Of a stretch of 64,000 nucleotides of DNA, positions 1-64,000 are shown in pieces (position 1 is the stretch's first letter; every line of letters starts with the position of its first letter). The position numbers and the translations under genes were made by a program. The notes beneath the pieces are model-generated. The model worked only from the letters and a program-made list of their open reading frames with translations. It made no database searches and was not told the DNA's origin. The stretch comes from Sphingobacterium chungjuense (lineage in GTDB: Bacteria > Bacteroidota > Bacteroidia > Sphingobacteriales > Sphingobacteriaceae), in the NCBI RefSeq assembly GCF_011316935.1, contig NZ_WLYS01000005.1, positions 62,001 to 126,000 of the forward strand, in the 5' to 3' direction.

Positions 1-1
1 C

Positions 2-2566
2 GGACAAGTTTCTAGCACAAGAGCATCCAATAACCCATTGGCCGATATCAATCCCAATGATATCGAATCGATCAGCGTACTGAAAGATGCTGCCTCTACT
101 TCCATCTATGGTTCAAGAGCTGCAGGTGGTGTTATCCTCGTGACGACCAAAAGAGGAAAACAGGCAAGTTTAAAAGCCAGTTACGATGGTTGGATTTCCA
201 TTTCTAATCCCACTCGAATTCCTAATGTTCTCAACGCAGAGCAATACACGGCGATCAAGAATGAATCGATCGCCAATGCGACTGCCATCGACGGAACGAA
301 TAGAAACCCCGTTTATTTCTTAAGTTATTTAGCCGACGGCTCATTGGTAGATACCGATTGGAAATCCTATGTATACAGAACAGGATTAGCGCACAATCAA
401 TCGGTTAATATCGCTGGTGGCACGGAGAAGGTTAACTATTATCTGTCTGCTAATACCACTGATCAATCTGGCTTTTTAGTAGGTAATGATTTCGCTAGAA
501 ATGGTGTACGATTCAACCTCGATAATCAAACGACTTCTTGGCTCAAACTTTCAGCAGGAGGAAATTATAGTAGCAGTAGCAATCATTCGTTTGACTCAAG
601 TAGTTTACCTGGTGCTTCCATGACTACGACTGGTGCGACGCGGTTGGCGCTGGTATTACCACCTAATATTCCCGCTTACAATGAAGATGGTAGTTATCAC
701 CTCAACCCAAATAGCGGTACATTGGGATCAGGAGCTAATACGACAACTATTCCGCTCTATAATCCTGTATCTATTTTTGATCTTACGCGCAATCAATCCG
801 ACAATAGCCACTTCCTTGGGAACTTTAGCGCCACGGTAACGCCAGTAAAAGGATTGGTACTTACTTCGCTCTATGCCGTGGATCGCATCGATATTCAGGA
901 TGAAGCCTACCGCAGTCCGTTGCTGGGATCTGACGGATATAATACTGGCGGATCTGTCACCAACACATCTGTGAGTAGATTGAATCAAATATGGACAAGT
1001 ACGGCGCAGTATAACGCAGCGTTATCGGTAGGACATACGATTAGTTTACTTGCGGGATCCGATGTACAGCGCAATAAGTTGTCCTCATGGGGAGCTACAG
1101 CCACACAAGCTACCGATGACTTCTTTGATTACTATCAAGGTGGTTGGCGCAATGTTGTGGCCGCTGGCAATCGGAGAGGAGAGCGCGTTTATGCTTCATT
1201 TTTCTCTAGATTCAACTATGAGTTTCAGAATAGATACCTGCTTACGGTCAACTTCCGCCGAGATGGAAACTCTGCGCTTGCCGCAGGTAGAAAGTATGGT
1301 AATTTCGGTGGTGCCGCTGTGGGTTGGTTACTTTCTGACGAATCCTTCTTTCAAAATTCTGGACTAGCACAGATCTTTTCTGATGTGAAACTCAATGCTA
1401 GTTGGGGCAGGGTAGGCAACGGAAATCTTGATAACGATTATAGCTCTTACGACCTGTATTCTGCTTCTCTGTATGGCAATGTGGGCACTTGGGCTATTAG
1501 TCAGCAAGGAAATCCGATGTTATCGTGGGAGACGAGCGATCAAACCAATTTTGGACTTAATTTCTCCACTTGGCAGCAAAGGCTAAAGTTTGAAGTCGCA
1601 TACTTCAATAATAATGTCAATAACCTGATTCTGAATACACCACAATCGTTATCTAAAGGAATCCCAGGCAATACCATTTTAGCCAATGTAGGTGCCATGT
1701 ATAACCGCGGACTCGAACTTGGTGTAAATGCAGATCTCATCAACAAGAAAGATTTCTCTTGGAATGTAGGTTTTAATTTCTCCGCGATCCGTAATAAGGT
1801 GACGGCATTGGCCGATGGCAATGCAGATATCATCGGTGCCACTGGAACTGGGAATACCAACGTAACTCGTGTTGGATATTCGATTGGAAGTTTATACGGA
1901 TTGAAGACGGTTGGCGTGAATCCAGATAATGGACAACGTGTTTTTCTGAATGCCAAAGGTGAGGAGGTGCAATACAATGGTCTTGGGAAATGGACGTATT
2001 TGGACGGTACTAATGCCACAGCCTTATCAGGTAATGACTTTTACTTGTTGGGCAATGCGCTGCCAAAATGGTACGGTGGATTCAATAATCGAGTAGCGTA
2101 CAAGAATTTAGAATTGGTACTCAACTTTACTTACGCTGGAGGTAATTATGTCATGAACCGTACACGTTCAACATTGACCGATCAGATATTTTTTAATAAT
2201 TCAACAGAGATATTGGATCGTTGGACGGCACCAGGGCAGCATACCAATGTACCTCGTGTAGTTTCTGGAGATCGTATTTCCTTTGGTGGATCCACGCCGA
2301 TATCAGAGCATGTGGAGAAAGCTGATTTCCTCAGATTACAGCAGGCTCAGTTAGCTTATACATTTAGTGATGCATTTCTTTCTAGTCTAAAGTTGAGTAA
2401 AGTACGTGTATTCGCACAGGTGAACAATGCTTTCCTATGGACTAATTATACTGGAATAGATCCTGAAGTTTCTTCCAACGGCGATTCGAACACGGCTCCT
2501 GGTGTAGAGTACAACACGGCTGGGCTAGGCCGCACATTTACCTTCGGTTTGAACCTTACATTTTAG
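2..2566 (+). CDS. SusC/RagA-family TonB-linked outer membrane protein, 5' truncated by window edge
   Basis: This is the C-terminal ~855 residues of a TonB-dependent outer membrane transporter of the SusC/RagA type, which moves a ligand captured by its SusD partner across the outer membrane. The reading frame is open to the left edge, so the signal peptide and carboxypeptidase-like domain lie outside. The plug signature typical of the family is visible at the start (NPNDIESISVLKDAAS, then SRAAGGVILVTTK), followed by a long aromatic-rich beta-barrel and a terminal LNLTF strand. A susD gene follows after 6 bases, as expected for the pair. No carbohydrate enzyme sits beside it, so the substrate is unknown; the nearby TlpA-like protein is a common companion of such pairs. 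Confidence 0.93.
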   Translation, partial: GQVSSTRASNNPLADINPNDIESISVLKDAASTSIYGSRAAGGVILVTTKRGKQASLKASYDGWISISNPTRIPNVLNAEQYTAIKNESIANATAIDGTNRNPVYFLSYLADGSLVDTDWKSYVYRTGLAHNQSVNIAGGTEKVNYYLSANTTDQSGFLVGNDFARNGVRFNLDNQTTSWLKLSAGGNYSSSSNHSFDSSSLPGASMTTTGATRLALVLPPNIPAYNEDGSYHLNPNSGTLGSGANTTTIPLYNPVSIFDLTRNQSDNSHFLGNFSATVTPVKGLVLTSLYAVDRIDIQDEAYRSPLLGSDGYNTGGSVTNTSVSRLNQIWTSTAQYNAALSVGHTISLLAGSDVQRNKLSSWGATATQATDDFFDYYQGGWRNVVAAGNRRGERVYASFFSRFNYEFQNRYLLTVNFRRDGNSALAAGRKYGNFGGAAVGWLLSDESFFQNSGLAQIFSDVKLNASWGRVGNGNLDNDYSSYDLYSASLYGNVGTWAISQQGNPMLSWETSDQTNFGLNFSTWQQRLKFEVAYFNNNVNNLILNTPQSLSKGIPGNTILANVGAMYNRGLELGVNADLINKKDFSWNVGFNFSAIRNKVTALADGNADIIGATGTGNTNVTRVGYSIGSLYGLKTVGVNPDNGQRVFLNAKGEEVQYNGLGKWTYLDGTNATALSGNDFYLLGNALPKWYGGFNNRVAYKNLELVLNFTYAGGNYVMNRTRSTLTDQIFFNNSTEILDRWTAPGQHTNVPRVVSGDRISFGGSTPISEHVEKADFLRLQQAQLAYTFSDAFLSSLKLSKVRVFAQVNNAFLWTNYTGIDPEVSSNGDSNTAPGVEYNTAGLGRTFTFGLNLTF

Positions 2567-2572
2567 AAAATC

Positions 2573-4063
2573 ATGAACACAACAACAAATAAAAATAAGA
2601 AAAGGATTACAGGGCGTGTTTTACTTGTCGGAATTAGTCTGCTAAGTACGCTGGTTACACAGATTTCCTGCGAAAAGATTCTGGATACGCAGTCAGAGAT
2701 TGCCATTAGTTCGTCGAGCGTATTTCAAACAGCGTCGCGGATTGAGGGGCTGGTAAACGGGAGTTACAAAGCTTTGAAGAGTGCCAATCTATATAGTGGT
2801 CGCTTGCTCATGTATGGTGATTTGCGCGGAGAAGAATTTGTAATACGTACCGAAAATGCACTGACAGGTGGATACGTATGGGAGCATACAACCACCAACC
2901 TCACTGGAGATGTCAATGAGTTGTGGGCACAATTTTACAGAGTGATTAATAGTACAAATATATTGATCGATGGTCTTAGCGCTACCACAACGGTGTTGAC
3001 AGAAGAGAAGCGGCAACACTATCTTGGTGAAGCATATTTCCTACGTGCATTATCTTATTTCAATCTGGTGTCGTTCTATGGCAGACCATATGCTGATAAT
3101 AATGGTACGTATCCAGCAGTTCCATTGCGTTTGCAACCAGAATCGTCTTCAGCGAATAATGATTTAGCGAGAAGCAGTACCGCATCAGTATATGCGCAGA
3201 TTATTGCTGATCTGGATTTAGCGGAGAAAAACTTGCCGCTGACTTACGCAACACCTTTATTGAACACGACGAGAGCACACCGCAATACGGCTATTGCGCT
3301 GAAAACAAGAGTTTATCTCAACGCTCAAAATTTTGACAAGGTAAAGGAAGAAGCGCAGAAGATCGTGCCGCAAGAAGTAGCGCCATTCCAATCTACTAAT
3401 GGCGTAACCAATAGATTGGTAGCAGACATTGCTACCATCTTTACGACTAACTACAGTTCCGAAGAATCTATATTCTCTCTACCGATGTCGGCTGAAGATC
3501 CACCAGCGGGATCTGCGCTTTCAAATGTGTTCTTTTACGCTCCCGACTTTGTGTTGAATAGCAGTTCGAATGGTATTATTTCAGAAGCATCGTGGCCAGA
3601 AGGAGATCGGAGAAGGTCTTTTGTTCGCTTTGACGAAACCTTACGACTCTATCTGCTGGCCAAGTAACTGAAAAGAAATCCAAACACGGATTATGTTCCC
3701 GTAATTCGTTACGCGGAAGTGCTACTTAACCTAGCAGAAGCAGAAGTGCGGAGTGCAAACGGGAATTTGCCGAAAGCCATTTCTTTGTTGAGATCTGTGC
3801 GCAATCGTTCGGATGCTAACTATGTCTTTCCGGAACAACGCCTGACATCGTCTAGCATTCTAGAAACCATTGGTAAAGAGCGCCGAATTGAATTTTTAGG
3901 CGAAGGGTTAAGGTCGTTTGACATCACCAGAAATCTACTTCCTTTCCCTACCAAACCTTCACTGAGTAGTTTTACTGCAAGACAAGTCAATCCTACAGAT
4001 GAAGCTTACGTATTTCCATTACCGAACGGCGAGATACTCACCAATAGATTAATAAACAATTAA
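2573..4063 (+). pseudogene. SusD/RagB-family lipoprotein interrupted by an in-frame stop
   Basis: Surface lipoprotein partner of the upstream SusC. It has a lipoprotein signal with Cys33 (TQISC), SusD-like helical repeats, and the conserved C-terminal block RYAEVLLNLAEAE. A TAA at 3665-3667 divides one continuous frame: residues 1-364 lie before it and the frame continues without shift (LKRNPNTDYVPV) to 4063. The total of 495 codons plus stop is the usual SusD length, so a single base change, perhaps from a Tyr codon, explains the break. Either the gene is a recent pseudogene, the stop is a sequencing error, or it is read through. The C-terminal 114-codon piece has no good start of its own. 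The split would remove the last part of the fold that contacts SusC. Confidence 0.85.
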
Positions 4064-4075
4064 ACACTTGATTTC

Positions 4076-5083
4076 ATGAAGACATTATTCCACTCGATTG
4101 TACTGCTTTTCTTTAGTGTATCTTATATCCAGGCACAGAGTAAAGCAGATAAATTAAACTTGTCTGGCACCGTAGTGGGGCAGCCTAATGGCAAAATATA
4201 CTTACAACGTTACGAAAACAAATCGTTTACAACGATCGACTCAACCAACGTCACCAATGGCGCCTTTAGCTTTAACAGTAAAGTGCAACTACCAGAAATA
4301 TACGGACTTTCTCTAGAAGGATCTGGCGTGAATCCATTCGATTCGTTTATTATATTTCTAGACAAAAACCCAATTGTAGTTACGTTTGATCCATCACATG
4401 AATTTAAGAATACGGTTGTGAAAGGTTCTCACGAGCAAGATCTGCTAAAGGAATTACTCTCTAATCGTTCTCAAAGTTTGGAAGATAAATTGAAAGCTAA
4501 TCCTAAATCCATTGCTGCTTTGTATTACCTTTATCGATATCAATCGTATAAGCTTACTCCAGCCGAATTACGTAGTAGTATCAAACTGCTAGATGCTGGC
4601 TTCAAGAAAACCGAATATGTAAAGGTGCTAAATGAACTTGCTGGTACTTTGGATGGTATCGCTGTCGGAAGTAAGGCACCAAACTTCACTGCGTATACTA
4701 AGGATGAGGTGAAGAAAGAACTTACCGACTATCTAGGACAAGGTTACGTGTTGATTGATTTTTGGGCGTCATGGTGTCCTCCTTGTCGCGCAGAGAATCC
4801 GCATTTAAGAAAAGTGTATGATCAGTATAAAGACAAGGGCTTGGAGATCGTTGGTATATCGTTGGATAAAAAGGTTGATCCATGGATTGCGGCTGTAGCG
4901 CAAGATAATTTGCCATGGCAACAAGTATATGATCCGAAAGCTTGGGCAGGCGATGCTGTGGTGAAGTATGGCGTGCGACTCATTCCTGCAAACTTTCTAA
5001 TAGACAAAAATGGGGTGATCATAGCCAGAAACCTTAAAGGGGAGCAACTAGATGAACAATTGGCAGAGTTACTCAACAAGTAG
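4076..5083 (+). CDS. DUF4369-TlpA-family thiol:disulfide oxidoreductase
   Basis: A 335-residue periplasmic thioredoxin-like protein. It has a signal peptide (residues 1-20, ending SYIQA), an N-terminal DUF4369 beta domain (about 27-110), a helical linker, and a TlpA/AhpC-TSA domain from about 195 with the redox motif WCPPC (Cys234 and Cys237) and a cis-Pro region near IPANF. Proteins of this form reduce or isomerise disulfides in the envelope. It begins 12 bases after susD and ends at a strong terminator, so it is probably the last gene of the susC-susD operon. In Bacteroidota, such proteins are frequent next to SusC/SusD pairs, but their exact substrate is unknown. Confidence 0.9.
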   Translation: MKTLFHSIVLLFFSVSYIQAQSKADKLNLSGTVVGQPNGKIYLQRYENKSFTTIDSTNVTNGAFSFNSKVQLPEIYGLSLEGSGVNPFDSFIIFLDKNPIVVTFDPSHEFKNTVVKGSHEQDLLKELLSNRSQSLEDKLKANPKSIAALYYLYRYQSYKLTPAELRSSIKLLDAGFKKTEYVKVLNELAGTLDGIAVGSKAPNFTAYTKDEVKKELTDYLGQGYVLIDFWASWCPPCRAENPHLRKVYDQYKDKGLEIVGISLDKKVDPWIAAVAQDNLPWQQVYDPKAWAGDAVVKYGVRLIPANFLIDKNGVIIARNLKGEQLDEQLAELLNK

Positions 5084-5111
5084 TAGAGCATTCTTAAAAT
5101 GGTTATAACGA

Positions 5112-5146
5112 AATCGGCGTATTCTAAGGAGAATACGCCGATTTTT
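5112..5146 (+). terminator. Intrinsic terminator after the susC-susD-tlpA operon
   Basis: A perfect 14-bp stem (5112-5125 with 5130-5143) with an AAGG loop is followed by a short T run (5142-5146). It lies 28 bases after the tlpA-like stop codon. Confidence 0.85.
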
Positions 5147-5224
5147 AATGCTTTTATACTAGGAAACTATGATGCTTTAGGAAAACAAACCGAAATCTCT
5201 ATCAACTTCTCGCCAAACGCTATG

Positions 5225-5836
5225 TTATAAAAAAGACCTGGACTGCGGACCTTGGTTGAATAACAAATCAATAACACTAAGATCTGGAACAAAACCTGTT
5301 TTCTCTTCAAATACCTGATAATACGGATTTGGATCTGTCATCAGACTTGGCTTTTGTGGTTTAGCATCTGTGCGCCAATCTATTTCGGCATCAATCTTCT
5401 TTACAAAACTCTCCGATAAGGCGATATCGCGATTGATTTTTAGTAATTTCAACAATAGCTCTAACTGTGCCATATTATAATCCAGCAGAAACTCGAATTC
5501 TTCGGTGTAGAAGCGAGTGAAATCATCCTCATAGTATTCGAAATAAGCAGAACTACGGTACGCCGTTTCTATACTCAGCCAATGTAAGCGCTGCCAAGGA
5601 TGGTCGTAGTTAATGCGAATATCCTTTACTGGAACATGCATTTTCTTGCCGTGAACAATAGGGACAATCAGATCCAATCCACCATTTGCCGTACCGATAC
5701 GCGTGCGCGTCCGGTACGTTTGTTTTGGGAAATGCTCGTGTTGTTCTATACAAATGCTTCCTTTATGTTGGTAAATAGCCTGAAAATAAGATACATTCGG
5801 CAGGTAAAAGGAGGGCAATAGTAATTGTTCTGTCAT
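5225..5836 (-). CDS. WbqC-family protein
   Basis: A 203-residue cytoplasmic protein of the WbqC-like family. Recognisable blocks are the N-terminal LPSFYLPNVSYF, the RTRIGTANGG loop and the HPWQRLHW / FEYYEDDF region, all usual for the family. WbqC members occur in O-antigen and surface glycan loci and are thought to assist in transfer or synthesis of sugar-amino acid groups; the biochemical role is not settled. It stands alone on the minus strand, divergent from the acyltransferase gene, with a TACTTTTG promoter element 30 bases upstream of the start codon. Confidence 0.85.
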   Translation of the reverse strand: MTEQLLLPSFYLPNVSYFQAIYQHKGSICIEQHEHFPKQTYRTRTRIGTANGGLDLIVPIVHGKKMHVPVKDIRINYDHPWQRLHWLSIETAYRSSAYFEYYEDDFTRFYTEEFEFLLDYNMAQLELLLKLLKINRDIALSESFVKKIDAEIDWRTDAKPQKPSLMTDPNPYYQVFEEKTGFVPDLSVIDLLFNQGPQSRSFL

Positions 5837-5865
5837 CGCTATAAATATCCAGTGTCAAGATGGGA

Positions 5866-5873
5866 CAAAAGTA
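5866..5873 (-). promoter_or_regulatory. -7 promoter element (TACTTTTG) of wbqC-like gene
   Basis: A perfect match to the Bacteroidota -7 consensus TAnnTTTG on the minus strand, 29 bases before the WbqC-like start codon. No clear -33 element was identified. Confidence 0.6.
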
Positions 5874-5916
5874 AGTTTATTTGAGGATATTTGTAGCTTA
5901 ATCTACGGGCGACTTG

Positions 5917-6783
5917 ATGAAAGAAAGAATATTGACGCTTATTTTGTACATTATTTCCTTGCTTCCGTTTTGGGTACTTTATCGTATCTCAGATCTGCTA
6001 TTCGTGCTCATCTATTATGTATTTGGATACCGCAAGAAGGTCGTACTAGAAAATTTGCGCAACTCTTTCCCCGAGAAATCTGAAACAGAGATTAAACAGA
6101 TCGCCCGTCGTTTCTTTCGTCATTTACCAGATATCATCGTCGAAGCAGTGAAGGGCAGAAGCATATCACGCAAGCAAGTGCTCGACCGGGTAGAATTGCT
6201 GAATCCCGAAGAAGTGTACCGACATTTTGAGCAGGGGCGAGGTGTGATGGGTGTCACCGCACATTATGCTAACTGGGAACTGGGTATTCATCGACTTTCA
6301 TTAATGACCGAATATCCGCGATTAGTCATTTACAAGCCGTTATCCGATAAAGCTTTTGGCGGCGTGTTGAATGCGATTCGTAGTCGATTTGGTGCTACTT
6401 TGGTGCCGATGAAACAAATTCTTCGTCATTTAGTGAAGCTAAAGAATCAGCCTCATATATCTATGTTTGTAGCCGATCAGACACCTGGATATCAAGATTC
6501 TGACTATTACATGGATTTTTTGGGACAGGATACGCTTGTATTTACTGGTACGGAGCGCATTGCGAAAGCGATGGATGTAGCAGTGGTTTTCTGTGAAATA
6601 CGTAGAAAGCCAAAACGTGGATATTATTCCTGTAAATTTACCACTTTGGTAGCGCATCCAAAGGAATGTGCTGATAAAGAAATTATACACCGACATACCG
6701 CTTTTACCGAACAAATTATCCGCGATGAACCTGCCTATTGGTTGTGGTCACACCGTCGGTGGAAAAGAAAAAGACGACAATAA
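5917..6783 (+). CDS. Lysophospholipid/lipid A acyltransferase (LpxL/HtrB family)
   Basis: A 288-residue inner-membrane acyltransferase that adds a secondary acyl chain to lipid A or an aminolipid. It has an N-terminal membrane segment (about residues 5-28), the catalytic HX4E motif in TAHYANWELG, and a family-typical FVADQTP region and C-terminal WLWSHRRWK. The first possible start in the frame is a TTG at 5914, but the ATG right after it (5917) is the better start. Its stop codon abuts the ATG of the downstream glycosyltransferase, so the two are translationally coupled and may act together in envelope building. Confidence 0.9.
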   Translation: MKERILTLILYIISLLPFWVLYRISDLLFVLIYYVFGYRKKVVLENLRNSFPEKSETEIKQIARRFFRHLPDIIVEAVKGRSISRKQVLDRVELLNPEEVYRHFEQGRGVMGVTAHYANWELGIHRLSLMTEYPRLVIYKPLSDKAFGGVLNAIRSRFGATLVPMKQILRHLVKLKNQPHISMFVADQTPGYQDSDYYMDFLGQDTLVFTGTERIAKAMDVAVVFCEIRRKPKRGYYSCKFTTLVAHPKECADKEIIHRHTAFTEQIIRDEPAYWLWSHRRWKRKRRQ

Positions 6784-9871
<3,088 letters not shown>

Positions 9872-9889
9872 TAACAGTATATACAGATA

Positions 9890-10768
9890 ATGAGAGAATT
9901 ACATGGAGCGGGAGTCGCATTAGTGACACCATTTCACAACGACGGATCGATTGACTTTGAGTCATTAGCAAAGTTGATTGAGCATCAGATAGCGGGCGGA
10001 ATGGATTATCTGGTTTCTTTAGGCACAACTGGCGAAGTAGCGACATTGAGCAAGGAAGAGAAATACGCCGTTTGGGAATTTACGGCGAAGCAGGTGGCTG
10101 GACGAGTTGCGCTGGTAGCAGGTATCGGTGGTAATAATACGGCCGAAGTTGCGGCAGCAGTGGCTAGCTTTGACCTATCTGGTTATTGTGCGATCTTATC
10201 TGTTTCTCCATATTATAGTAAACCGACGCAAGAAGGAATTTATCAGCATTATAAAGCTATTGCTGAAGCAAGTAAATTGCCCATTATTCTATATAATGTG
10301 CCATCTAGAACGGGTAGCAGCATTTCACCGGCTACCACGATACGATTGGCAAACGATTTTGCGAATATCGTAGCTACCAAAGAAGCTTCGGGTAGTTTTG
10401 CGCAGTTTAGTGAAATTATGCGCGATAAGCCAGCTGATTTCTTATTAATCTCTGGCGATGACCCAATTACTTTACCGATGATGGCTTTGGGCGCTGTGGG
10501 GCTTATTTCGGTGGTGGCCAATGCGTATCCAAAACAAATTGCTGATGTTGTACATGCTTGTGCGGCCGGAGATTATGCTGGCGCGCGCGCTACGCACAGC
10601 AGCTTGTTGGAAATCACAGATCTTTGCTTTGTGGATGCCAATCCATGTGGCGTGAAATACATTTTACAGGAAATGAATATCGGTATAGATCATGTTCGTT
10701 TGCCTTTGGTACCTGCGAGAGCGGTGACCAAAGAAGCTATCAAACGCAGCATGAGCGCCTTAGCATAA
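9890..10768 (+). CDS. dapA: 4-hydroxy-tetrahydrodipicolinate synthase
   Basis: Condenses pyruvate with aspartate semialdehyde in lysine and diaminopimelate synthesis. The 292-residue TIM barrel has the Schiff-base Lys164 (VATKEASG), the catalytic Tyr135 (LYNVPSRTG) and the SLGTTGE pyruvate-binding loop near residue 43. Length and motifs match the family. It lies just after ligA on the same strand and ends at an intrinsic terminator. Confidence 0.97.
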   Translation: MRELHGAGVALVTPFHNDGSIDFESLAKLIEHQIAGGMDYLVSLGTTGEVATLSKEEKYAVWEFTAKQVAGRVALVAGIGGNNTAEVAAAVASFDLSGYCAILSVSPYYSKPTQEGIYQHYKAIAEASKLPIILYNVPSRTGSSISPATTIRLANDFANIVATKEASGSFAQFSEIMRDKPADFLLISGDDPITLPMMALGAVGLISVVANAYPKQIADVVHACAAGDYAGARATHSSLLEITDLCFVDANPCGVKYILQEMNIGIDHVRLPLVPARAVTKEAIKRSMSALA

Positions 10769-10772
10769 CAAG

Positions 10773-10810
10773 CAAAAGCCTATCATTAAAATAGTGATAG
10801 GCTTTTGTTT
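10773..10810 (+). terminator. Intrinsic terminator after dapA
   Basis: A 13-bp perfect stem (10773-10785 with 10795-10807) with a 9-base loop, and T residues at its 3' side, five bases after the dapA stop codon. Confidence 0.8.
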
Positions 10811-10818
10811 GGTAAAAA

Positions 10819-10854
10819 ATTAAAAGTGTTAATTTAACACTTTTAATTTTTTTT
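10819..10854 (+). promoter_or_regulatory. 13-bp inverted repeat upstream of galT (operator or second terminator)
   Basis: Perfect inverted repeat, 10819-10831 with 10835-10847 and a 3-base centre; half-site ATTAAAAGTGTTA. It is followed by a T run (10847-10854), so it can serve as a terminator, but it also lies directly upstream of a TACCTTTC -7-like element (10857-10864) and would cover the -33 region of galT. A transcription-factor operator for the galactose operon is therefore equally possible. The regulator is not in the window. Confidence 0.5.
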
Positions 10855-10856
10855 AG

Positions 10857-10864
10857 TACCTTTC
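10857..10864 (+). promoter_or_regulatory. -7-like element (TACCTTTC) of galT-galK
   Basis: One mismatch from TAnnTTTG, followed by a 42-base leader before the galT ATG. It sits right beside the inverted repeat at 10819-10847. Confidence 0.45.
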
Positions 10865-10906
10865 GTCCAGCAATTGCGTTTTAAAATATACTAACCACAT
10901 ATATCT

Positions 10907-11956
10907 ATGCTAAATTTTTCAGACCATCCGCATACGCGTCTCAATATTCTCACGGGCGAAAAGGTGTTGGTATCGCCGCATCGAAGCAAGCGTCCTTGGC
11001 AGGGACAGGTAGAAGACCTTGTGCTAGAGCAGCGTCCTGCTTATGATCCTGAATGCTATCTGTGTCCCGGCAACAAACGGGCAGACGGTACAGTGAACCC
11101 AGATTACACCGATAGTTTTGTTTTTGTCAATGATTTTTCAGCTTTGCTGCAAGATACACCAAACGAGCAGTATAATGATTCTGATTTGTTGCAAGCCGAG
11201 AGCGAGCGCGGTATCTGCAAAGTGATTGCGTTCAGCCCACGACATGATCTTACATTGCCTGAAATGGATCAAGAAGCCATTGAAGCGGTGGTCGATTTGT
11301 GGCAGCAAGAATTTGCGGATCTTGCCAAAAATGAATGGATCAAATACATTCAGATTTTTGAGAATAAAGGAGCGATTATGGGTTGTAGTAATCCGCATCC
11401 ACATGGACAGATCTGGGCGCAGGGAAATGTACCCGTAGAAGTTCAGAAAGAAGACGCGCAGCAGAAAAATTACTTCGTAAAGCATGGCAAATCGTTATTG
11501 TCTGCGTATCTGGACCTAGAATTACGGAAGCAAGAACGCATCATCGTTGATAATGCACACTTCGTGGCCTTAGTGCCCTTTTGGGCAGCATGGCCTTATG
11601 AAACGTTGATCGTAAGCAAGCGGCATGTAAGCAACATAGCAGAATTCACGGCAGAAGAGAAAGCGGATTTGGCAAAGACATTGCAAGAGTTGACGATCCG
11701 ATACGACAATATCTTTAGTACTTCTTTTCCGTATTCTGCCGGGATGCATCAAGCATCGGTCAATAATGGTGATCAATCGCATTGGCATTGGCATATGCAT
11801 TTTTATCCACCATTGCTACGTTCGGCTACGGTCAAGAAATTCATGGTTGGCTATGAAATGATGGCCAATCCGCAGCGTGATATCACGCCGGAATTTGCGG
11901 CCGATCTATTAAAAAAACAATCAACTATACATTACAAAACACGTCAAGATGGGTAA
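10907..11956 (+). CDS. galT: Galactose-1-phosphate uridylyltransferase
   Basis: Exchanges the UMP group between UDP-glucose and galactose-1-phosphate in the Leloir pathway. The 349-residue protein has the zinc-binding CYLCPGN near residue 50, the catalytic motif [10 protein letters not shown] with the nucleophilic His, and a C-terminal [11 protein letters not shown] metal site. It overlaps galK by 8 bases, showing a two-gene operon. galE and galM are not nearby, so the other Leloir steps must be encoded elsewhere. Confidence 0.97.
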
Positions 11957-13106
11957 GCAGAATACATTAAAGGAAAGATACCAAGCCCTATTTGGGGCGG
12001 AGCCCGATCTGATGGCCAAATCACCGGGACGGATAAATCTCATTGGAGAGCATACGGATTATAATGAGGGATTTGTGTTGCCGACGGCAATTGATAAAGC
12101 AATTTATGTAGCGGTAGCAGCGCGCGATGACGACAAAATTGTACTCTACGCCGAAGATTTTTCAGAGTATTTCGAATCTACTGTAGATACAGTTAGCCCA
12201 TCCGATAAAGGCTGGCCAAATTATATCTTAGGCGTAGTCGATCAATTAAATAAGCTGAACTTAGCCGTCAAAGGATTTAATTTATATGTGGATGGTGATG
12301 TGCCATTAGGCGCGGGTTTGTCCTCTTCGGCCGCGGTAGAATGCGCGACTGGATTCGCGTTGAATGAGCTTTTTCATTTCGGCCTGAGCCGACAAGAGAT
12401 TGCGAAGATTGGACAAATGGCTGAACATACTTTCGCTGGCGTGAAATGCGGCATCATGGATCAATTCGCATCTGTGCTTAGTAAAGAAGATTTTGTGATC
12501 AAGTTAGATTGCCGCTCACTCGAGTACGAGCATGTGCCTTTGCTTTTAGGAGATTATGAGTTGGTGCTGTTCAATACCAATGTCAAGCATTCCTTAGCAT
12601 CTTCTGCGTATAATGATCGCCGTAATTCCTGCGAACAGGGCGTGGCTTGGTTGCAAAAAGCATATCCTGACGTGCTGAGCTTACGTGATGCGACGGTCGA
12701 AATGCTGGAAGCGGTGGTAAAACCCAAAGACGAGGAAGTATTTACCAAATGTAAATATGTAGTTGAAGAAAATATTCGCGTGGAGCTCGCTTGTGAAGCC
12801 TTGAAATCTGGTAATATCGAAGAGATGGGCCGCCAGATGTTTGTCGCACATCAAGCGATCAGTCAAGATTATCAAGTAAGTTGTGCCGAGCTCGATTTTT
12901 TGGTGGATTATATGAAAAATCAGCCCGAAGCGGTAGGAGCGAGGATGATGGGCGGTGGCTTCGGTGGTTGTACGATCAACATTGTGCAGAAAGGACATGC
13001 AGAGCGTATTGCGAGGCAAGTTTCACCCGCATACAAAGAAGCTTTTGGCTTAGAACTTGAACCAATTTTTGTAGCAGCTTCCGGTGGATCAACTTTGTTA
13101 GCATAA
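11949..13106 (+). CDS. galK: Galactokinase
   Basis: Phosphorylates galactose at O1 with ATP. A 385-residue GHMP kinase with the sugar-binding signature [16 protein letters not shown] at the N-terminus, the ATP loop [12 protein letters not shown] (about residue 120) and the C-terminal motif [11 protein letters not shown]. Length is typical. It overlaps the end of galT and is followed by a bidirectional terminator. Confidence 0.97.
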
Positions 13107-13131
13107 TCCGTAGGTTTTTTATAAAATAAAA

Positions 13132-13166
13132 GCGGCCGATCAGATGATCGGCCGCGCTCGTTTTTA
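13132..13166. terminator. Bidirectional terminator between galK and the GH3 gene
   Basis: GC-rich perfect 11-bp arms (13132-13142 and 13145-13155) lie between two converging genes. T runs occur on the plus side (13160-13164) and, read on the minus strand, after the left arm (13123-13131), so both genes can use it. Confidence 0.8.
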
Positions 13167-13182
13167 TTAAGTTGATGTGATT

Positions 13183-15468
13183 TTACTGGTTTAATGTGAA
13201 TTTGGCGACTTGCGTATCGCGTGAGTTGGTACCTACAAACACTTCAAATTCACCGCGCTCTGCTACCCACTGCAATTCCTGATTAAAGAATTTAAGATCT
13301 TCCTCTTGCAGGGTAAACGCGATTTTCTTCGTTTCCCCTTTTTTGATAAGTACTTTTTCAAATTTCTTTAATTCCTTGACCGGACGTGTGACCGAGCCAA
13401 CTAGATCACGAACATATAATTGTACGACTTCTTCACCATCCCAGTTACCAGAATTGGTAACATCCACTTGCACTTCAATCGTACCGCCTGCTGTCATACT
13501 AGTAGCAGAAAGTTGTGGTTGTCCGTAATCAAATTGGCTATAGCTCAAACCAAATCCGAAAGGATATAATGGTTCATTGTCTACGTCAATATAATTCGAA
13601 CGGAACTTTTCAAACCACTTTCCTTTTGCTAGCGGACGTCCGGTATTTTTCTGCGCGTAATACAGTGGAAGCTGACCAACATGCTTTGGAAAACTAGCTG
13701 GAAGTTTACCCGAAGGGTTCACATCACCAAATAGCACATCGGCCACCGCTTTTCCTGTCTCGGAGCCACCAAACCATACATTTAAAATCGCTGGTACGGA
13801 TTCACTTTCACCCACAATCGTCATCGGACGACCCGCAAAAAGAACTAAAACTACCGGCTTACCAGTTGCCAATAGTCTTTGCAATAAACGTTGTTGAATT
13901 TCTGGAATACCAATATCTACTCGGCTCGAACTTTCGCCAGACATTTCAGAAGCTTCACCCAAGGCAGCAACAATAACATCTGCATCTTTTGTCGCTGCCA
14001 CCGCTTCTGCTAAGATGGATTCCTCATCGCGTTCATCACGTGGGATGGTACGTCCAAACATCGTGGCTCGTTCTTGATAAGCGGCGTCTTCTACCAAATT
14101 CGAACCTAGGTGCGTGATGATTTCTACTTTGTTGCCCAATGCAGCACGCATGCCTTCCACCAACGAAGGTGTATTGGCATGATCGGCACTTACGCTCCAA
14201 GTTCCCGGCATATTGCTGCCCGTATTGGCTAATGGGCCAATCACAGCTAATTTGCCCTGTTTTTTCAGAGGCAAAAGCTGGTTTTCATTTTTCAGTAATA
14301 CAAAGGATTTGCCGGCAGCTTCACGTGCTTTTTGCAAATGTGCTGGGGTATAGATATCCGTTTTTGCGCGCTTTGCGTCAGCATTTTTGTACGGATCGTC
14401 AAACAGACCAAGTCGGTACTTCGCTTCCAGCACCGCACGACAAGCCGCATCAATCCGTTCTTGCGCGACTTTGCCTTCTTGTAACGATTTCTCGAGCGTA
14501 GTCAAGAATCCTTCTCCGACCATGTCCATATCCATTCCTGCATTCAGCGACAGTTTGGATACTTCTTGCAGATCTCCCAAACCGTGTTCCACCAATTCAT
14601 TGACGCCCGTATAATCAGACACCACTAATCCTTTGAAGCCCCAATCTTGGCGCAAGACATCGGTAAGCAACCATTTATTAGCGCTGGCAGGAACACCATT
14701 TATATCATTAAAAGATACCATGATAGATGCTACACCAGCATCCACCGCTGCTTTGTACGGCGGGAAATATTCGTTGTACATCCGATGCAAACTCATATCG
14801 GTGGTATTATAATCACGTCCGCTTTCTGCCGCGCCATACAACGCAAAATGCTTCACACAGGCGAGCATCGCATCTTTTGCACGCAGATCATCCGATTGTA
14901 GTCCGCGAACCATCGCTGCCGCAATTAGACTTCCCAAATAAGGATCTTCACCACTTCCTTCGGAAATACGTCCCCAACGCGCATCGCGACTAATATCTAC
15001 CATTGGCGAGAATGCCCAATGGATTCCATCGGCCGTGGCCTCTTTGGCGGCAATACGTGCCGTTTGCTGAATCAGATCCAGATCCCAAGAAGCCGCTAAA
15101 CCTAATGGGATAGGGAAGGCGGTGCGATAACCGTGGATCACATCCATGCCGAAAATAATAGGAATCTTCAAGCGTGATTGCTTCATCGCAATTTCCTGCG
15201 CACGTCTTGTTTTCTCTGGTGTGCTCAGGCTGAAAATACCGCCGATTTTTCCTTCGGCAATCTTTTGTTCCACTCCCGTGGATACGACCGAGCCTGTCAC
15301 CGCTTCACCAGCAGTTACCAAGTTGAGTTGGCCGATCTTTTCCTGCAAAGTCATCTTAGACATCAAATCGTCTAAGAATCGGTTCATTTTGGCATCATTT
15401 TGCTGTGCTTGTGATAAAAAAGGTAACGCTAAAGCACAAATTATCAATCGAAATTTACTTTTGTTCAT
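13183..15468 (-). CDS. bglX: Glycoside hydrolase family 3 beta-glucosidase (BglX-like)
   Basis: Secreted 761-residue exo-acting beta-glucosidase that releases glucose from beta-glucooligosaccharides. Signal peptide residues 1-21 (ending SQAQ), a GH3 N-terminal barrel with the nucleophile Asp285 in VVSDYTG and the KHFALYG motif, a GH3 C-terminal alpha/beta sandwich, and a fibronectin-III-like domain (from about 670). It is the last gene of the susC-susD-GH144-GH3 operon, 15 bases after the glucanase. Bacteroides BT3567, a GH3 beside a GH144, prefers beta-1,2 linkages; by context the same specificity is inferred here, but general beta-glucosidase activity cannot be excluded. Confidence 0.93.
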   Translation of the reverse strand: MNKSKFRLIICALALPFLSQAQQNDAKMNRFLDDLMSKMTLQEKIGQLNLVTAGEAVTGSVVSTGVEQKIAEGKIGGIFSLSTPEKTRRAQEIAMKQSRLKIPIIFGMDVIHGYRTAFPIPLGLAASWDLDLIQQTARIAAKEATADGIHWAFSPMVDISRDARWGRISEGSGEDPYLGSLIAAAMVRGLQSDDLRAKDAMLACVKHFALYGAAESGRDYNTTDMSLHRMYNEYFPPYKAAVDAGVASIMVSFNDINGVPASANKWLLTDVLRQDWGFKGLVVSDYTGVNELVEHGLGDLQEVSKLSLNAGMDMDMVGEGFLTTLEKSLQEGKVAQERIDAACRAVLEAKYRLGLFDDPYKNADAKRAKTDIYTPAHLQKAREAAGKSFVLLKNENQLLPLKKQGKLAVIGPLANTGSNMPGTWSVSADHANTPSLVEGMRAALGNKVEIITHLGSNLVEDAAYQERATMFGRTIPRDERDEESILAEAVAATKDADVIVAALGEASEMSGESSSRVDIGIPEIQQRLLQRLLATGKPVVLVLFAGRPMTIVGESESVPAILNVWFGGSETGKAVADVLFGDVNPSGKLPASFPKHVGQLPLYYAQKNTGRPLAKGKWFEKFRSNYIDVDNEPLYPFGFGLSYSQFDYGQPQLSATSMTAGGTIEVQVDVTNSGNWDGEEVVQLYVRDLVGSVTRPVKELKKFEKVLIKKGETKKIAFTLQEEDLKFFNQELQWVAERGEFEVFVGTNSRDTQVAKFTLNQ

Positions 15469-15483
15469 ATTATTCGTTTTTGC

Positions 15484-16851
15484 TTAAAGGATTCTAGGTG
15501 AACTGAATCCTAGCTTTTTCAATCCGGCTTTGATCTCTGGCGCTTCCATAAATAGATTCCACAATAATCCAGAACGGTAATTCTCGATCATCACGACGAT
15601 CGGACCTTGATCGATCGCCAAATAATGCTGCGGAAACCAATCTTCTGTTTCCGAGTACGCATCATAAAAACCATATTTTCCCCACACCTTAGTACCTAAA
15701 GAGTCCATTAGATAATGGGCGAATGAAATACTTTCTTCCGGTGTGTATGGCATAGACGAAAGCGCTGCCGTTGGGCTGATCACACCGTGATCGTTATCCG
15801 GATGATGGGCATCATATCCTTTCAGCGAATAGCTGGCCGTCAATCCCCATCCTTTATCCGCACCATAGCCTTTGTAACCTTTTGGGTTTTCTTCTGCGTA
15901 GGCAATATTGATTTTTGCATGATTGCTTGTCACATCCCAATAATTAGCGCAGCGATCTTGCAAACCTTTTGGATCCAATCCTAAATACGAGTAGTGCGCC
16001 CAAAAAAGCGGACCGATCTCACCCGGTCGTGCATTGTGCTTGATGCTCAACGGTATATTTAGCTTTTCTGCGGTGGAACGAATCTCGCCCGAACGTGCCC
16101 AACCTTCATGATATACGGCTGTATCGATCGCGTGTGTAGGAGAGGAGGCTGCCAAAATATAAGTGACCAACCCTTCGTCGTAACCGCGTACTGGATGATT
16201 CATGCCGAAGTCTACCGATGGACTCCAATGCCAGAAAATCACATTTTGTCCATTGGTATAATGGTTCCAGTTTATGCCTTTCCACAGTTCATCAGCGCTG
16301 CTAGCCACGGCTTGCTCATCTTCCGAACCATTTTTCAAGTACTCGCGAATCGTAATTAGAGATTGTGCGAGGAAGGCTGTTTCAACAATGTCACCGCCGT
16401 TGTCTTTTTCACTAAACGCTTGCACTTTTTTGGTATCACCATGGTACCAATGTGCCCACGCGCCTTGAAAGCGTTCTATTTCCGACAGGTAATTCATTAT
16501 ATGCGCTAATCTTTTTACGCCTTCTTCCCGAGTAATAAATCCTCTTTCAATTCCTGTGATGATGGCCATGAGGCCGAAACCACTGCCACCAATGGTGACC
16601 ACATTTTGATCGTTTTTCGGATAAATTCCATCCAAATGGATGCGCTCACGCGCCATGCCTGAAGTAGGTTCAGCGCCCTCCCAGAAATACTGGAAGGTGT
16701 TGCGCTGAATCTCGGTGAGCAAAGAATCATCTTTGCTACTGTGCTCTGTTTGTGTTTTATCGTCGTTGGCTTGACTACCGGTATTATTCTGGCAAGAAAA
16801 AAATAGAGTTGCCGCGAATAAAGAGAGGGTAGCTGTTGTCAGTTTCTTCAT
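15484..16851 (-). CDS. GH144-like (glycoamylase-domain) beta-1,2-glucanase lipoprotein
   Basis: A 455-residue lipoprotein (lipobox ending FFSC, Cys20) with one large alpha/alpha-barrel glycoamylase-type domain. Visible family blocks are GGSGFGLMAIITGIERGF, the acidic KDNGGDIVETAFL, PGEIGPLFWAHYSYLGLD and HHPDNDHGVISPTAA. Automated annotation calls such proteins glucoamylase, but the characterised bacterial members with this domain and size are GH144 enzymes that act on beta-1,2-glucan, in endo or sophorose-releasing mode. Its place between susD and a GH3 beta-glucosidase mirrors the beta-1,2-glucan locus of Bacteroides. Family assignment is by recognition of the motifs and context and is strong; endo or exo action is unknown. 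Confidence 0.82.
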   Translation of the reverse strand: MKKLTTATLSLFAATLFFSCQNNTGSQANDDKTQTEHSSKDDSLLTEIQRNTFQYFWEGAEPTSGMARERIHLDGIYPKNDQNVVTIGGSGFGLMAIITGIERGFITREEGVKRLAHIMNYLSEIERFQGAWAHWYHGDTKKVQAFSEKDNGGDIVETAFLAQSLITIREYLKNGSEDEQAVASSADELWKGINWNHYTNGQNVIFWHWSPSVDFGMNHPVRGYDEGLVTYILAASSPTHAIDTAVYHEGWARSGEIRSTAEKLNIPLSIKHNARPGEIGPLFWAHYSYLGLDPKGLQDRCANYWDVTSNHAKINIAYAEENPKGYKGYGADKGWGLTASYSLKGYDAHHPDNDHGVISPTAALSSMPYTPEESISFAHYLMDSLGTKVWGKYGFYDAYSETEDWFPQHYLAIDQGPIVVMIENYRSGLLWNLFMEAPEIKAGLKKLGFSSPRIL

Positions 16852-16886
16852 ATATTTCTAGTAATTCGCTCTTTTGTGTATAGTTA

Positions 16887-18431
16887 CTATCGTTGTTCTA
16901 GACCGACTAATTGTGGTAAAATGTCTTGTTGTGGCAATGGATAAGGATAGAAACGCCCCGAAGCAGGATACGTTCTTCCTTCGTAGTTTAGCTCAGTTGT
17001 ACGATCATGGCGGATCAGATCATAGAAGCGGATACCCCATTCTGAACCGAATTCAGCAAATTTTTCTGCTAACACATTATCCAATGTTACACCCGAAATG
17101 GCTCCCAATTTTGCCCGACCACGCACGAGATTAACCGCTTCGTCGGCGCTTAATGCGCTACTCGACGCGCCACTAACCAACGCTTCGGCATGCATAAGCA
17201 GGACTTCTGCGTAGCGAATCACGATCATGTTTTTATTCTCTCCATAATTAGTACGGTCCTGCGTCAATTGCGTGGACGGCAAATAGTGCTTGCCACTTAG
17301 GAATAAATAACGTGGGTGGTTGTTAAATACATCACCTTCACGTGTTGTATTGCTTACGAATGCTGGTAATTCAGCATGAGCCGGATCACTTTGTAAGGCT
17401 TCGATTCCGCGTGGTGTAAATAATACGGTAGTCTCTAAGCGATCGGTTTCACCACGATCCAGCATGAATTTGATATATTTCTGACTTGGTTCGTAGAAAC
17501 CCCATCCTTGACTGGCTCCAGCACGAGCCGGCGTCCAGCTACTTGGGCCATAAAAATCCCAAGGGAATCGGTACGATGTACCTGTTCCAGTACCTAAGTC
17601 TGAATATTGGTATTCCAACAGGTTTTCGTTATTCAGCTTTCCAGGTATCTTAAATAATTGGTAGTAATCTTCCGACAAACTATACAAACCACTACTGATA
17701 ATTTCACTCGTCGCCTCAGCAACGGCTGGATAATTCTTGGCTTCCAAATTGGCCATCGCTTTTACGGCTAATGCCGTGTGGCGGGTAACGCCACCGCGGA
17801 TGTCTGTGCGTTGGTTTGGTCGCATATCGGGTAATGCGGGTAAAGCTTCATCCATTAATGTGGAAATATGTGCCATCACACCTGCGAAATCCGTAGGCTC
17901 TACATTAAACATATCTGCCGGCACCGAACTTGTTGGGATTAGAATTGTTCCCCACAAACGCGCCAATTGCAGCAATTCAAATCCCTGCATCACCTTAATT
18001 TCGGCAATGTACTGCTGTGCCGTTTGCTCAGAAGCTCCAGCCTCTTGGTATTTTTGAATTTCTTCTATAGCGCCCTGCCAATTGATTAAGTCCGTATAGA
18101 GATTTAACCAAGTGGAGTTGAGCATCCAGAAATTACGATCGTAACGGTAGTTGTCTGCATTGGCAAATAAGGGTTGATCACCAAGACCACCTGCATTGAT
18201 ATCATCTCCGCGAACACCGATCAATGGTACCGTTTCCCATTGCATGGTATATAAGTCATTGTATGCGCCACGTGCCAGCAATACCATATCGGCACTTTGG
18301 GAATAGTCGATCTCATCCGCGATAATCTCGTTCTCCAGTGGTGCGTCTAGCGAACAGGAACTGGTAAATCCTAGCACGAAAAGCGCTAGAAAGGCACGAG
18401 GTATAGTATATAATTTTTTCATTTGAGTCAT
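16887..18431 (-). CDS. SusD/RagB-family glycan-binding lipoprotein
   Basis: A 514-residue outer-surface lipoprotein that captures oligosaccharide for its SusC partner. The lipobox is visible (LGFTSSC), followed by the SusD-like N-terminal repeats and the conserved MIVIRYAEVLLMHAEAL block. A second ATG three codons downstream (18422), giving an MKKLYT signal start, is an equally good start. It lies 14 bases after susC and 35 bases before the GH144-like gene. Confidence 0.94.
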   Translation of the reverse strand: MTQMKKLYTIPRAFLALFVLGFTSSCSLDAPLENEIIADEIDYSQSADMVLLARGAYNDLYTMQWETVPLIGVRGDDINAGGLGDQPLFANADNYRYDRNFWMLNSTWLNLYTDLINWQGAIEEIQKYQEAGASEQTAQQYIAEIKVMQGFELLQLARLWGTILIPTSSVPADMFNVEPTDFAGVMAHISTLMDEALPALPDMRPNQRTDIRGGVTRHTALAVKAMANLEAKNYPAVAEATSEIISSGLYSLSEDYYQLFKIPGKLNNENLLEYQYSDLGTGTGTSYRFPWDFYGPSSWTPARAGASQGWGFYEPSQKYIKFMLDRGETDRLETTVLFTPRGIEALQSDPAHAELPAFVSNTTREGDVFNNHPRYLFLSGKHYLPSTQLTQDRTNYGENKNMIVIRYAEVLLMHAEALVSGASSSALSADEAVNLVRGRAKLGAISGVTLDNVLAEKFAEFGSEWGIRFYDLIRHDRTTELNYEGRTYPASGRFYPYPLPQQDILPQLVGLEQR

Positions 18432-18445
18432 TGTTTTAGTGCTAC

Positions 18446-21400
18446 TTACAATTTAATCATTACGCCAAAAGTGTATACAGCTGGAATTGGGTACACCTCG
18501 CGGTCAATACCATCTGCTACTTCTGGGTTGAAGCCGTTGTATTTGAAGATAGTCAATGGGCGTTCTGCCGTAAATGTTAAACGTGTTTCTGGCCATTTGC
18601 TCTCGCTGCCAAAGAAAGTGTACGATAGGCGGACGTTTTGTAGGCGGAAATACGAGCCACTTTCCATAAAATAGCTGCTCATGTTTTGATTCCAAGCACG
18701 TCGCAAGCCAGATGCAGAAGGATACTGGTTCGATGTGCCTTCGCCTCTCCACATGTTTTCAGCTAGATCAGCATCAATGTTGGTGTCATTGGTGAAAATC
18801 ATCTCGCCACGTTTACGGTTCAGAATACTGAAGCCAGACTGGCCTTGAAATAGTGCGGAGAAATCCAATCGCTTATAACTAAGACCTATGTTTCCTCCCC
18901 AAGTAAATGTTGGCAAGTAAGATCCTAGAACGGTACGATCTAGATCGTCGATCACACCATCACCGTTGACATCTCGGAAAATTAAATCACCTGGACGAAG
19001 GCCGTTGGCTTGAATAAACTCTGGCGTATACCCACTGTTTTGGATTTGCTGCTCATTTTGGAATACGCCGACCACATCATAACCAAAGAAAGCTTGATAA
19101 GGTTGGCCAAGGATAGAACGTTGTCTAAACTCTGCCTGTCCAGCATCCAAAAATGGTGCATCACCGAGACTACGTACCTCATTTTTCAGCGTAGCAATAT
19201 TACCGCCTATGCTGTACGAGAAGTCCTCGTTGATATTGTCCTGCCAGTTGAGGTTCATTTCAAATCCAGTGTTGCGGAAAGCCCCCACACTACGACGCTC
19301 CGATCCACGAAGTACTGGTGGGATAATGTTTACCGCAAGGTTGCGCGTGTCTCTGATGAAATAATCTGCATTCAATGACAAACGGTTATTAAGAAACTGT
19401 GCGTCGATACCTACGTTGGTCTCTACTGTGGTTTCCCAGCTCGTGATTAAATCAAACAGGGGATTAAGGAAGCGACCCACAATACGGCCATCTCCAATCG
19501 CACCCGTGTTTTCTTGATATCTTGGGCGACCTGCGGCTGGATTGATGCCATCATTACCCAACTGACCCCAACCTCCGCGAAGTTTTAAGAAGTCGATTCC
19601 AGGTACATTGAAAAACTCTTCCTGTGATACCACCCAGCCTGCGCCGATCGTCGCAAAGTGACCCCATTTCTTTTGAAACTTGTTGTTACCGTCACTTCTC
19701 AATGTACCATAAAGTAAGTACTTGCCATCGTAGTTATAGGCTACCCGACCGAAGAAGGAAAGGAATTTCAAATTTGCATTTAATGTAGTCTCGTTGGCGT
19801 CACCAATGTCATTCAAATCAAAATCTGTTGCATTAGTAAGATACCAGAATTGTTCTGCCGCACGTGTCGGCGCTGGATTGATCGCTGTACCTCTAGCGAA
19901 AAGCAATTCGCTGTATTCGGTACGATACGAATGTCCTAAAACGGCGTTTAAGTTATGCTTGCCAAACTGATCATCGTAGGTCAAGAAGTTGTCCCATACC
20001 TGATCATAGCTGCTCGTATTATTTCTACGAATGGCTGATGGTACCTGAGTAACACCATCATTGTATCCCTGATCTACGCGACGTGTATTGTTAAATGCCA
20101 GACTGTAATTGTACTGCGTACGGAATTTCAGTTTGTTCTCGATGATGGTGGCTTCTAGATTGAAGTTACCTAATACTTTGGCGATATGGTTTCTGTTATC
20201 AACAAAATTCAATGGGAAAAATGGATTTTGTACTCCTCTATAGCCCAAAGATTGTGCATTGGCCAATCCAAGTGGTGAAGCGGCCGTGTTTTGTGGATCA
20301 AATACAGGTAAGGTCGGTACCGCGAAATAAGAGCGGAACCACGCCGTGTTTTCACCAACATATTGACGGGCGGTACTTACATTAAAGTTACCACCAACCG
20401 TCAACCAGTCACGCACACGACTATCTACTTTTGTTCTGAAATTCAAACGGGTGAAATCATTACGCTGCTCGTTCAGTAAACCTTCTTGATTGAAGTAACT
20501 TCCACCTATGGCATAGCGTGTTTTCTCGCTACCTCCACTAAAGGATAAGTTGTGGTTTTGGATAGGAGCTGGCGACATCACTTCGTTGTACCAATTGGTA
20601 TTGACATTAGGCAGTGCTGGATTATTTGGATCGGCACCAAAGCGGTTGATCGCATTTTCAATAAATGCGATATCGGCAGCGCTTCCCGTTTCGTTGATGT
20701 AGCGAACAAATTGCTCGGTGTTGGCCATTTTTAAGACGTTTTGAGGATTTTGAATACCCCAATAACCATCGTACACGATTTCCGCTTCTTGATTGTAAGC
20801 ACCTGATTTCGTTTCGATGATAATAACGCCATTGGCAGCGCGTACCCCGTAAATAGCAGCAGCAGAAGCATCTTTCAACACATTGATGGTGGCAATATCG
20901 TTCGGGTTAAGAAAGTCGATATTATCAAAAAACATGTTGTCTACCACATACAATGGCGCTGAAGCACCTTCGGCAGAGGTAACACCACGCAAGCGAACAG
21001 TTGGCGAAGCGCCAGGCGCGCCGCTACTCACAATTTGTAATCCTGGTACACGCCCTTGCAAAGCTTGCATAGGTTGTGCTGCGGGAGTTTTTACAATGTC
21101 ATCAGCACGTACAGTCGCGACTGCGGTGGTGAGGTTACGTTGGCGTTGTGTACCGTAACCAACGACTACAATTTCTTCTAAAGTTTGGTTGCCGTCTTCT
21201 AGCAACACATTTAAGACGGTATCGCCTGCAGTGACTGTGACAGTTTTCGTTTCATAACCCAGGAAAGAAAATGATAGTGCATCGCCAGTGGTAGCGTCGA
21301 TCGTAAAACGACCCGCATCATCTGTTTGCGAAATAGTAGATTTTCCAGAAATGCGAATGGTAGCACCGGGGATACTCATTTGCGATTGGCTGTCTTTTAC

Positions 21401-21481
21401 TGTTCCCCGTATGGTGGTTTGGCCATACACTAGAAGGCTGCTGTATAAAAACAGCAAGGAGAGTAAGAGTGACTTCCTCAT
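18446..21481 (-). CDS. SusC/RagA-family TonB-linked outer membrane transporter
   Basis: A full-length 1011-residue TonB-dependent transporter for oligosaccharide import. Signal peptide (residues 1-20), a carboxypeptidase-regulatory-like beta sandwich (TIRGTVKDSQ...GATI), the SusC signature LEEIVVVGYGTQRQRNLTTA, the plug with NPNDIATINVLKDASAAAIYG, and a beta-barrel ending YTFGVMIKL. It is the first gene of a minus-strand operon with susD, a GH144-like glucanase and a GH3 enzyme. A 5' leader or promoter inverted repeat lies 46-94 bases upstream of the start codon. Confidence 0.96.
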   Translation of the reverse strand: MRKSLLLSLLFLYSSLLVYGQTTIRGTVKDSQSQMSIPGATIRISGKSTISQTDDAGRFTIDATTGDALSFSFLGYETKTVTVTAGDTVLNVLLEDGNQTLEEIVVVGYGTQRQRNLTTAVATVRADDIVKTPAAQPMQALQGRVPGLQIVSSGAPGASPTVRLRGVTSAEGASAPLYVVDNMFFDNIDFLNPNDIATINVLKDASAAAIYGVRAANGVIIIETKSGAYNQEAEIVYDGYWGIQNPQNVLKMANTEQFVRYINETGSAADIAFIENAINRFGADPNNPALPNVNTNWYNEVMSPAPIQNHNLSFSGGSEKTRYAIGGSYFNQEGLLNEQRNDFTRLNFRTKVDSRVRDWLTVGGNFNVSTARQYVGENTAWFRSYFAVPTLPVFDPQNTAASPLGLANAQSLGYRGVQNPFFPLNFVDNRNHIAKVLGNFNLEATIIENKLKFRTQYNYSLAFNNTRRVDQGYNDGVTQVPSAIRRNNTSSYDQVWDNFLTYDDQFGKHNLNAVLGHSYRTEYSELLFARGTAINPAPTRAAEQFWYLTNATDFDLNDIGDANETTLNANLKFLSFFGRVAYNYDGKYLLYGTLRSDGNNKFQKKWGHFATIGAGWVVSQEEFFNVPGIDFLKLRGGWGQLGNDGINPAAGRPRYQENTGAIGDGRIVGRFLNPLFDLITSWETTVETNVGIDAQFLNNRLSLNADYFIRDTRNLAVNIIPPVLRGSERRSVGAFRNTGFEMNLNWQDNINEDFSYSIGGNIATLKNEVRSLGDAPFLDAGQAEFRQRSILGQPYQAFFGYDVVGVFQNEQQIQNSGYTPEFIQANGLRPGDLIFRDVNGDGVIDDLDRTVLGSYLPTFTWGGNIGLSYKRLDFSALFQGQSGFSILNRKRGEMIFTNDTNIDADLAENMWRGEGTSNQYPSASGLRRAWNQNMSSYFMESGSYFRLQNVRLSYTFFGSESKWPETRLTFTAERPLTIFKYNGFNPEVADGIDREVYPIPAVYTFGVMIKL

Positions 21482-21779
21482 AGATAGTGTGTAATTAGAA
21501 TAAGTGATTTAATTTATAATGGCTTTGATATTTATGTCCCAATCATCATATGTAGCCGGGGACATAACAAATATCAGCATATAAGGTTTTGTCAGGGAAT
21601 TTTGTACTAGCACATCATTACTACGCCAGTGAGATAGTTGCTTTAAGCATTGATAATTAAATCTATTGACCTATATACTAGTATCTTACGATCTAATCTA
21701 AAATCAAAATCATCTTCTACAAATGAGATCTCGTAGTTTGTTTAAACGGAATATGTGTGGTAATGATGTAGTAGATTGC
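21482..21779 (-). promoter_or_regulatory. Regulatory gap between susC and its putative regulator
   Basis: 298 bases without a gene. It holds an imperfect inverted repeat, 21527-21540 (GATATTTATGTCCC) with 21559-21575, in which both 7-base half arms match and the right side has 3 extra bases. The right arm contains GATATTTG on the minus strand (21568-21575), one base off the -7 consensus, so the repeat could be an operator at the susC promoter or a leader hairpin. Nothing else was seen. Confidence 0.5.
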
Positions 21780-24644
21780 CTATATTTCTAGCAGAAATTC
21801 TGTCAGATTCTTGTTTGTTTCTAATTGCAGTTTCTTGCGCAGTCGATATCTTCGGATCTCAACACCGCGCAGACTGATGTTCAACAGAGAGGCTATTTCC
21901 TTGCTCGACATATTGAGCCGGAGGTAAGCGCAAAGCTTCAGATCGTTGGGTACTAACTCGGGGTAATCGGCTTTCAACTTCTTAAAAAAGTTGTCGTGAG
22001 ATTCATTGAAACTGGATTCGAAGAGCTGCCATTCGCGCTCATCATTTTTAGCTTCGTCGATGAGCTTATTTACTTTCTTGAGTTGGTCTGAGCCGAGGGA
22101 TTTGCCTTCGGCATCTTTAATATTTGCTACTTCTTCGTGTAAGGTTTTGAGCAGATCATTCTTGTATACCACATTGGTGGCCATATTCGATAACTCCCGC
22201 TTTTTGTTCACTAATTCCTGTTCCAGTTGTTGGTTTTTAAGCTGCATCATCCGCTGCGCATTCAACTCGTTTTCGCGTTCAAGAGCGCGTTGCTTTTCCT
22301 TTTGCAATTTCAGCTGTAGTTCCTTCTTTGCACGATGAAGCTTTTTCTTGTACCATTTACGGATCATTATAGTGGCGACGACAAGGAGCACGGCGTAGCA
22401 AAAGATAGCGAACCAGCTCCAATACCAAGGTCGAGCAATCTCGAAGGTGAAGGAATTGATGTCAGATATGTTTCCCATAGCATCCATACTCCGTACTTCG
22501 AATACATATTTTCCGTGTGGAAGATTGGTGAAGTCTTTGTATGCATCCGCACCCCATTCGGAGAATGTTTCGCTAAATCCGAGTAATCGGTGCTGGTATT
22601 TTACCGGACTAGCATCATACCAAGGCACGCTGTAGGCAATGCGTATATTGTTTTGACTGTAGGAAATAGATTGATCGCTGTCTAGTGGAATTAGTTCGGC
22701 TGTGCTATTCCAAAATCCAGTCACTAGCGGCGCGCCAATGCGGACCTCATCATTTTTCAAATCGCGCATATACAAGGCAAAACCATCATTGAGGCCGATG
22801 AGATCTATGTTCTCGCCAATGCGTAGCAGATTTTCGTAACCACTCATCATTCGTCCGGATAGGGGACGCCACGTGGTGGAGTCGATCTGCGCTGCGCCAT
22901 CGTTTTGGAAACTGAGCTTGGCCAAATGTGAATCTTTGAAAAACCAAAAACTGTTTTTATGATCCGCTTGAATACGATTGGTCGTCGCGAATGGCCCTAA
23001 TATCTTGTTCAACTCATCATAACGCGTAAACTCATTCAGCACATGATCAAACCGAAACAGACCGGTATCTGTTGCAAATACATGCTGGCGCCCCATATCG
23101 TAAATACCATAAATCTGGGTGTTTAGAGGCATCCCTTTGGTTGTCGAGTTGTGTGCTTTTAGGCTTGAAAAATCTTCCGCAAATTGTACAAAATGCAAAT
23201 TATCTTCATTACCAACCCAATATCCTGTTTTGCTTTCTCGCATGATATATTTGATCGGTTGCTTGATCGATGGGTATTGCTGGATATGCTGGAATGGCTT
23301 CCTGGAACGGTTAAACAAAGAAAGTCCGGTGTAATTACCTTCTAGAATCAGATCACTATCGGGAATGGGATTCAATACCAAACTGCCTGTGTAATCGGAT
23401 AGTCGATTGAGTCGATTTCCATCTACGGCAAAAACGCCACCATTATGGCCACAATATAGCACATCATCAATCTCTCGCAGATACCAAACCTGTCCATTCG
23501 AATTTTGCACAAATTGAAATTGCAGTGGCTTCTCGGAAAATACACCGCTCCATGCGCTTTTGAAAAGACCTTGGTTGGTTCCAAGATATAGTTCGCCTTG
23601 AAAAATAGCCGAAGAATAGACGGTGCCGAGCATGCCTGTCTGATCTGTATAGTAATAAAACGGTCTATGCAGATCCAGACGGTCAATCCCATTATCTAGT
23701 CCGATCCAAAGGTTTGATTGCCGATCCAGCGTTAAGCTTAAGACCGTATTATTCTGTAATCCAGTGTTTTTATTGATTTGCTGTACGATCTCACCTCGGG
23801 AATTGATGATAATCAACCCATTCTTAATGGTGCCGAAAGCATACAAATCTTCGCCGACCTGCAATGCGTTGTTAATTTGGTGCTGTTCGAATAGTGCCTG
23901 CGCAGTGGTGCGCCAAGGTCGAATACGCTCTTGCTGATCCATCAGGTAAAGACCATCTCGCTCCGTAGCGATTAAAGTTTGATTTTGCGCAAATGGCAAC
24001 ATACTTAGGATACGCTTTCCGCGTAGTACATCCTTTTCACGAACGGGCATAAGCTTGCCTTGTACGTATCGGTGTAAACCAGATGGTATTTGTTCAAAAT
24101 ACAACTCCTGACCGACTGCAAAAGAGAATAAAAATGGTTCTCCAGCTGCGCTGATGATCGATATTTTATCGCCATCTAATACGTATGCTTTCGAAAAAGC
24201 CTGAAAAATAATTCGCTTACCCTGCGTAATAATGCGCCAAATCTCGTCGTTTTTTAATGTTATTTCTGCTGGAACTAGGGAAGTTAAGCTTGTATAAGAC
24301 AATCTTCCGAATCCATTATCAATCCAATAGCCAAATTCTCCTTTTCCACCAGTGTAAATGCGTCCGTCTGGAGTCGCGTTCACGCTGCGCATAGGCATTC
24401 CTTTTGTCGATCGATTCAAATGCCACTCTTGGCCGTCATAACGCAATAATCCTGCATTATTGGCTGCGTAAATGACGCCCTTCTTGTCGACCGAAAGCCC
24501 CCAATTTTGATTATCTGCGAGATAATCTGCTTTGCTGTAATGCGCCACATGCGGTTTGGCAACGCGAGGCAGCTCTTGCGCAGTCAGATATCTCGGAAAG
24601 CAAATAGCACCTAAAATGGCTATGTGATAGATAATGTTCAACAT
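21780..24644 (-). CDS. Membrane-bound triple-tyrosine regulator with LuxR-type HTH
   Basis: A 954-residue one-component regulator. Order of parts: signal peptide, a periplasmic beta-propeller sensor (repeats such as SVDKKGVIYAANNAGLLRYDG), a Y_Y_Y immunoglobulin-like domain (about 655-738), one membrane helix (740-762), a long coiled coil (about 765-830) and a C-terminal helix-turn-helix (about 885-945) with MSSKEIASLLNISLRGVEIRR. The propeller and Y_Y_Y parts resemble hybrid two-component sensors, but the kinase, ATPase and receiver domains are absent; the HTH follows the coiled coil directly. It lies next to the susC operon in the same orientation and probably controls it by sensing an oligosaccharide in the periplasm. 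Confidence 0.9.
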   Translation of the reverse strand: MLNIIYHIAILGAICFPRYLTAQELPRVAKPHVAHYSKADYLADNQNWGLSVDKKGVIYAANNAGLLRYDGQEWHLNRSTKGMPMRSVNATPDGRIYTGGKGEFGYWIDNGFGRLSYTSLTSLVPAEITLKNDEIWRIITQGKRIIFQAFSKAYVLDGDKISIISAAGEPFLFSFAVGQELYFEQIPSGLHRYVQGKLMPVREKDVLRGKRILSMLPFAQNQTLIATERDGLYLMDQQERIRPWRTTAQALFEQHQINNALQVGEDLYAFGTIKNGLIIINSRGEIVQQINKNTGLQNNTVLSLTLDRQSNLWIGLDNGIDRLDLHRPFYYYTDQTGMLGTVYSSAIFQGELYLGTNQGLFKSAWSGVFSEKPLQFQFVQNSNGQVWYLREIDDVLYCGHNGGVFAVDGNRLNRLSDYTGSLVLNPIPDSDLILEGNYTGLSLFNRSRKPFQHIQQYPSIKQPIKYIMRESKTGYWVGNEDNLHFVQFAEDFSSLKAHNSTTKGMPLNTQIYGIYDMGRQHVFATDTGLFRFDHVLNEFTRYDELNKILGPFATTNRIQADHKNSFWFFKDSHLAKLSFQNDGAAQIDSTTWRPLSGRMMSGYENLLRIGENIDLIGLNDGFALYMRDLKNDEVRIGAPLVTGFWNSTAELIPLDSDQSISYSQNNIRIAYSVPWYDASPVKYQHRLLGFSETFSEWGADAYKDFTNLPHGKYVFEVRSMDAMGNISDINSFTFEIARPWYWSWFAIFCYAVLLVVATIMIRKWYKKKLHRAKKELQLKLQKEKQRALERENELNAQRMMQLKNQQLEQELVNKKRELSNMATNVVYKNDLLKTLHEEVANIKDAEGKSLGSDQLKKVNKLIDEAKNDEREWQLFESSFNESHDNFFKKLKADYPELVPNDLKLCAYLRLNMSSKEIASLLNISLRGVEIRRYRLRKKLQLETNKNLTEFLLEI

Positions 24645-24662
24645 CCGATAGAGTTTTTGCAG

Positions 24663-25754
24663 CTACAAGTTGTAATGCTTGCGATAACGTTCAAAGGTTT
24701 GCCAATATTTGTCTTTATAGATGTCGTAACTGTGTATAAAATCACCGGCTTGTTCAGACAAAAGTTCATTTATAATCTTGGAGCAGATTCTAAATTCCTT
24801 ACTCACAAAATAGATTTCTCGTACGCCGTCACCCGTTTGTTGGCCAATGTAAAGATAAGTAGACCCATCTTGCAAACTAGCGACCAACGCTTCATCTAGA
24901 TTATTCAATGCGATCATGGTTTCGTCATCTGGAATACCATCAGCATGCGTAGATTGGTACTCCAAAGATATACGGATGATATAAGGACGAGAAGGTTTGT
25001 TTTCCCATTCCAATAATTGCGTGTTCATATACGCGACCAATGGAAATCCACCTTTTATTTCGCCTTTGTATACCGAAAAACTATCGTTGTTTTCGCTGGC
25101 GTAGTTGCTTTCGTATTCTTCAACAAATTCTGTTTTTCTCCAAGTCAGAAAATCTTGCAGGCTCGTAATGGGGATCAATTCTTGATCGGCAGAGTCTCTT
25201 CCCATGACCGTTACACTATCAATCAAGGTGATGGATTGTAGTTCTCCCAGATAGTTATCTAGAAAGATGTAAATACCGCTGGTGATGATTTCATCAGCAT
25301 TTTCATTATAGTCGTCGTACACGATGGACAGATCAATCTCATCCGGATATATACGGTGTTCATTAGCAAAAAAATGCAAATTGTCTTTGGTGAACACATA
25401 ATCGCCGACTTGTATAGAAGCATTTTCAATAGAGGTTGGCGGTTTGAGCGCTGTAAAAACCCAATTAGGTAGCACAGGTGCCATGGATACAATCTCTTCG
25501 GCAAAGACGATATTCTTAATGTTTCCATCGGGCGTAAGCACCAACTCGGCTTTAGATCCAAACAAACCTGTTAAGAAAAATATTCCAGGATGTAACTTAG
25601 ATAGGCGAGGAGCTAGCAATTTAAAAAAACCATCTTCCACATTTCCCGCTTGCACAGCGTTAAAGAATCGTGCTTCATTCTTAATGAACCATTCCCAAAA
25701 TTCACTGATCGCTTCAGGATCTTTGACTACATCTTTCCGACTATCCTGTTTCAT
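24663..25754 (-). CDS. DUF695 domain-containing protein
   Basis: A soluble protein of 363 residues from the ATG at 25754 (a TTG six bases further upstream is less likely). The C-terminal ~130 residues carry the DUF695 pattern: PYIIRISLEYQ, then DGIPDDETMIALNNLDEAL, then YIGQQTGDGVREIYFVSKE. The N-terminal two thirds are a family-associated region of unknown fold. No catalytic signature is seen. The stop lies 18 bases upstream of the start of the triple-tyrosine regulator, so the two are probably co-transcribed. The function is unknown. Confidence 0.8.
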   Translation of the reverse strand: MKQDSRKDVVKDPEAISEFWEWFIKNEARFFNAVQAGNVEDGFFKLLAPRLSKLHPGIFFLTGLFGSKAELVLTPDGNIKNIVFAEEIVSMAPVLPNWVFTALKPPTSIENASIQVGDYVFTKDNLHFFANEHRIYPDEIDLSIVYDDYNENADEIITSGIYIFLDNYLGELQSITLIDSVTVMGRDSADQELIPITSLQDFLTWRKTEFVEEYESNYASENNDSFSVYKGEIKGGFPLVAYMNTQLLEWENKPSRPYIIRISLEYQSTHADGIPDDETMIALNNLDEALVASLQDGSTYLYIGQQTGDGVREIYFVSKEFRICSKIINELLSEQAGDFIHSYDIYKDKYWQTFERYRKHYNL

Positions 25755-25896
25755 GACCAAATTTTAAATAACGTCACCCTCAAGAGGCGCTTCTAAGCTA
25801 AATTAATAAAATCGAAGGAATATTGGGCGTTATAACAGACTATTTCTATATCCACAGTATTGGGCAGCGAACTATCACGAGTTTCCGATGATTTTG

Positions 25897-25904
25897 TATC
25901 TTTG
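25897..25904 (+). promoter_or_regulatory. -7 promoter element (TATCTTTG) of the DUF962-like gene
   Basis: A perfect TAnnTTTG match, 32 bases upstream of the ATG at 25937. Confidence 0.6.
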
Positions 25905-25936
25905 CGCCAAGTTTAGAAAGCATAGCAAAAGACCGA

Positions 25937-26467
25937 ATGGCAAATAAGAAAGCAAACCCGAAAGTAACTACACCCAAATTTGACAGACCGGTAGATACTT
26001 ATTTCTATGAGATGGATAAAGCATTGCAAGGAAATAAAAATGTGTATGCTTTGGGGGTATTCCTAACATTCTTTAGCGTAATGGGCTTGATTTGGATGAT
26101 TCCATTCCCGCAATTAGCTTTTTTAGAGCGCATGGAAGCGCAGACTTTTCTAAATTGGGGCTCTTTCTTTATTGCTATTGTGATTTATATCTACCTGAAG
26201 TTGGCCGCCACGTTGTCATACGCGATGTTATTTACGATCGGAGGGATGAGTTACCTGATTGTACAATTAGAATACGTGGAGCGCGATCACGGTCTGCCCG
26301 CATGGATGGTGTTTGCTGCATTAGCTCTTATTGGTTTAGTCCTATTATATCTACATTACCAAAAAGAGCAACCGAGCACCAAACCAGTTTCCTTTTTACG
26401 TCTACTAACCGTTGGCCCAATCTGGCTGTGGTCCAAAGTGTTTCAAAAACTAGGCTGGCGCTATTAG
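25937..26467 (+). CDS. Mpo1/DUF962-like integral membrane protein, histidine-poor
   Basis: A 176-residue protein with four predicted membrane segments (about 40-60, 73-90, 93-110 and 123-140) and basic ends. The pattern FFSVMGLIWMIPFP...LNWGSFFIAIVIYIYLKL resembles the DUF962/Mpo1 family, whose yeast member is a 2-hydroxy fatty acid dioxygenase. The histidines that usually precede and follow the first NPxN-type loop are absent (KALQGNKN then ALGVF), so it may be a non-enzymatic relative. The assignment is by pattern similarity and is only moderate. It ends one base from the stop codon of the converging ribF gene. Confidence 0.55.
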   Translation: MANKKANPKVTTPKFDRPVDTYFYEMDKALQGNKNVYALGVFLTFFSVMGLIWMIPFPQLAFLERMEAQTFLNWGSFFIAIVIYIYLKLAATLSYAMLFTIGGMSYLIVQLEYVERDHGLPAWMVFAALALIGLVLLYLHYQKEQPSTKPVSFLRLLTVGPIWLWSKVFQKLGWRY

Positions 26468-26468
26468 A

Positions 26469-27458
26469 TTAAGTACTAGTATGCTGTTCGAAATAAGCGC
26501 GAACACTCTCTTCGTCTCGCTGAATCTGAGCTTGCAACTCTTCTAAACTTTCAAACCACTGATCGTGTCGGATAAAGTGTACAAAACGGACGCGAAGTGT
26601 TTTCTTGTACAAATCATCTTTAAAGTCCAATAGATTCACCTCGATTTTGCGACTCATATCATCGATAGTAGGTCGTGTGCCAATGTAGCACATGCCCTTC
26701 GCTACGCGCTCCGGTTGTGGCGAGATGTATGGCCCTGACTCAATAGAAGGCACACGCGGATAGATTTCTACCTCTACGGCGTAAATACCGTATGCAGGAA
26801 TCAACTTATGACTTTCGTGCACATTGAGGTTTGCTGTCGGAAAACCAATTGTACGACCAATCTGATCTCCTTTTACGACAGTTCCTGTTAACTCAAATGG
26901 GTAGTCCAAGTATTTATTGGCTGTTGCAATATCCCCTTTAATCAGTGATTCGCGAATGCGTGTAGACGAAACGCCTACATCATCAATATCCTGTTTGGGA
27001 ATTTCGCTGACCTGAAAATCAAATATACTGCTATACTTGGTGAGCTCTTGAATATTTCCGGCGCGATCTTTTCCAAAATGATGATCATAACCGATAATGA
27101 TCGATTTGCAACCAATCTTATTGACCAACACATTGGAAATGTATTCTTCCGGAGTCTGTATCGAAAAATCTCTCGTGAATGGCGTGATAATCAAATGATC
27201 GATCCCTGCTAATGCCAAGCGATGCGTTTTTTCTTCGATGTCATTGATTAGCCGCAAGCTATCATCATCCGGATTAATTATCAATCGTGGATGCGGAAAG
27301 AAGGTTAGCAAAACGGTTTCTCCGCCCGTAGTACGAGCCGTTTCTACCAATTTGCTTAGTATGCGTTGGTGTCCGACGTGTACACCATCAAACGTACCAA
27401 TGGTAACCACCGCATTGGGTATTCGTTCGAATTCGTCTAGACTTCTATAAATTTTCAA
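26469..27458 (-). CDS. ribF: Bifunctional riboflavin kinase/FAD synthetase
   Basis: Makes FMN and FAD from riboflavin. The 329-residue protein has an N-terminal nucleotidyltransferase domain with GTFDGVHVGHQRIL (the HxGH site) and a C-terminal flavokinase domain with RTIGFPTANL and YIGTRPTID. Length and motifs are normal. It is the last gene of the ftsX-DUF3098-uppP-truB-ribF operon; the gap to truB is 47 bases. Confidence 0.96.
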   Translation of the reverse strand: MKIYRSLDEFERIPNAVVTIGTFDGVHVGHQRILSKLVETARTTGGETVLLTFFPHPRLIINPDDDSLRLINDIEEKTHRLALAGIDHLIITPFTRDFSIQTPEEYISNVLVNKIGCKSIIIGYDHHFGKDRAGNIQELTKYSSIFDFQVSEIPKQDIDDVGVSSTRIRESLIKGDIATANKYLDYPFELTGTVVKGDQIGRTIGFPTANLNVHESHKLIPAYGIYAVEVEIYPRVPSIESGPYISPQPERVAKGMCYIGTRPTIDDMSRKIEVNLLDFKDDLYKKTLRVRFVHFIRHDQWFESLEELQAQIQRDEESVRAYFEQHTST

Positions 27459-27505
27459 TGTGAAGCTCTTTTAATTAATACGTTACTTCTTCCGACGTAC
27501 TTTAA

Positions 27506-28204
27506 TTATTGTTTTTGCGCTTTAATAGCGTGAATCAAATCTTGCAGGTTCCAGGCATCTTCTACGCTGAAATCACCGCTTTTTGTACGACACAGAGCCG
27601 ATAAGTGACTCCCATTTTGCAATCGCTGACCAAAGTCGTTAGCAATAGAACGTATATAAGTGCCCTTAGTACATTTAATTCTAAAATAAATCTTTGGCAG
27701 CTCAATTTTTTCCACCTCAAAACTATGCACCGTGATTTGTCTTGGCTTCAATACCACTGTCTCACCACGACGTGCTTTTTCGTACACGCGCTCGCCATCA
27801 ATCTTAATCGCAGAGTGTGCAGGCGGATATTGATCCTGTTCGCCTACGAATGACGCAGCCGTACGATATATATCATCTTCCGAAATAGCACTGATATCAA
27901 ACGTTTGATCGATATCACTCTCTAAATCAAAGGTTGGCGTTGTAGCGCCTAAAGTAATCGTACCGGTATATTCTTTGTCTTCTGCCTGAAAACTATCAAT
28001 CTGCTTGGTCATTTTTCCCGTACAGATAATTAAAAGTCCGGTAGCTAAGGGATCCAAAGTACCTGCGTGGCCCACTTTTAGTTTGAGCGGTTTCATGGTG
28101 TTACGCAACTTACCAACCACATCAAAACTCGTCCATTCGTAAGGTTTATCCACTAGCAAAAGCTGTCCTTCCGCAAAGTGAAACTGCTTTTTCTCCTCCA
28201 TCAT
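27506..28204 (-). CDS. truB: tRNA pseudouridine(55) synthase
   Basis: Converts U55 in the T loop of tRNA to pseudouridine. The 232-residue protein has the N-terminal VDKPYEWTSFDVV, the catalytic motif GHAGTLDPLATGLL with the essential Asp, and a C-terminal KCTKGTYIRSIANDFG block. A TTG codon precedes the ATG at 28204; the ATG is preferred, and another follows directly. It starts 15 bases after uppP. Confidence 0.96.
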   Translation of the reverse strand: MMEEKKQFHFAEGQLLLVDKPYEWTSFDVVGKLRNTMKPLKLKVGHAGTLDPLATGLLIICTGKMTKQIDSFQAEDKEYTGTITLGATTPTFDLESDIDQTFDISAISEDDIYRTAASFVGEQDQYPPAHSAIKIDGERVYEKARRGETVVLKPRQITVHSFEVEKIELPKIYFRIKCTKGTYIRSIANDFGQRLQNGSHLSALCRTKSGDFSVEDAWNLQDLIHAIKAQKQ

Positions 28205-28219
28205 CAACTCCGAAATTCC

Positions 28220-29014
28220 TTATAAAATTTCGAGGCTATAACCACCAGCCATCAAAAGAATAATGATCGTTCCTATCGCAATACGATACCAACCAAAGGC
28301 TTTGAAACCATACTTGGTAAGGATACCTATAAAAGTTTTTATGGCAATAATCGCCACGATAAAACCAACCACATTACCGATAATCAATAAATTGATTTCA
28401 TCCGAGCTGAATGCGTGACCCTCTTTCAAAAACTTGTACAACTTCACAATAGAGGCACCCAACATCATTGGGATCGCCAAGAAGAATGAAAATTCTGCAG
28501 CCGCTTTACGTGTCAGCCTCTGTGTCATACCACCTACGATGGTACTCGCTGAACGAGATGTACCTGGAATCAACGCTAGACATTGATAACAACCAATGAT
28601 AAAGGCTTGTTTGTAAGAAATAGCATCCGAATCATCTGTGGTCGGTTTATTAAACCATTTGTCGACAAACAGTAAGATCACACCACCAATCACTAACATC
28701 ACCGCTACCATAAATGGACTTTCCAACAAATCGTCGATGAAATCACTAAATAATAAACCAAGAATAGAAGCCGGAATACCTGCTACAACTAACTTGAAAT
28801 AGAAATCAAAGGATTTAAAGAAACGTTTCCAATACAACACCAATACCGATAGGATGGTACCTAGCTGAATAATAATGGTGAACAGTTTGACAAATGGAGT
28901 AGGTTCGATGCCCATGAACGCGGTCGCGATAATCATGTGGCCAGTAGACGAAACGGGTAAAAATTCTGTAAGGCCTTCAATAATGGCCAAGATAATTACT
29001 TCTAAATAGGTCAT
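28220..29014 (-). CDS. uppP: Undecaprenyl-diphosphatase
   Basis: Recycles the lipid carrier for cell wall synthesis by dephosphorylating undecaprenyl diphosphate. A 264-residue polytopic membrane protein (about 7-8 helices) with both family motifs: [13 protein letters not shown] near the N-terminus and [14 protein letters not shown] with the active-site Ser/Arg near residue 150. It overlaps the DUF3098 stop codon by one base, showing translational coupling. Confidence 0.96.
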
Positions 29015-29274
29015 TATCCTTCGTTGGATTTAGCGGGTTTTGGTTTATATAAAATAGCTACAAAACCTAGCGCAAAGCCCAGCACAACCACGAAAGGCGC
29101 GATAGTGATTTTTGTAAAACTATATAGGTCTTCGGTACCAATCATTAAGATAAATCCAATAGCTACCACTAAGATACTCAATACAAAGAGTTGGTAGTTT
29201 TCTTTCTTGAAAACGAAAGTAGCTTTGCTCGCAGAGCCAACCTTGGTGGTTGATTGCTTTTTTACTTGAGCCAT
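29014..29274 (-). CDS. DUF3098 small membrane protein
   Basis: An 86-residue inner-membrane protein with two membrane segments (about 29-45 and 56-76) and a cytoplasmic basic N-terminus (KKQSTTK). It matches the DUF3098 family of Bacteroidota, which is found almost always between ftsX and uppP as here. The context with cell division and lipid-carrier recycling suggests a role in envelope growth, but no function is established. Confidence 0.85.
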
Positions 29275-29306
29275 ATTTTAGATATTTTTTGGTGTCAAAA
29301 TTTATA

Positions 29307-30185
29307 TTAACGATACAGACTGGATGATTTTGCTTTTAGGTACTTCGTTACCGCAAAGTAGGTGCTTGCACCAGATATCAGGATGCCCAATATCACCACT
29401 GCCACGAAGATAAAGATGAATTCTAACCAATCGCGCAAGAATACCAACTCAGGTACTTGTTGTTGAGCAAAATGCAAGGTCAACAACAATAACAAGATCG
29501 CGATCAAGGAACCGATCAGACCGTGCACGATACCATACAAGATGTACGGTTGGCGGATAAAGCCTTTCGTCGCACCGATCAACTGCATGCTTTTTATCAG
29601 GAAACGTTGTGAATAAATCGCTAAACGAATCGTATTGTTTATTAATGCTACTGCAATGATTAGCAAAATTACCGCAAATGCAAGCACGACAATACCGATC
29701 ACCCGAATATTTTGATTCACCATATCAATCAGGTTTTCCTGATACACGATTTCATTGATGCGGCTATTGCGAGAAACTTGCGTAATGAAAGCTTGAATAC
29801 TATCATTATTGGCATAATCTTCGTTCATGTATACATCAATAGAAGGTAGTAGCGGATTGTGACCAAGGTATTCGACAAAATCTTCACCCAAATCCTCTTT
29901 TAAGTTTTTAGCGGCTAATTCTTTGCTGATGTATTCGGTACGTAATACATGTTTATTGCGATCCAAGTCTTTTTGCAATGCCAATACATCGCCTTCATTA
30001 ACATTGTCATTGACAATCACGTTGAGTACGATATTTTCCTTGACGTATTTAGACAGGTTTTTAGCGTGAACTAGGATCAGTCCTAGCAATCCTGTCATCA
30101 AAAGTACCAATGCAATACTGATAACAGTGGATACATATACCGATTTGGTCTTTTTTCTGGAGGAGCCTTCTTCTATTATTGACAT
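29307..30185 (-). CDS. ftsX: Cell division permease FtsX
   Basis: Membrane partner of FtsE that couples division to peptidoglycan hydrolase activation. With the ATG at 30185 (MSIIEEGSS) the protein has 292 residues; a longer frame starting at 30257 carries 24 extra residues that are not FtsX-like and run through the promoter element at 30214. It has an N-terminal helix (about 21-43), a periplasmic extracellular loop (about 45-150) and three C-terminal helices, the standard FtsX layout. It heads the five-gene operon. Confidence 0.92.
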   Translation of the reverse strand: MSIIEEGSSRKKTKSVYVSTVISIALVLLMTGLLGLILVHAKNLSKYVKENIVLNVIVNDNVNEGDVLALQKDLDRNKHVLRTEYISKELAAKNLKEDLGEDFVEYLGHNPLLPSIDVYMNEDYANNDSIQAFITQVSRNSRINEIVYQENLIDMVNQNIRVIGIVVLAFAVILLIIAVALINNTIRLAIYSQRFLIKSMQLIGATKGFIRQPYILYGIVHGLIGSLIAILLLLLTLHFAQQQVPELVFLRDWLEFIFIFVAVVILGILISGASTYFAVTKYLKAKSSSLYR

Positions 30186-30213
30186 ATGTTCTTGCGATCT
30201 TATATATACCCTG

Positions 30214-30221
30214 CGAAAGTA
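30214..30221 (-). promoter_or_regulatory. -7-like element (TACTTTCG) of the ftsX operon
   Basis: One base from TAnnTTTG on the minus strand, 28 bases upstream of the ftsX ATG at 30185. Its position supports that start rather than the upstream one. Confidence 0.45.
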
Positions 30222-30317
30222 ATCATTATTGCCGACTATAGAAATAGGCGTTAACATAATCTAACACTTTTCAAGCGCCATTTTGGGTTTGTAGTCGCTA
30301 TAATCTTAATAAATCGT

Positions 30318-30325
30318 TATTTTCG
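30318..30325 (+). promoter_or_regulatory. -7-like element (TATTTTCG) of leuS
   Basis: One base from TAnnTTTG, 30 bases before the leuS ATG. The same octamer lies upstream of ligA. Confidence 0.4.
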
Positions 30326-30355
30326 CACTTGTTATAAGTTCATTGCATTTATTAT

Positions 30356-33139
30356 ATGGAGTACAATCATAAAGTCATTGAAAAGGGATGGCAAACTTTT
30401 TGGGCAGAAAACGGCACATTTCGCACGAGCGAATCTACCGATAAGCCAAAGTATTACGTGCTAGACATGTTTCCTTACCCATCAGGAGCGGGCCTGCACG
30501 TCGGTCATCCACTTGGATATATCGCCTCAGATATCTTTGCACGATTCAAAAGATTGAAAGGTTTCAACGTGCTTCATCCAATGGGTTATGACTCTTTTGG
30601 TTTGCCAGCAGAGCAATATGCTATCCAGACGGGACAGCATCCGGCGATCACGACGGAGGTGAATATTGATCGCTATCGCGAGCAATTGGACAACATCGGT
30701 TTCTCCTTTGATTGGTCGAGAGAAGTGCGCACCTCCGATCCAGCGTATTACAAATGGACGCAATGGATCTTCATGCAGTTATTTCATGCTTGGTACAACA
30801 AAGACGCGGATAAAGCAGAATCAATAGATACTTTAGTTGAGCGATTTCAACAAACAGGTAGCGAAGGAATTAATGCAGCTTGTGACGAGGATGTAAAAAC
30901 GTTCACCGCGCAAGAGTGGGCGGCCTTTATGCCGGAAGAACAATTGCAAGAATTACTTAAATACCGCTTAGCTTATCTGCGTGAAAGCACGGTAAATTGG
31001 TGTGCAGCCTTGGGTACTGTATTAGCAAATGATGAAGTGATCAATGGCGTTTCTGAGCGTGGCGGATATCCTGTCGAGCAGAAAAAAATGATGCAATGGT
31101 CGATGCGGATCACGGCGTACGCCGAACGTTTGTTGACCGGATTAGATACCGTGGATTGGCCAGAGCCTTTAGTAGAGATGCAGCGTAACTGGATTGGAAA
31201 ATCCATCGGCGCGACGGTGCGTTTTCCGCTGCCGCAATTAGATACCAATATTGAAGTATTTACCACGCGAGTGGATACCGTTTACGGGGTTAGTTTTGTG
31301 GTTCTGGCACCGGAGCATGAATTGGTCAGCACTCTGACTACAGACGAACAACGCGCTGCCGTTGAAGAATATATTGCGACCACTTCGAAGAAATCGGAGT
31401 TGGATCGTATGTCGGATGTAAAAGCAGTATCAGGTGTTTTCACAGGTGCTTACGCTAAGCATCCGCTGACTGGTCAGGATGTACAGATTTGGATCGCCGA
31501 TTACGTGTTAGCTGGATATGGTACCGGCGCGGTGATGGCCGTACCATCGGGCGATCAACGGGATTATTTATTTGCCAAGCATTTTGATTTACCTATTATC
31601 CCAATTTCAGATTCCCAAGACATTAGCGAAGCGGCCGACCCGAATAAAGACGGTCGTTACATCAATTCCGAAATCATCAATGGCTTGACGTATGAACAAG
31701 CCGTTCCGGCGGTAATCGATCAGTTGCAAGCGTTAGGATTGGGTAAAGGGAAAATCAATTACCGCATGCGCGATGCGATCTTCGGTCGTCAGCGTTACTG
31801 GGGCGAGCCAGTTCCGATCTATTTCAAAGATGGTTTGCCTTATTTGATTGATAAAGAAGAGCTGCCTTTGTTGCTTCCTGAAGTAGATAAATACTTGCCA
31901 ACCGAAACCGGCGAACCACCTTTAGGTCGTGCGCAAGATTGGAAATATCAAGGCAGCAATATGTACGAATTGAGTACGATGCCCGGTTGGGCAGGTTCGT
32001 CTTGGTATTGGTTTCGCTATATGGATCCTAAAAATCCAAATACATTTGCTTCTCGCGAAGCGGTGGATTACTGGAAATCGGTCGATTTATACATCGGTGG
32101 TTCGGAGCATGCTACCGGCCATTTATTATATTCCAGATTCTGGAACAAATTTTTGAAAGATTGGGGTTGTCAGGGAGAAGAGGAACCTTTCAAAAAACTG
32201 ATCAATCAGGGAATGATTCAGGGACGCTCCAACTTTGTGTATCGCGTGATGGACGCCGAAGGTAAAGGGACAAATCAATTCGTTTCCTACGGATTGAAAG
32301 GGGATTACCAAACGATGGCCCTGCATGTGGATGTCAATATCGTTTCCAATGACGTGTTGGATCTGGAGAAATTCAAAGCTTTCCGTCCGGATTTTGCTGA
32401 CGCCGAATTTATTTTGGAAGATGGCAAATATCATTGTGGCCATGAAGTGGAGAAAATGTCGAAATCTAAATTCAATGTGGTAAACCCTGATGATATCATC
32501 GAACAATACGGCGCAGATACCTTACGCTTATACGAAATGTTCTTAGGCCCATTAGAGCAATCAAAACCTTGGAATACGAATGGGATAGAAGGCGTCTATA
32601 AATTCCTTAAGAAGCTGTGGCGTTTGTTTCATGATGCGGAAGGTAATTTCCATATCTCTAATGAAGAACCAACAAAAGCAGAATACAAAGCGTTGCACAA
32701 GATTATCAAAAAGGTGGAAGATGATATCGAGCGATTCTCTTTTAATACCTCGGTATCTGCCTTTATGATCTGTGTGAATGAGTTGACAGATTTGAAATGT
32801 AACAAGATCAAAATTTTGCAGGACTTGGTGATTACCTTACAACCTTATGCGCCGCATATTGCAGAGGAATTATGGTGCTTAATGGGACAGCCTAAAGGAA
32901 CAATCTCTTATGCTTCTTATCCAGTATTCAATCCAGCATATTTGGTAGAATCGGAGTTTGCGTACCCAGTTTCTGTAAATGGAAAAACTCGTTTGAATTT
33001 GCCACTCGCATTGGATCTAGACCAGAAAGCGGTAGAGGAGATCGTGTTGGCTAATGAAGAGGTGCAGCGTTATATCGATGGTAAAGCGATTCGTAAGATC
33101 ATCTTTGTTAAAGGTAAGATTATCAATATTGTAGTGTAA
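30356..33139 (+). CDS. leuS: Leucyl-tRNA synthetase
   Basis: Charges tRNA-Leu. The 927-residue class I synthetase has the HIGH-type motif ([12 protein letters not shown], near residue 45), an inserted CP1 editing domain (about 230-420, with [12 protein letters not shown]), the [10 protein letters not shown] motif (KMSKS) at about 703 and an anticodon-binding C-terminus. Length is normal for Bacteroidota. It is divergent from ftsX and ends at a strong terminator. Confidence 0.98.
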
Positions 33140-33160
33140 ACCAGCAGTAGCTTATTATGA

Positions 33161-33195
33161 AAGCGGCGCTGGAGTAGATCCAGCGCCGCTTTTTA
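33161..33195 (+). terminator. Intrinsic terminator after leuS
   Basis: A perfect 13-bp stem (33161-33173 with 33179-33191), 5-base loop, followed by a T run (33190-33194), 22 bases after the leuS stop codon. Confidence 0.85.
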
Positions 33196-33356
33196 TGGTT
33201 TTAGCCTTTATTACGCGTAGTTACGACAAGGTGATCTTCTCGTTCAGAATTTTGATGCTGTTTAAGCTTAAATGTGACGCGCGCAAAGTTGGTGACATAT
33301 AGAAGGTGAAGATTGGCAAATTCTTTTTTCCTACATTTCATATAGAATATCCTTAA

Positions 33357-34394
33357 CTAATCCGTTTCAGGTGCTTGCTCCAATATTCCTTTTAGATAAA
33401 TCTCTTGAATCAAAATCATAATAACCACTAAAATCGGTGTTGCAAATAGAATACCCCAAGCTCCCGATATACCCGCCATCAACAATTGGAAAAATAAAAC
33501 CAGTGCTGGCGGTAATGAAAGCATTTTCTTTCTAACGAAAGGTCCGAAAACACCAGATTCTAATAATTGTACTAACAAGAATAAACCAATAAGCCACAAT
33601 GCCATTTCAGGGCCATCCATCAGACCAATTAGTGCGGCAGGAATCAATGCCAATGTCGGCCCAATATTAGGAATAAATGTCAATGTACCGCCAATAATCG
33701 CTAATATCAACCACAATTCAGCACCGAGAATCAATGCACCAATCGCGGTTAATGTAAATACAAAAGCCATTTCCAACATCTGCGCTTTCAACCATACTTT
33801 GAGGTCATTTCCCATTTTGCTCAAGATATGATCTGCCTTAGGTTTATAATTATTGGGTACAAGCGCTACGATACCGTTCTTGTATTCTTTCGGAGAGATC
33901 ATCAAAAATAACCCCAGAAAAATGACCGCATACAAATCTCCAAAAAAGCCAAAAGTAGATTTAAACAATGAACCAGCATGTTGCATCACTTGGTCTCCGT
34001 TTTCTTCTAAAGACGGAGTAGCATCTTTTATTTTGTCGCCCCAACTCTGATCTTCTAAGTAAGATTCTACCGACTTTAGCGTCTTTGGAATACCTTCTTT
34101 AAATTGCTCGTATTGTTGAGCCATCGTATTACCGATCAGATACGTAACTCCCGAAATGAAACCAAATACCAAAAAAAATGCTAGCGTAAGCGTAACACCT
34201 TTATGCCAACCTGTCCAACCATGAATGCGATTGGAGATAGCTTGAAAAAAGATTGAAAGTAGAAGACCACCGAACAATAGAAGCAATATGCTAAATGTTT
34301 TCACGAATAGCGAAGCGAATAAAATAAACAACAAAACGACAAAGGAGATCAGCGAAGTTTTACGCATGATGGCTTTTTTTTCCGATTTTTCCAT
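33357..34394 (-). CDS. AI-2E family transporter (PerM-like)
   Basis: A 345-residue inner-membrane protein with seven to eight predicted helices, arranged as in the AI-2E/PerM exporter family: a first block of helices (about 12-90), a soluble middle (about 95-150) and a C-terminal set with the conserved GGTLTFIPNIGPTLALIPAALIGL motif. Members are reported to export AI-2 or to act as Na+/H+ antiporters; the substrate here is unknown. It lies alone between the ABC-F gene and leuS. Confidence 0.9.
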   Translation of the reverse strand: MEKSEKKAIMRKTSLISFVVLLFILFASLFVKTFSILLLLFGGLLLSIFFQAISNRIHGWTGWHKGVTLTLAFFLVFGFISGVTYLIGNTMAQQYEQFKEGIPKTLKSVESYLEDQSWGDKIKDATPSLEENGDQVMQHAGSLFKSTFGFFGDLYAVIFLGLFLMISPKEYKNGIVALVPNNYKPKADHILSKMGNDLKVWLKAQMLEMAFVFTLTAIGALILGAELWLILAIIGGTLTFIPNIGPTLALIPAALIGLMDGPEMALWLIGLFLLVQLLESGVFGPFVRKKMLSLPPALVLFFQLLMAGISGAWGILFATPILVVIMILIQEIYLKGILEQAPETD

Positions 34395-34477
34395 AATACC
34401 GTTACAACAATGGATACTGGAAAACGTTTTATCTTTTACTTATAAGGAAACTATTGGGCTTGATCTGTACTACAATA

Positions 34478-34504
34478 GAAAAAGACCGCGTGAAACGCGG
34501 TCTT
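34478..34504 (-). terminator. Intrinsic terminator after the ABC-F gene
   Basis: A perfect 10-bp stem (34482-34491 with 34495-34504) with a GAA loop; on the minus strand it is followed by a T run (34485-34479 region). It lies 50 bases after the ABC-F stop codon. Confidence 0.75.
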
Positions 34505-34553
34505 CAAAAGTTTATAAATATGAATGCTTGATAATCAGCGATCAGCGGTTTTA

Positions 34554-36467
34554 TTAACCTTCCAATTCCATAATCTCTTCGGCCAATTGCTCCCATCTTG
34601 TTTGCAATTGCTCCCAAGCTGCTTTAGAAGAATTATATTCTCGAGTAGCTGTTTTGAGCTTTTCGGCGTCTGAAAAGACCGCTTCCGTAGCTAACGCAGC
34701 TTCTAATTGATTGACCTCTTTTTCTGCTGTGGCGATCTGAGCTTCCAGCTGTGCGAGTTCTTTATTTTTCTTTTGCAGCTGCGCTTTCGAGTCGTCTGTC
34801 AGTACCGGCTTAGCTTTTTTCTCTGCTTTTGGTTTTTCTTCCTTTTTCTCCGCTGCAGCAGGTTTTGTTACCCGCTTGCTACTCCAAGCTTCGTATTCTT
34901 CGTACGTACCCGGATATTCTTTGATATCTTTTTCTTCGATATACCAGATTTTGTTGGCTACATGATCCAAGAAATAACGATCATGGGAAACCACGATCAG
35001 CGTACCTTCGTATTGTTGTAAAGCCTGAATCAAGATATTCACCGACGCCATATCCAAGTGGTTGGTGGGCTCATCGAGTACCAAGAAGTTCGCATCCGCG
35101 GTTAATGCTTTCGCTAACGCAACACGAGATTTCTCTCCTCCGGACAAGACTTTGATTTTCTTGAACACATCGTCTCCGGTAAATAGGAAACAGCCCAAAA
35201 TCGAACGGATTTCCGTTTCCGTATGTTTAGGAGCGAAGTTTTGAAGCTCTTGTAAAATAGAATTTTCCAAGTGCAAGGCTTCCAGTTGATGCTGCGCAAA
35301 GAAGGTTTGCGACACATTATGTCCTTTTACCGTCGTGCCTGTAAATTCAGAATCATCATCAGCCACAATGCGTAGCAAGGTAGATTTTCCTTTACCGTTG
35401 GCACCGATCAAAGCGATTTTATCACCCTTTTCGATTAAACCATCTGCATTGCGCAAGATTTCAATATTTGGGTAGCTTTTCGAAATGTTTTCTAAAGTCA
35501 CTACATGGCGACCAGAAGGTTTGGAAAACTTAAAGCTGAAGTTTACTTCTGGGTTATCGTCATCCACGTCCGAAATCTTCTCCATCCGATCCAATGCCTT
35601 GATACGTGATTGCACCATCTTGGCTTTCGATGCTTTCGAACGGAAACGCTCAATCAGTTTTTCTTCTTGCTTGATCTTCGCCTGCTGATTCTTAAACTGA
35701 TTGCCTTGTAGTTCTTCGCGCAGCGACTTTTCCTCCAAATAGAAAGAATAGTTACCCGCATACAAGGTCAATTTGCCTTTACGGGATTCTACCGTTTTGT
35801 TGATGATTTTATCGAGGAAATAGCGATCGTGAGAAACGATGATAATCGCGCCTTCGAATGAACCCAAATAATTCTCTAACCACTTGATAGAAGGTAAGTC
35901 CATGTGGTTGGTGGGCTCATCTAGTAGCAAGATATCAGGAGTTTGGAGTAGAATTCGGGCTAACATCACACGCATACGCCAACCTCCAGAGAAGGTGGCC
36001 AAAGGGCGCTTTTGCTCTTCTTCGGAGAAGCCCAAACCCGCCAAAATTTCGTTTGCACGAAACTCAATGTTGTACCCGTCTAGCGCTTCAAACTCCATTT
36101 GCTTGTCGCTCAATTTGTTCAGGATATCATCCGAATAGTCGGTTTCTAATTTCTGCAACAAATCTTCTATTTCTGCATGCAGCTGATTTTGGCGTTCAAA
36201 CGCTTCCATCGCCACCTGTACAATATTCTTTTCGGAATGGTAAGATAGCAAGTCCTGATTCAGGTAGCCGATCTTCAGATCTTTGGCCATGGATACCGTG
36301 CCTGATGTTGGCGTGTATTCACCTACGATAATCTTGAGTAAAGTAGATTTTCCTGTTCCATTAGCGCCAATAAGCCCTACTTTGTCGCCCGGTTTGATGT
36401 GCCAATTGGCATCATCGTACAAAGCCCGAGAGCCTATTTCAAAAGTTAAATTATTAATCGAGATCAT
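34554..36467 (-). CDS. ABC-F family ATPase
   Basis: A 637-residue soluble protein with two ABC ATPase domains and no membrane part, which places it in the ribosome-associated ABC-F group (translation factors such as EttA, Uup and antibiotic-resistance proteins). First domain Walker A GANGTGKST with LATFSGGWRMR and DEPTNHMDL; a charged linker (about 245-315); second domain GANGKGKST, VLSGGEKSR, DEPTNHLDM; and a C-terminal coiled coil rich in Lys and Glu (from about 530). The start used is the ATG at 36467 (MISINNLTF); the frame is open further upstream but that part overlaps the pyrD promoter region. Which ABC-F subtype it is remains unsure. Confidence 0.93.
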   Translation of the reverse strand: MISINNLTFEIGSRALYDDANWHIKPGDKVGLIGANGTGKSTLLKIIVGEYTPTSGTVSMAKDLKIGYLNQDLLSYHSEKNIVQVAMEAFERQNQLHAEIEDLLQKLETDYSDDILNKLSDKQMEFEALDGYNIEFRANEILAGLGFSEEEQKRPLATFSGGWRMRVMLARILLQTPDILLLDEPTNHMDLPSIKWLENYLGSFEGAIIIVSHDRYFLDKIINKTVESRKGKLTLYAGNYSFYLEEKSLREELQGNQFKNQQAKIKQEEKLIERFRSKASKAKMVQSRIKALDRMEKISDVDDDNPEVNFSFKFSKPSGRHVVTLENISKSYPNIEILRNADGLIEKGDKIALIGANGKGKSTLLRIVADDDSEFTGTTVKGHNVSQTFFAQHQLEALHLENSILQELQNFAPKHTETEIRSILGCFLFTGDDVFKKIKVLSGGEKSRVALAKALTADANFLVLDEPTNHLDMASVNILIQALQQYEGTLIVVSHDRYFLDHVANKIWYIEEKDIKEYPGTYEEYEAWSSKRVTKPAAAEKKEEKPKAEKKAKPVLTDDSKAQLQKKNKELAQLEAQIATAEKEVNQLEAALATEAVFSDAEKLKTATREYNSSKAAWEQLQTRWEQLAEEIMELEG

Positions 36468-36472
36468 TTCCG

Positions 36473-36480
36473 CAAAAGTA
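36473..36480 (-). promoter_or_regulatory. -7 element (TACTTTTG) of the ABC-F gene, next to the start codon
   Basis: A perfect TAnnTTTG match on the minus strand that ends only 5 bases before the ATG at 36467, so the message would be leaderless or have a leader of a few bases. Confidence 0.5.
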
Positions 36481-36503
36481 GTGAATATTTCTGCTTCTTT
36501 GGC

Positions 36504-36511
36504 TAAATTTG
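36504..36511 (+). promoter_or_regulatory. -7 element (TAAATTTG) of pyrD, next to the start codon
   Basis: A perfect TAnnTTTG match ending 7 bases before the pyrD ATG at 36519. With transcription starting about 4 bases after the element, the leader would be almost absent. Confidence 0.5.
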
Positions 36512-36518
36512 CCGTACT

Positions 36519-37547
36519 ATGTATAAACTTGTCAAACCATTGTTTTTTAAAATGGATCCGGAGTCGGCGCATCATTTGGTGACCGGCGGATTGACCAAAG
36601 TGTCTAAAATTTGGGGCTCAAAAGCAGTATTGAAAGCTTCTTATTCGCTAGAAGATCCTCGTCTGGAACGGGAAGTATTCGGTTTGAAGTTCAAAAATCC
36701 GGTCGGACTTGCTGCAGGATTTGATAAGAATGGATCGTATATAGAAGAGATGGCTTCTTTCGGATTTGGGTTTATCGAAATCGGAACCGTAACGCCAAAA
36801 CCACAACCTGGGAATGATAAGCCGCGCATGTTTCGCTTGATTCCTGATGGCGCACTCATCAATCGGATGGGTTTTAATAATCAAGGCGCTGATGTGGCGG
36901 CAGGTCGCTTAAAACATCTAAAAAATAAGGGCAACTTAATCATTGGTGGCAATATTGGTAAGAATAAAGTGACGCCAAACGAGCAAGCCGTAGACGATTA
37001 TCTATACTGTTTTCACTCATTATATAGTTATGTCGATTACTTTGTGGTGAATGTGAGTTCGCCCAATACACCAGGTTTAAGAGAATTGCAGGAGAAAGAA
37101 CCGCTGATGCATATCTTAAACACATTGCAAGCCGCTAACTCACAAAAGGATGTGGCTAAACCAATCTTACTAAAAATAGCTCCAGATCTAACTGATAGTC
37201 AATTGGATGATATTGTGGAGATTGTACAAGAAACAAAGATTGCCGGTGTCATAGCCACGAATACAACGATTTCACGTGAAGGATTGAAAAGTGATCCGCG
37301 ATTGGTACAAGAAGTAGGCGGTGTGAGCGGAAAACCACTGACCAAACGCTCGACAGAAGTGATCCGTTATTTGGTTCAAAAATCCAACGGAGCATTTCCT
37401 GTGATTGGTGTTGGCGGTATTCACTCGGCTGCTGATGCACTAGAAAAATTAGAAGCTGGTGCCGCCCTGATTCAATTGTATACGGGCTTTATCTACGAAG
37501 GTCCGGGTTTGGTGAGCAAAATTTGCAAAGCATTACTCAAAAAGTAA
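36519..37547 (+). CDS. pyrD: Dihydroorotate dehydrogenase (quinone), class 2
   Basis: Oxidises dihydroorotate to orotate in pyrimidine synthesis, passing electrons to quinone. The 342-residue FMN protein has the membrane-associating N-terminal helix ([18 protein letters not shown]), typical of class 2, then [15 protein letters not shown], the catalytic Ser in [13 protein letters not shown], and the C-terminal phosphate site [19 protein letters not shown]. It is followed 10 bases later by an HDAC-like gene. Confidence 0.97.
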
Positions 37548-37557
37548 TTCATTCGCT

Positions 37558-38463
37558 GTGCTCAAAATCGCCTATCATCCAGCTTATGTCCATCCGGTGC
37601 CCGACAATCATCGGTTTCCGATGGCGAAGTACGAATTGATACCAGCGCAATTGATGCACGAAGGATTGGCTACTAAAGAAAACTTCTTTGAACCATTATT
37701 GGCAGATCGCGCCACGCTTTGCTTGGCACACGATTCCGAATATGTGGATCATTTGCTCCATCTTACCTTGGATGCCAAAATGATTCGCCGTATTGGCTTT
37801 GCCTTATCCCAATCCTTAATTATTCGCGAGCGATTGTTAGTCGACGGTACGATCAAAGCGTGTCATTACGCGCAGCAATACGGCGTGGCTTTCAATGCCG
37901 CCGGAGGTACGCACCACGCTGGGCGTGATTTCGGGGAAGGATTTTGTTTGCTCAATGATCAAGCGGTTGCCGCGGCGTATTTACTACATCAGAAGCTTGC
38001 GAATCGAATTTTGATCGTGGATCTGGATGTACATCAAGGAAATGGCACAGCACATATCTTTCGGGATCATCGGGATATTTTTACTTTCTCGATGCACGGA
38101 GAGAAGAATTATCCTTTCGTAAAAGAGCAATCGCATCACGATGTGGGATTGAATGATGGCATCGGTGACGCGGATTATCTCACGCAACTGTTGAACACAC
38201 TGAAGCCTGTTTTTGAAAAAGTAAAACCTGATTTCGTCTTTTATCAAGCTGGCGTAGATGTGTTGGCCACCGATAAGCTGGGCAAATTAGGATTGACAGC
38301 GGAAGGTTGTCGGCAACGCGATGAAATCGTATTCGATTTGTGCCGCAAATTTCAAGCTCCTGTACAAGTCAGCATGGGCGGCGGGTATTCCGAAGTTTTG
38401 CGTCATATTGTGGATGCTCACGTGAGCACGTATCGTACGGCGATTGACCTGTACAATTTATAA
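37558..38463 (+). CDS. Histone deacetylase-like amidohydrolase (class II HDAC superfamily)
   Basis: A 301-residue zinc hydrolase of the arginase/HDAC fold, which removes acetyl groups from amines or polyamines. It starts with GTG, since the family start (AYHPAYVHPVPDNHRFPM) begins here. The catalytic His pair lies in GGTHHAGRDFGEGF, the zinc ligands in DLDVHQGNGTA and YQAGVD, and the GGGYS loop follows. Bacterial members deacetylate acetylpolyamines or acetoin-like compounds; the actual substrate is unknown. It follows pyrD after 10 bases and probably shares its message. Confidence 0.92.
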   Translation: MLKIAYHPAYVHPVPDNHRFPMAKYELIPAQLMHEGLATKENFFEPLLADRATLCLAHDSEYVDHLLHLTLDAKMIRRIGFALSQSLIIRERLLVDGTIKACHYAQQYGVAFNAAGGTHHAGRDFGEGFCLLNDQAVAAAYLLHQKLANRILIVDLDVHQGNGTAHIFRDHRDIFTFSMHGEKNYPFVKEQSHHDVGLNDGIGDADYLTQLLNTLKPVFEKVKPDFVFYQAGVDVLATDKLGKLGLTAEGCRQRDEIVFDLCRKFQAPVQVSMGGGYSEVLRHIVDAHVSTYRTAIDLYNL

Positions 38464-38476
38464 CTATATTATTATT

Positions 38477-38484
38477 TAAATTTC
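38477..38484 (+). promoter_or_regulatory. Possible -7-like element (TAAATTTC) upstream of the NdpA-like gene
   Basis: One mismatch from TAnnTTTG, ending 7 bases before the ATG at 38492. Same tight spacing as at pyrD, but the sequence is AT-rich and chance is likely. Confidence 0.25.
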
Positions 38485-38491
38485 AATAAGC

Positions 38492-39547
38492 ATGTTTTTT
38501 CATCAGGACGCTACGTTCGAATCCTTATCTATACATCGCGTGGGCAATAAAGCCCGCGACGAATATTATGCCTTGTCAGAACAGCCGATTGACTTGAGTC
38601 AAGACGAGGTGTTGCCGGATTTGCTGATGCAATATTTTATGAAACCTTTTGCGAAAGTGAAAGAAGTGTATCGCTTCTTTCACCCGAACGAAGATTTGCA
38701 GCTCAATGAAGTCTATCATTTCGCGCATGCTTTTTTCGAGGGGAAAATGCCTTTTCATGAATTTTCGGAGCAAGTAACAAAGCATTTATACGAAGTATCT
38801 TCGCATCCCAATATTAAATCCGGTGAATTGTACGTGGTCGCGTTGAAGAATATACAAATGGAAGGCGAGGAGGGATCCGCTGTGGGGATTTTCAAATCGG
38901 AGAACAAAGAAACTTATCTGAAAGTGTTTCCTGATCAGGGCGGATTTGGACTGGAGTACGAACAAGAAGCCATCAACATCAATAAGCTGGATAAAGGTGT
39001 AGTGATCGTGAAAGCGGACGCCTGGGAAGGATACAAAGTATTGGTAACGGATCAAACTAATGGTTCAGACGCCGTGTATTGGAAAGATGATTTCTTGCAA
39101 TTGCGCGTACGCGACGACAACTTTCAGCAGACGGGTAACTTCCTCAAGGTGTACAAAAACTTTGTCAACGAAAAAATTGATGAAGTGTTTGAAATGGACA
39201 AAGCGGAGAAAGTAGATTTGCTCAACCGATCGATGAACTACTTCAAAGCGCACGATACTTTTGAAGAAGAAGAATTTTCCGGCGAAGTGTTGGGCAATGC
39301 CCAAGCGATCTCTTTGTTTAAGGAATACCGTGAGCAAGTAGGAGAGGAATTAGATATGCCATTCCAAACGAATTTCGATATTGCTGCTGGAGCGGTTAAA
39401 AAAATGGCTTCTGACTATAAATCAGTCGTTAAATTGGATAAAAACTTTCATATTTATATTCATGGAAAGCGAGATTACATCGAACGCGGATATGATGAGG
39501 ATCGTGGAATGAATTATTATAAATTGTATTTCGACAACGAGCAATAG
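38492..39547 (+). CDS. Nucleoid-associated protein (NA37/NdpA family)
   Basis: A 351-residue DNA-bound protein of the 37-kDa nucleoid-associated family. Family blocks visible include the N-terminal LSIHRVGNKARDE, the LKVFPDQGGFGLEYEQEAI region and a C-terminal HIYIHGKRDYIERGYDEDRGMNYYKLYF. Members associate with nucleoid and may bind to supercoiled DNA; the function is poorly defined. It lies between the HDAC-like gene and the DUF3810 gene, all on the same strand. Confidence 0.85.
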   Translation: MFFHQDATFESLSIHRVGNKARDEYYALSEQPIDLSQDEVLPDLLMQYFMKPFAKVKEVYRFFHPNEDLQLNEVYHFAHAFFEGKMPFHEFSEQVTKHLYEVSSHPNIKSGELYVVALKNIQMEGEEGSAVGIFKSENKETYLKVFPDQGGFGLEYEQEAININKLDKGVVIVKADAWEGYKVLVTDQTNGSDAVYWKDDFLQLRVRDDNFQQTGNFLKVYKNFVNEKIDEVFEMDKAEKVDLLNRSMNYFKAHDTFEEEEFSGEVLGNAQAISLFKEYREQVGEELDMPFQTNFDIAAGAVKKMASDYKSVVKLDKNFHIYIHGKRDYIERGYDEDRGMNYYKLYFDNEQ

Positions 39548-39550
39548 CTT

Positions 39551-40630
39551 ATGCGGTCAGCAGGATCAAAAAATAGGCTCTATTTTTGGGTAATAGGTGT
39601 TTGTATTGTATTAGGCATCGTCGGGTATGTATTCGTGCAAGATCCTGCTCGGGTAGAATGGCTTTACTCCAGAAACTTTTATCCGCTTTATAGCTATTTG
39701 CCGACTATCCTGTTTAGTTGGCTTCCATTCAGTCTAGGTGATCTCTTCTACACGTTCGCAATACTAGGGTTGCTGCTGCTAGTCGTCAGAGGAATTCGAT
39801 TCTTGATTCTCAAAAAATGGGAGCAAGCCGGCCGATCAGGGCTACAATTTGTTTGCACAATTTTATTGCTGCATCACTTCTTTTATATTAGTTGGGGACT
39901 GAACTATTACCGCCAACCTTTGGCAATGACCTATGCGTTGGATGTAGCAAATATCAGCACTGAAGATTATGAAATAGTATTAGATAGTCTGATTCGGCGA
40001 GCTAACGATTTGCGAAAACAGGTAGATGTATCTACTGTTGTTAGCGCTCGAAACATGCATCAACTGGAGCATGTGATGGCAATGGATACTACGTTCAACA
40101 CCATATTAAGTAAAAAGCATATCAATGCAAAGACTCCTGTATCGAACACTTTGGCCTCTTATTTTACAGTAAACGGTTATTTCAATCCCTTTACACATGA
40201 AGTGCAGGTCAATGAGCTAATTCCTTGGCCAAGTTTTCCATTCACGGTAGTGCATGAATTGTCTCATCAGATGGGAATTGGTTTTGAAGATGAATGTAAT
40301 TTTATAGCTTACCAAGTGCTATCCGAACATCCGAACCCATGGTATGCCTATAGTGCACATTATGCGGCCATTCAATCTTTGCTCCGGTCAATGCGCTATA
40401 CAAAGCCGCAACTGTTCGATACGTATTTTAGGAAATTGGATGCTGCAATCGTGCGCGATATGCAATCAGAACAAGATTTTTGGTCTAATTATAGCGGTCC
40501 GGTCAATTACATCTCTGGAATAGTATATAACCACTATTTGCAACACAATAATCAGCCTGAGGGTACGCAACGCTATGGCATGATGAATCGCTTGATCGTC
40601 GCTTGGTACAAGAAGGAGAACATCAAGTAA
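39551..40630 (+). CDS. DUF3810 membrane protein with a gluzincin-type HELSH site
   Basis: A 359-residue membrane protein with three N-terminal helices (about 12-30, 44-62, 70-90, plus a fourth near 100-115) and a C-terminal domain of about 250 residues. That domain holds a full zinc-peptidase motif, VVHELSHQMGIGFEDECNF: HExxH with a Glu 5-6 residues beyond, in a DUF3810 family of Bacteroidota. It is therefore a probable membrane-anchored metalloprotease facing the periplasm, of unknown substrate. It starts 3 bases after the nucleoid-associated gene, so it shares that message. Confidence 0.85.
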   Translation: MRSAGSKNRLYFWVIGVCIVLGIVGYVFVQDPARVEWLYSRNFYPLYSYLPTILFSWLPFSLGDLFYTFAILGLLLLVVRGIRFLILKKWEQAGRSGLQFVCTILLLHHFFYISWGLNYYRQPLAMTYALDVANISTEDYEIVLDSLIRRANDLRKQVDVSTVVSARNMHQLEHVMAMDTTFNTILSKKHINAKTPVSNTLASYFTVNGYFNPFTHEVQVNELIPWPSFPFTVVHELSHQMGIGFEDECNFIAYQVLSEHPNPWYAYSAHYAAIQSLLRSMRYTKPQLFDTYFRKLDAAIVRDMQSEQDFWSNYSGPVNYISGIVYNHYLQHNNQPEGTQRYGMMNRLIVAWYKKENIK

Positions 40631-40682
40631 TACCTTATGCAACCGGGAGCTAATTCACATCGCTAGTTTTTTGACATTGCTT

Positions 40683-42218
40683 CTAAAGCGGCAATGTGAA
40701 GCTAAATGTAGAGCCTTTGTCGACTTCACTATCCACCCATAACGTCCCGCCATGCTTTTCAACAATCTGCTCGCAGATATACAAGCCTATTCCCATTCCT
40801 GGAAAATGCTGCTGAATGTGGCGAGCGCGATAGAAACGCTCAAATATCTTTTTCTGATCATTCAAACTGATACCCATTCCAAAATCTTGGACGGAGAATT
40901 TGATGTATTTGCTAATTACGGAAAGTGAAACTTTTATTTTTCGAGCTTTGGGCGAATATTTCACCGCGTTGGCTAGCAGATTTTTCACCACCTGACTGAG
41001 TTGCGCTTCATCCCCAACATAGGACCCATCAATACGACCCGACAGTATAATTTCATGGCTATCCGTTGTGCGACTCATAGATTCGACAGCTTCCTCTACC
41101 ATATTATTGAAGTCAAAGGCTTCGCGATGCACTTCCAGATTGCCCGATTGTATTTTAGAAACGTCTAATAGCTCCGCAATCAACCTATTCAGCCTATCCA
41201 GTTGGACATTGGCTTTGTCCATAATATCGATGATTTTGGCATCCGAGTCTTTCGGAAGCAAACGTGTAGCATACTGTAAATACCCCTTGACTGTTGTCAG
41301 TGGTGTTTTTAGTTCGTGACTTGCCACGGCCAAGAAATCGTCTTTACGCAATTCGATCGCGCGTCTATCCGTAATATCTTCAATCGCCAATAGGATACGA
41401 TCTTTGTAAGCGCCTTCTAATTCTATACGGTGTGCATTGAGCAACATGAGCTTTTGACCTATATGCGGGAAGTTGTGCTCCACCTCGAAGTCAAGCACTG
41501 GATTGTTTGTCGGAAGAATCTTCTCCAATAATTCTCTTAAAGCCTCGATGTTCCATTGTCCATTTCCCAAGTCGAACAATTTTCTGTTAATCGTTTCCGA
41601 TTTATTGACTTTAAAAGTCCGCATAAACTCTTCATTGGCTGTAAGCACTTTTAAATCAGAGTCCAACACCAGTAAGCTTTCACGAACAGTCTCCACAATA
41701 CTTTGCAAATACTCTTGACTCAACTGCAGACTGGCGGTACGTTCATCGATTTTTTGCTCCATCAATTCGCGCTCCAATTGCAGTTGTTGTTCCGCTTTTT
41801 TGCGCGAAGTCACATCATTCTGGACACCGATAAAGTGGCTTACATTACCTTCGCTATCTTTTATAGGGGATATGTACAGTTCATTCCAGAATAGCTCTCC
41901 ATCTTTATTGTAATTCCGAATTTCCACATTAGCATGTTTTCCATCTTTGACGGCCTTACGCAATTCTGCACGTACTGACTGCTGTCTATCCTCGCGCTGC
42001 AAAAAACGACAATTATGACCAATGATCTCCTTACGGCTATATCCACTAATCCGCTCAAAAGACTTATTGCAGTATACGATCGGGTTGTCAGGCAGGCTAT
42101 TATCGGTAATAATAATACCTGAAACACTAGCATCAAGCGCGGCATGATATAAGGGACTTACATCTGTCGTGCTCAAATTTGGAGCAATTGTTTGTGATGG
42201 ATCAAATTCGTTTTTCAT
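40683..42218 (-). CDS. LOV-domain blue-light sensor histidine kinase
   Basis: A 511-residue soluble kinase from the ATG at 42218. Order: LOV domain (about 22-140), a helical linker (about 140-170), a second PAS domain (about 172-285), HisKA with His301 in VASHELKTPL, and a HATPase domain with the N box NLLANAVKYSP, DFGMGIS and GMGIGLYICE. The LOV domain has all flavin contacts: the photoactive Cys70 in GHNCRFLQ, Asn102 and Asn112 in NYNKDGELFWN, and Gln133 in GVQNDVT. It should form a flavin-cysteinyl adduct in blue light that controls kinase activity. No membrane segment is present. No response regulator gene lies directly beside it; an orphan receiver is 5.6 kb away. Confidence 0.94.
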   Translation of the reverse strand: MKNEFDPSQTIAPNLSTTDVSPLYHAALDASVSGIIITDNSLPDNPIVYCNKSFERISGYSRKEIIGHNCRFLQREDRQQSVRAELRKAVKDGKHANVEIRNYNKDGELFWNELYISPIKDSEGNVSHFIGVQNDVTSRKKAEQQLQLERELMEQKIDERTASLQLSQEYLQSIVETVRESLLVLDSDLKVLTANEEFMRTFKVNKSETINRKLFDLGNGQWNIEALRELLEKILPTNNPVLDFEVEHNFPHIGQKLMLLNAHRIELEGAYKDRILLAIEDITDRRAIELRKDDFLAVASHELKTPLTTVKGYLQYATRLLPKDSDAKIIDIMDKANVQLDRLNRLIAELLDVSKIQSGNLEVHREAFDFNNMVEEAVESMSRTTDSHEIILSGRIDGSYVGDEAQLSQVVKNLLANAVKYSPKARKIKVSLSVISKYIKFSVQDFGMGISLNDQKKIFERFYRARHIQQHFPGMGIGLYICEQIVEKHGGTLWVDSEVDKGSTFSFTLPL

Positions 42219-42263
42219 AGATGTATTTTTACAGATTATCACCAAGAGCTTGACATGAGAGCC

Positions 42264-42485
42264 CTATCGTTCCAAGCCATCAAGCAATATTGTTGTCGCT
42301 ATGTGCTCACAATAATCTTCTGGATTACCAGCTGTTAACGCGCCCAAGTAAGCATTTGTAGCCCAACGTGAGCGCTTTGTAATGATGTCATTATTGATGA
42401 GCTTCTCCCGCACTTTTTCCGACAATGATCTTTTCAATTTGTTTTCAAATCGATTGTAGTGCTCATTAAAAACTATATCGTTCAT
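42264..42485 (-). CDS. Small unknown protein upstream of the LOV kinase
   Basis: 73 residues, basic and helical in the N-terminal half (FENKLKRSLSEKVREKL) with a C-terminal helix LGALTAGNPEDYCEHIATTILL. No signal peptide or membrane segment, and no family recognised. It ends 45 bases before the LOV kinase start on the same strand and is probably co-transcribed, so it may be a partner or modulator of the kinase. That role is an inference from position only. Confidence 0.6.
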   Translation of the reverse strand: MNDIVFNEHYNRFENKLKRSLSEKVREKLINNDIITKRSRWATNAYLGALTAGNPEDYCEHIATTILLDGLER

Positions 42486-42607
42486 TTATTTTTAATCGTT
42501 GTGTAATTGTATGCAACGATTGCAACTTTGAGGCCAAACATGGATTGTATTACCGCAAGCCATTCGATTCTTAAAGATTACGCATTTATAACGAATGGCT
42601 TACGTAT

Positions 42608-43348
42608 CTATACTTTTAATAAGTAATAGCAGGTATCTAATTTTGACTTACGCAATACAGGCAAAGCCACGTTGAATACCGGTACACCTTCCTTTGTCTT
42701 ACCTTCTAAGGTGCCGGCGTGGGCATGTCCGTGAAAGGCAGCAATCACATTACCTCGATTGATTGGCTCCGCTAGGCGAGAAGATCCTAAAAATGGAAAT
42801 AATACTTCGGGCTCACCAACAACTGTTTCTTTGATCGGTGCATAATGCAATAAGGCAATCTTTGGTATATCGGGATGTTCTTGATCTAAACGGGTAAGGG
42901 CACGTTCGAGCTGTAAAGACTCATTGACCACTTCGTGTACAAATGATTTCATCATGTCCTCGCCAAAAACAGATAGCATGTACTGATCAAAACCGCCACC
43001 AAATCCTTTGACACCTGCAAAACCCACGTCGGCCAACACGGTAGATTCGCCGTCAAGTATGGTCATTTTGTGTTCGGTCAAGATTTGTTTGATGATCTTT
43101 TGCCTTCCTTTTTCGTAATCGTGATTGCCTAGCACACCAACGACAGGAATCTGTAACGCCCGCAGATCCTCCGCTAAGATCGACGCTTCATCCTCATCGC
43201 CTGTATCCGTCAAATCACCACAAATTACTAATACATCTGCTTGGTGCGATACTTCTTCAAAAATCGCCTTCATCTTTCCGCGATCATTCATCTTGATATG
43301 TATGTCCGCCATAGCGGCAACTCTTTTCGGAGCACGTTTTGCATTCAT
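42608..43348 (-). CDS. Calcineurin-like metallophosphoesterase
   Basis: A 246-residue dinuclear metallophosphoesterase with the full motif set: ADIHIK (D-x-H), CGDLTDTGDE (GD), GNHDYEKG (GNHD), LLHYAP and FHGHAHAG (GHxH). Such enzymes hydrolyse nucleotides, cyclic nucleotides, phosphoproteins or nucleotide-linked adducts. It lies 6 bases after the nucleotidyltransferase gene on the same strand, which suggests a coupled pair in which one makes or transfers and the other removes a nucleotidyl group. Substrate unknown. Confidence 0.88.
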   Translation of the reverse strand: MNAKRAPKRVAAMADIHIKMNDRGKMKAIFEEVSHQADVLVICGDLTDTGDEDEASILAEDLRALQIPVVGVLGNHDYEKGRQKIIKQILTEHKMTILDGESTVLADVGFAGVKGFGGGFDQYMLSVFGEDMMKSFVHEVVNESLQLERALTRLDQEHPDIPKIALLHYAPIKETVVGEPEVLFPFLGSSRLAEPINRGNVIAAFHGHAHAGTLEGKTKEGVPVFNVALPVLRKSKLDTCYYLLKV

Positions 43349-43354
43349 AATTAT

Positions 43355-44098
43355 TTAAATTGTGGTAATGGTATATGATTTATAATTCCATTCTTTAATA
43401 TCTACCTGGTATTGCGTCTGATCGATCAGCGGTCCGCGACATACCTTTTCTACTGGCGCCGGAAGATCATACTGCTCGAGTGCACGCGCGATCAATTCAT
43501 CAAATAACCATTTTGGTATAATGGAGCGATAATCTGCGGGATATACAAATTGAAAGGTAAGCAGTTGTGCCAATAGAATATGCCAGTGTCGATCCATTCG
43601 TGACAACAAATGCTTCCAATCAACATGTTGGCCATAGCGCAATAGTATATGATTCACATCGGCACTATCGTTACGTTCTCGATTTTGCACATACAATTTG
43701 CACCAAATCAATTCTTCTACAGGAATAAATTTCACGGGAAGTTCGGCGAACTCACCTTCGCTCGCACGTTCGTACCAGCCATCATCCACTGTACAAATGT
43801 TGTTGACGGTATCAAAGATGATATCAATAAAGTATTCACCGTGGAAAACCTTCGCCAACCAACGTACATCTGTGAGCTCGGTGCGGTATCCTTTTTCGGC
43901 AAAGGCTTTCAAGATTTTTGGATATTCGCTGCTTTTGCAAAAGATATCCAAATCTTTTGTATCTCTAAATATGCCTGTATATTGAAACATAGCGAATGCT
44001 CCGCCCAACATAAACTGACAGTCATTATCGTAAATTAACTGCAAGGCATCCTTGTAGAAGGCTTGAGATTCTAATTTCTGTTTTTCTGTTTCTATCAT
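43355..44098 (-). CDS. AbiEii-like nucleotidyltransferase-fold protein
   Basis: A 247-residue protein with a Pol-beta-type nucleotidyltransferase core. The signature GGAFAMFQYTGIFRDTKDLDIF fits the GG-x(8)-R-x-TxDxD pattern of the AbiEii/DUF1814-like group, and a third Asp is in FIDIIFD. A helical C-terminal half follows (KFIPVEELIWCKLYVQNRER). Relatives act as toxins, tRNA-modifying enzymes or antibiotic nucleotidyltransferases. The gene is tightly coupled to the metallophosphoesterase and follows a 64-residue acidic protein by 15 bases. No partner antitoxin is recognised; a defence role is not demonstrated. Confidence 0.8.
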   Translation of the reverse strand: MIETEKQKLESQAFYKDALQLIYDNDCQFMLGGAFAMFQYTGIFRDTKDLDIFCKSSEYPKILKAFAEKGYRTELTDVRWLAKVFHGEYFIDIIFDTVNNICTVDDGWYERASEGEFAELPVKFIPVEELIWCKLYVQNRERNDSADVNHILLRYGQHVDWKHLLSRMDRHWHILLAQLLTFQFVYPADYRSIIPKWLFDELIARALEQYDLPAPVEKVCRGPLIDQTQYQVDIKEWNYKSYTITTI

Positions 44099-44113
44099 AT
44101 CACTAATCCTCCA

Positions 44114-44308
44114 TTATACGGCTAACAAATCTTCTAATACGCGCTCGTCTTCACCTGGGAATCCGCGATCGGGAATTGGCGGCATATGTATTGTTGGATC
44201 GCCTTCTTCTAATGGGGTGGGGTGATCGCGCTCTTCTGGATCGGGCACGTCCTCATAATCAGGAATCGCAAAAAGGGGATTTCTTCTATTATATGTCGTG
44301 GTACTCAT
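44114..44308 (-). CDS. Small acidic proline-rich protein of unknown function
   Basis: 64 residues with an unusual composition: rich in Pro, Asp and Glu (for example PDPEERDHP and PIPDRGFPGEDE), with no membrane segment. It is likely disordered. It lies 15 bases upstream of the nucleotidyltransferase gene on the same strand, and may be the first gene of a run ending in the LOV kinase. No homologue recognised; the coding call rests on the operon position and the distinctive, non-random composition. Confidence 0.55.
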   Translation of the reverse strand: MSTTTYNRRNPLFAIPDYEDVPDPEERDHPTPLEEGDPTIHMPPIPDRGFPGEDERVLEDLLAV

Positions 44309-44380
44309 AGCTCTTTATTTAGTAGATGTTTAAAAACGTCGCTTAATCATAACAGCGCAAAGCTGAAATGGTTGTTGCAT

Positions 44381-44394
44381 AAATAAGCTTATTT
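44381..44394. promoter_or_regulatory. 14-bp palindrome in the divergent promoter region
   Basis: The palindrome AAATAAGCTTATTT lies midway between the 64-residue gene (minus) and the mscS-type gene (plus). It is a perfect dyad and could be an operator for the two divergent operons, but AT-rich palindromes of this length also occur by chance. Confidence 0.35.
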
Positions 44395-44463
44395 GCTACA
44401 GCATACATTGAGCACTGCATAAATGGCAAACATGTCACTAGAAGATTTGTTGTACAAAAAGCT

Positions 44464-46719
44464 ATGACGAAAAAGACTTACCATGCCATGCATACATGGT
44501 TTATAGGCATATTGATGTGGTCGGCACTGCCACTTTATGCACAACAAGACAGTATATCTGATAATAGTAACAGCGCTGATACGACATCTATTGTTAGAAA
44601 TGATTCAATAGATACTACAAAGCAAGCCTCTGGGCAACAACCCGTGGTCGTCGATCTGAAATTAAACGCGCTACAAGGGCGAGTTGTCGCCTTGGCGCAA
44701 GAGATTGATAGTGCCAAAGCGGATCAAGACACGTTGCGAAACAATGTGGGGATTTTGGATTCTGCCATGCAACCATCGACCGTCTTCTTGAACGACAAGG
44801 TTCGGGACATCACCGTATTAAAGCGGGAGATAAGCCGATATAGACAGGATTTACAGATACAACGTCAAAAGCAAGGCACATCTACTAATAATGACAGCAA
44901 TCGTGTAGATGGGGTTTTGCATGAATTGCAATTAGGTATAGAAGATTCACTAATGGGTCTTGATAGGCGATTAGATGGACTTTTGGCCAATCTGGTACAG
45001 ATTCGCGAAAACCTGACGAATCCTATATTGACAGATTCCTTAGCGTTAGATTCTAGCTACAGTGCCACCATGGACATGCCAACAAGACGACGCGTGATGA
45101 CCTCCATTCGCAATAACTTGGATAGTGATAAACCATTGGAGCAGTTTTTTGATTACGCCGCTTGGAGTAGTCGTGTCTTATTGATTTTACTCACTTTAGG
45201 ATACCTATATTGGATTTTCCGATTAGGTAAAGAGGAAGAAAGCACTAACCAACGGTGGCGTCTGTTTAAGCATTTTCCACTCTGGATTCCGTTGGTCAAA
45301 TCCCTTATTTTCTTTTTAATCTTATTGCCGTTAACCGCTTATGTGATTCCTATTTTCATCATACAGATGAGTTATCTCATCATCTTTATGCTGCTGTATG
45401 GCTTACATTATAGTCAGTTTTCAACGGCCCAAAAGAATGCAGTTCATATCGTATTTGGTGTATTTCTATTACTTATTGTCGCTAATCTTATTATTTCACA
45501 GGCGTTGTGGATCCGATTGGTAGCTGGCGTGTTAAATATTTTTGGTTTAATAATCACATGGCGTATCGGTCAACCTACTAAAGAAGGTGAGCCAGCCAAT
45601 CATATCAAACCCATTGCCAAGTGGGCGATCTTGCTTGGATTCACTGTCTCCATCATAAGTAATATCTTTGGCTATGTATATTTGGCACGCATTAGCAGTA
45701 TTGCAGCCAGCGTAGGACTTATTCAAGCGCTAGCTTTGCGTGCATTCAGCACCATGCTGTTGAAAGATTTAGATCAGCATTATAATAAGGTTTCACAGGA
45801 AAATCTGATCCGCCGATTCGATCTGCAACGCATGCTAGGAAGTTTGAACAGGCTGATTTCGTTGGTATCCTTTATAATCGTTGCCATTGTGTTGGTCAAC
45901 AATTTAAACATCACGACACGTACAGCAAACTTTTTGCAAGGTGTGCTTTATAAAGAACATACTTTAGGTAGTATCACCTTTAATTATGCCAACTTATTAC
46001 TGGCTGCCTTAGTTTTATGGGGTTCCAATTGGTTGCAAAAGAATTTGAAGCATCTGTTGAATGACCCATCTTCGGATGAGTTGCAGATGAAACGAATGAC
46101 TTTATTTCCGCTATTTAGGCTAATTTTAGTTGTCGTAAGTTTTTTCTTTGCAATCAGTATTCTTGGATTGGGATTGGACAAATTGACCGTGATTGTAGGT
46201 GCACTAACGGTCGGTATTGGTTTTGGTTTGCAAAACATCATCAACAATCTCGTATCCGGTGTGATATTGGTCTTCGAAAAACCATTCAAGATCGGTGACT
46301 ACATAGAGTTAGCCGATAAAAAAGGGCAGGTGCTGGAGATCGGAATTCGCTCTAGCGTACTATTGACAGATCAAGGTGCAAAAGTGATTATTCCAAATGC
46401 CGACCTATTTTCAGGTCGCTTGGTCAATTGGACTTTTTCATCCACCGATATTAGAGTAAATTTAGATTTATCGATCACAGGCAGTAACAACATTGATGAT
46501 GTAAAAGAGCGTTTGCGTAATCGTCTGAAAAACGATCGGTTTGTAGATAAATCCATTCCGATAAAAGTGTACACCAAGGATATCCAGCCAGATACGTATA
46601 AAATTTCTATCCAAGTGGGCGTCAAAAATGTAAGACAAATTGAGCGATTTAGAAGTCAGTTTTTAGAAGGAATGAAAGAAGAATTACATACATTGGACGT
46701 GAATATTGCGTCTGTATAA
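44464..46719 (+). CDS. MscS-family mechanosensitive ion channel with signal peptide and coiled-coil region
   Basis: A 751-residue channel that opens under membrane tension to release solutes at hypo-osmotic shock. Signal peptide (residues 1-27), a coiled-coil periplasmic N-terminal region (about 60-200), several membrane helices, and the C-terminal MscS core with the pore helix VGALTVGIGFGLQNIINNLVSGV and the cytoplasmic beta domain (VFEKPFKIGDYIEL). The size is closer to MscK or YbdG-type large channels than to plain MscS. A sensor kinase gene starts 17 bases after the stop codon, which suggests co-transcription. Confidence 0.92.
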   Translation: MTKKTYHAMHTWFIGILMWSALPLYAQQDSISDNSNSADTTSIVRNDSIDTTKQASGQQPVVVDLKLNALQGRVVALAQEIDSAKADQDTLRNNVGILDSAMQPSTVFLNDKVRDITVLKREISRYRQDLQIQRQKQGTSTNNDSNRVDGVLHELQLGIEDSLMGLDRRLDGLLANLVQIRENLTNPILTDSLALDSSYSATMDMPTRRRVMTSIRNNLDSDKPLEQFFDYAAWSSRVLLILLTLGYLYWIFRLGKEEESTNQRWRLFKHFPLWIPLVKSLIFFLILLPLTAYVIPIFIIQMSYLIIFMLLYGLHYSQFSTAQKNAVHIVFGVFLLLIVANLIISQALWIRLVAGVLNIFGLIITWRIGQPTKEGEPANHIKPIAKWAILLGFTVSIISNIFGYVYLARISSIAASVGLIQALALRAFSTMLLKDLDQHYNKVSQENLIRRFDLQRMLGSLNRLISLVSFIIVAIVLVNNLNITTRTANFLQGVLYKEHTLGSITFNYANLLLAALVLWGSNWLQKNLKHLLNDPSSDELQMKRMTLFPLFRLILVVVSFFFAISILGLGLDKLTVIVGALTVGIGFGLQNIINNLVSGVILVFEKPFKIGDYIELADKKGQVLEIGIRSSVLLTDQGAKVIIPNADLFSGRLVNWTFSSTDIRVNLDLSITGSNNIDDVKERLRNRLKNDRFVDKSIPIKVYTKDIQPDTYKISIQVGVKNVRQIERFRSQFLEGMKEELHTLDVNIASV

Positions 46720-46736
46720 CCGTTGGAGAATATAAA

Positions 46737-47750
46737 ATGAGTGATCAACAAACAATTATGCTGGAGACCTTGCGTCAATCTAGCGTGGCAACGGCTATTT
46801 ATACGTCGACGGCATTGCATATCGGATTTATTAATGAAGGTATGCTAGGTATCTGGGAACATACTAATGATAATGAAGTCATACAATTTCCAGATCTACT
46901 GCCCGACGGAGATCAGCAATATCTTGCGAGCTTACTTTCCGATGTTTGGAATCAAGGAATCCCGTTTCGCCTGACGGCCTATCCTGTAGCCATGAGTACT
47001 AATAAAACTGGTAGCAGGCTGTATGCAGATATCTATTTGCAGCCAATCCTGAATTCGAATGGCACAACAGAGTCTATGATCCATACAATGCAAGAAGTAC
47101 AAAACCCCTTGGTGGATTTGCACATTGGCAATATGCAGAGCAAAGACATATTGGCCGACGAAAAGTTGCAACAATGGAGTCGTGCGCTTTCGCACGATCT
47201 ACGCAACCCGCTATCCGTTGCGAAGTTAGGAATGCAATACATGCAATCTCGTAGGCAAATGACGCCTGAAGAACATCAAAAATGGGTGACGATGGTGATC
47301 GATGCTTTGCAAAGTGTCGAAACCTTGATTACGGATGTAGTAGAAGTGAGCCGTAAAGAAGCCCCTTCAGCCACCGCGACCAATGTTTCTTGCCTAGTTC
47401 ATGCAATTTATAAACGAAATCCCTTACTGCTAGGGCAGGATACGAGTAAATTGGATTTTGGCAGTATGCGAGCTGTCACGGCAGACTCAAATCTATTGTA
47501 TGCCATATTCAATTTAGCGATCCAAAGTGCTGGCCAATTGTCCGATGGTACTTCGCATTTCCCTGTGATAATTACCTGCAATCAAACCGCTAACCAGGTA
47601 CAGTATAGCCTGAAGTATGGTGATTGCGAGAAAGAGCAAAAATTGGTCGGCTTAACCGTTTTAGAGTACTGGATACAGCAAATCAAAGGCGCAGAGATCG
47701 TACTGGATTTAGCCAATAAACAGCTAATCTTAAATTTTCCCATTTTATAA
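46737..47750 (+). CDS. PAS sensor histidine kinase-like protein with degenerate ATPase domain
   Basis: A 337-residue protein with an N-terminal PAS-like domain (about 12-120) and a HisKA helix hairpin with the phospho-acceptor His153 in LSHDLRNPLS. The C-terminal part has the length of an ATPase domain, but the N box reads NLAIQSAGQL, and no DxGxG or GxGxG glycine loops are seen. It therefore probably cannot bind ATP normally. It could accept phosphate from another kinase, act as phosphatase or dimerise with the LOV kinase. It lies between mscS and the receiver gene. Confidence 0.8.
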   Translation: MSDQQTIMLETLRQSSVATAIYTSTALHIGFINEGMLGIWEHTNDNEVIQFPDLLPDGDQQYLASLLSDVWNQGIPFRLTAYPVAMSTNKTGSRLYADIYLQPILNSNGTTESMIHTMQEVQNPLVDLHIGNMQSKDILADEKLQQWSRALSHDLRNPLSVAKLGMQYMQSRRQMTPEEHQKWVTMVIDALQSVETLITDVVEVSRKEAPSATATNVSCLVHAIYKRNPLLLGQDTSKLDFGSMRAVTADSNLLYAIFNLAIQSAGQLSDGTSHFPVIITCNQTANQVQYSLKYGDCEKEQKLVGLTVLEYWIQQIKGAEIVLDLANKQLILNFPIL

Positions 47751-47880
47751 TTTTATTTTTCGCCAAAATAAACTTTCTGGTATGAGAATTGGTCTATAAT
47801 AGTACAGACAAGTTAACCGCATTTTTGGAAGAAAAGAAGTGCAGTATTAGGCGGCTGCAACGTATAGATAGCAGATAATT

Positions 47881-48252
47881 ATGGCACAGAAAAAAGTTTT
47901 CATTTGTGATGATGATAAGGGAATAACAGATATGTTGGAAATGGTATTGGAATTGGAAGATGTAGACACCATCACCGAGACCGATAGCATTTACGCTTAC
48001 GACAAAATGATCGAGTTTAAACCGGATATTCTAATTGTAGATCTATGGATGCCGGTAGTGACAGGAGATCAGTTAATTAAGAAAATTCGCGCTAGTGAAG
48101 AGCTCAAGCATATTTTTATCATTTGTATTTCTGCAAGTCGCGATGGTTTGCAGGTAGCGAATGAAGCGGGAGCTAATACCTTTATTGCGAAACCTTTCGA
48201 CGTGGACGAATTTTTGACGACTGTTGAAAATGCGGTAATTAGCGCCGCCTAA
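47881..48252 (+). CDS. Stand-alone receiver-domain response regulator
   Basis: A 123-residue CheY-like protein consisting only of a receiver domain. The acidic pocket is DDD at residues 10-12, the phosphate acceptor is Asp54 (LIVDLWMP) and the conserved Lys is in IAKPF near residue 104. With no output domain it must act by protein contact or as a phosphate sink. It is 130 bases after the degenerate kinase and may share its message. Orphan receivers of this size next to LOV kinases are known as LovR in Caulobacter, where they are phosphate sinks. Confidence 0.92.
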   Translation: MAQKKVFICDDDKGITDMLEMVLELEDVDTITETDSIYAYDKMIEFKPDILIVDLWMPVVTGDQLIKKIRASEELKHIFIICISASRDGLQVANEAGANTFIAKPFDVDEFLTTVENAVISAA

Positions 48253-48343
48253 ATAGCTGGCTCTATTTCAAGCATTGCGCAGTAGAAGTTTGGATACTAC
48301 ACTAATTTTCTAAATTGTTCTGATTGTGATAAATTAGATATTA

Positions 48344-48383
48344 ACAACTAGAGCCGAGATATTACTATCTCGGCTCTAGTTGT
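48344..48383. terminator. Strong hairpin between converging receiver and hydrolase genes
   Basis: A perfect 17-bp stem (48344-48360 with 48367-48383) and 6-base loop, 91 bases after the receiver gene and 23 bases before the end of the converging hydrolase gene. T-rich tracts occur farther on both sides, so it may serve both directions. Confidence 0.7.
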
Positions 48384-48406
48384 ATTAAGCAATTTGTTTT
48401 TTCAAC

Positions 48407-49234
48407 TTACGATTCTAGGAATTGAATCAAATCTTTATTCAATTGCTCGGTGTGAGTGACATTCAGTCCGTGTGGCGCATCATCATATACTTTGAATTCA
48501 CTTCCGGAGATTAGCTTCGCGGCCTGTTCTCCTGAAGTAGCGATTGGCACTGTATTATCTTCCTTACCGTGAATAATTAGCGTAGGCAAGGTGATTTTCT
48601 CTGTTTCAGCTCTAAAATCAGTATCCATCCAAGCCTTTGCCGCTTCAATCGTAGCCTCCGCATTCGCTGCAGATGATACTGCCAAATCTGCATCTAATTG
48701 AGATTCTGGAACGGCATCAGGTTTCTTATCTACATTGTAAAATTGCTGGTGAAACTCTTTCAAGAAGGCCATGCGATCCTCTTTCAAGTTTGCTAAAATA
48801 TCATCCAAATCTTCCTGTGGCACGCCATCAGGATTATCATCCTTTTGTTTTACCAATGGAATAATCGACGCTACGAATGCTAATTTGGAGATTCGATCTG
48901 TTCCGTAATTAGTTACATATCTAATCACTTCACCACCACCCATCGAAAATCCAACCAATGTAACTTCTTTCAAATCCAATTCTTCCAGTAATGCATGTAG
49001 ATCAGAGCTCAAGCTATCGTAATCGTACGCATTGCCGGTAGTTGAATCACCAAAACCACGACGATCATAAGCAATAACACGATATCCCGCATCTGCCAAT
49101 GCGCTAATTTGGTTATTCCATGAGGTATGACTCAAAGGCCAACCATGTATTAAAACGACCGGCTTACCTGATCCTTGATCTTGGTAATGAATATCTACTA
49201 ATTGTCCGTCATTCTTATTTGTAATTTTTGCCAT
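48407..49234 (-). CDS. Alpha/beta hydrolase (chloroperoxidase/arylesterase-like)
   Basis: A 275-residue alpha/beta-fold hydrolase of the non-heme haloperoxidase-like group. Oxyanion HGWPLSH, nucleophile Ser in LVGFSMGGGEV, acid Asp in HGKEDNTVP and His in DDAPHGLN form the triad and loops. Such enzymes act on esters or perhydrolyse acids; the halogenase name is historical. It is the last gene in the katE operon (DoxX-like gene 18 bases upstream), which suits a peroxide-linked role, but the substrate is unknown. Confidence 0.9.
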   Translation of the reverse strand: MAKITNKNDGQLVDIHYQDQGSGKPVVLIHGWPLSHTSWNNQISALADAGYRVIAYDRRGFGDSTTGNAYDYDSLSSDLHALLEELDLKEVTLVGFSMGGGEVIRYVTNYGTDRISKLAFVASIIPLVKQKDDNPDGVPQEDLDDILANLKEDRMAFLKEFHQQFYNVDKKPDAVPESQLDADLAVSSAANAEATIEAAKAWMDTDFRAETEKITLPTLIIHGKEDNTVPIATSGEQAAKLISGSEFKVYDDAPHGLNVTHTEQLNKDLIQFLES

Positions 49235-49252
49235 ATTGATTTTATTATAAGT

Positions 49253-49690
49253 TTAATTTTCAATTCGTTTTTGCGATGATGTATGTATTGCGCCCATGCT
49301 CCATAATGCCAACCAGATCAATGGCGGTTGGAAAAAAAGACGGATAAATCGGGCCTTATCGGTATTTAAACCAAATGCATTTCTACGGTTTTGATATTGA
49401 GCCCAATTTCCTGGGAACACTGCTATTAAAAAGGAGCCAATCAACCAACCAATTTTTGGATCCCGATGTCCTCGCCAGAGAATAAGCAGTCCGAGTAAAA
49501 TTTCGACATAACCAGACCAGACTACCGTCTGATCTTTTGTTGCCGGAATCCATTTAGGCACTTGCGCTCGAAAGGCGCGACGGCCAAATGTAAGATGTGC
49601 TATACCCGCATACACAAAGAATACACCTAATGCTATTCTTCCAATATGTCTACCTATTCCTAGTTTTTGCCTTTTTGTCCCTTTCATCAT
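49253..49690 (-). CDS. DoxX-like small membrane protein
   Basis: A 145-residue membrane protein from the ATG at 49690, 13 bases after the catalase gene. Four hydrophobic segments and the pattern GVFFVYAGIAHLTFGRRAFRAQVPKWIP, which fits DoxX/YphA-like proteins. A longer start at 49732 would overlap the end of katE and is not preferred. DoxX-like proteins link to redox and thiol balance. The genes katE, this gene and the hydrolase form an operon on the minus strand. Confidence 0.75.
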   Translation of the reverse strand: MMKGTKRQKLGIGRHIGRIALGVFFVYAGIAHLTFGRRAFRAQVPKWIPATKDQTVVWSGYVEILLGLLILWRGHRDPKIGWLIGSFLIAVFPGNWAQYQNRRNAFGLNTDKARFIRLFFQPPLIWLALWSMGAIHTSSQKRIEN

Positions 49691-49703
49691 GTTGTTTTTT
49701 AAA

Positions 49704-51836
49704 CTATGCTGGCACTTTTCGAAAAGATTCACGTGCCCAGATCCGGTGTTTTGCCACCGCTTTTACAAACTCGTCTAACTGCTGATCGGCTGTTTCTACT
49801 AAGATTCCCCAATCGTCGTCATTTTTTTTGATGTACGTGTGGTTCAAGATTTCCTCTGCACCAGCACCGAAGGCTATCGGCTTACAATGTCTATATACCT
49901 CATTAACAAACTGAAACACGTCTGGTTCTTCCGATAATGATTTAATCGACTTTTCACCACTAGGTATGAATAATGCATCGTATAACACAGAAGCTTCGGT
50001 CAAGAAACTATGCTCAATCGGCATTGTATTTCCTTGCTTAGTTTTTACGGAGCCCACTTTTGGCCCGATCAATACCGGCGTAGCACCACCTTCCTCCAAT
50101 GGGATGGTCAGTTTTTCCAATGATTCTTCGCAAACACCATCTGCTACAAGTACAGCGACCTTTTTAGTTTTGATACCTTCCACTTTATTAAACTCCATAC
50201 TCAATGCTTCTGATTTTTCTACTTCGGGCTTGTTTGGGGTTATTGGATAATCTGCATGATTTTGCTTGGCATAAAACAGGGTTTCTTCTGCCAGACCATT
50301 TGGCACTTCTAATCCCAAATTATCGGCGACTTGTTTTGCTAAATCTGTGTCTACTTGCGAAAGGATTCCCAAATAGCGTTTTCTTACTTCAACTAAATTT
50401 ATCTTTCCTAATTCAAAACTAAAGGCGCTAACGATATGCGATTTTTCGGGCTCAGACTGGCTATTATAAAACAAGGTAGCTTGCGTGAAATGATCCGCGA
50501 AACTATCTGATCTGCCACGCACTTTAGTTTCTGTCGTTTCCTCTGGAAAAGAATCAAAACCTTGTCCTTGTATCATGGCGTGGAATGGACATCCACCGCC
50601 CATACTGTTTGGAAAGTAATTGGCCTTACCTTTTGCAATATCGTGTCGCATATGTCCATCACGCTGATTGTTGTGTATCGGAGCAACCGATCTATTGATC
50701 GGTAATTCGTGAAAATTGGCGCTTCCTAAACGGCTGAGCTGCGTATCTGTATAAGAGAACAGACGACCTTGCAAAAGTGGATCACTTGAAAATTCGATGC
50801 CGGGCACAATATGCCCCGGGTGAAAAGCAACCTGTTCTGTTTCCGCAAAGAAATTATCTGGATTTCTATTCAAGGTTAGCTTACCTACCCGCTGCACAGG
50901 AATCAACTCTTCCGGAATGATTTTAGTTGGATCCAACACATCAAATGAAAAGCCGTCCGCTTGCTCTTGTGTAAAGATCTGTAAACCCAATTCCCATTCA
51001 GGATAATTCCCAGCTTCAATGTTTTCCCACAAATCACGGCGATGAAAATCGGGATCGAATCCCGAGATTTTCTGTGCTTCGTTCCATGCCACACTTTGCA
51101 TGCCTAATAAAGGCTTCCAGTGAAACTTAACAAAATGCGATTCATTTTGCATATTGATGAGGCGGAAGGTATGTACGCCAAAACCCTCCATTGTACGATA
51201 ATTTTTGGGAATCCCACGGTCGGACATCGCCCACATCATCATATGTGCTGATTCTGGCATGAGGGATACAAAATCCCAAAAGGTATCGTGCGCGGAGGCG
51301 GCCTGCGGAATCTCATTATCTGCTTCTGGTTTTACCGCGTGTACGAGATCTGGAAAGTTCATCGCATCTTGTATAAAAAAGACAGGTATGTTATTCCCCA
51401 CCAAATCATAGATCCCCTCGTCAGTATAAAATTTTACGGCAAAGCCACGTGCATCACGCGCCATATCGGTCGATCCTTTAGACCCAGCGACGGTTGAAAA
51501 ACGCACGAAAACAGGCGTTTCTTTCGCCGGATTTTGCAGAAAATCGGCTTTAGTATATTTTTCCAGTGATTCGTACACTTGGAACACACCATGTGCGCCA
51601 CTACCACGAGCATGCACGATGCGCTCTGGAATGCGCTCATGATCAAAGTGGAAGATTTTCTCTCGTAATATAAAATCTTCTAATAGAGTAGGCCCTCGTT
51701 TTCCTGCTTTTAGTGAATTATTGTTGTCATGTATGTTCAACCCTTGATTGGTTGTCATATTGGTCATGTTATTATTCACGAGGTTAGAGTCCATTTGCTC
51801 TCGCTTGGAGTTTCTTCCATCTTTACCAATTGCCAT
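49704..51836 (-). CDS. katE: Large-subunit catalase HPII
   Basis: A 710-residue heme catalase that disproportionates hydrogen peroxide. Conserved catalase parts include the distal His75 in RIVHARGSG, the [13 protein letters not shown] segment with the distal Asn, the proximal region NFHELPINR, and a C-terminal DJ-1/PfpI-like domain (about residues 555-710, [11 protein letters not shown] onward) that marks the large HPII type. It is the first gene in the operon with the DoxX-like and hydrolase genes, and is divergent from an SDR gene. Its start at the ATG at 51836 gives a 45-residue flexible N-terminus, usual for HPII. Confidence 0.96.
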
Positions 51837-51945
51837 AATTATCTTATTAGGTTTTTATGTATATCTTATTATCTCTTTATAGTACTTCTCAACCGGCGCT
51901 GCAATGGGCATAAATCCTGCTTTGATCTTGCACTTTGCATTTAAC

Positions 51946-51960
51946 ATCATTGTCAATGAT
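51946..51960. promoter_or_regulatory. Near-perfect 15-bp palindrome in the katE/SDR divergent region
   Basis: ATCATTG-T-CAATGAT: two perfect 7-base arms with a one-base centre. It lies 110 bases upstream of katE and 159 bases upstream of the SDR start, so it is positioned to control either or both. Its regulator is not known; Fur-, PerR- or OxyR-type control are all conceivable. Confidence 0.4.
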
Positions 51961-52118
51961 TGAACAGTTGCTACAGGCAATAGTTTGATAAATCAACCAC
52001 CTAAAACACATACGGGTAGTATTACGTCTACGGCAAGCGTACATGCCGCAAAGTACCGGAGGTGACTTCGTGATCTGTACTATTTGAAAACATTCAGGAG
52101 GCAAAAGCGTCTATTGCT

Positions 52119-53066
52119 ATGAGAGACTCGCATACTGAAATGCACAAAAACACAAAATTGAAAAACATGGAGAATAAAGAGACACCAGGATTAGTGAATC
52201 CACTTACCCGATTTCAACAGCCACCATATCCAAAACAGCAACAACCATTTCCGGGATTAGCCGGTAAGATGGATCCTATTCCAGATCATGGCGAAACTTC
52301 GTACGTAGGATCAGGCAAGTTAAAAGGTCGCAAAGCCTTGATCACGGGAGGTGATTCTGGTATTGGCCGTGCAGCGGCTATTGCCTATGCTCGTGAAGGT
52401 GCTGATGTTGCTATCAATTATCTACCTCATGAGGAAGAAGATGCACAAGAAGTGATTCGGTATATCGAAGAAGCAGGTCAGAAAGGTTTTGCAATTCCGG
52501 GTGACATCACAGACGAAGCTTTCTGTGTACAGTTAGTGGAAGATGCAGTGGCGCATTTGGGCGGATTAGATATATTAGTCAATAATGCGGGGAAACAAAA
52601 GAGTCACGATTCCATCGAAGACATTGATTCCAGAGATTTTGATCTCACGATGAAAACGAATATTTACGCGCCTTATTGGATCACCAAAGCAGCTTTAAAG
52701 CATTTGAAACCTGGATCTGCGATCATTGCGACTTCGTCTGTACAGGCATACGACCCATCGGCTAACCTTTTCGATTACGCCCAGACTAAAGCCGCAAATG
52801 TTGCTTATGTAAAGTCCTTGTCGAAACAATTAGGACCTAAAGGTATTCGCGTAAACGGTGTTTCACCAGGTCCAATCTGGACACCATTACAGATTTGTGG
52901 TGGTCAGCCATCCGATGCGATTCCAGAATTTGGCGCTACGGCACCGTTAGAACGTGCAGGGCAGCCTGTTGAGTTAGCTGGAGTTTACGTGCTGCTAGCA
53001 GATACCACCTCAAGTTACTCACACGGACAGATTGTCGGCGTAGCCGGCGGTTATGGCCACCCGTAG
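52119..53066 (+). CDS. SDR-family oxidoreductase (YghA-like)
   Basis: A 315-residue short-chain dehydrogenase with an extended N-terminal region containing GLAGKMDPIPDHGE, typical of the YghA-like stress-linked subgroup. Rossmann motif TGGDSGIGRAAA, NNAGKQ, and the active-site YAQTKAAN (Tyr-x3-Lys). The substrate is not known, though members are often aldehyde reductases. An AGGAGG lies 16 bases before the first ATG at 52119, unusual for this phylum; other starts at 52140 or 52167 (MENKETPG) are possible. It is divergent from katE. Confidence 0.9.
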   Translation: MRDSHTEMHKNTKLKNMENKETPGLVNPLTRFQQPPYPKQQQPFPGLAGKMDPIPDHGETSYVGSGKLKGRKALITGGDSGIGRAAAIAYAREGADVAINYLPHEEEDAQEVIRYIEEAGQKGFAIPGDITDEAFCVQLVEDAVAHLGGLDILVNNAGKQKSHDSIEDIDSRDFDLTMKTNIYAPYWITKAALKHLKPGSAIIATSSVQAYDPSANLFDYAQTKAANVAYVKSLSKQLGPKGIRVNGVSPGPIWTPLQICGGQPSDAIPEFGATAPLERAGQPVELAGVYVLLADTTSSYSHGQIVGVAGGYGHP

Positions 53067-53110
53067 AAAAATAATAATGAGTGATTATTAAATGTTGTCC
53101 ATACGACTGG

Positions 53111-53150
53111 GTAGTCGGTATGTGGTGCGCCCACAGCCGACTACTTTTTT
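53111..53150 (+). terminator. Intrinsic terminator after the SDR gene
   Basis: An imperfect stem (53111-53125 with 53131-53144; outer 8 bp and inner 5 bp paired, two mismatches) is followed by six T residues (53145-53150), 45 bases after the SDR stop codon. Confidence 0.75.
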
Positions 53151-53187
53151 GGTATACTATGTGCAGTAATAAAAAGAAAGGATTCGC

Positions 53188-53469
53188 ATGAATAACAATC
53201 AAACTGTGTTAGATAAAGCCATTGACAAAGCATTGTCCTTCGTAGAAAGTAAACATAGTGAGGAATTGGACAATAGTTCTTGTGTACGTATTGGAATCTA
53301 TGTACATCGGCGTCAACCGCCGCTACCACCATTGGGGATCAATTATATCATCACGTTCAAACGTGGAAAAGATCAAGAATGGCAATATGAAAGCCACGAA
53401 CGGCACATTCCGTCCGTGGACTATGCAAAAATCACCAATGTCGATCCAATATTGCATTATTGCGGATAA
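53188..53469 (+). CDS. Small unknown protein next to the trehalose operon
   Basis: 93 residues with no signal peptide or membrane segment. A helical N-terminus (DKAIDKALSFVESKH) is followed by a beta-rich part (CVRIGIYVHRRQPPLPPLG, INYIITFKRG). No family recognised. It converges with the treY-malQ gene, and the two stop codons sit in the two arms of one hairpin (53462-53488). Confidence 0.6.
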   Translation: MNNNQTVLDKAIDKALSFVESKHSEELDNSSCVRIGIYVHRRQPPLPPLGINYIITFKRGKDQEWQYESHERHIPSVDYAKITNVDPILHYCG

Positions 53470-53488
53470 TGCACTGCGCATTATCCGC
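53462..53488. terminator. Hairpin that carries the stop codons of two converging genes
   Basis: An 11-bp perfect inverted repeat (53462-53472 with 53478-53488) and 5-base loop. The plus-strand stop TAA (53467-53469) is in the left arm and the minus-strand stop (53481-53483) is in the right arm; each gene ends GC-GGA-TAA-TGC. There is no T run, so a transcription end here would not be a classical intrinsic one. Confidence 0.55.
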
Positions 53489-56400
53489 GATTAAATACCT
53501 TTACAATTTCTCGCAGCTCTTTTATTCTGCTGGCGTCAAAATCTCCCGATTGCATTTGCCAGCTCCAATTTCCTTCGGTCGTTGCAGGCGTATTCATTCG
53601 AGTACGCTCATCCAGATCTAAGATATCTTGCATGGGTACAATGGCCATATTTGCGCTAGAGCCATAAGCTAATCGAAGCAAAGCATCATTGATGGAGTTT
53701 GCATTGACTTGTTGGCCAGCGTAGCGCTTAATATTCTGACGCACGGTTTCATCCGTTTCCGTCTCGTACCAGCCACGCGTCGTATTATTATCATGCGTAC
53801 CTGTGTACACCACATAATTCTCCTCATATTGATGTGGAATGTGTGGGGAGGATGCGATATCATCACCAAAGGCGAACTGCAAGACTTTCATACCCGGCAT
53901 TTTCTGTTCGTCGCGCAGATCATAGACCGCATCGTCAATGTCACCCAGATCTTCTGCAATGAAAGGTAGTTCGCCAAATGCCTGACGGATTTTGGCAAAA
54001 AGAGCTTTTCCGGGTGCTTTTTTCCATGCGCCTGACTTGGCAGATTCGGCACTAGCGGGCACTTCCCAATAAGCAGCGAATGCCCGAAAGTGATCCAGCC
54101 GTATCATATCGAACAACGCGACGTTGCGCGCTATTCGTGCCGTCCACCATCTAAAACCGGTTTTTTTGTGCGCTTCCCAATTAAAGACTGGCATGCCCCA
54201 CAATTGTCCATCTGCATTGAAATAATCGGGCGGCACACCTGCTACCGCTTTAAGATTGCCATCTTCTTCTAGCGCAAATAGTGAAGGGTTAGCCCACACA
54301 TCCGCCGAATCGTGACTCACATAAATGGGAATATCACCTAAGATAGATATATCGCGTGCATGGCAATAGCGGCGCAATTTTGCCCATTGTTTGTCGAATA
54401 TATATTGTAACCATTTTTGAAACAAGATAGCAGATTGATGCTGGTTGGTAAAGCTTTTTAAGGCGTCTGCATCGCGCATGCGATAAGCCTCGTCCCACGA
54501 ATACCAAGCTACATGATCCTGTTTTTCGCGAAGTACGACATAAAGCGCATAATCATCCAACCACTTACTTTCCGACCTACAAAACTGCTGAAATTCTACG
54601 TCGCTTCTTACATCAGATTGGTCGAAAGCGGCTTGCAAAAGCGGCATTTTATAGGCTTCTGCTCGCTCAAAATCCACCTTATGATGCTTAGGCTTCTTTT
54701 TCTTATTAGGATATGATTGACCGTATTGTTGCGTAATCCCGAGCTGATCCAGATCAATTAATAGCGGATTCCCAGCCATCGCACTCCACGTACTATAAGG
54801 CGAATGAAACTGATCTTTCGCGGTAGGCCCAAGAGGTAATACTTGCCACCACCGTTGTCCGGCGGCAGCCAATTGATCAGCAAAGTTATAGGCTTCTTTG
54901 CCTAAATCACCAATTCCATTTTTTGATGGGAGCGAGGTGATGTGCAATACGATGCCTGCACTTCGCTTATTAACGGTAGATTGGCCTTGCAGCACGGCGA
55001 TTGGTAAATCTTCAAAAAGCGTATTGATGTCGATCTGTTTTGCATCTGTGCGTACAGCAGACCACGCATGTCGCCATTGGATTTCCTGATCTGCCGGTAA
55101 TACAATATGCGTATCCTCCCAATCAAATTTTCGAAAATCTTCATGGGTCGATTTAGCAATAGAAGCGAGGTGTAAAGGTATGGCAACCAGCACCCAATCT
55201 TGACGATATTTGCGCGCATAAGCCAATATATGACGTTTGTATTTGCCAGCCACCTCCACAGGTTGGTACATGCCATCGCGGAATACATCGGCATAATCAG
55301 CTCTCATTCGCAATAAGTGATGTAGTAGCGCTAGCTTAATTTTGCCCGAATGCCTTTCTTCCCACAATGTCGAAATTTGTTCTTGTAATGAGGAAGCCTT
55401 TATTTTTTCCAAATACTTTTGTCGCAGCGCATAATCTACTGGTCGTCGATTATCTGGATCTACAAACCCTAGTTCCCATAATTCAGAACCTTGATACACA
55501 TCGGGGATACCGGGACAGGTTAATTTTAGCACTAGCTGATTTAATGAATTGCTGATGCCAAAATCAAGATATTTAAGCAAGAAGTCGTGAAATTTCGGGA
55601 AGAATGCCTGTTTTTTATTCAATAAATAGCTGGCAAAGGATTTGAAACTATCCTCGTATGCTTCATTGGGCGCAGCCCAATCCGAGCGCTCTTTGCCTTC
55701 CCTTAAATATTTTTCCAAATAAGCATATAAGCGCGAATCATAATCGTCATACGGTGTATCTGGCATAGGATACGAGCCAAACAACGATTGGTATAAGAAA
55801 TATCGATCGTTAGGATGCGGTAAATCTTGCTTGTAGCTATTGGCTAAATCGGCTTCCCAAGATTTTACCGCTTCGATCCATTGTTCAGGTATCGCACTAA
55901 GTACTTGTAAACGCGCGCGTTGATCTTCACCTCGCTTCGTATCGTGCGTAGCACTTCCATTCAATGCTTCGGGCCATTTGGCTTGCCGATCAAGCATTGC
56001 TTGGTGAAATTTCTTCTTCGATAAACCAAAGTTCTCCGGGTGATCGCCGACCTCATGCCGACCAATATGGCGATGGTAGGTATACATCAAGGTATCTTCC
56101 ACACCTTTAGCCATTACTGGACCTGCAAATTGCATGCATCGTGCAAAAAACAACGCAGTTTTTTCTGCCAATTCATGCTCATTAGTAGATTGTGCTTTGT
56201 CAAATATTGCCGCAAGTGCTTTTACTGCTTTTTTATTCGCAGCCTTATTTTTTAGCATTTGTTCGAAGACAGAATCCATTAGTTTTACAGACGCATCCGC
56301 TAGTGGAAATTGCTCATCGTACAAACGATACACAGGAAAATAAACCAGAAAGCCGGCAATAGCTTCTTTCATGTCGCTTGCAGTAAGCGAGGTATCCGCA

Positions 56401-57671
56401 GGAAGCAATTCCAGCTGAAGCAGGTAGTGGTACAAATTATCGATCTCGCCGCCCATGTGGTTTTTCAATATGGCCGCCTTTTTCTGGAGTTGTAGCGTAT
56501 GTACATCCGCTGTGATACCAGTCAGCTCATGATAGTACGCCGTCAACAACTTTTCGCTTTTCTCATTCGTCAGTACGTTATTGCATAACGACAAAAACTC
56601 ATAACCCGTAGCGCCTTGAATCGGCCATTCTTCCGGCAATTCTTCGCCCGTTTCTAGGATTTTTTCGGCGACGATGTAGGTTTCTGCACCACAAAGCGTA
56701 CGGAGATCACGTAGGTATTTTGATGGATTGTACAATCCATCAATATGATCAATACGAAGTCCGTCGAAAATACCTTTATCTATTAGTTCTTTTATTAATG
56801 AATGCGTATCTGCAAATACTTCTGGCCGATCTACATTCATACAAATCAGACCATTCACGGTAAAGAATCGCCGGTAATTGATCTGCTTATCCGTTTCTTG
56901 CCAATGGCACAGACGATAATTTTGCTGTTCTAATAATGCGCTCATCGCGTTTGCATCCAACCGGAAATGAGCTAAATGTCGCTGTAGTTGGTTACGAGCT
57001 TTCGTGCCAGTAAATAACTTAGCGAGTGATTTATACACATTTTTTCGTCCTGACATCTCATCAATAGGCTGTCCTTGCAATTGTTGCATCAGCTCCGCCC
57101 AATCGTCTTTTTGATCGCTATCATCGAACAATCCTTGTAATAGATAGGCGTAGCTAGATGGTGCGAGTGGAAAAGACTGATCGTAATACTGAATCACGAA
57201 TTTACCTTTATCGAACTGGATGCTTAGTTCTTCGTCTTCGCATGCTTGACGCAAAGATTTCCCTAATACAGGCACCATCATCTTGCCGTCCATCAGCTCA
57301 CTACTGAAACTAGTATCGAAATAGGATTGATAGGCAGAATCAACACCATTTTCCAACAGATCCATCAACCACGTGTTGTCTGGATGAAAAGCCATATGAT
57401 TGGGCACGATGTCTTGCAGCCACGCCATTTGATGCTGACTTAATTTCTTTTTAAGCTGGATCAATTGGTTTTTAGTGCCGATCTCTGGGTTGATGCGATG
57501 GCTACTGATACCATCATAACCGTGCGTACTACCCGGCGTAGCAGCCAATAGTGGTGATGCATAAATAGTATGAACGCCTAGCTGTTGTAAGTACGACGTG
57601 ATTTGCTCCAAATTGGATAATTTGAAATCCTGATGGAATTGAATGCGATACGTATTGTGTGGATGAGGCAT
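53481..57671 (-). CDS. Fused maltooligosyltrehalose synthase and 4-alpha-glucanotransferase (TreY-MalQ)
   Basis: A 1396-residue protein of two glycoside hydrolase domains. Residues 1 to about 890 are TreY (GH13): it converts the reducing end of a maltodextrin into a trehalosyl unit; family parts include THGYDGISSHRINPEIG, LQDIVPNHMAFH and GLRIDHIDGLYNP. From about 900 follows a complete MalQ (GH77) with GIVLHITSLPSKNGIGDLG, DHFRAFAAYWEV and PFIAEDLGDI. MalQ can reshuffle short maltodextrins left after TreY and TreZ into longer ones. The fusion is the last gene of the glgX-treZ-treY-malQ operon, and its start lies 22 bases after treZ. Confidence 0.93.
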   Translation of the reverse strand: MPHPHNTYRIQFHQDFKLSNLEQITSYLQQLGVHTIYASPLLAATPGSTHGYDGISSHRINPEIGTKNQLIQLKKKLSQHQMAWLQDIVPNHMAFHPDNTWLMDLLENGVDSAYQSYFDTSFSSELMDGKMMVPVLGKSLRQACEDEELSIQFDKGKFVIQYYDQSFPLAPSSYAYLLQGLFDDSDQKDDWAELMQQLQGQPIDEMSGRKNVYKSLAKLFTGTKARNQLQRHLAHFRLDANAMSALLEQQNYRLCHWQETDKQINYRRFFTVNGLICMNVDRPEVFADTHSLIKELIDKGIFDGLRIDHIDGLYNPSKYLRDLRTLCGAETYIVAEKILETGEELPEEWPIQGATGYEFLSLCNNVLTNEKSEKLLTAYYHELTGITADVHTLQLQKKAAILKNHMGGEIDNLYHYLLQLELLPADTSLTASDMKEAIAGFLVYFPVYRLYDEQFPLADASVKLMDSVFEQMLKNKAANKKAVKALAAIFDKAQSTNEHELAEKTALFFARCMQFAGPVMAKGVEDTLMYTYHRHIGRHEVGDHPENFGLSKKKFHQAMLDRQAKWPEALNGSATHDTKRGEDQRARLQVLSAIPEQWIEAVKSWEADLANSYKQDLPHPNDRYFLYQSLFGSYPMPDTPYDDYDSRLYAYLEKYLREGKERSDWAAPNEAYEDSFKSFASYLLNKKQAFFPKFHDFLLKYLDFGISNSLNQLVLKLTCPGIPDVYQGSELWELGFVDPDNRRPVDYALRQKYLEKIKASSLQEQISTLWEERHSGKIKLALLHHLLRMRADYADVFRDGMYQPVEVAGKYKRHILAYARKYRQDWVLVAIPLHLASIAKSTHEDFRKFDWEDTHIVLPADQEIQWRHAWSAVRTDAKQIDINTLFEDLPIAVLQGQSTVNKRSAGIVLHITSLPSKNGIGDLGKEAYNFADQLAAAGQRWWQVLPLGPTAKDQFHSPYSTWSAMAGNPLLIDLDQLGITQQYGQSYPNKKKKPKHHKVDFERAEAYKMPLLQAAFDQSDVRSDVEFQQFCRSESKWLDDYALYVVLREKQDHVAWYSWDEAYRMRDADALKSFTNQHQSAILFQKWLQYIFDKQWAKLRRYCHARDISILGDIPIYVSHDSADVWANPSLFALEEDGNLKAVAGVPPDYFNADGQLWGMPVFNWEAHKKTGFRWWTARIARNVALFDMIRLDHFRAFAAYWEVPASAESAKSGAWKKAPGKALFAKIRQAFGELPFIAEDLGDIDDAVYDLRDEQKMPGMKVLQFAFGDDIASSPHIPHQYEENYVVYTGTHDNNTTRGWYETETDETVRQNIKRYAGQQVNANSINDALLRLAYGSSANMAIVPMQDILDLDERTRMNTPATTEGNWSWQMQSGDFDASRIKELREIVKVFNRG

Positions 57672-57693
57672 GACAAAGTCCTAAATAGATTAT

Positions 57694-59511
57694 TTATAGT
57701 TGTTGAAAGAAAACGCCAGTAGTTGCAGGAATTGTGACCTCGCCATTAAAGAGATCAGCAGTCGGTCCAGAACCGCCCCAAGCTGGATCAGAAGTATCCC
57801 AAATTCGTTCCCACGAATAAGCACTATCTAAACTCACCGTTTGTGCTGCTGATGAAAAGTTTAGTAGGCCAACCATTAATTGATCTTCAAATGCGTAACT
57901 TAATACAATAACCGACTTGGGTTCATCGTATTGTACGGTAACCAATGATCGATCTACTTGACGAAGGATACTATTCGCTTTGCGGAAACTGATTAAAGCT
58001 TCGTAATAGGCCAACATCTGCTGATGCGCCCCTGAGTCTACTTCATCCCACTTTAAAACACAGTCGGCAAAAGTGTTTTCCGACTGAGGGTCGGGAGCTT
58101 CGGCATCCGAATGAAATGATTTAAACTCTTCTTTGCGACCTTTTCGTACGGCTTCAATCAACTCCTCATCGCTATGATGTACGAAGTATTGGAATGGGGT
58201 AGAAGCCGACCACTCTTCGCCCATAAACAACATCGGTACAAATGGTGAAGCCATCACTGTAAGCGCCATCAATCGTTGCATGTCGGCAGAGAAGAGCATG
58301 CTCGAGCGCTCGCCCAGCATACGATTGCCGGTCTGATCGTGGTTTTGAGAAAACACGATGAAATGGTCTCCCGTAATACCAACAGTATCCGTCCCGAAGA
58401 ATTTCTGCCGATGTTCAGAGTATTGACCAGTATACACGTAAGCATGTTGCAAGGATTTCGCTAAATCGGCGACACCGTGAAAATCACTGTAATAGCCGTC
58501 GGGTTTGCCACCAGCAGCTACGCGTAAAGCGTGATGAAACTCATCGACCCATTGCCCATCCATAGCAAAGCCATTTTTCTCTAAGGATTCCAAATAACGT
58601 CTGTCATTCAGGTCACATTCCACGATGAGATAATGATCTCGCTCTTGTTCCTCGATCCAAGCATTTGTCTCTCTCCGGATATCTTGCAAAATATGCGAGG
58701 CGCTCCAATCCTTTAAGGCATGTGCCGCATCGATTCGCAAGGCGTCTACATGATAATCTGCAAACCACATACGCACATTAGCGAGTACAAAATCGCGCAC
58801 GCCATTGCTATATGCATCATCAAAATTGATCGCGCTACCCCAAGGTGTGCCATATTTGTCAGTAAAATAAGGGCCGTAATTGGGTGCGTAATTTCCTTCT
58901 GGTCCAAAGTGATTGTATACCACATCCAAGACTATAGCGATGTCTTGTGCGTGCGCTGCATCGACAAGCTGTTGAAATGCTTTTGGCCCGCCATAGGAGT
59001 CTTGCACCGCAAAAGGAAATACCCCATCATAGCCCCAATTTCGTTCGCCGGGGAATTGCGCAATCGGCATGATTTCAATCGCATTAATCCCCAATTTTTT
59101 GAGGTAAGGTATTTTGTCGATCGTTCCTTGGAAATCATGCGTATCCGTAAATGTGCCTATATGCAGTTCATAGATGATCAAATCTTTCATCGCAGGCACT
59201 GTATATCCGCCGTCTGTCCAATTAAAAGAGAGATCAACAACTTGGGATGCGCCATGTACACCTTCTGGTTGATAGTACGACGCTGGATCGGGATAGGCTT
59301 CGCCATCCAGTACAAATTGATATCGATCACCCGCTTTTATGGCATGTGTCTTGGTTTCCCAGTAACCGTATTCTTTACGATCCAGCGTGATGAGCGTTTT
59401 TTGATCTTCCACTTGGCATTGCACGATTTTTGCCTTTGGCGCCCATACTGAAATATGGGTGCCGTCGGCTGTGGTGCGAACACCGATATGATTTCTATTT
59501 GGTGTATTCAA
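57694..59511 (-). CDS. treZ: Maltooligosyltrehalose trehalohydrolase
   Basis: A 605-residue GH13 enzyme that cuts trehalose off the maltooligosyltrehalose made by TreY. N-terminal CBM48-like domain (ISVWAPKAKIVQCQVED), catalytic region with VVYNHFGPEGNY, DALRIDAAHAL (nucleophile Asp) and YLIVECDLND (acid Glu), and SQNHDQTGNR. It lies between glgX and treY-malQ, with 11 and 22 base gaps, so a single message is likely. Confidence 0.96.
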   Translation of the reverse strand: MNTPNRNHIGVRTTADGTHISVWAPKAKIVQCQVEDQKTLITLDRKEYGYWETKTHAIKAGDRYQFVLDGEAYPDPASYYQPEGVHGASQVVDLSFNWTDGGYTVPAMKDLIIYELHIGTFTDTHDFQGTIDKIPYLKKLGINAIEIMPIAQFPGERNWGYDGVFPFAVQDSYGGPKAFQQLVDAAHAQDIAIVLDVVYNHFGPEGNYAPNYGPYFTDKYGTPWGSAINFDDAYSNGVRDFVLANVRMWFADYHVDALRIDAAHALKDWSASHILQDIRRETNAWIEEQERDHYLIVECDLNDRRYLESLEKNGFAMDGQWVDEFHHALRVAAGGKPDGYYSDFHGVADLAKSLQHAYVYTGQYSEHRQKFFGTDTVGITGDHFIVFSQNHDQTGNRMLGERSSMLFSADMQRLMALTVMASPFVPMLFMGEEWSASTPFQYFVHHSDEELIEAVRKGRKEEFKSFHSDAEAPDPQSENTFADCVLKWDEVDSGAHQQMLAYYEALISFRKANSILRQVDRSLVTVQYDEPKSVIVLSYAFEDQLMVGLLNFSSAAQTVSLDSAYSWERIWDTSDPAWGGSGPTADLFNGEVTIPATTGVFFQQL

Positions 59512-59522
59512 AACTGCTTGCT

Positions 59523-61649
59523 TTAAATGTTGCTATTTGCTTTCAGCACGATGATGGACCGACCTTGTACCGTTACTTCATCGCCAGGATTAAAGGTATC
59601 GTGCTCGTCAATGGTATCATATTCAGTATTGATCACTTTCGTCCATTCTTTTCCGTATTTATCTGAAGGCAATTTGTAACGAATAGCTTCATGATATGCA
59701 TTGAATAAGATGTAGAAGTTGTCATCGGTAATCTTTTCGCCATCGTCATTGAGGGAACGAATACCATTTCCATTCAAGAAAACAGCTAAAGAACGCGCAA
59801 AGTCATGTTGCCAATGCTCATCACTCATCTCCTGACCTTCTGGTAAGAACCAAGCAATATCCTCTAAACCTACTCCTTTGATCGGCATGCCTTGAAACCA
59901 CTTACGACGGCAAAAAGAAGGATGCGCTTTACGGAAAGCAATCAGTTGCGCGGTAAATTTTTGCAAGCTTTCATCGCGATTTGCCCAGTCCAACCAGGAG
60001 ATCTCATTGTCCTGGCAATAGGCATTGTTGTTGCCGTCTTGTGTGCGTGCAAATTCATCGCCCGCCACGATCATTGGCACACCTTGCGATAGCAACATCG
60101 TGGTGAGCATGTTGCGCATTTGTTTACTACGTAAAGCATTGATTTCGTTATCTTCCGTCGGTCCTTCAGCACCACAATTCCACGATCTGTTGTGGCTTTC
60201 TCCGTCTTGATTGTTTTCACCGTTGGCATCGTTATGCTTTTCATTATACGACACCAAATCATTTAAGGTAAAACCATCATGCGCTGTGATGAAGTTAATA
60301 CTGGCCGTTGGCCGGCGATAATCATCTTGGTATAGATCGGAAGATCCCATAAAGCGCTCAGCAAATTCACCCAACATAGAATCTGCTCCGATCCAATAAT
60401 CACGCATACAATCACGGTATTTACCATTCCATTCTGTCCATCCAGCTGGGAATTTGCCTACCTGATAACCACCTTCACCAATATCCCAAGGCTCGGCAAT
60501 TAATTTGACCTGAGAAATGATCGGATCTTGATGAATTACATCAAAAAAGGAACTTAATTTATTGACTTCGTGCAGTTCACGCGCCAATGTAGATGCCAAA
60601 TCAAAGCGGAATCCGTCGACATGCATTTCCTGAATCCAATAGCGCAAACTATCCATGATCAATCGTAAAACATTTGGCATCATCGCGTTTAGCGTATTAC
60701 CCGTACCTGTATAATCCATATAATAGCGCGGATCTTCGGTCAAACGGTAATAGGCCGCGTTATCAATTCCACGGAATGAAAGCGTCGGTCCCATTTGGTT
60801 ACCTTCGCCCGTGTGATTATACACCACGTCAAGGATCACTTCCATGCCGGCTTGATGCAATGCTTTGACCATTTCTTTGAACTCACGCACTTGTTCACCT
60901 TCTATACCATTCGCAGCATAACGAACATCCGGAGCGAAGAAACCAATCGTATTATAACCCCAATAATTGGTTAATCCTTGATCTTTCAAATGCCGATCGG
61001 TGATAAAATGATGAATGGGCATCAATTCGATGGCAGTAACACCCAAATTCTTCAGATACTCAATGGTCACGGGATGCGCCATTGCTAAATAGGTTCCTCG
61101 TATTTCTTCCGGAATATCTGGATGCATTTGGGTGAATCCCTTAACATGCGTTTCGTATATAATACTTTTGTGCATCGGAATTTTTGGTGATTTCACACCT
61201 TCCCAGTCAAAAGATTCGTCGACCACCACAGACTTTGGAATGTAGGGCGCACTGTCTAATTTGCTAAAACTTAAATCTTCTTGTTCATGACCGACCTCAT
61301 AACCGAAAAGGGAATCATCCCATTCTAAGGTGCCAGCGATCGCTTTTGCATATGGGTCGATCAACAATTTATGAGCATTGAATCGATGGCCGGCAGCTGG
61401 GTCAAATGGCCCGTGTACGCGATATCCGTATAATTGCCCGGGCTGTATACCTGGAATAAAGGCGTGCCAAACCTGATGTGTACGTTCTTTAAAACGAATC
61501 TTAACGCTCTCGGTAGGATCGTCGGTCTTGTTGAATAAACATAATTCTACTCCTTCTGCATTTTCAGCATAAATAGAAAAGTTTACACCTTCACCATTGT
61601 AGGTGGCGCCAAGTGGGTATGGTGAACCCGTCAGTACTTTTGTCTTCAT
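59523..61649 (-). CDS. glgX: Glycogen debranching enzyme GlgX
   Basis: A 708-residue GH13 isoamylase-type enzyme that removes alpha-1,6 branches from glycogen or maltodextrin and so gives linear substrate to TreY. CBM48 N-terminus (GEGVNFSIYAENAEGVELCLF), DVVYNHTGEGNQ, DGFRFDLAST (nucleophile), KLIAEPWDIG (acid) and FITAHDGFTLNDLVSYNEK. It heads the operon glgX-treZ-treY-malQ. A set of 14-bp repeats lies 47-85 bases upstream of its start codon. Confidence 0.95.
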   Translation of the reverse strand: MKTKVLTGSPYPLGATYNGEGVNFSIYAENAEGVELCLFNKTDDPTESVKIRFKERTHQVWHAFIPGIQPGQLYGYRVHGPFDPAAGHRFNAHKLLIDPYAKAIAGTLEWDDSLFGYEVGHEQEDLSFSKLDSAPYIPKSVVVDESFDWEGVKSPKIPMHKSIIYETHVKGFTQMHPDIPEEIRGTYLAMAHPVTIEYLKNLGVTAIELMPIHHFITDRHLKDQGLTNYWGYNTIGFFAPDVRYAANGIEGEQVREFKEMVKALHQAGMEVILDVVYNHTGEGNQMGPTLSFRGIDNAAYYRLTEDPRYYMDYTGTGNTLNAMMPNVLRLIMDSLRYWIQEMHVDGFRFDLASTLARELHEVNKLSSFFDVIHQDPIISQVKLIAEPWDIGEGGYQVGKFPAGWTEWNGKYRDCMRDYWIGADSMLGEFAERFMGSSDLYQDDYRRPTASINFITAHDGFTLNDLVSYNEKHNDANGENNQDGESHNRSWNCGAEGPTEDNEINALRSKQMRNMLTTMLLSQGVPMIVAGDEFARTQDGNNNAYCQDNEISWLDWANRDESLQKFTAQLIAFRKAHPSFCRRKWFQGMPIKGVGLEDIAWFLPEGQEMSDEHWQHDFARSLAVFLNGNGIRSLNDDGEKITDDNFYILFNAYHEAIRYKLPSDKYGKEWTKVINTEYDTIDEHDTFNPGDEVTVQGRSIIVLKANSNI

Positions 61650-61695
61650 ATAAATATTAGTCTCTCTGCTAGTTTGGTTGCGAATTCTGCAATCT

Positions 61696-61734
61696 TTTAT
61701 CCGGCAAGATTTATCCTGCGAGATTTATCTTGCG
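61696..61734 (-). repeat. Three tandem 14-bp repeats upstream of glgX
   Basis: TTTATCCGGCA (61696-61706), TTTATCCTGCG (61710-61720) and TTTATCTTGCG (61724-61734) recur with exact 14-base period; the last two also share the flanking AGA. They lie in the probable leader or promoter of the trehalose operon and could be regulator binding sites. Confidence 0.6.
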
Positions 61735-61860
61735 TTATAACAGTGATTCCAGCAATTTGTTCGTTAGCAATCAGGATATAAAAATCCTATAATTAATCTT
61801 TAAAATTCCTTCACATGTGCAAATATTAATCAAGTAGTTTTAGACATAATCTCGGTCACA

Positions 61861-61886
61861 GACGTTCCTTATTTCGACGTTCCTTA
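61861..61886. repeat. Two direct repeats of GACGTTCCTTA
   Basis: The 11-mer occurs at 61861-61871 and 61876-61886 with a 15-base period, in the same gap as the other repeats. Confidence 0.5.
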
Positions 61887-62108
61887 GCGTATCTAAATCG
61901 AAGGCAGCATAAAACCGATCCTGATTGCGTGTTATACGTTATGTATCGCGCATAATACCTGTTTATTTTTTTAGTGTCGATTATCTAATAGACCCTCAAA
62001 ATGGAAAGATCGGCTTCAAATCTACGCGCATCACATATTCAAGCAGTTCTTGATCAAATTATCGTTGGCATTGGAGTGTCGAAGGTATATTTTCCGACCC
62101 TTGTTTTG

Positions 62109-62117
62109 TAAACTTTG
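62109..62117 (+). promoter_or_regulatory. -7-like element (TAAACTTTG) for the TagD-like pair
   Basis: TA and TTTG are separated by three bases rather than two; it lies 151 bases upstream of the ATG at 62269. Confidence 0.3.
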
Positions 62118-62268
62118 TGGCGTGAGGTTTGTTATAAAGATACCGATCAGTCGGATCAATTTTTAGGTGAGTTTGTAGGAGAGGGATCCTGAGAAATGAA
62201 TAAAAGCCAGGCGCAATGCCTGATCAAGATATAAGGAAAATTGACAGATACTATAACTAAGAAATATT

Positions 62269-62760
62269 ATGCGAATCGGAATTACATTCTCTTCTTTTGA
62301 TTTATTACACGCAGGCCACGTAAAAATGCTGGAAGATGCGAAAGATCAATGTGACTATCTAATTTGCGGCCTGCAAACAGACCCAACTTTGGATAGAGCA
62401 GAGAAGAATAAACCCACACAAACGGTAGTAGAACGCTACATTCAGTTAAAAGGTTGCAAACATGTAGACAAGATCATACCATATGCTACTGAACAGGATT
62501 TGGAAGATATACTTCGTTCTTTCAAATTTCATGTACGCATATTAGGTGATGAGTACATGCATAAAAACTTTACAGGAAGAAGTTACTGTGAAGAGAAGGG
62601 CATCGAATTGTATTTCAACCGTCGTGAAAATCGTTTTTCCAGCTCTGCATTAAGACAAATCGTATTTGAGAAGCAAGGTGAAATGGAAGGTACGATCTTA
62701 CCATTCAAAGAGCCAATCGCGTTGCAGAATACTATTAAGAAAGTTTTGCTTAAAGGATAG
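62269..62760 (+). CDS. TagD-like cytidylyltransferase-family protein with intact HxGH
   Basis: A 163-residue nucleotidyltransferase of the glycerol-3-phosphate cytidylyltransferase/RfaE-type group. It transfers a nucleotidyl group to a small phosphorylated sugar or alcohol. Motifs: FSSFDLLHAGH with His14 and His17 (HxGH), the RYIQLKGCKHVDKII middle, and RFSSSALRQI at the C-terminus (substitute for the RTxGISTT signature). Product not certain. Tandem with a close paralog, gap 15 bases. Confidence 0.85.
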   Translation: MRIGITFSSFDLLHAGHVKMLEDAKDQCDYLICGLQTDPTLDRAEKNKPTQTVVERYIQLKGCKHVDKIIPYATEQDLEDILRSFKFHVRILGDEYMHKNFTGRSYCEEKGIELYFNRRENRFSSSALRQIVFEKQGEMEGTILPFKEPIALQNTIKKVLLKG

Positions 62761-62775
62761 AAAAAGGGATAGTTG

Positions 62776-63207
62776 ATGAAAATTGGAATTACATTTGGCG
62801 CATTTGATATGCTGCATGCAGGACAAATCATGTTTTTGGCACAAGCACGAAAACAGTGTGATTATTTAATCGTAGGATTGTGTACAAACGGGCAAGTAGA
62901 TTCTGCACGTAAAAGCAAACCTGTACAATCACTCGTTGAGCGCTTCATACAATTGGAAGGCAATCCTAGTGTGGATGAGATTATTCCCTTTGAGAATGAT
63001 GATGATTTAGTCGATTTGTTGCAAACAATGCCAACGGATATCAGGTTTGTGGGCAGCGAATATGAAAATGCAGCATTCACCGGAAAAGAGTATTGCCACG
63101 AGGCAGGGATTGAGATCTGCTACATCAATAGATCGCACCGTTTTTCCGCAAGATCATTGCGTAAGATCGTGGCAGAAAAACAGGCGGCTAAGTTGATGTC
63201 ACAATAA
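62776..63207 (+). CDS. TagD-like paralog with HxGQ in place of HxGH
   Basis: A 143-residue paralog of the preceding protein (same GITFxxFDxLHAG...CDYLIxGL, RFxQLEG and FS..SLR blocks). In the catalytic motif the second His is Gln: LHAGQIMF (His14, Gln17), coded by CAA. The start used is the ATG at 62776, not the TTG just before. The change should weaken nucleotidyl transfer, so the protein may be a regulatory or heteromeric partner of its neighbour, or act on a different reaction. Both likely share one message ending at the terminator at 63251. Confidence 0.8.
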   Translation: MKIGITFGAFDMLHAGQIMFLAQARKQCDYLIVGLCTNGQVDSARKSKPVQSLVERFIQLEGNPSVDEIIPFENDDDLVDLLQTMPTDIRFVGSEYENAAFTGKEYCHEAGIEICYINRSHRFSARSLRKIVAEKQAAKLMSQ

Positions 63208-63250
63208 ATTATAGCTAAGCAAAAATCACACTAATACTATCATATATTTA

Positions 63251-63281
63251 AAAGGCATTCAAAACAATGAATGCCTTTTTT
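63251..63281 (+). terminator. Intrinsic terminator after the TagD-like pair
   Basis: An 11-bp perfect stem (63251-63261 with 63268-63278), 6-base loop and a T run (63276-63281), 43 bases after the second gene. Confidence 0.8.
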
Positions 63282-63343
63282 CATGTTGTAAATTCTCGGC
63301 ATTTTCAATAAATTGCCTCATTCAATTTTACAACCAAACAAAC

Positions 63344-64000
63344 ATGAAAATACTTAAACCTTTAGCGCTAGCATTTCTGTTGCCAGCGCTGGGCGCAAAT
63401 GCAAAATCGCTTGCTAAAAAACCTACGGGATTGAATCCGCAAGCTCTGCAAATTTTGGCACAGGATACAACGTCGTGGTCACAAACCCTACCATTTGATG
63501 ATGGCGTAATTACTGGAAAATTAGAAAACGGGTTTCAATACTACATCCGTAAAAACGTAGAACCAGAGAATCGCGTGACGATGTTTCTTGCGGTTAAAGT
63601 AGGCTCTATTTTAGAAAATGAGAAAGAATTAGGCTTAGCCCATTTCTTAGAGCATATGAACTTCAATGGGTTGAAACATTTCCCCAAAAATGAGTTGGTG
63701 GATTACTTACAGCGCGCCGGGGTACGTTTTGGTAGTGATCTCAATGCCTATACAGGATTCGATGAAACGGTCTACCAGTTGCCTATCCCTTCGGACGATC
63801 CAGAATTGCTTAAAAATGGATTGCAGGTGATGCGCGATTGGGCGCAGGATGCATTATTGGACGAAGAAGAAATAAATAAAGAACGTGGTGTCGTATTAGA
63901 GGAGATGCGCGGATCGCGTGGTGCACAGCAACGGATGCGTGATCAATATTTCCCGTTGATGCTCAATGGATCTCGGTATGCGGAGCGTTTGCCGATAGGA
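63344..64000 (+). CDS. M16-family metallopeptidase, 3' end outside the window
   Basis: The first 219 codons of a secreted zinc peptidase of the insulinase/pitrilysin type. A signal peptide (residues 1-20, ALAFLLPALGANA) is followed by the inverted zinc motif HFLEH in ELGLAHFLEHMNFNG, and a downstream ERGVVLEEM that carries the third zinc ligand. The frame is open to the right edge. Family members degrade peptides in the periplasm and Bacteroidota often have several copies. It starts after the terminator at 63251, so it is a separate unit. Confidence 0.9.
   Translation, partial: MKILKPLALAFLLPALGANAKSLAKKPTGLNPQALQILAQDTTSWSQTLPFDDGVITGKLENGFQYYIRKNVEPENRVTMFLAVKVGSILENEKELGLAHFLEHMNFNGLKHFPKNELVDYLQRAGVRFGSDLNAYTGFDETVYQLPIPSDDPELLKNGLQVMRDWAQDALLDEEEINKERGVVLEEMRGSRGAQQRMRDQYFPLMLNGSRYAERLPIG

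Follow-up and report, generated by a model that had tools for sequence, protein, structure and literature searches.

A predicted beta-1,2-glucan utilisation locus of Sphingobacterium whose SusC/SusD importer appears to be exchanged as a cassette

Introduction

The replacement of SusC/SusD pairs is already known, from the fructan polysaccharide utilisation locus (PUL) and from RagAB. In the fructan PUL of Bacteroides thetaiotaomicron strains the SusC/D pair has been replaced (49% and 39% identity) beside a promoter that is 91% conserved, and a transplant gave inulin use (PMC5967196). This is replacement of the kind described below, but between alleles within one species, and the words 'N-terminal', 'recombination' and 'breakpoint' occur nowhere in the main text of that paper. 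RagAB of Porphyromonas gingivalis likewise has divergent alleles with a highly conserved N-terminus of RagA, the NTE; however, it is a peptide importer, its variation concerns strain alleles and transfer with P. gulae, and the available sections do not describe a joint at the TonB box (PMC11817032). The susC/ragA shufflon of B. fragilis also exchanges SusC/D pairs behind a fixed start, but it uses inverted repeats and alternative copies (PMC5729914), which we did not see in the genome and the window analysed here. Exchange of PUL genes by homologous recombination between genomes, which we also favour, has been proposed for B. ovatus and B. xylanisolvens (PMC8845570), where the segments lie between core-gene nodes, in contrast to the sub-operon cassette with a joint within susC described below. 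As for the NTE itself, specificity for particular TonB proteins has been suggested earlier, and when it was deleted in Bt1763, growth on levan was undetectable after 24 h (PMC7782687).

The operon and its predicted enzymes

The window, a stretch of 64,000 nucleotides from Sphingobacterium chungjuense, contains four genes, susC-susD-PF10091-GH3, on the minus strand from 21481 to 13183, separated by 14, 35 and 15 nt (Table 1). The first-pass annotation had read them as a single operon, and the profile matches and short gaps bear this out and show it to be tight; the limits that it gave fit the four genes but leave out the putative regulator directly upstream, which is likely cognate. With a SusC/SusD pair, linked CAZymes and a regulator, all predicted from the genes, this is a Sus-type PUL, and the locus as such is of a known kind.

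Table 1. Predicted features of the operon and its neighbours
Feature	Position	Strand	Basis
galT/galK	10907-13106	convergent with the operon	adjoin the operon
GH3 beta-glucosidase (predicted), nucleophile D285	13183-15468	-	PF00933, PF01915, PF14310; BglX model 912 bits
GH144-type endo-beta-1,2-glucanase (predicted), lipoprotein, PF10091 'Putative glucoamylase'	15484-16851	-	254 bits against a cut-off of 27
SusD, type C1, moves together with the SusC barrel	16887-18431	-	PF07980, 72.7 bits
SusC	18446-21481	-	TIGR04056, 764 bits
SusC plug and barrel, type C1, exchanged part	18446-21160	-	barrel tree and identities
SusC N-terminal part: signal peptide, NTE/PF13715 domain, TonB box LEEIVVV	21161-21481	-	PF13715 match at residues 24-106
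Putative sensor/regulator, likely cognate	21780-24644	-	Reg_prop propeller, Y_Y_Y, C-terminal sigma70-r4/HTH, all weak matches

The PF10091 protein aligns with CpSGL of Chitinophaga pinensis (5GZH, 5GZK) over nearly its full length (595 bits to 5GZK, residues 17-453, 251 of 435 identical, 58%). In this alignment E226 corresponds to the general acid E211 of CpSGL, E157 to the likely general base E142, D150 to D135 and D154 to D139, and the SGL-clan residues E211, F268 and Y330 are present as E226, F283 and Y346; D414 is also among the residues noted. Roles of the catalytic and clan residues have been described (PMC12102758), and D135, D139, E142 and E211 are retained in 83 of 83 relatives. By its sequence and active site the 'glucoamylase' is thus a GH144-type enzyme, with a predicted endo-beta-1,2-glucanase activity, and both the earlier family assignment and the earlier statement that the substrate is not starch are well supported; the name 'putative glucoamylase' misleads for PF10091 proteins of this sort. 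The window enzyme is encoded in a PUL operon, whereas two retrieved Chitinophaga GH144 loci had no SusCD in the stretch viewed (L213, L226). Its signal peptide is lipoprotein-like and ends in FFSC. Sorting of lipoproteins follows a rule on the residues after the lipid cysteine, which may not hold in Sphingobacterium. Acidic residues at this place are fewer in GH144 than in SusD (mean 0.32 versus 1.07, with a lipobox called in 53 of 83 versus 73 of 77), a hint that GH144 faces the periplasm.

The GH3 protein has the N and C domains, the Fn3-like domain and the catalytic Asp of the BT3567/BglX kind, and is probably periplasmic, judging its signal by eye. It matches 5XXL, which we take to be BT3567 of B. 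thetaiotaomicron, with 1052 bits across the whole chain and with the nucleophile D285 aligned; because JMB19063 matches equally well (1070 bits), the 5XXL match cannot settle a beta-1,2 preference. A beta-glucosidase of the B. thetaiotaomicron SGL gene cluster is mentioned, unnamed, in PMC8861115, and in our own reading it is BT3567. Taken with the GH144 residues, the closeness of GH3 to BT3567 supports the first-pass reading of beta-1,2-glucan as the substrate, at the level of the enzyme families. A profile search of the same genome gave no match to MdoG/OpgG (PF04349) or GH94 (PF17167).

Distribution of the locus and its likely substrate

GH144 is present in 82 of the 93 genomes of the genus, mostly alongside the same regulator and GH3. 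Among 81 fetched genus loci a regulator homologue lies close to GH144 in 74, with two more beyond the fetched stretch, and GH3 is absent from the stretch in 11; the stretches were of 13-20 kb, and absence refers to these. GH43 was found within 8 kb of GH144 in 14 of the 81. Outside the genus we considered 67 loci, those left from the 80 best among at least 576 relatives; 41 of the 67 have GH43 and nine a sulfatase. As such genes are frequent at GH144 loci, the natural substrate may carry decorations or be another one.

GH144 by itself does not prove the polymer, since the B. xylanisolvens homologue Bxy_22790 lies in the same PUL as a beta-1,2-galactosidase (PMC11739564). This and the galT and galK genes adjoining the operon could point to a different beta-1,2-linked glycan such as beta-1,2-galactan, which we regard as quite improbable: the operon encodes a BglX-type GH3 and lacks a GH35, and all tested CpSGL residues are kept. 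Moreover, galT and galK are convergent with the operon, and their position beside GH144 is confined to the window and three close relatives (L100-L102), the other 78 fetched genus loci lacking it. We therefore rejected a link to galactose use through these genes.

The transporter gives some reason to think of beta-1,3-glucan instead, as its nearest relatives outside GH144 loci are of the beta-1,3-glucan type. Its barrel is about 40-41% identical to the SusCs of loci L082-L088, one of them in the same genome, and L082, L083 and L085 encode a GH16 together with a TIM barrel; sophorose and laminaribiose are also cleaved at comparable rates by GH3 enzymes of this kind (PMC12369401). However, the operon has no beta-1,3-glucanase, and GH16 has its own locus in this genome (L082). 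Further, Parapedobacter, Belliella, Cyclobacterium and a Flammeovirgaceae MAG have GH144 loci with C1 barrels 67-77% identical to that of the window (51-54% for the others), and the C1 barrels make up a clade of their own, distinct from the beta-1,3-glucan barrels. Feeding on beta-1,3-glucan is accordingly very improbable, and we retain beta-1,2-glucan as the predicted substrate.

Probable exchange of SusC and SusD

SusC and SusD at the genus GH144 loci fall into widely divergent types, A, B, C1 and C2, called by the best BLAST match to one reference per type (L142 is labelled B at 42% only). SusC and SusD were of the same type in all 76 genus loci with both called, the window included, and the transporter type changes 14 times on the GH144 tree, the minimum possible for types A/B/C being two. 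The clearest comparison is of L053 (type A) with L139 (type B): the regulator is 92% identical, GH144 91% and GH3 93%, and the downstream gene is shared, with SusC at 37% and SusD at 32%. At the DNA level, 88% identity extends from the regulator through the promoter and into susC, where it is lost after the first 361 nt; similarity is back (87%) at the start of GH144. Conserved PUL and flanking genes thus surround SusC/D genes that are not orthologous, as in allelic replacement.

The same pattern was seen in pairwise comparisons of 74 of the 82 genus loci, although pairs are not independent events; these counts omit the outgroups L056 and L099, loci with no SusCD nearby (L039, L047, L122, L123, L125) and those with a broken or cut SusC frame (L129, L134, L151), and in L113 no SusD was called. 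Where GH144 is more than 80% identical and the types differ (34 pairs, 15 loci), the SusC N-terminal domain averages 84% and the barrel 31%, versus 92% and 83% in the 286 same-type pairs. Over all 2701 pairs the rank correlation of GH144 is 0.45 with the N-terminal domain and 0.34 with the barrel, and just 0.19 with the N-terminal domain in the 1553 different-type pairs; these whole-set values are modest, so that it is only between close relatives that the N-terminal signal is strong. Among the 67 outside loci drawn from the best 80 relatives, 75 pairs have GH144 at 75% or more and just two are swaps (L198/L207, with GH144 77%, N-terminal domain 72% and barrel 32%; L174/L178, with 75%, 65% and 39%); the A and B labels there often rest on 34-41% identity and have little meaning.

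Accessory genes travel with some cassettes. DUF4886 directly follows SusD in 14 of 26 type B loci of the genus and in none of 43 type A or seven type C loci (window excluded), and LamG directly follows SusD_C in 14 of 15 cases outside the genus. Such genes speak for substrate tuning as a putative reason for the exchanges. They argue against a model in which every type carries the same sugar and the swaps are a response to phages or bacteriocins with SusC as their receptor. This we find somewhat unlikely, even though the surface-exposed portion lies within the exchanged part, GH144 loci include all four types, and phage pressure on cell surfaces has been discussed with Salinibacter islands holding SusC/RagA genes (PMC6060240).

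Two genus loci hold tandem SusCD pairs, G007 (L089/L235, B then C2) and G014 (L052/L236, B-like then A), as might be expected if ancestral tandem copies had been differentially lost, with gene conversion keeping the N-terminal domains alike and no foreign cassettes involved. Yet these domains match by slot across the two species (86% in slot 1, the rest 42%; 90% and 36% in slot 2) and differ between the slots of one genome (63% and 71%), which speaks against conversion because conversion should equalise the slots within a genome. As the window barrel also groups with Parapedobacter (see below), differential loss is clearly unlikely, and exchange of cassettes remains our preferred reading.

The probable joint inside SusC

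The first approximately 105 residues of SusC, comprising the signal peptide, the NTE domain and the TonB box, stay with the locus, and the exchange concerns the plug, the barrel and SusD. Six SusCs were tested for the best split, which fell at residues 103-111, at or beside the TonB box, and none of 5000 column permutations was as good in any of them; these tests covered the first 400 residues, the groups were picked after the trees had been seen, and any split would be pulled toward the TonB box because it is conserved in SusCs generally. The best split in the window SusC is at residue 107, with a wide range of 76-112.

On the evidence of its sequence, the window SusC is a mosaic of a C1 cassette joined to a Sphingobacterium-type N-terminal domain. 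Its barrel is 77% identical to that of Parapedobacter composti (L169), 74-75% to P. pyrenivorans (L168) and 79% to L137, versus 33% to the type A barrel of L037; the N-terminal domain is 35-36% identical to Parapedobacter SusC and 51% to L037. The donor side is therefore clear and the recipient side weak, since the N-terminal domain has just 51% to its best match outside its own clade. DNA similarity to L168, L169 and L137 runs from 21171-21189 down to 16908-17167. In the barrel tree the window and L137 group with Parapedobacter, and this grouping is rejected by quick trees of GH144 (p-AU 1.9e-5) and GH3 (1.4e-4), as is the window clade with L137 alone (2.5e-30 and 1.6e-4); these trees used 29 chosen loci, with L102 and L151 absent from the GH144 tree (short frames) and L054 and L138 from the GH3 tree (no GH3 found).

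A fixed N-terminal part before variable SusCD could also arise by site-specific inversion, as ragA/susC pair shufflons do exist in B. fragilis (PMC5729914). In the genome of the window, however, there is no second copy of the N-terminal DNA (the best other match is 37 nt at 86%), and inverted repeats around susC-susD are weak only. A shufflon is hence extremely improbable, and we rejected phase variation, as the search of this genome and window gave no copies, repeated or inverted, of the 5' region of susC. The most likely route of cassette exchange, we infer, is homologous recombination through the conserved TonB-box region and the susD-GH144 border.

Proposed function and significance

We think it probable that the operon is a PUL for beta-1,2-glucan of foreign origin with a modular importer, in which plug-barrel and SusD have been swapped repeatedly as one cassette. 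SusC and SusD would import short beta-1,2-glucan, linear or cyclic, across the outer membrane, the GH144 lipoprotein would cleave it to sophoro-oligosaccharides, GH3 would trim these to glucose, and the upstream propeller/HTH protein would turn the operon on. The cassette would consist of the SusC plug-barrel and SusD, at times with an accessory gene, joined at or beside the TonB-box codons, and the regulator, the SusC N-terminal domain, GH144 and GH3 would be retained; C1, the cassette of the window, is common to Parapedobacter and other Bacteroidota. Repeated SusC/D exchange with a TonB-box joint, which we did not find in the open-licence literature that we searched, is the new part.

Tentatively, SusC may be a two-part device, in which a slot-specific front end (NTE and TonB box) is wired to its own partners and a swappable plug-barrel-SusD cassette sets uptake. 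Recombination at the TonB box would then change uptake and keep operon control, even with C2 cassettes akin to those of beta-1,3-glucan loci. If so, the NTE would be an address tag, and natural swaps that spare exactly the NTE and the TonB box would be evolutionary evidence for this idea. Natural chimaeras with a recurrent joint are ready test objects for the role of the NTE in SusC, and they predict which part sets cargo and which the wiring.

Most likely, the operon enables a Sphingobacterium-like bacterium to feed on beta-1,2-glucan made by other microbes. Its importer looks like an exchangeable module that has been replaced again and again in related species, with the enzymes, the regulator and the front end of the importer left in place. 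The specificity of a PUL SusC/D pair should therefore not be transferred between species from the enzymes, nor that of the enzymes from SusC/D.

Operon genes and enzymes

The first-pass annotation had claimed SusC, SusD, a glycoamylase-domain lipoprotein and a GH3 enzyme in a single minus-strand cluster, and we found all four genes, spaced by 14, 35 and 15 nt. The protein encoded directly upstream of susC, with weak matches to Reg_prop, Y_Y_Y and a C-terminal HTH, is likely the regulator, because 74 of the 81 genus loci fetched have a homologue close to GH144. The gap between this gene and susC also carries an imperfect inverted repeat, whose 18 nt arms (83%) are separated by 132 nt; it could be chance. 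The genome consists of 18 contigs (3.87 Mb), and among named relatives Sphingobacterium corticibacter 2c-3 has the closest GH144 (97%).

Features of the window
Feature	Position	Strand	Remark
SusC	18446-21481	minus	
SusD	16887-18431	minus	
PF10091 lipoprotein (GH144)	15484-16851	minus	
GH3 enzyme	13183-15468	minus	
Candidate regulator	21780-24644		954 residues
Inverted repeat	21607-21774		
Presumed RibF	26469-27458		by sequence features
Presumed TruB	27506-28207		by sequence features
1396-residue frame	53481-57671		presumably a malto-oligosyltrehalose synthase and 4-alpha-glucanotransferase fusion, by resemblance
Trehalose/glycogen-type genes	57694-61649		adjoining the 1396-residue frame

The Pfam name of the lipoprotein is 'Putative glucoamylase'. 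The earlier suggestion that this name misleads and that the enzyme belongs to GH144 was borne out at the family level by sequence comparison, as its top solved relatives are 5gzk (595 bits) and 5gzh (594 bits), the GH144 endo-beta-1,2-glucanase of Chitinophaga pinensis (CpSGL), with 251 of 435 aligned residues identical to CpSGL, and the catalytic and clan residues are kept. According to the accessible part of the CpSGL work, E211 is the general acid, E142 is the most plausible base, D135 and D139 are required for activity, and E211, F268 and Y330 are residues of the clan (PMC12102758). In the alignment, E211, E142, D135, D139, F268 and Y330 correspond to E226, E157, D150, D154, F283 and Y346 of the window enzyme, and all 83 relatives compared, among them two outgroups, keep the two aspartates, E142 and E211.

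The window's genome encodes one more PF10091 protein, a diverged one (L002, G000:C12 about 551800-553600, open frame of 733 aa), and a weak second match of this kind is present in all 36 genus genomes examined for it. Its general acid is retained in a low-identity alignment, but equivalents of D150, D154, E157, F283 and D414 are lacking, so it may not be capable of GH144-type cleavage. Two GH144 genes in other genomes look damaged: G085:C1:832409-833392, where the match spans residues 1-328 only in a 337-residue frame, and G097:C1:124261-125595, with one in-frame TAA.

The nucleophile of the window GH3 is D285, aligned with Asn in chains 5xxn and 3u4a; we take 5XXL/5XXN to be BT3567. Because BT_3567 and Lin1840 are reported to act on sophorose about as fast as on laminaribiose (PMC12369401), GH3 alone has no power to fix the linkage. 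Neither MdoG/OpgG nor GH94 had a match in the window's genome at E <= 0.001, and therefore the polymer is probably of foreign origin.

Transporter types across the genus

GH144 was found in 82 of 93 genus genomes, the window's included (E <= 1e-120). For the other 81, and for two outgroups, 13-20 kb around the gene was fetched and annotated through BLAST comparison with window proteins and reference proteins; GH3 recurs in 70 of the 81. The 82 loci carry SusC/SusD of type A (43), B (26) or C (8, window included), or none nearby (5), and the two proteins agree in type in all 76 loci where both were called. On the GH144 tree (84 rows), the A/B/C state requires 14 changes. In SusC trees, type C comprises C1 (window, L100-L102, L137) and C2 (L131, L135, L089), the latter clustering with SusCs from other loci, L082-L088. 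Pfam searches of L082, L083 and L085 found GH16 and a GH2_C-like TIM barrel at each, in a single protein at L083 and L085; the structural matches of the L083 protein are GH158 and GH16, that is, beta-1,3-glucan enzymes. L082 is a separate locus of the window's own genome (G000:C12:295000-314999), with SusC and SusD 38% and 33% identical to the window's and a similarly built regulator (27%), and is probably a beta-1,3-glucan PUL.

Exchange in place, with a joint inside SusC

Between L053 (type A) and L139 (type B), the regulator (92%), GH144 (91%) and GH3 (93%) are close, and SusC (37%) and SusD (32%) are distant. Their DNA is 88% identical from the regulator through the promoter and up to nt 361 of susC; there the similarity breaks off, to return at 87% from the GH144 start. 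Other pairs break at 365 nt (L126/L051), 334 nt (L137/L053) and 332 nt (L096/L135) of susC. The chromosomal place is the same across loci, since flanking genes recur: a topoisomerase-IV-A-like gene (reference in L049, Pfam-confirmed) is close to 11 loci, among which types A, B and C all occur, and homologues of the presumed RibF and TruB genes lie upstream of the regulator in genomes G007, G014 and G069.

We compared 74 genus loci (2701 pairs), taking SusC residues 21-100 as the N-terminal domain. In 34 different-type pairs with GH144 above 80% (15 loci), this domain averaged 84% and the barrel 31%; the values were 92% and 83% in 286 same-type pairs with GH144 above 80%, and 46% and 63% in 763 same-type pairs with GH144 below 70%. 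Among close relatives, therefore, the N-terminal domain tracks the locus and the barrel tracks the type. Rank correlations over all pairs give a weaker picture (GH144 with N-terminal domain 0.45, with barrel 0.34), and the former is 0.19 in 1553 different-type pairs. Within the first 400 SusC residues, the best split fell at residue 107 in the window (range wide, 76-112), 106 in L137, 111 in L135, 111 in L089, 106 in L053 and 103 in L139; for each of the six, none of 5000 permutations did as well. The test used groups selected after tree inspection, and the motif at the joint is conserved in SusCs generally, which pulls the split there. That motif is LEEVVVIGYGT, the TonB box region; the TonB box of Bt1763 is given as DEVVVTG in the accessible text of PMC7782687.

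The clearest sign of this mosaicism comes from G007 and G014, with two tandem SusCD slots each. Between the genomes, the N-terminal domain is 86% identical in slot 1 (rest 42%) and 90% in slot 2 (rest 36%); between slots of one genome it is 63% (G007) and 71% (G014). The window SusC is also a mosaic. Over plug and barrel it shares 79% identity with L137, 77% with Parapedobacter composti (L169) and 74-75% with P. pyrenivorans (L168); over the N-terminal domain the figures are 48% (L137), 36% (L169) and 35% (L168), against 51% with the type A locus L037. DNA similarity to L168, L169 and L137 runs from 21171-21189 to 16908-17167, in the susD end region. In quick trees of 27 rows, grouping the window clade with L137 and Parapedobacter was rejected (p-AU 1.9e-5 for GH144, 1.4e-4 for GH3), as was grouping it with L137 alone (2.5e-30 and 1.6e-4).

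The exchange most likely proceeds by homologous recombination via the conserved TonB-box codons; no shufflon signs were found in the window's genome. As far as the accessible texts go, SusC/D replacement within a PUL (PMC5967196), RagA alleles sharing a conserved N-terminus (PMC11817032), shufflons (PMC5729914) and mosaic PUL content (PMC8845570) are already known, and that the NTE might confer TonB specificity was suggested earlier (PMC7782687). We found no description of the TonB-box joint or of genus-wide SusCD exchange in the open-licence literature as far as its text was accessible, which is not proof of absence.

Accessory genes, substrate and proposed pathway

Of the 26 type B loci, 14 have DUF4886 directly after SusD (0 of 43 A, 0 of 7 C counted). 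GH43 lies within 8 kb of GH144 in 14 of 81 genus loci, and some relatives have GH43 with F5/8 domains and sulfatases between GH144 and GH3 (e.g. L049 10981-12726, L053 11291-14597). Outside the genus, 67 GH144 loci (best BLAST match of at least 100 bits; SusD at 1e-8) carry SusC and SusD in 58, GH3 in 52, GH43 in 41, LamG in 16 and sulfatase in 9, with LamG the next gene after 14 of 15 type C SusDs. The window operon has no DUF4886, LamG, GH43 or sulfatase, and because it lacks these extras, plain beta-1,2-glucan would fit as its substrate. From family knowledge, SusCD would import the glycan, GH144 would cleave it, GH3 would trim the products and the upstream sensor would control the operon. 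Exchange of the transporter pair may serve substrate tuning or may serve phage escape.
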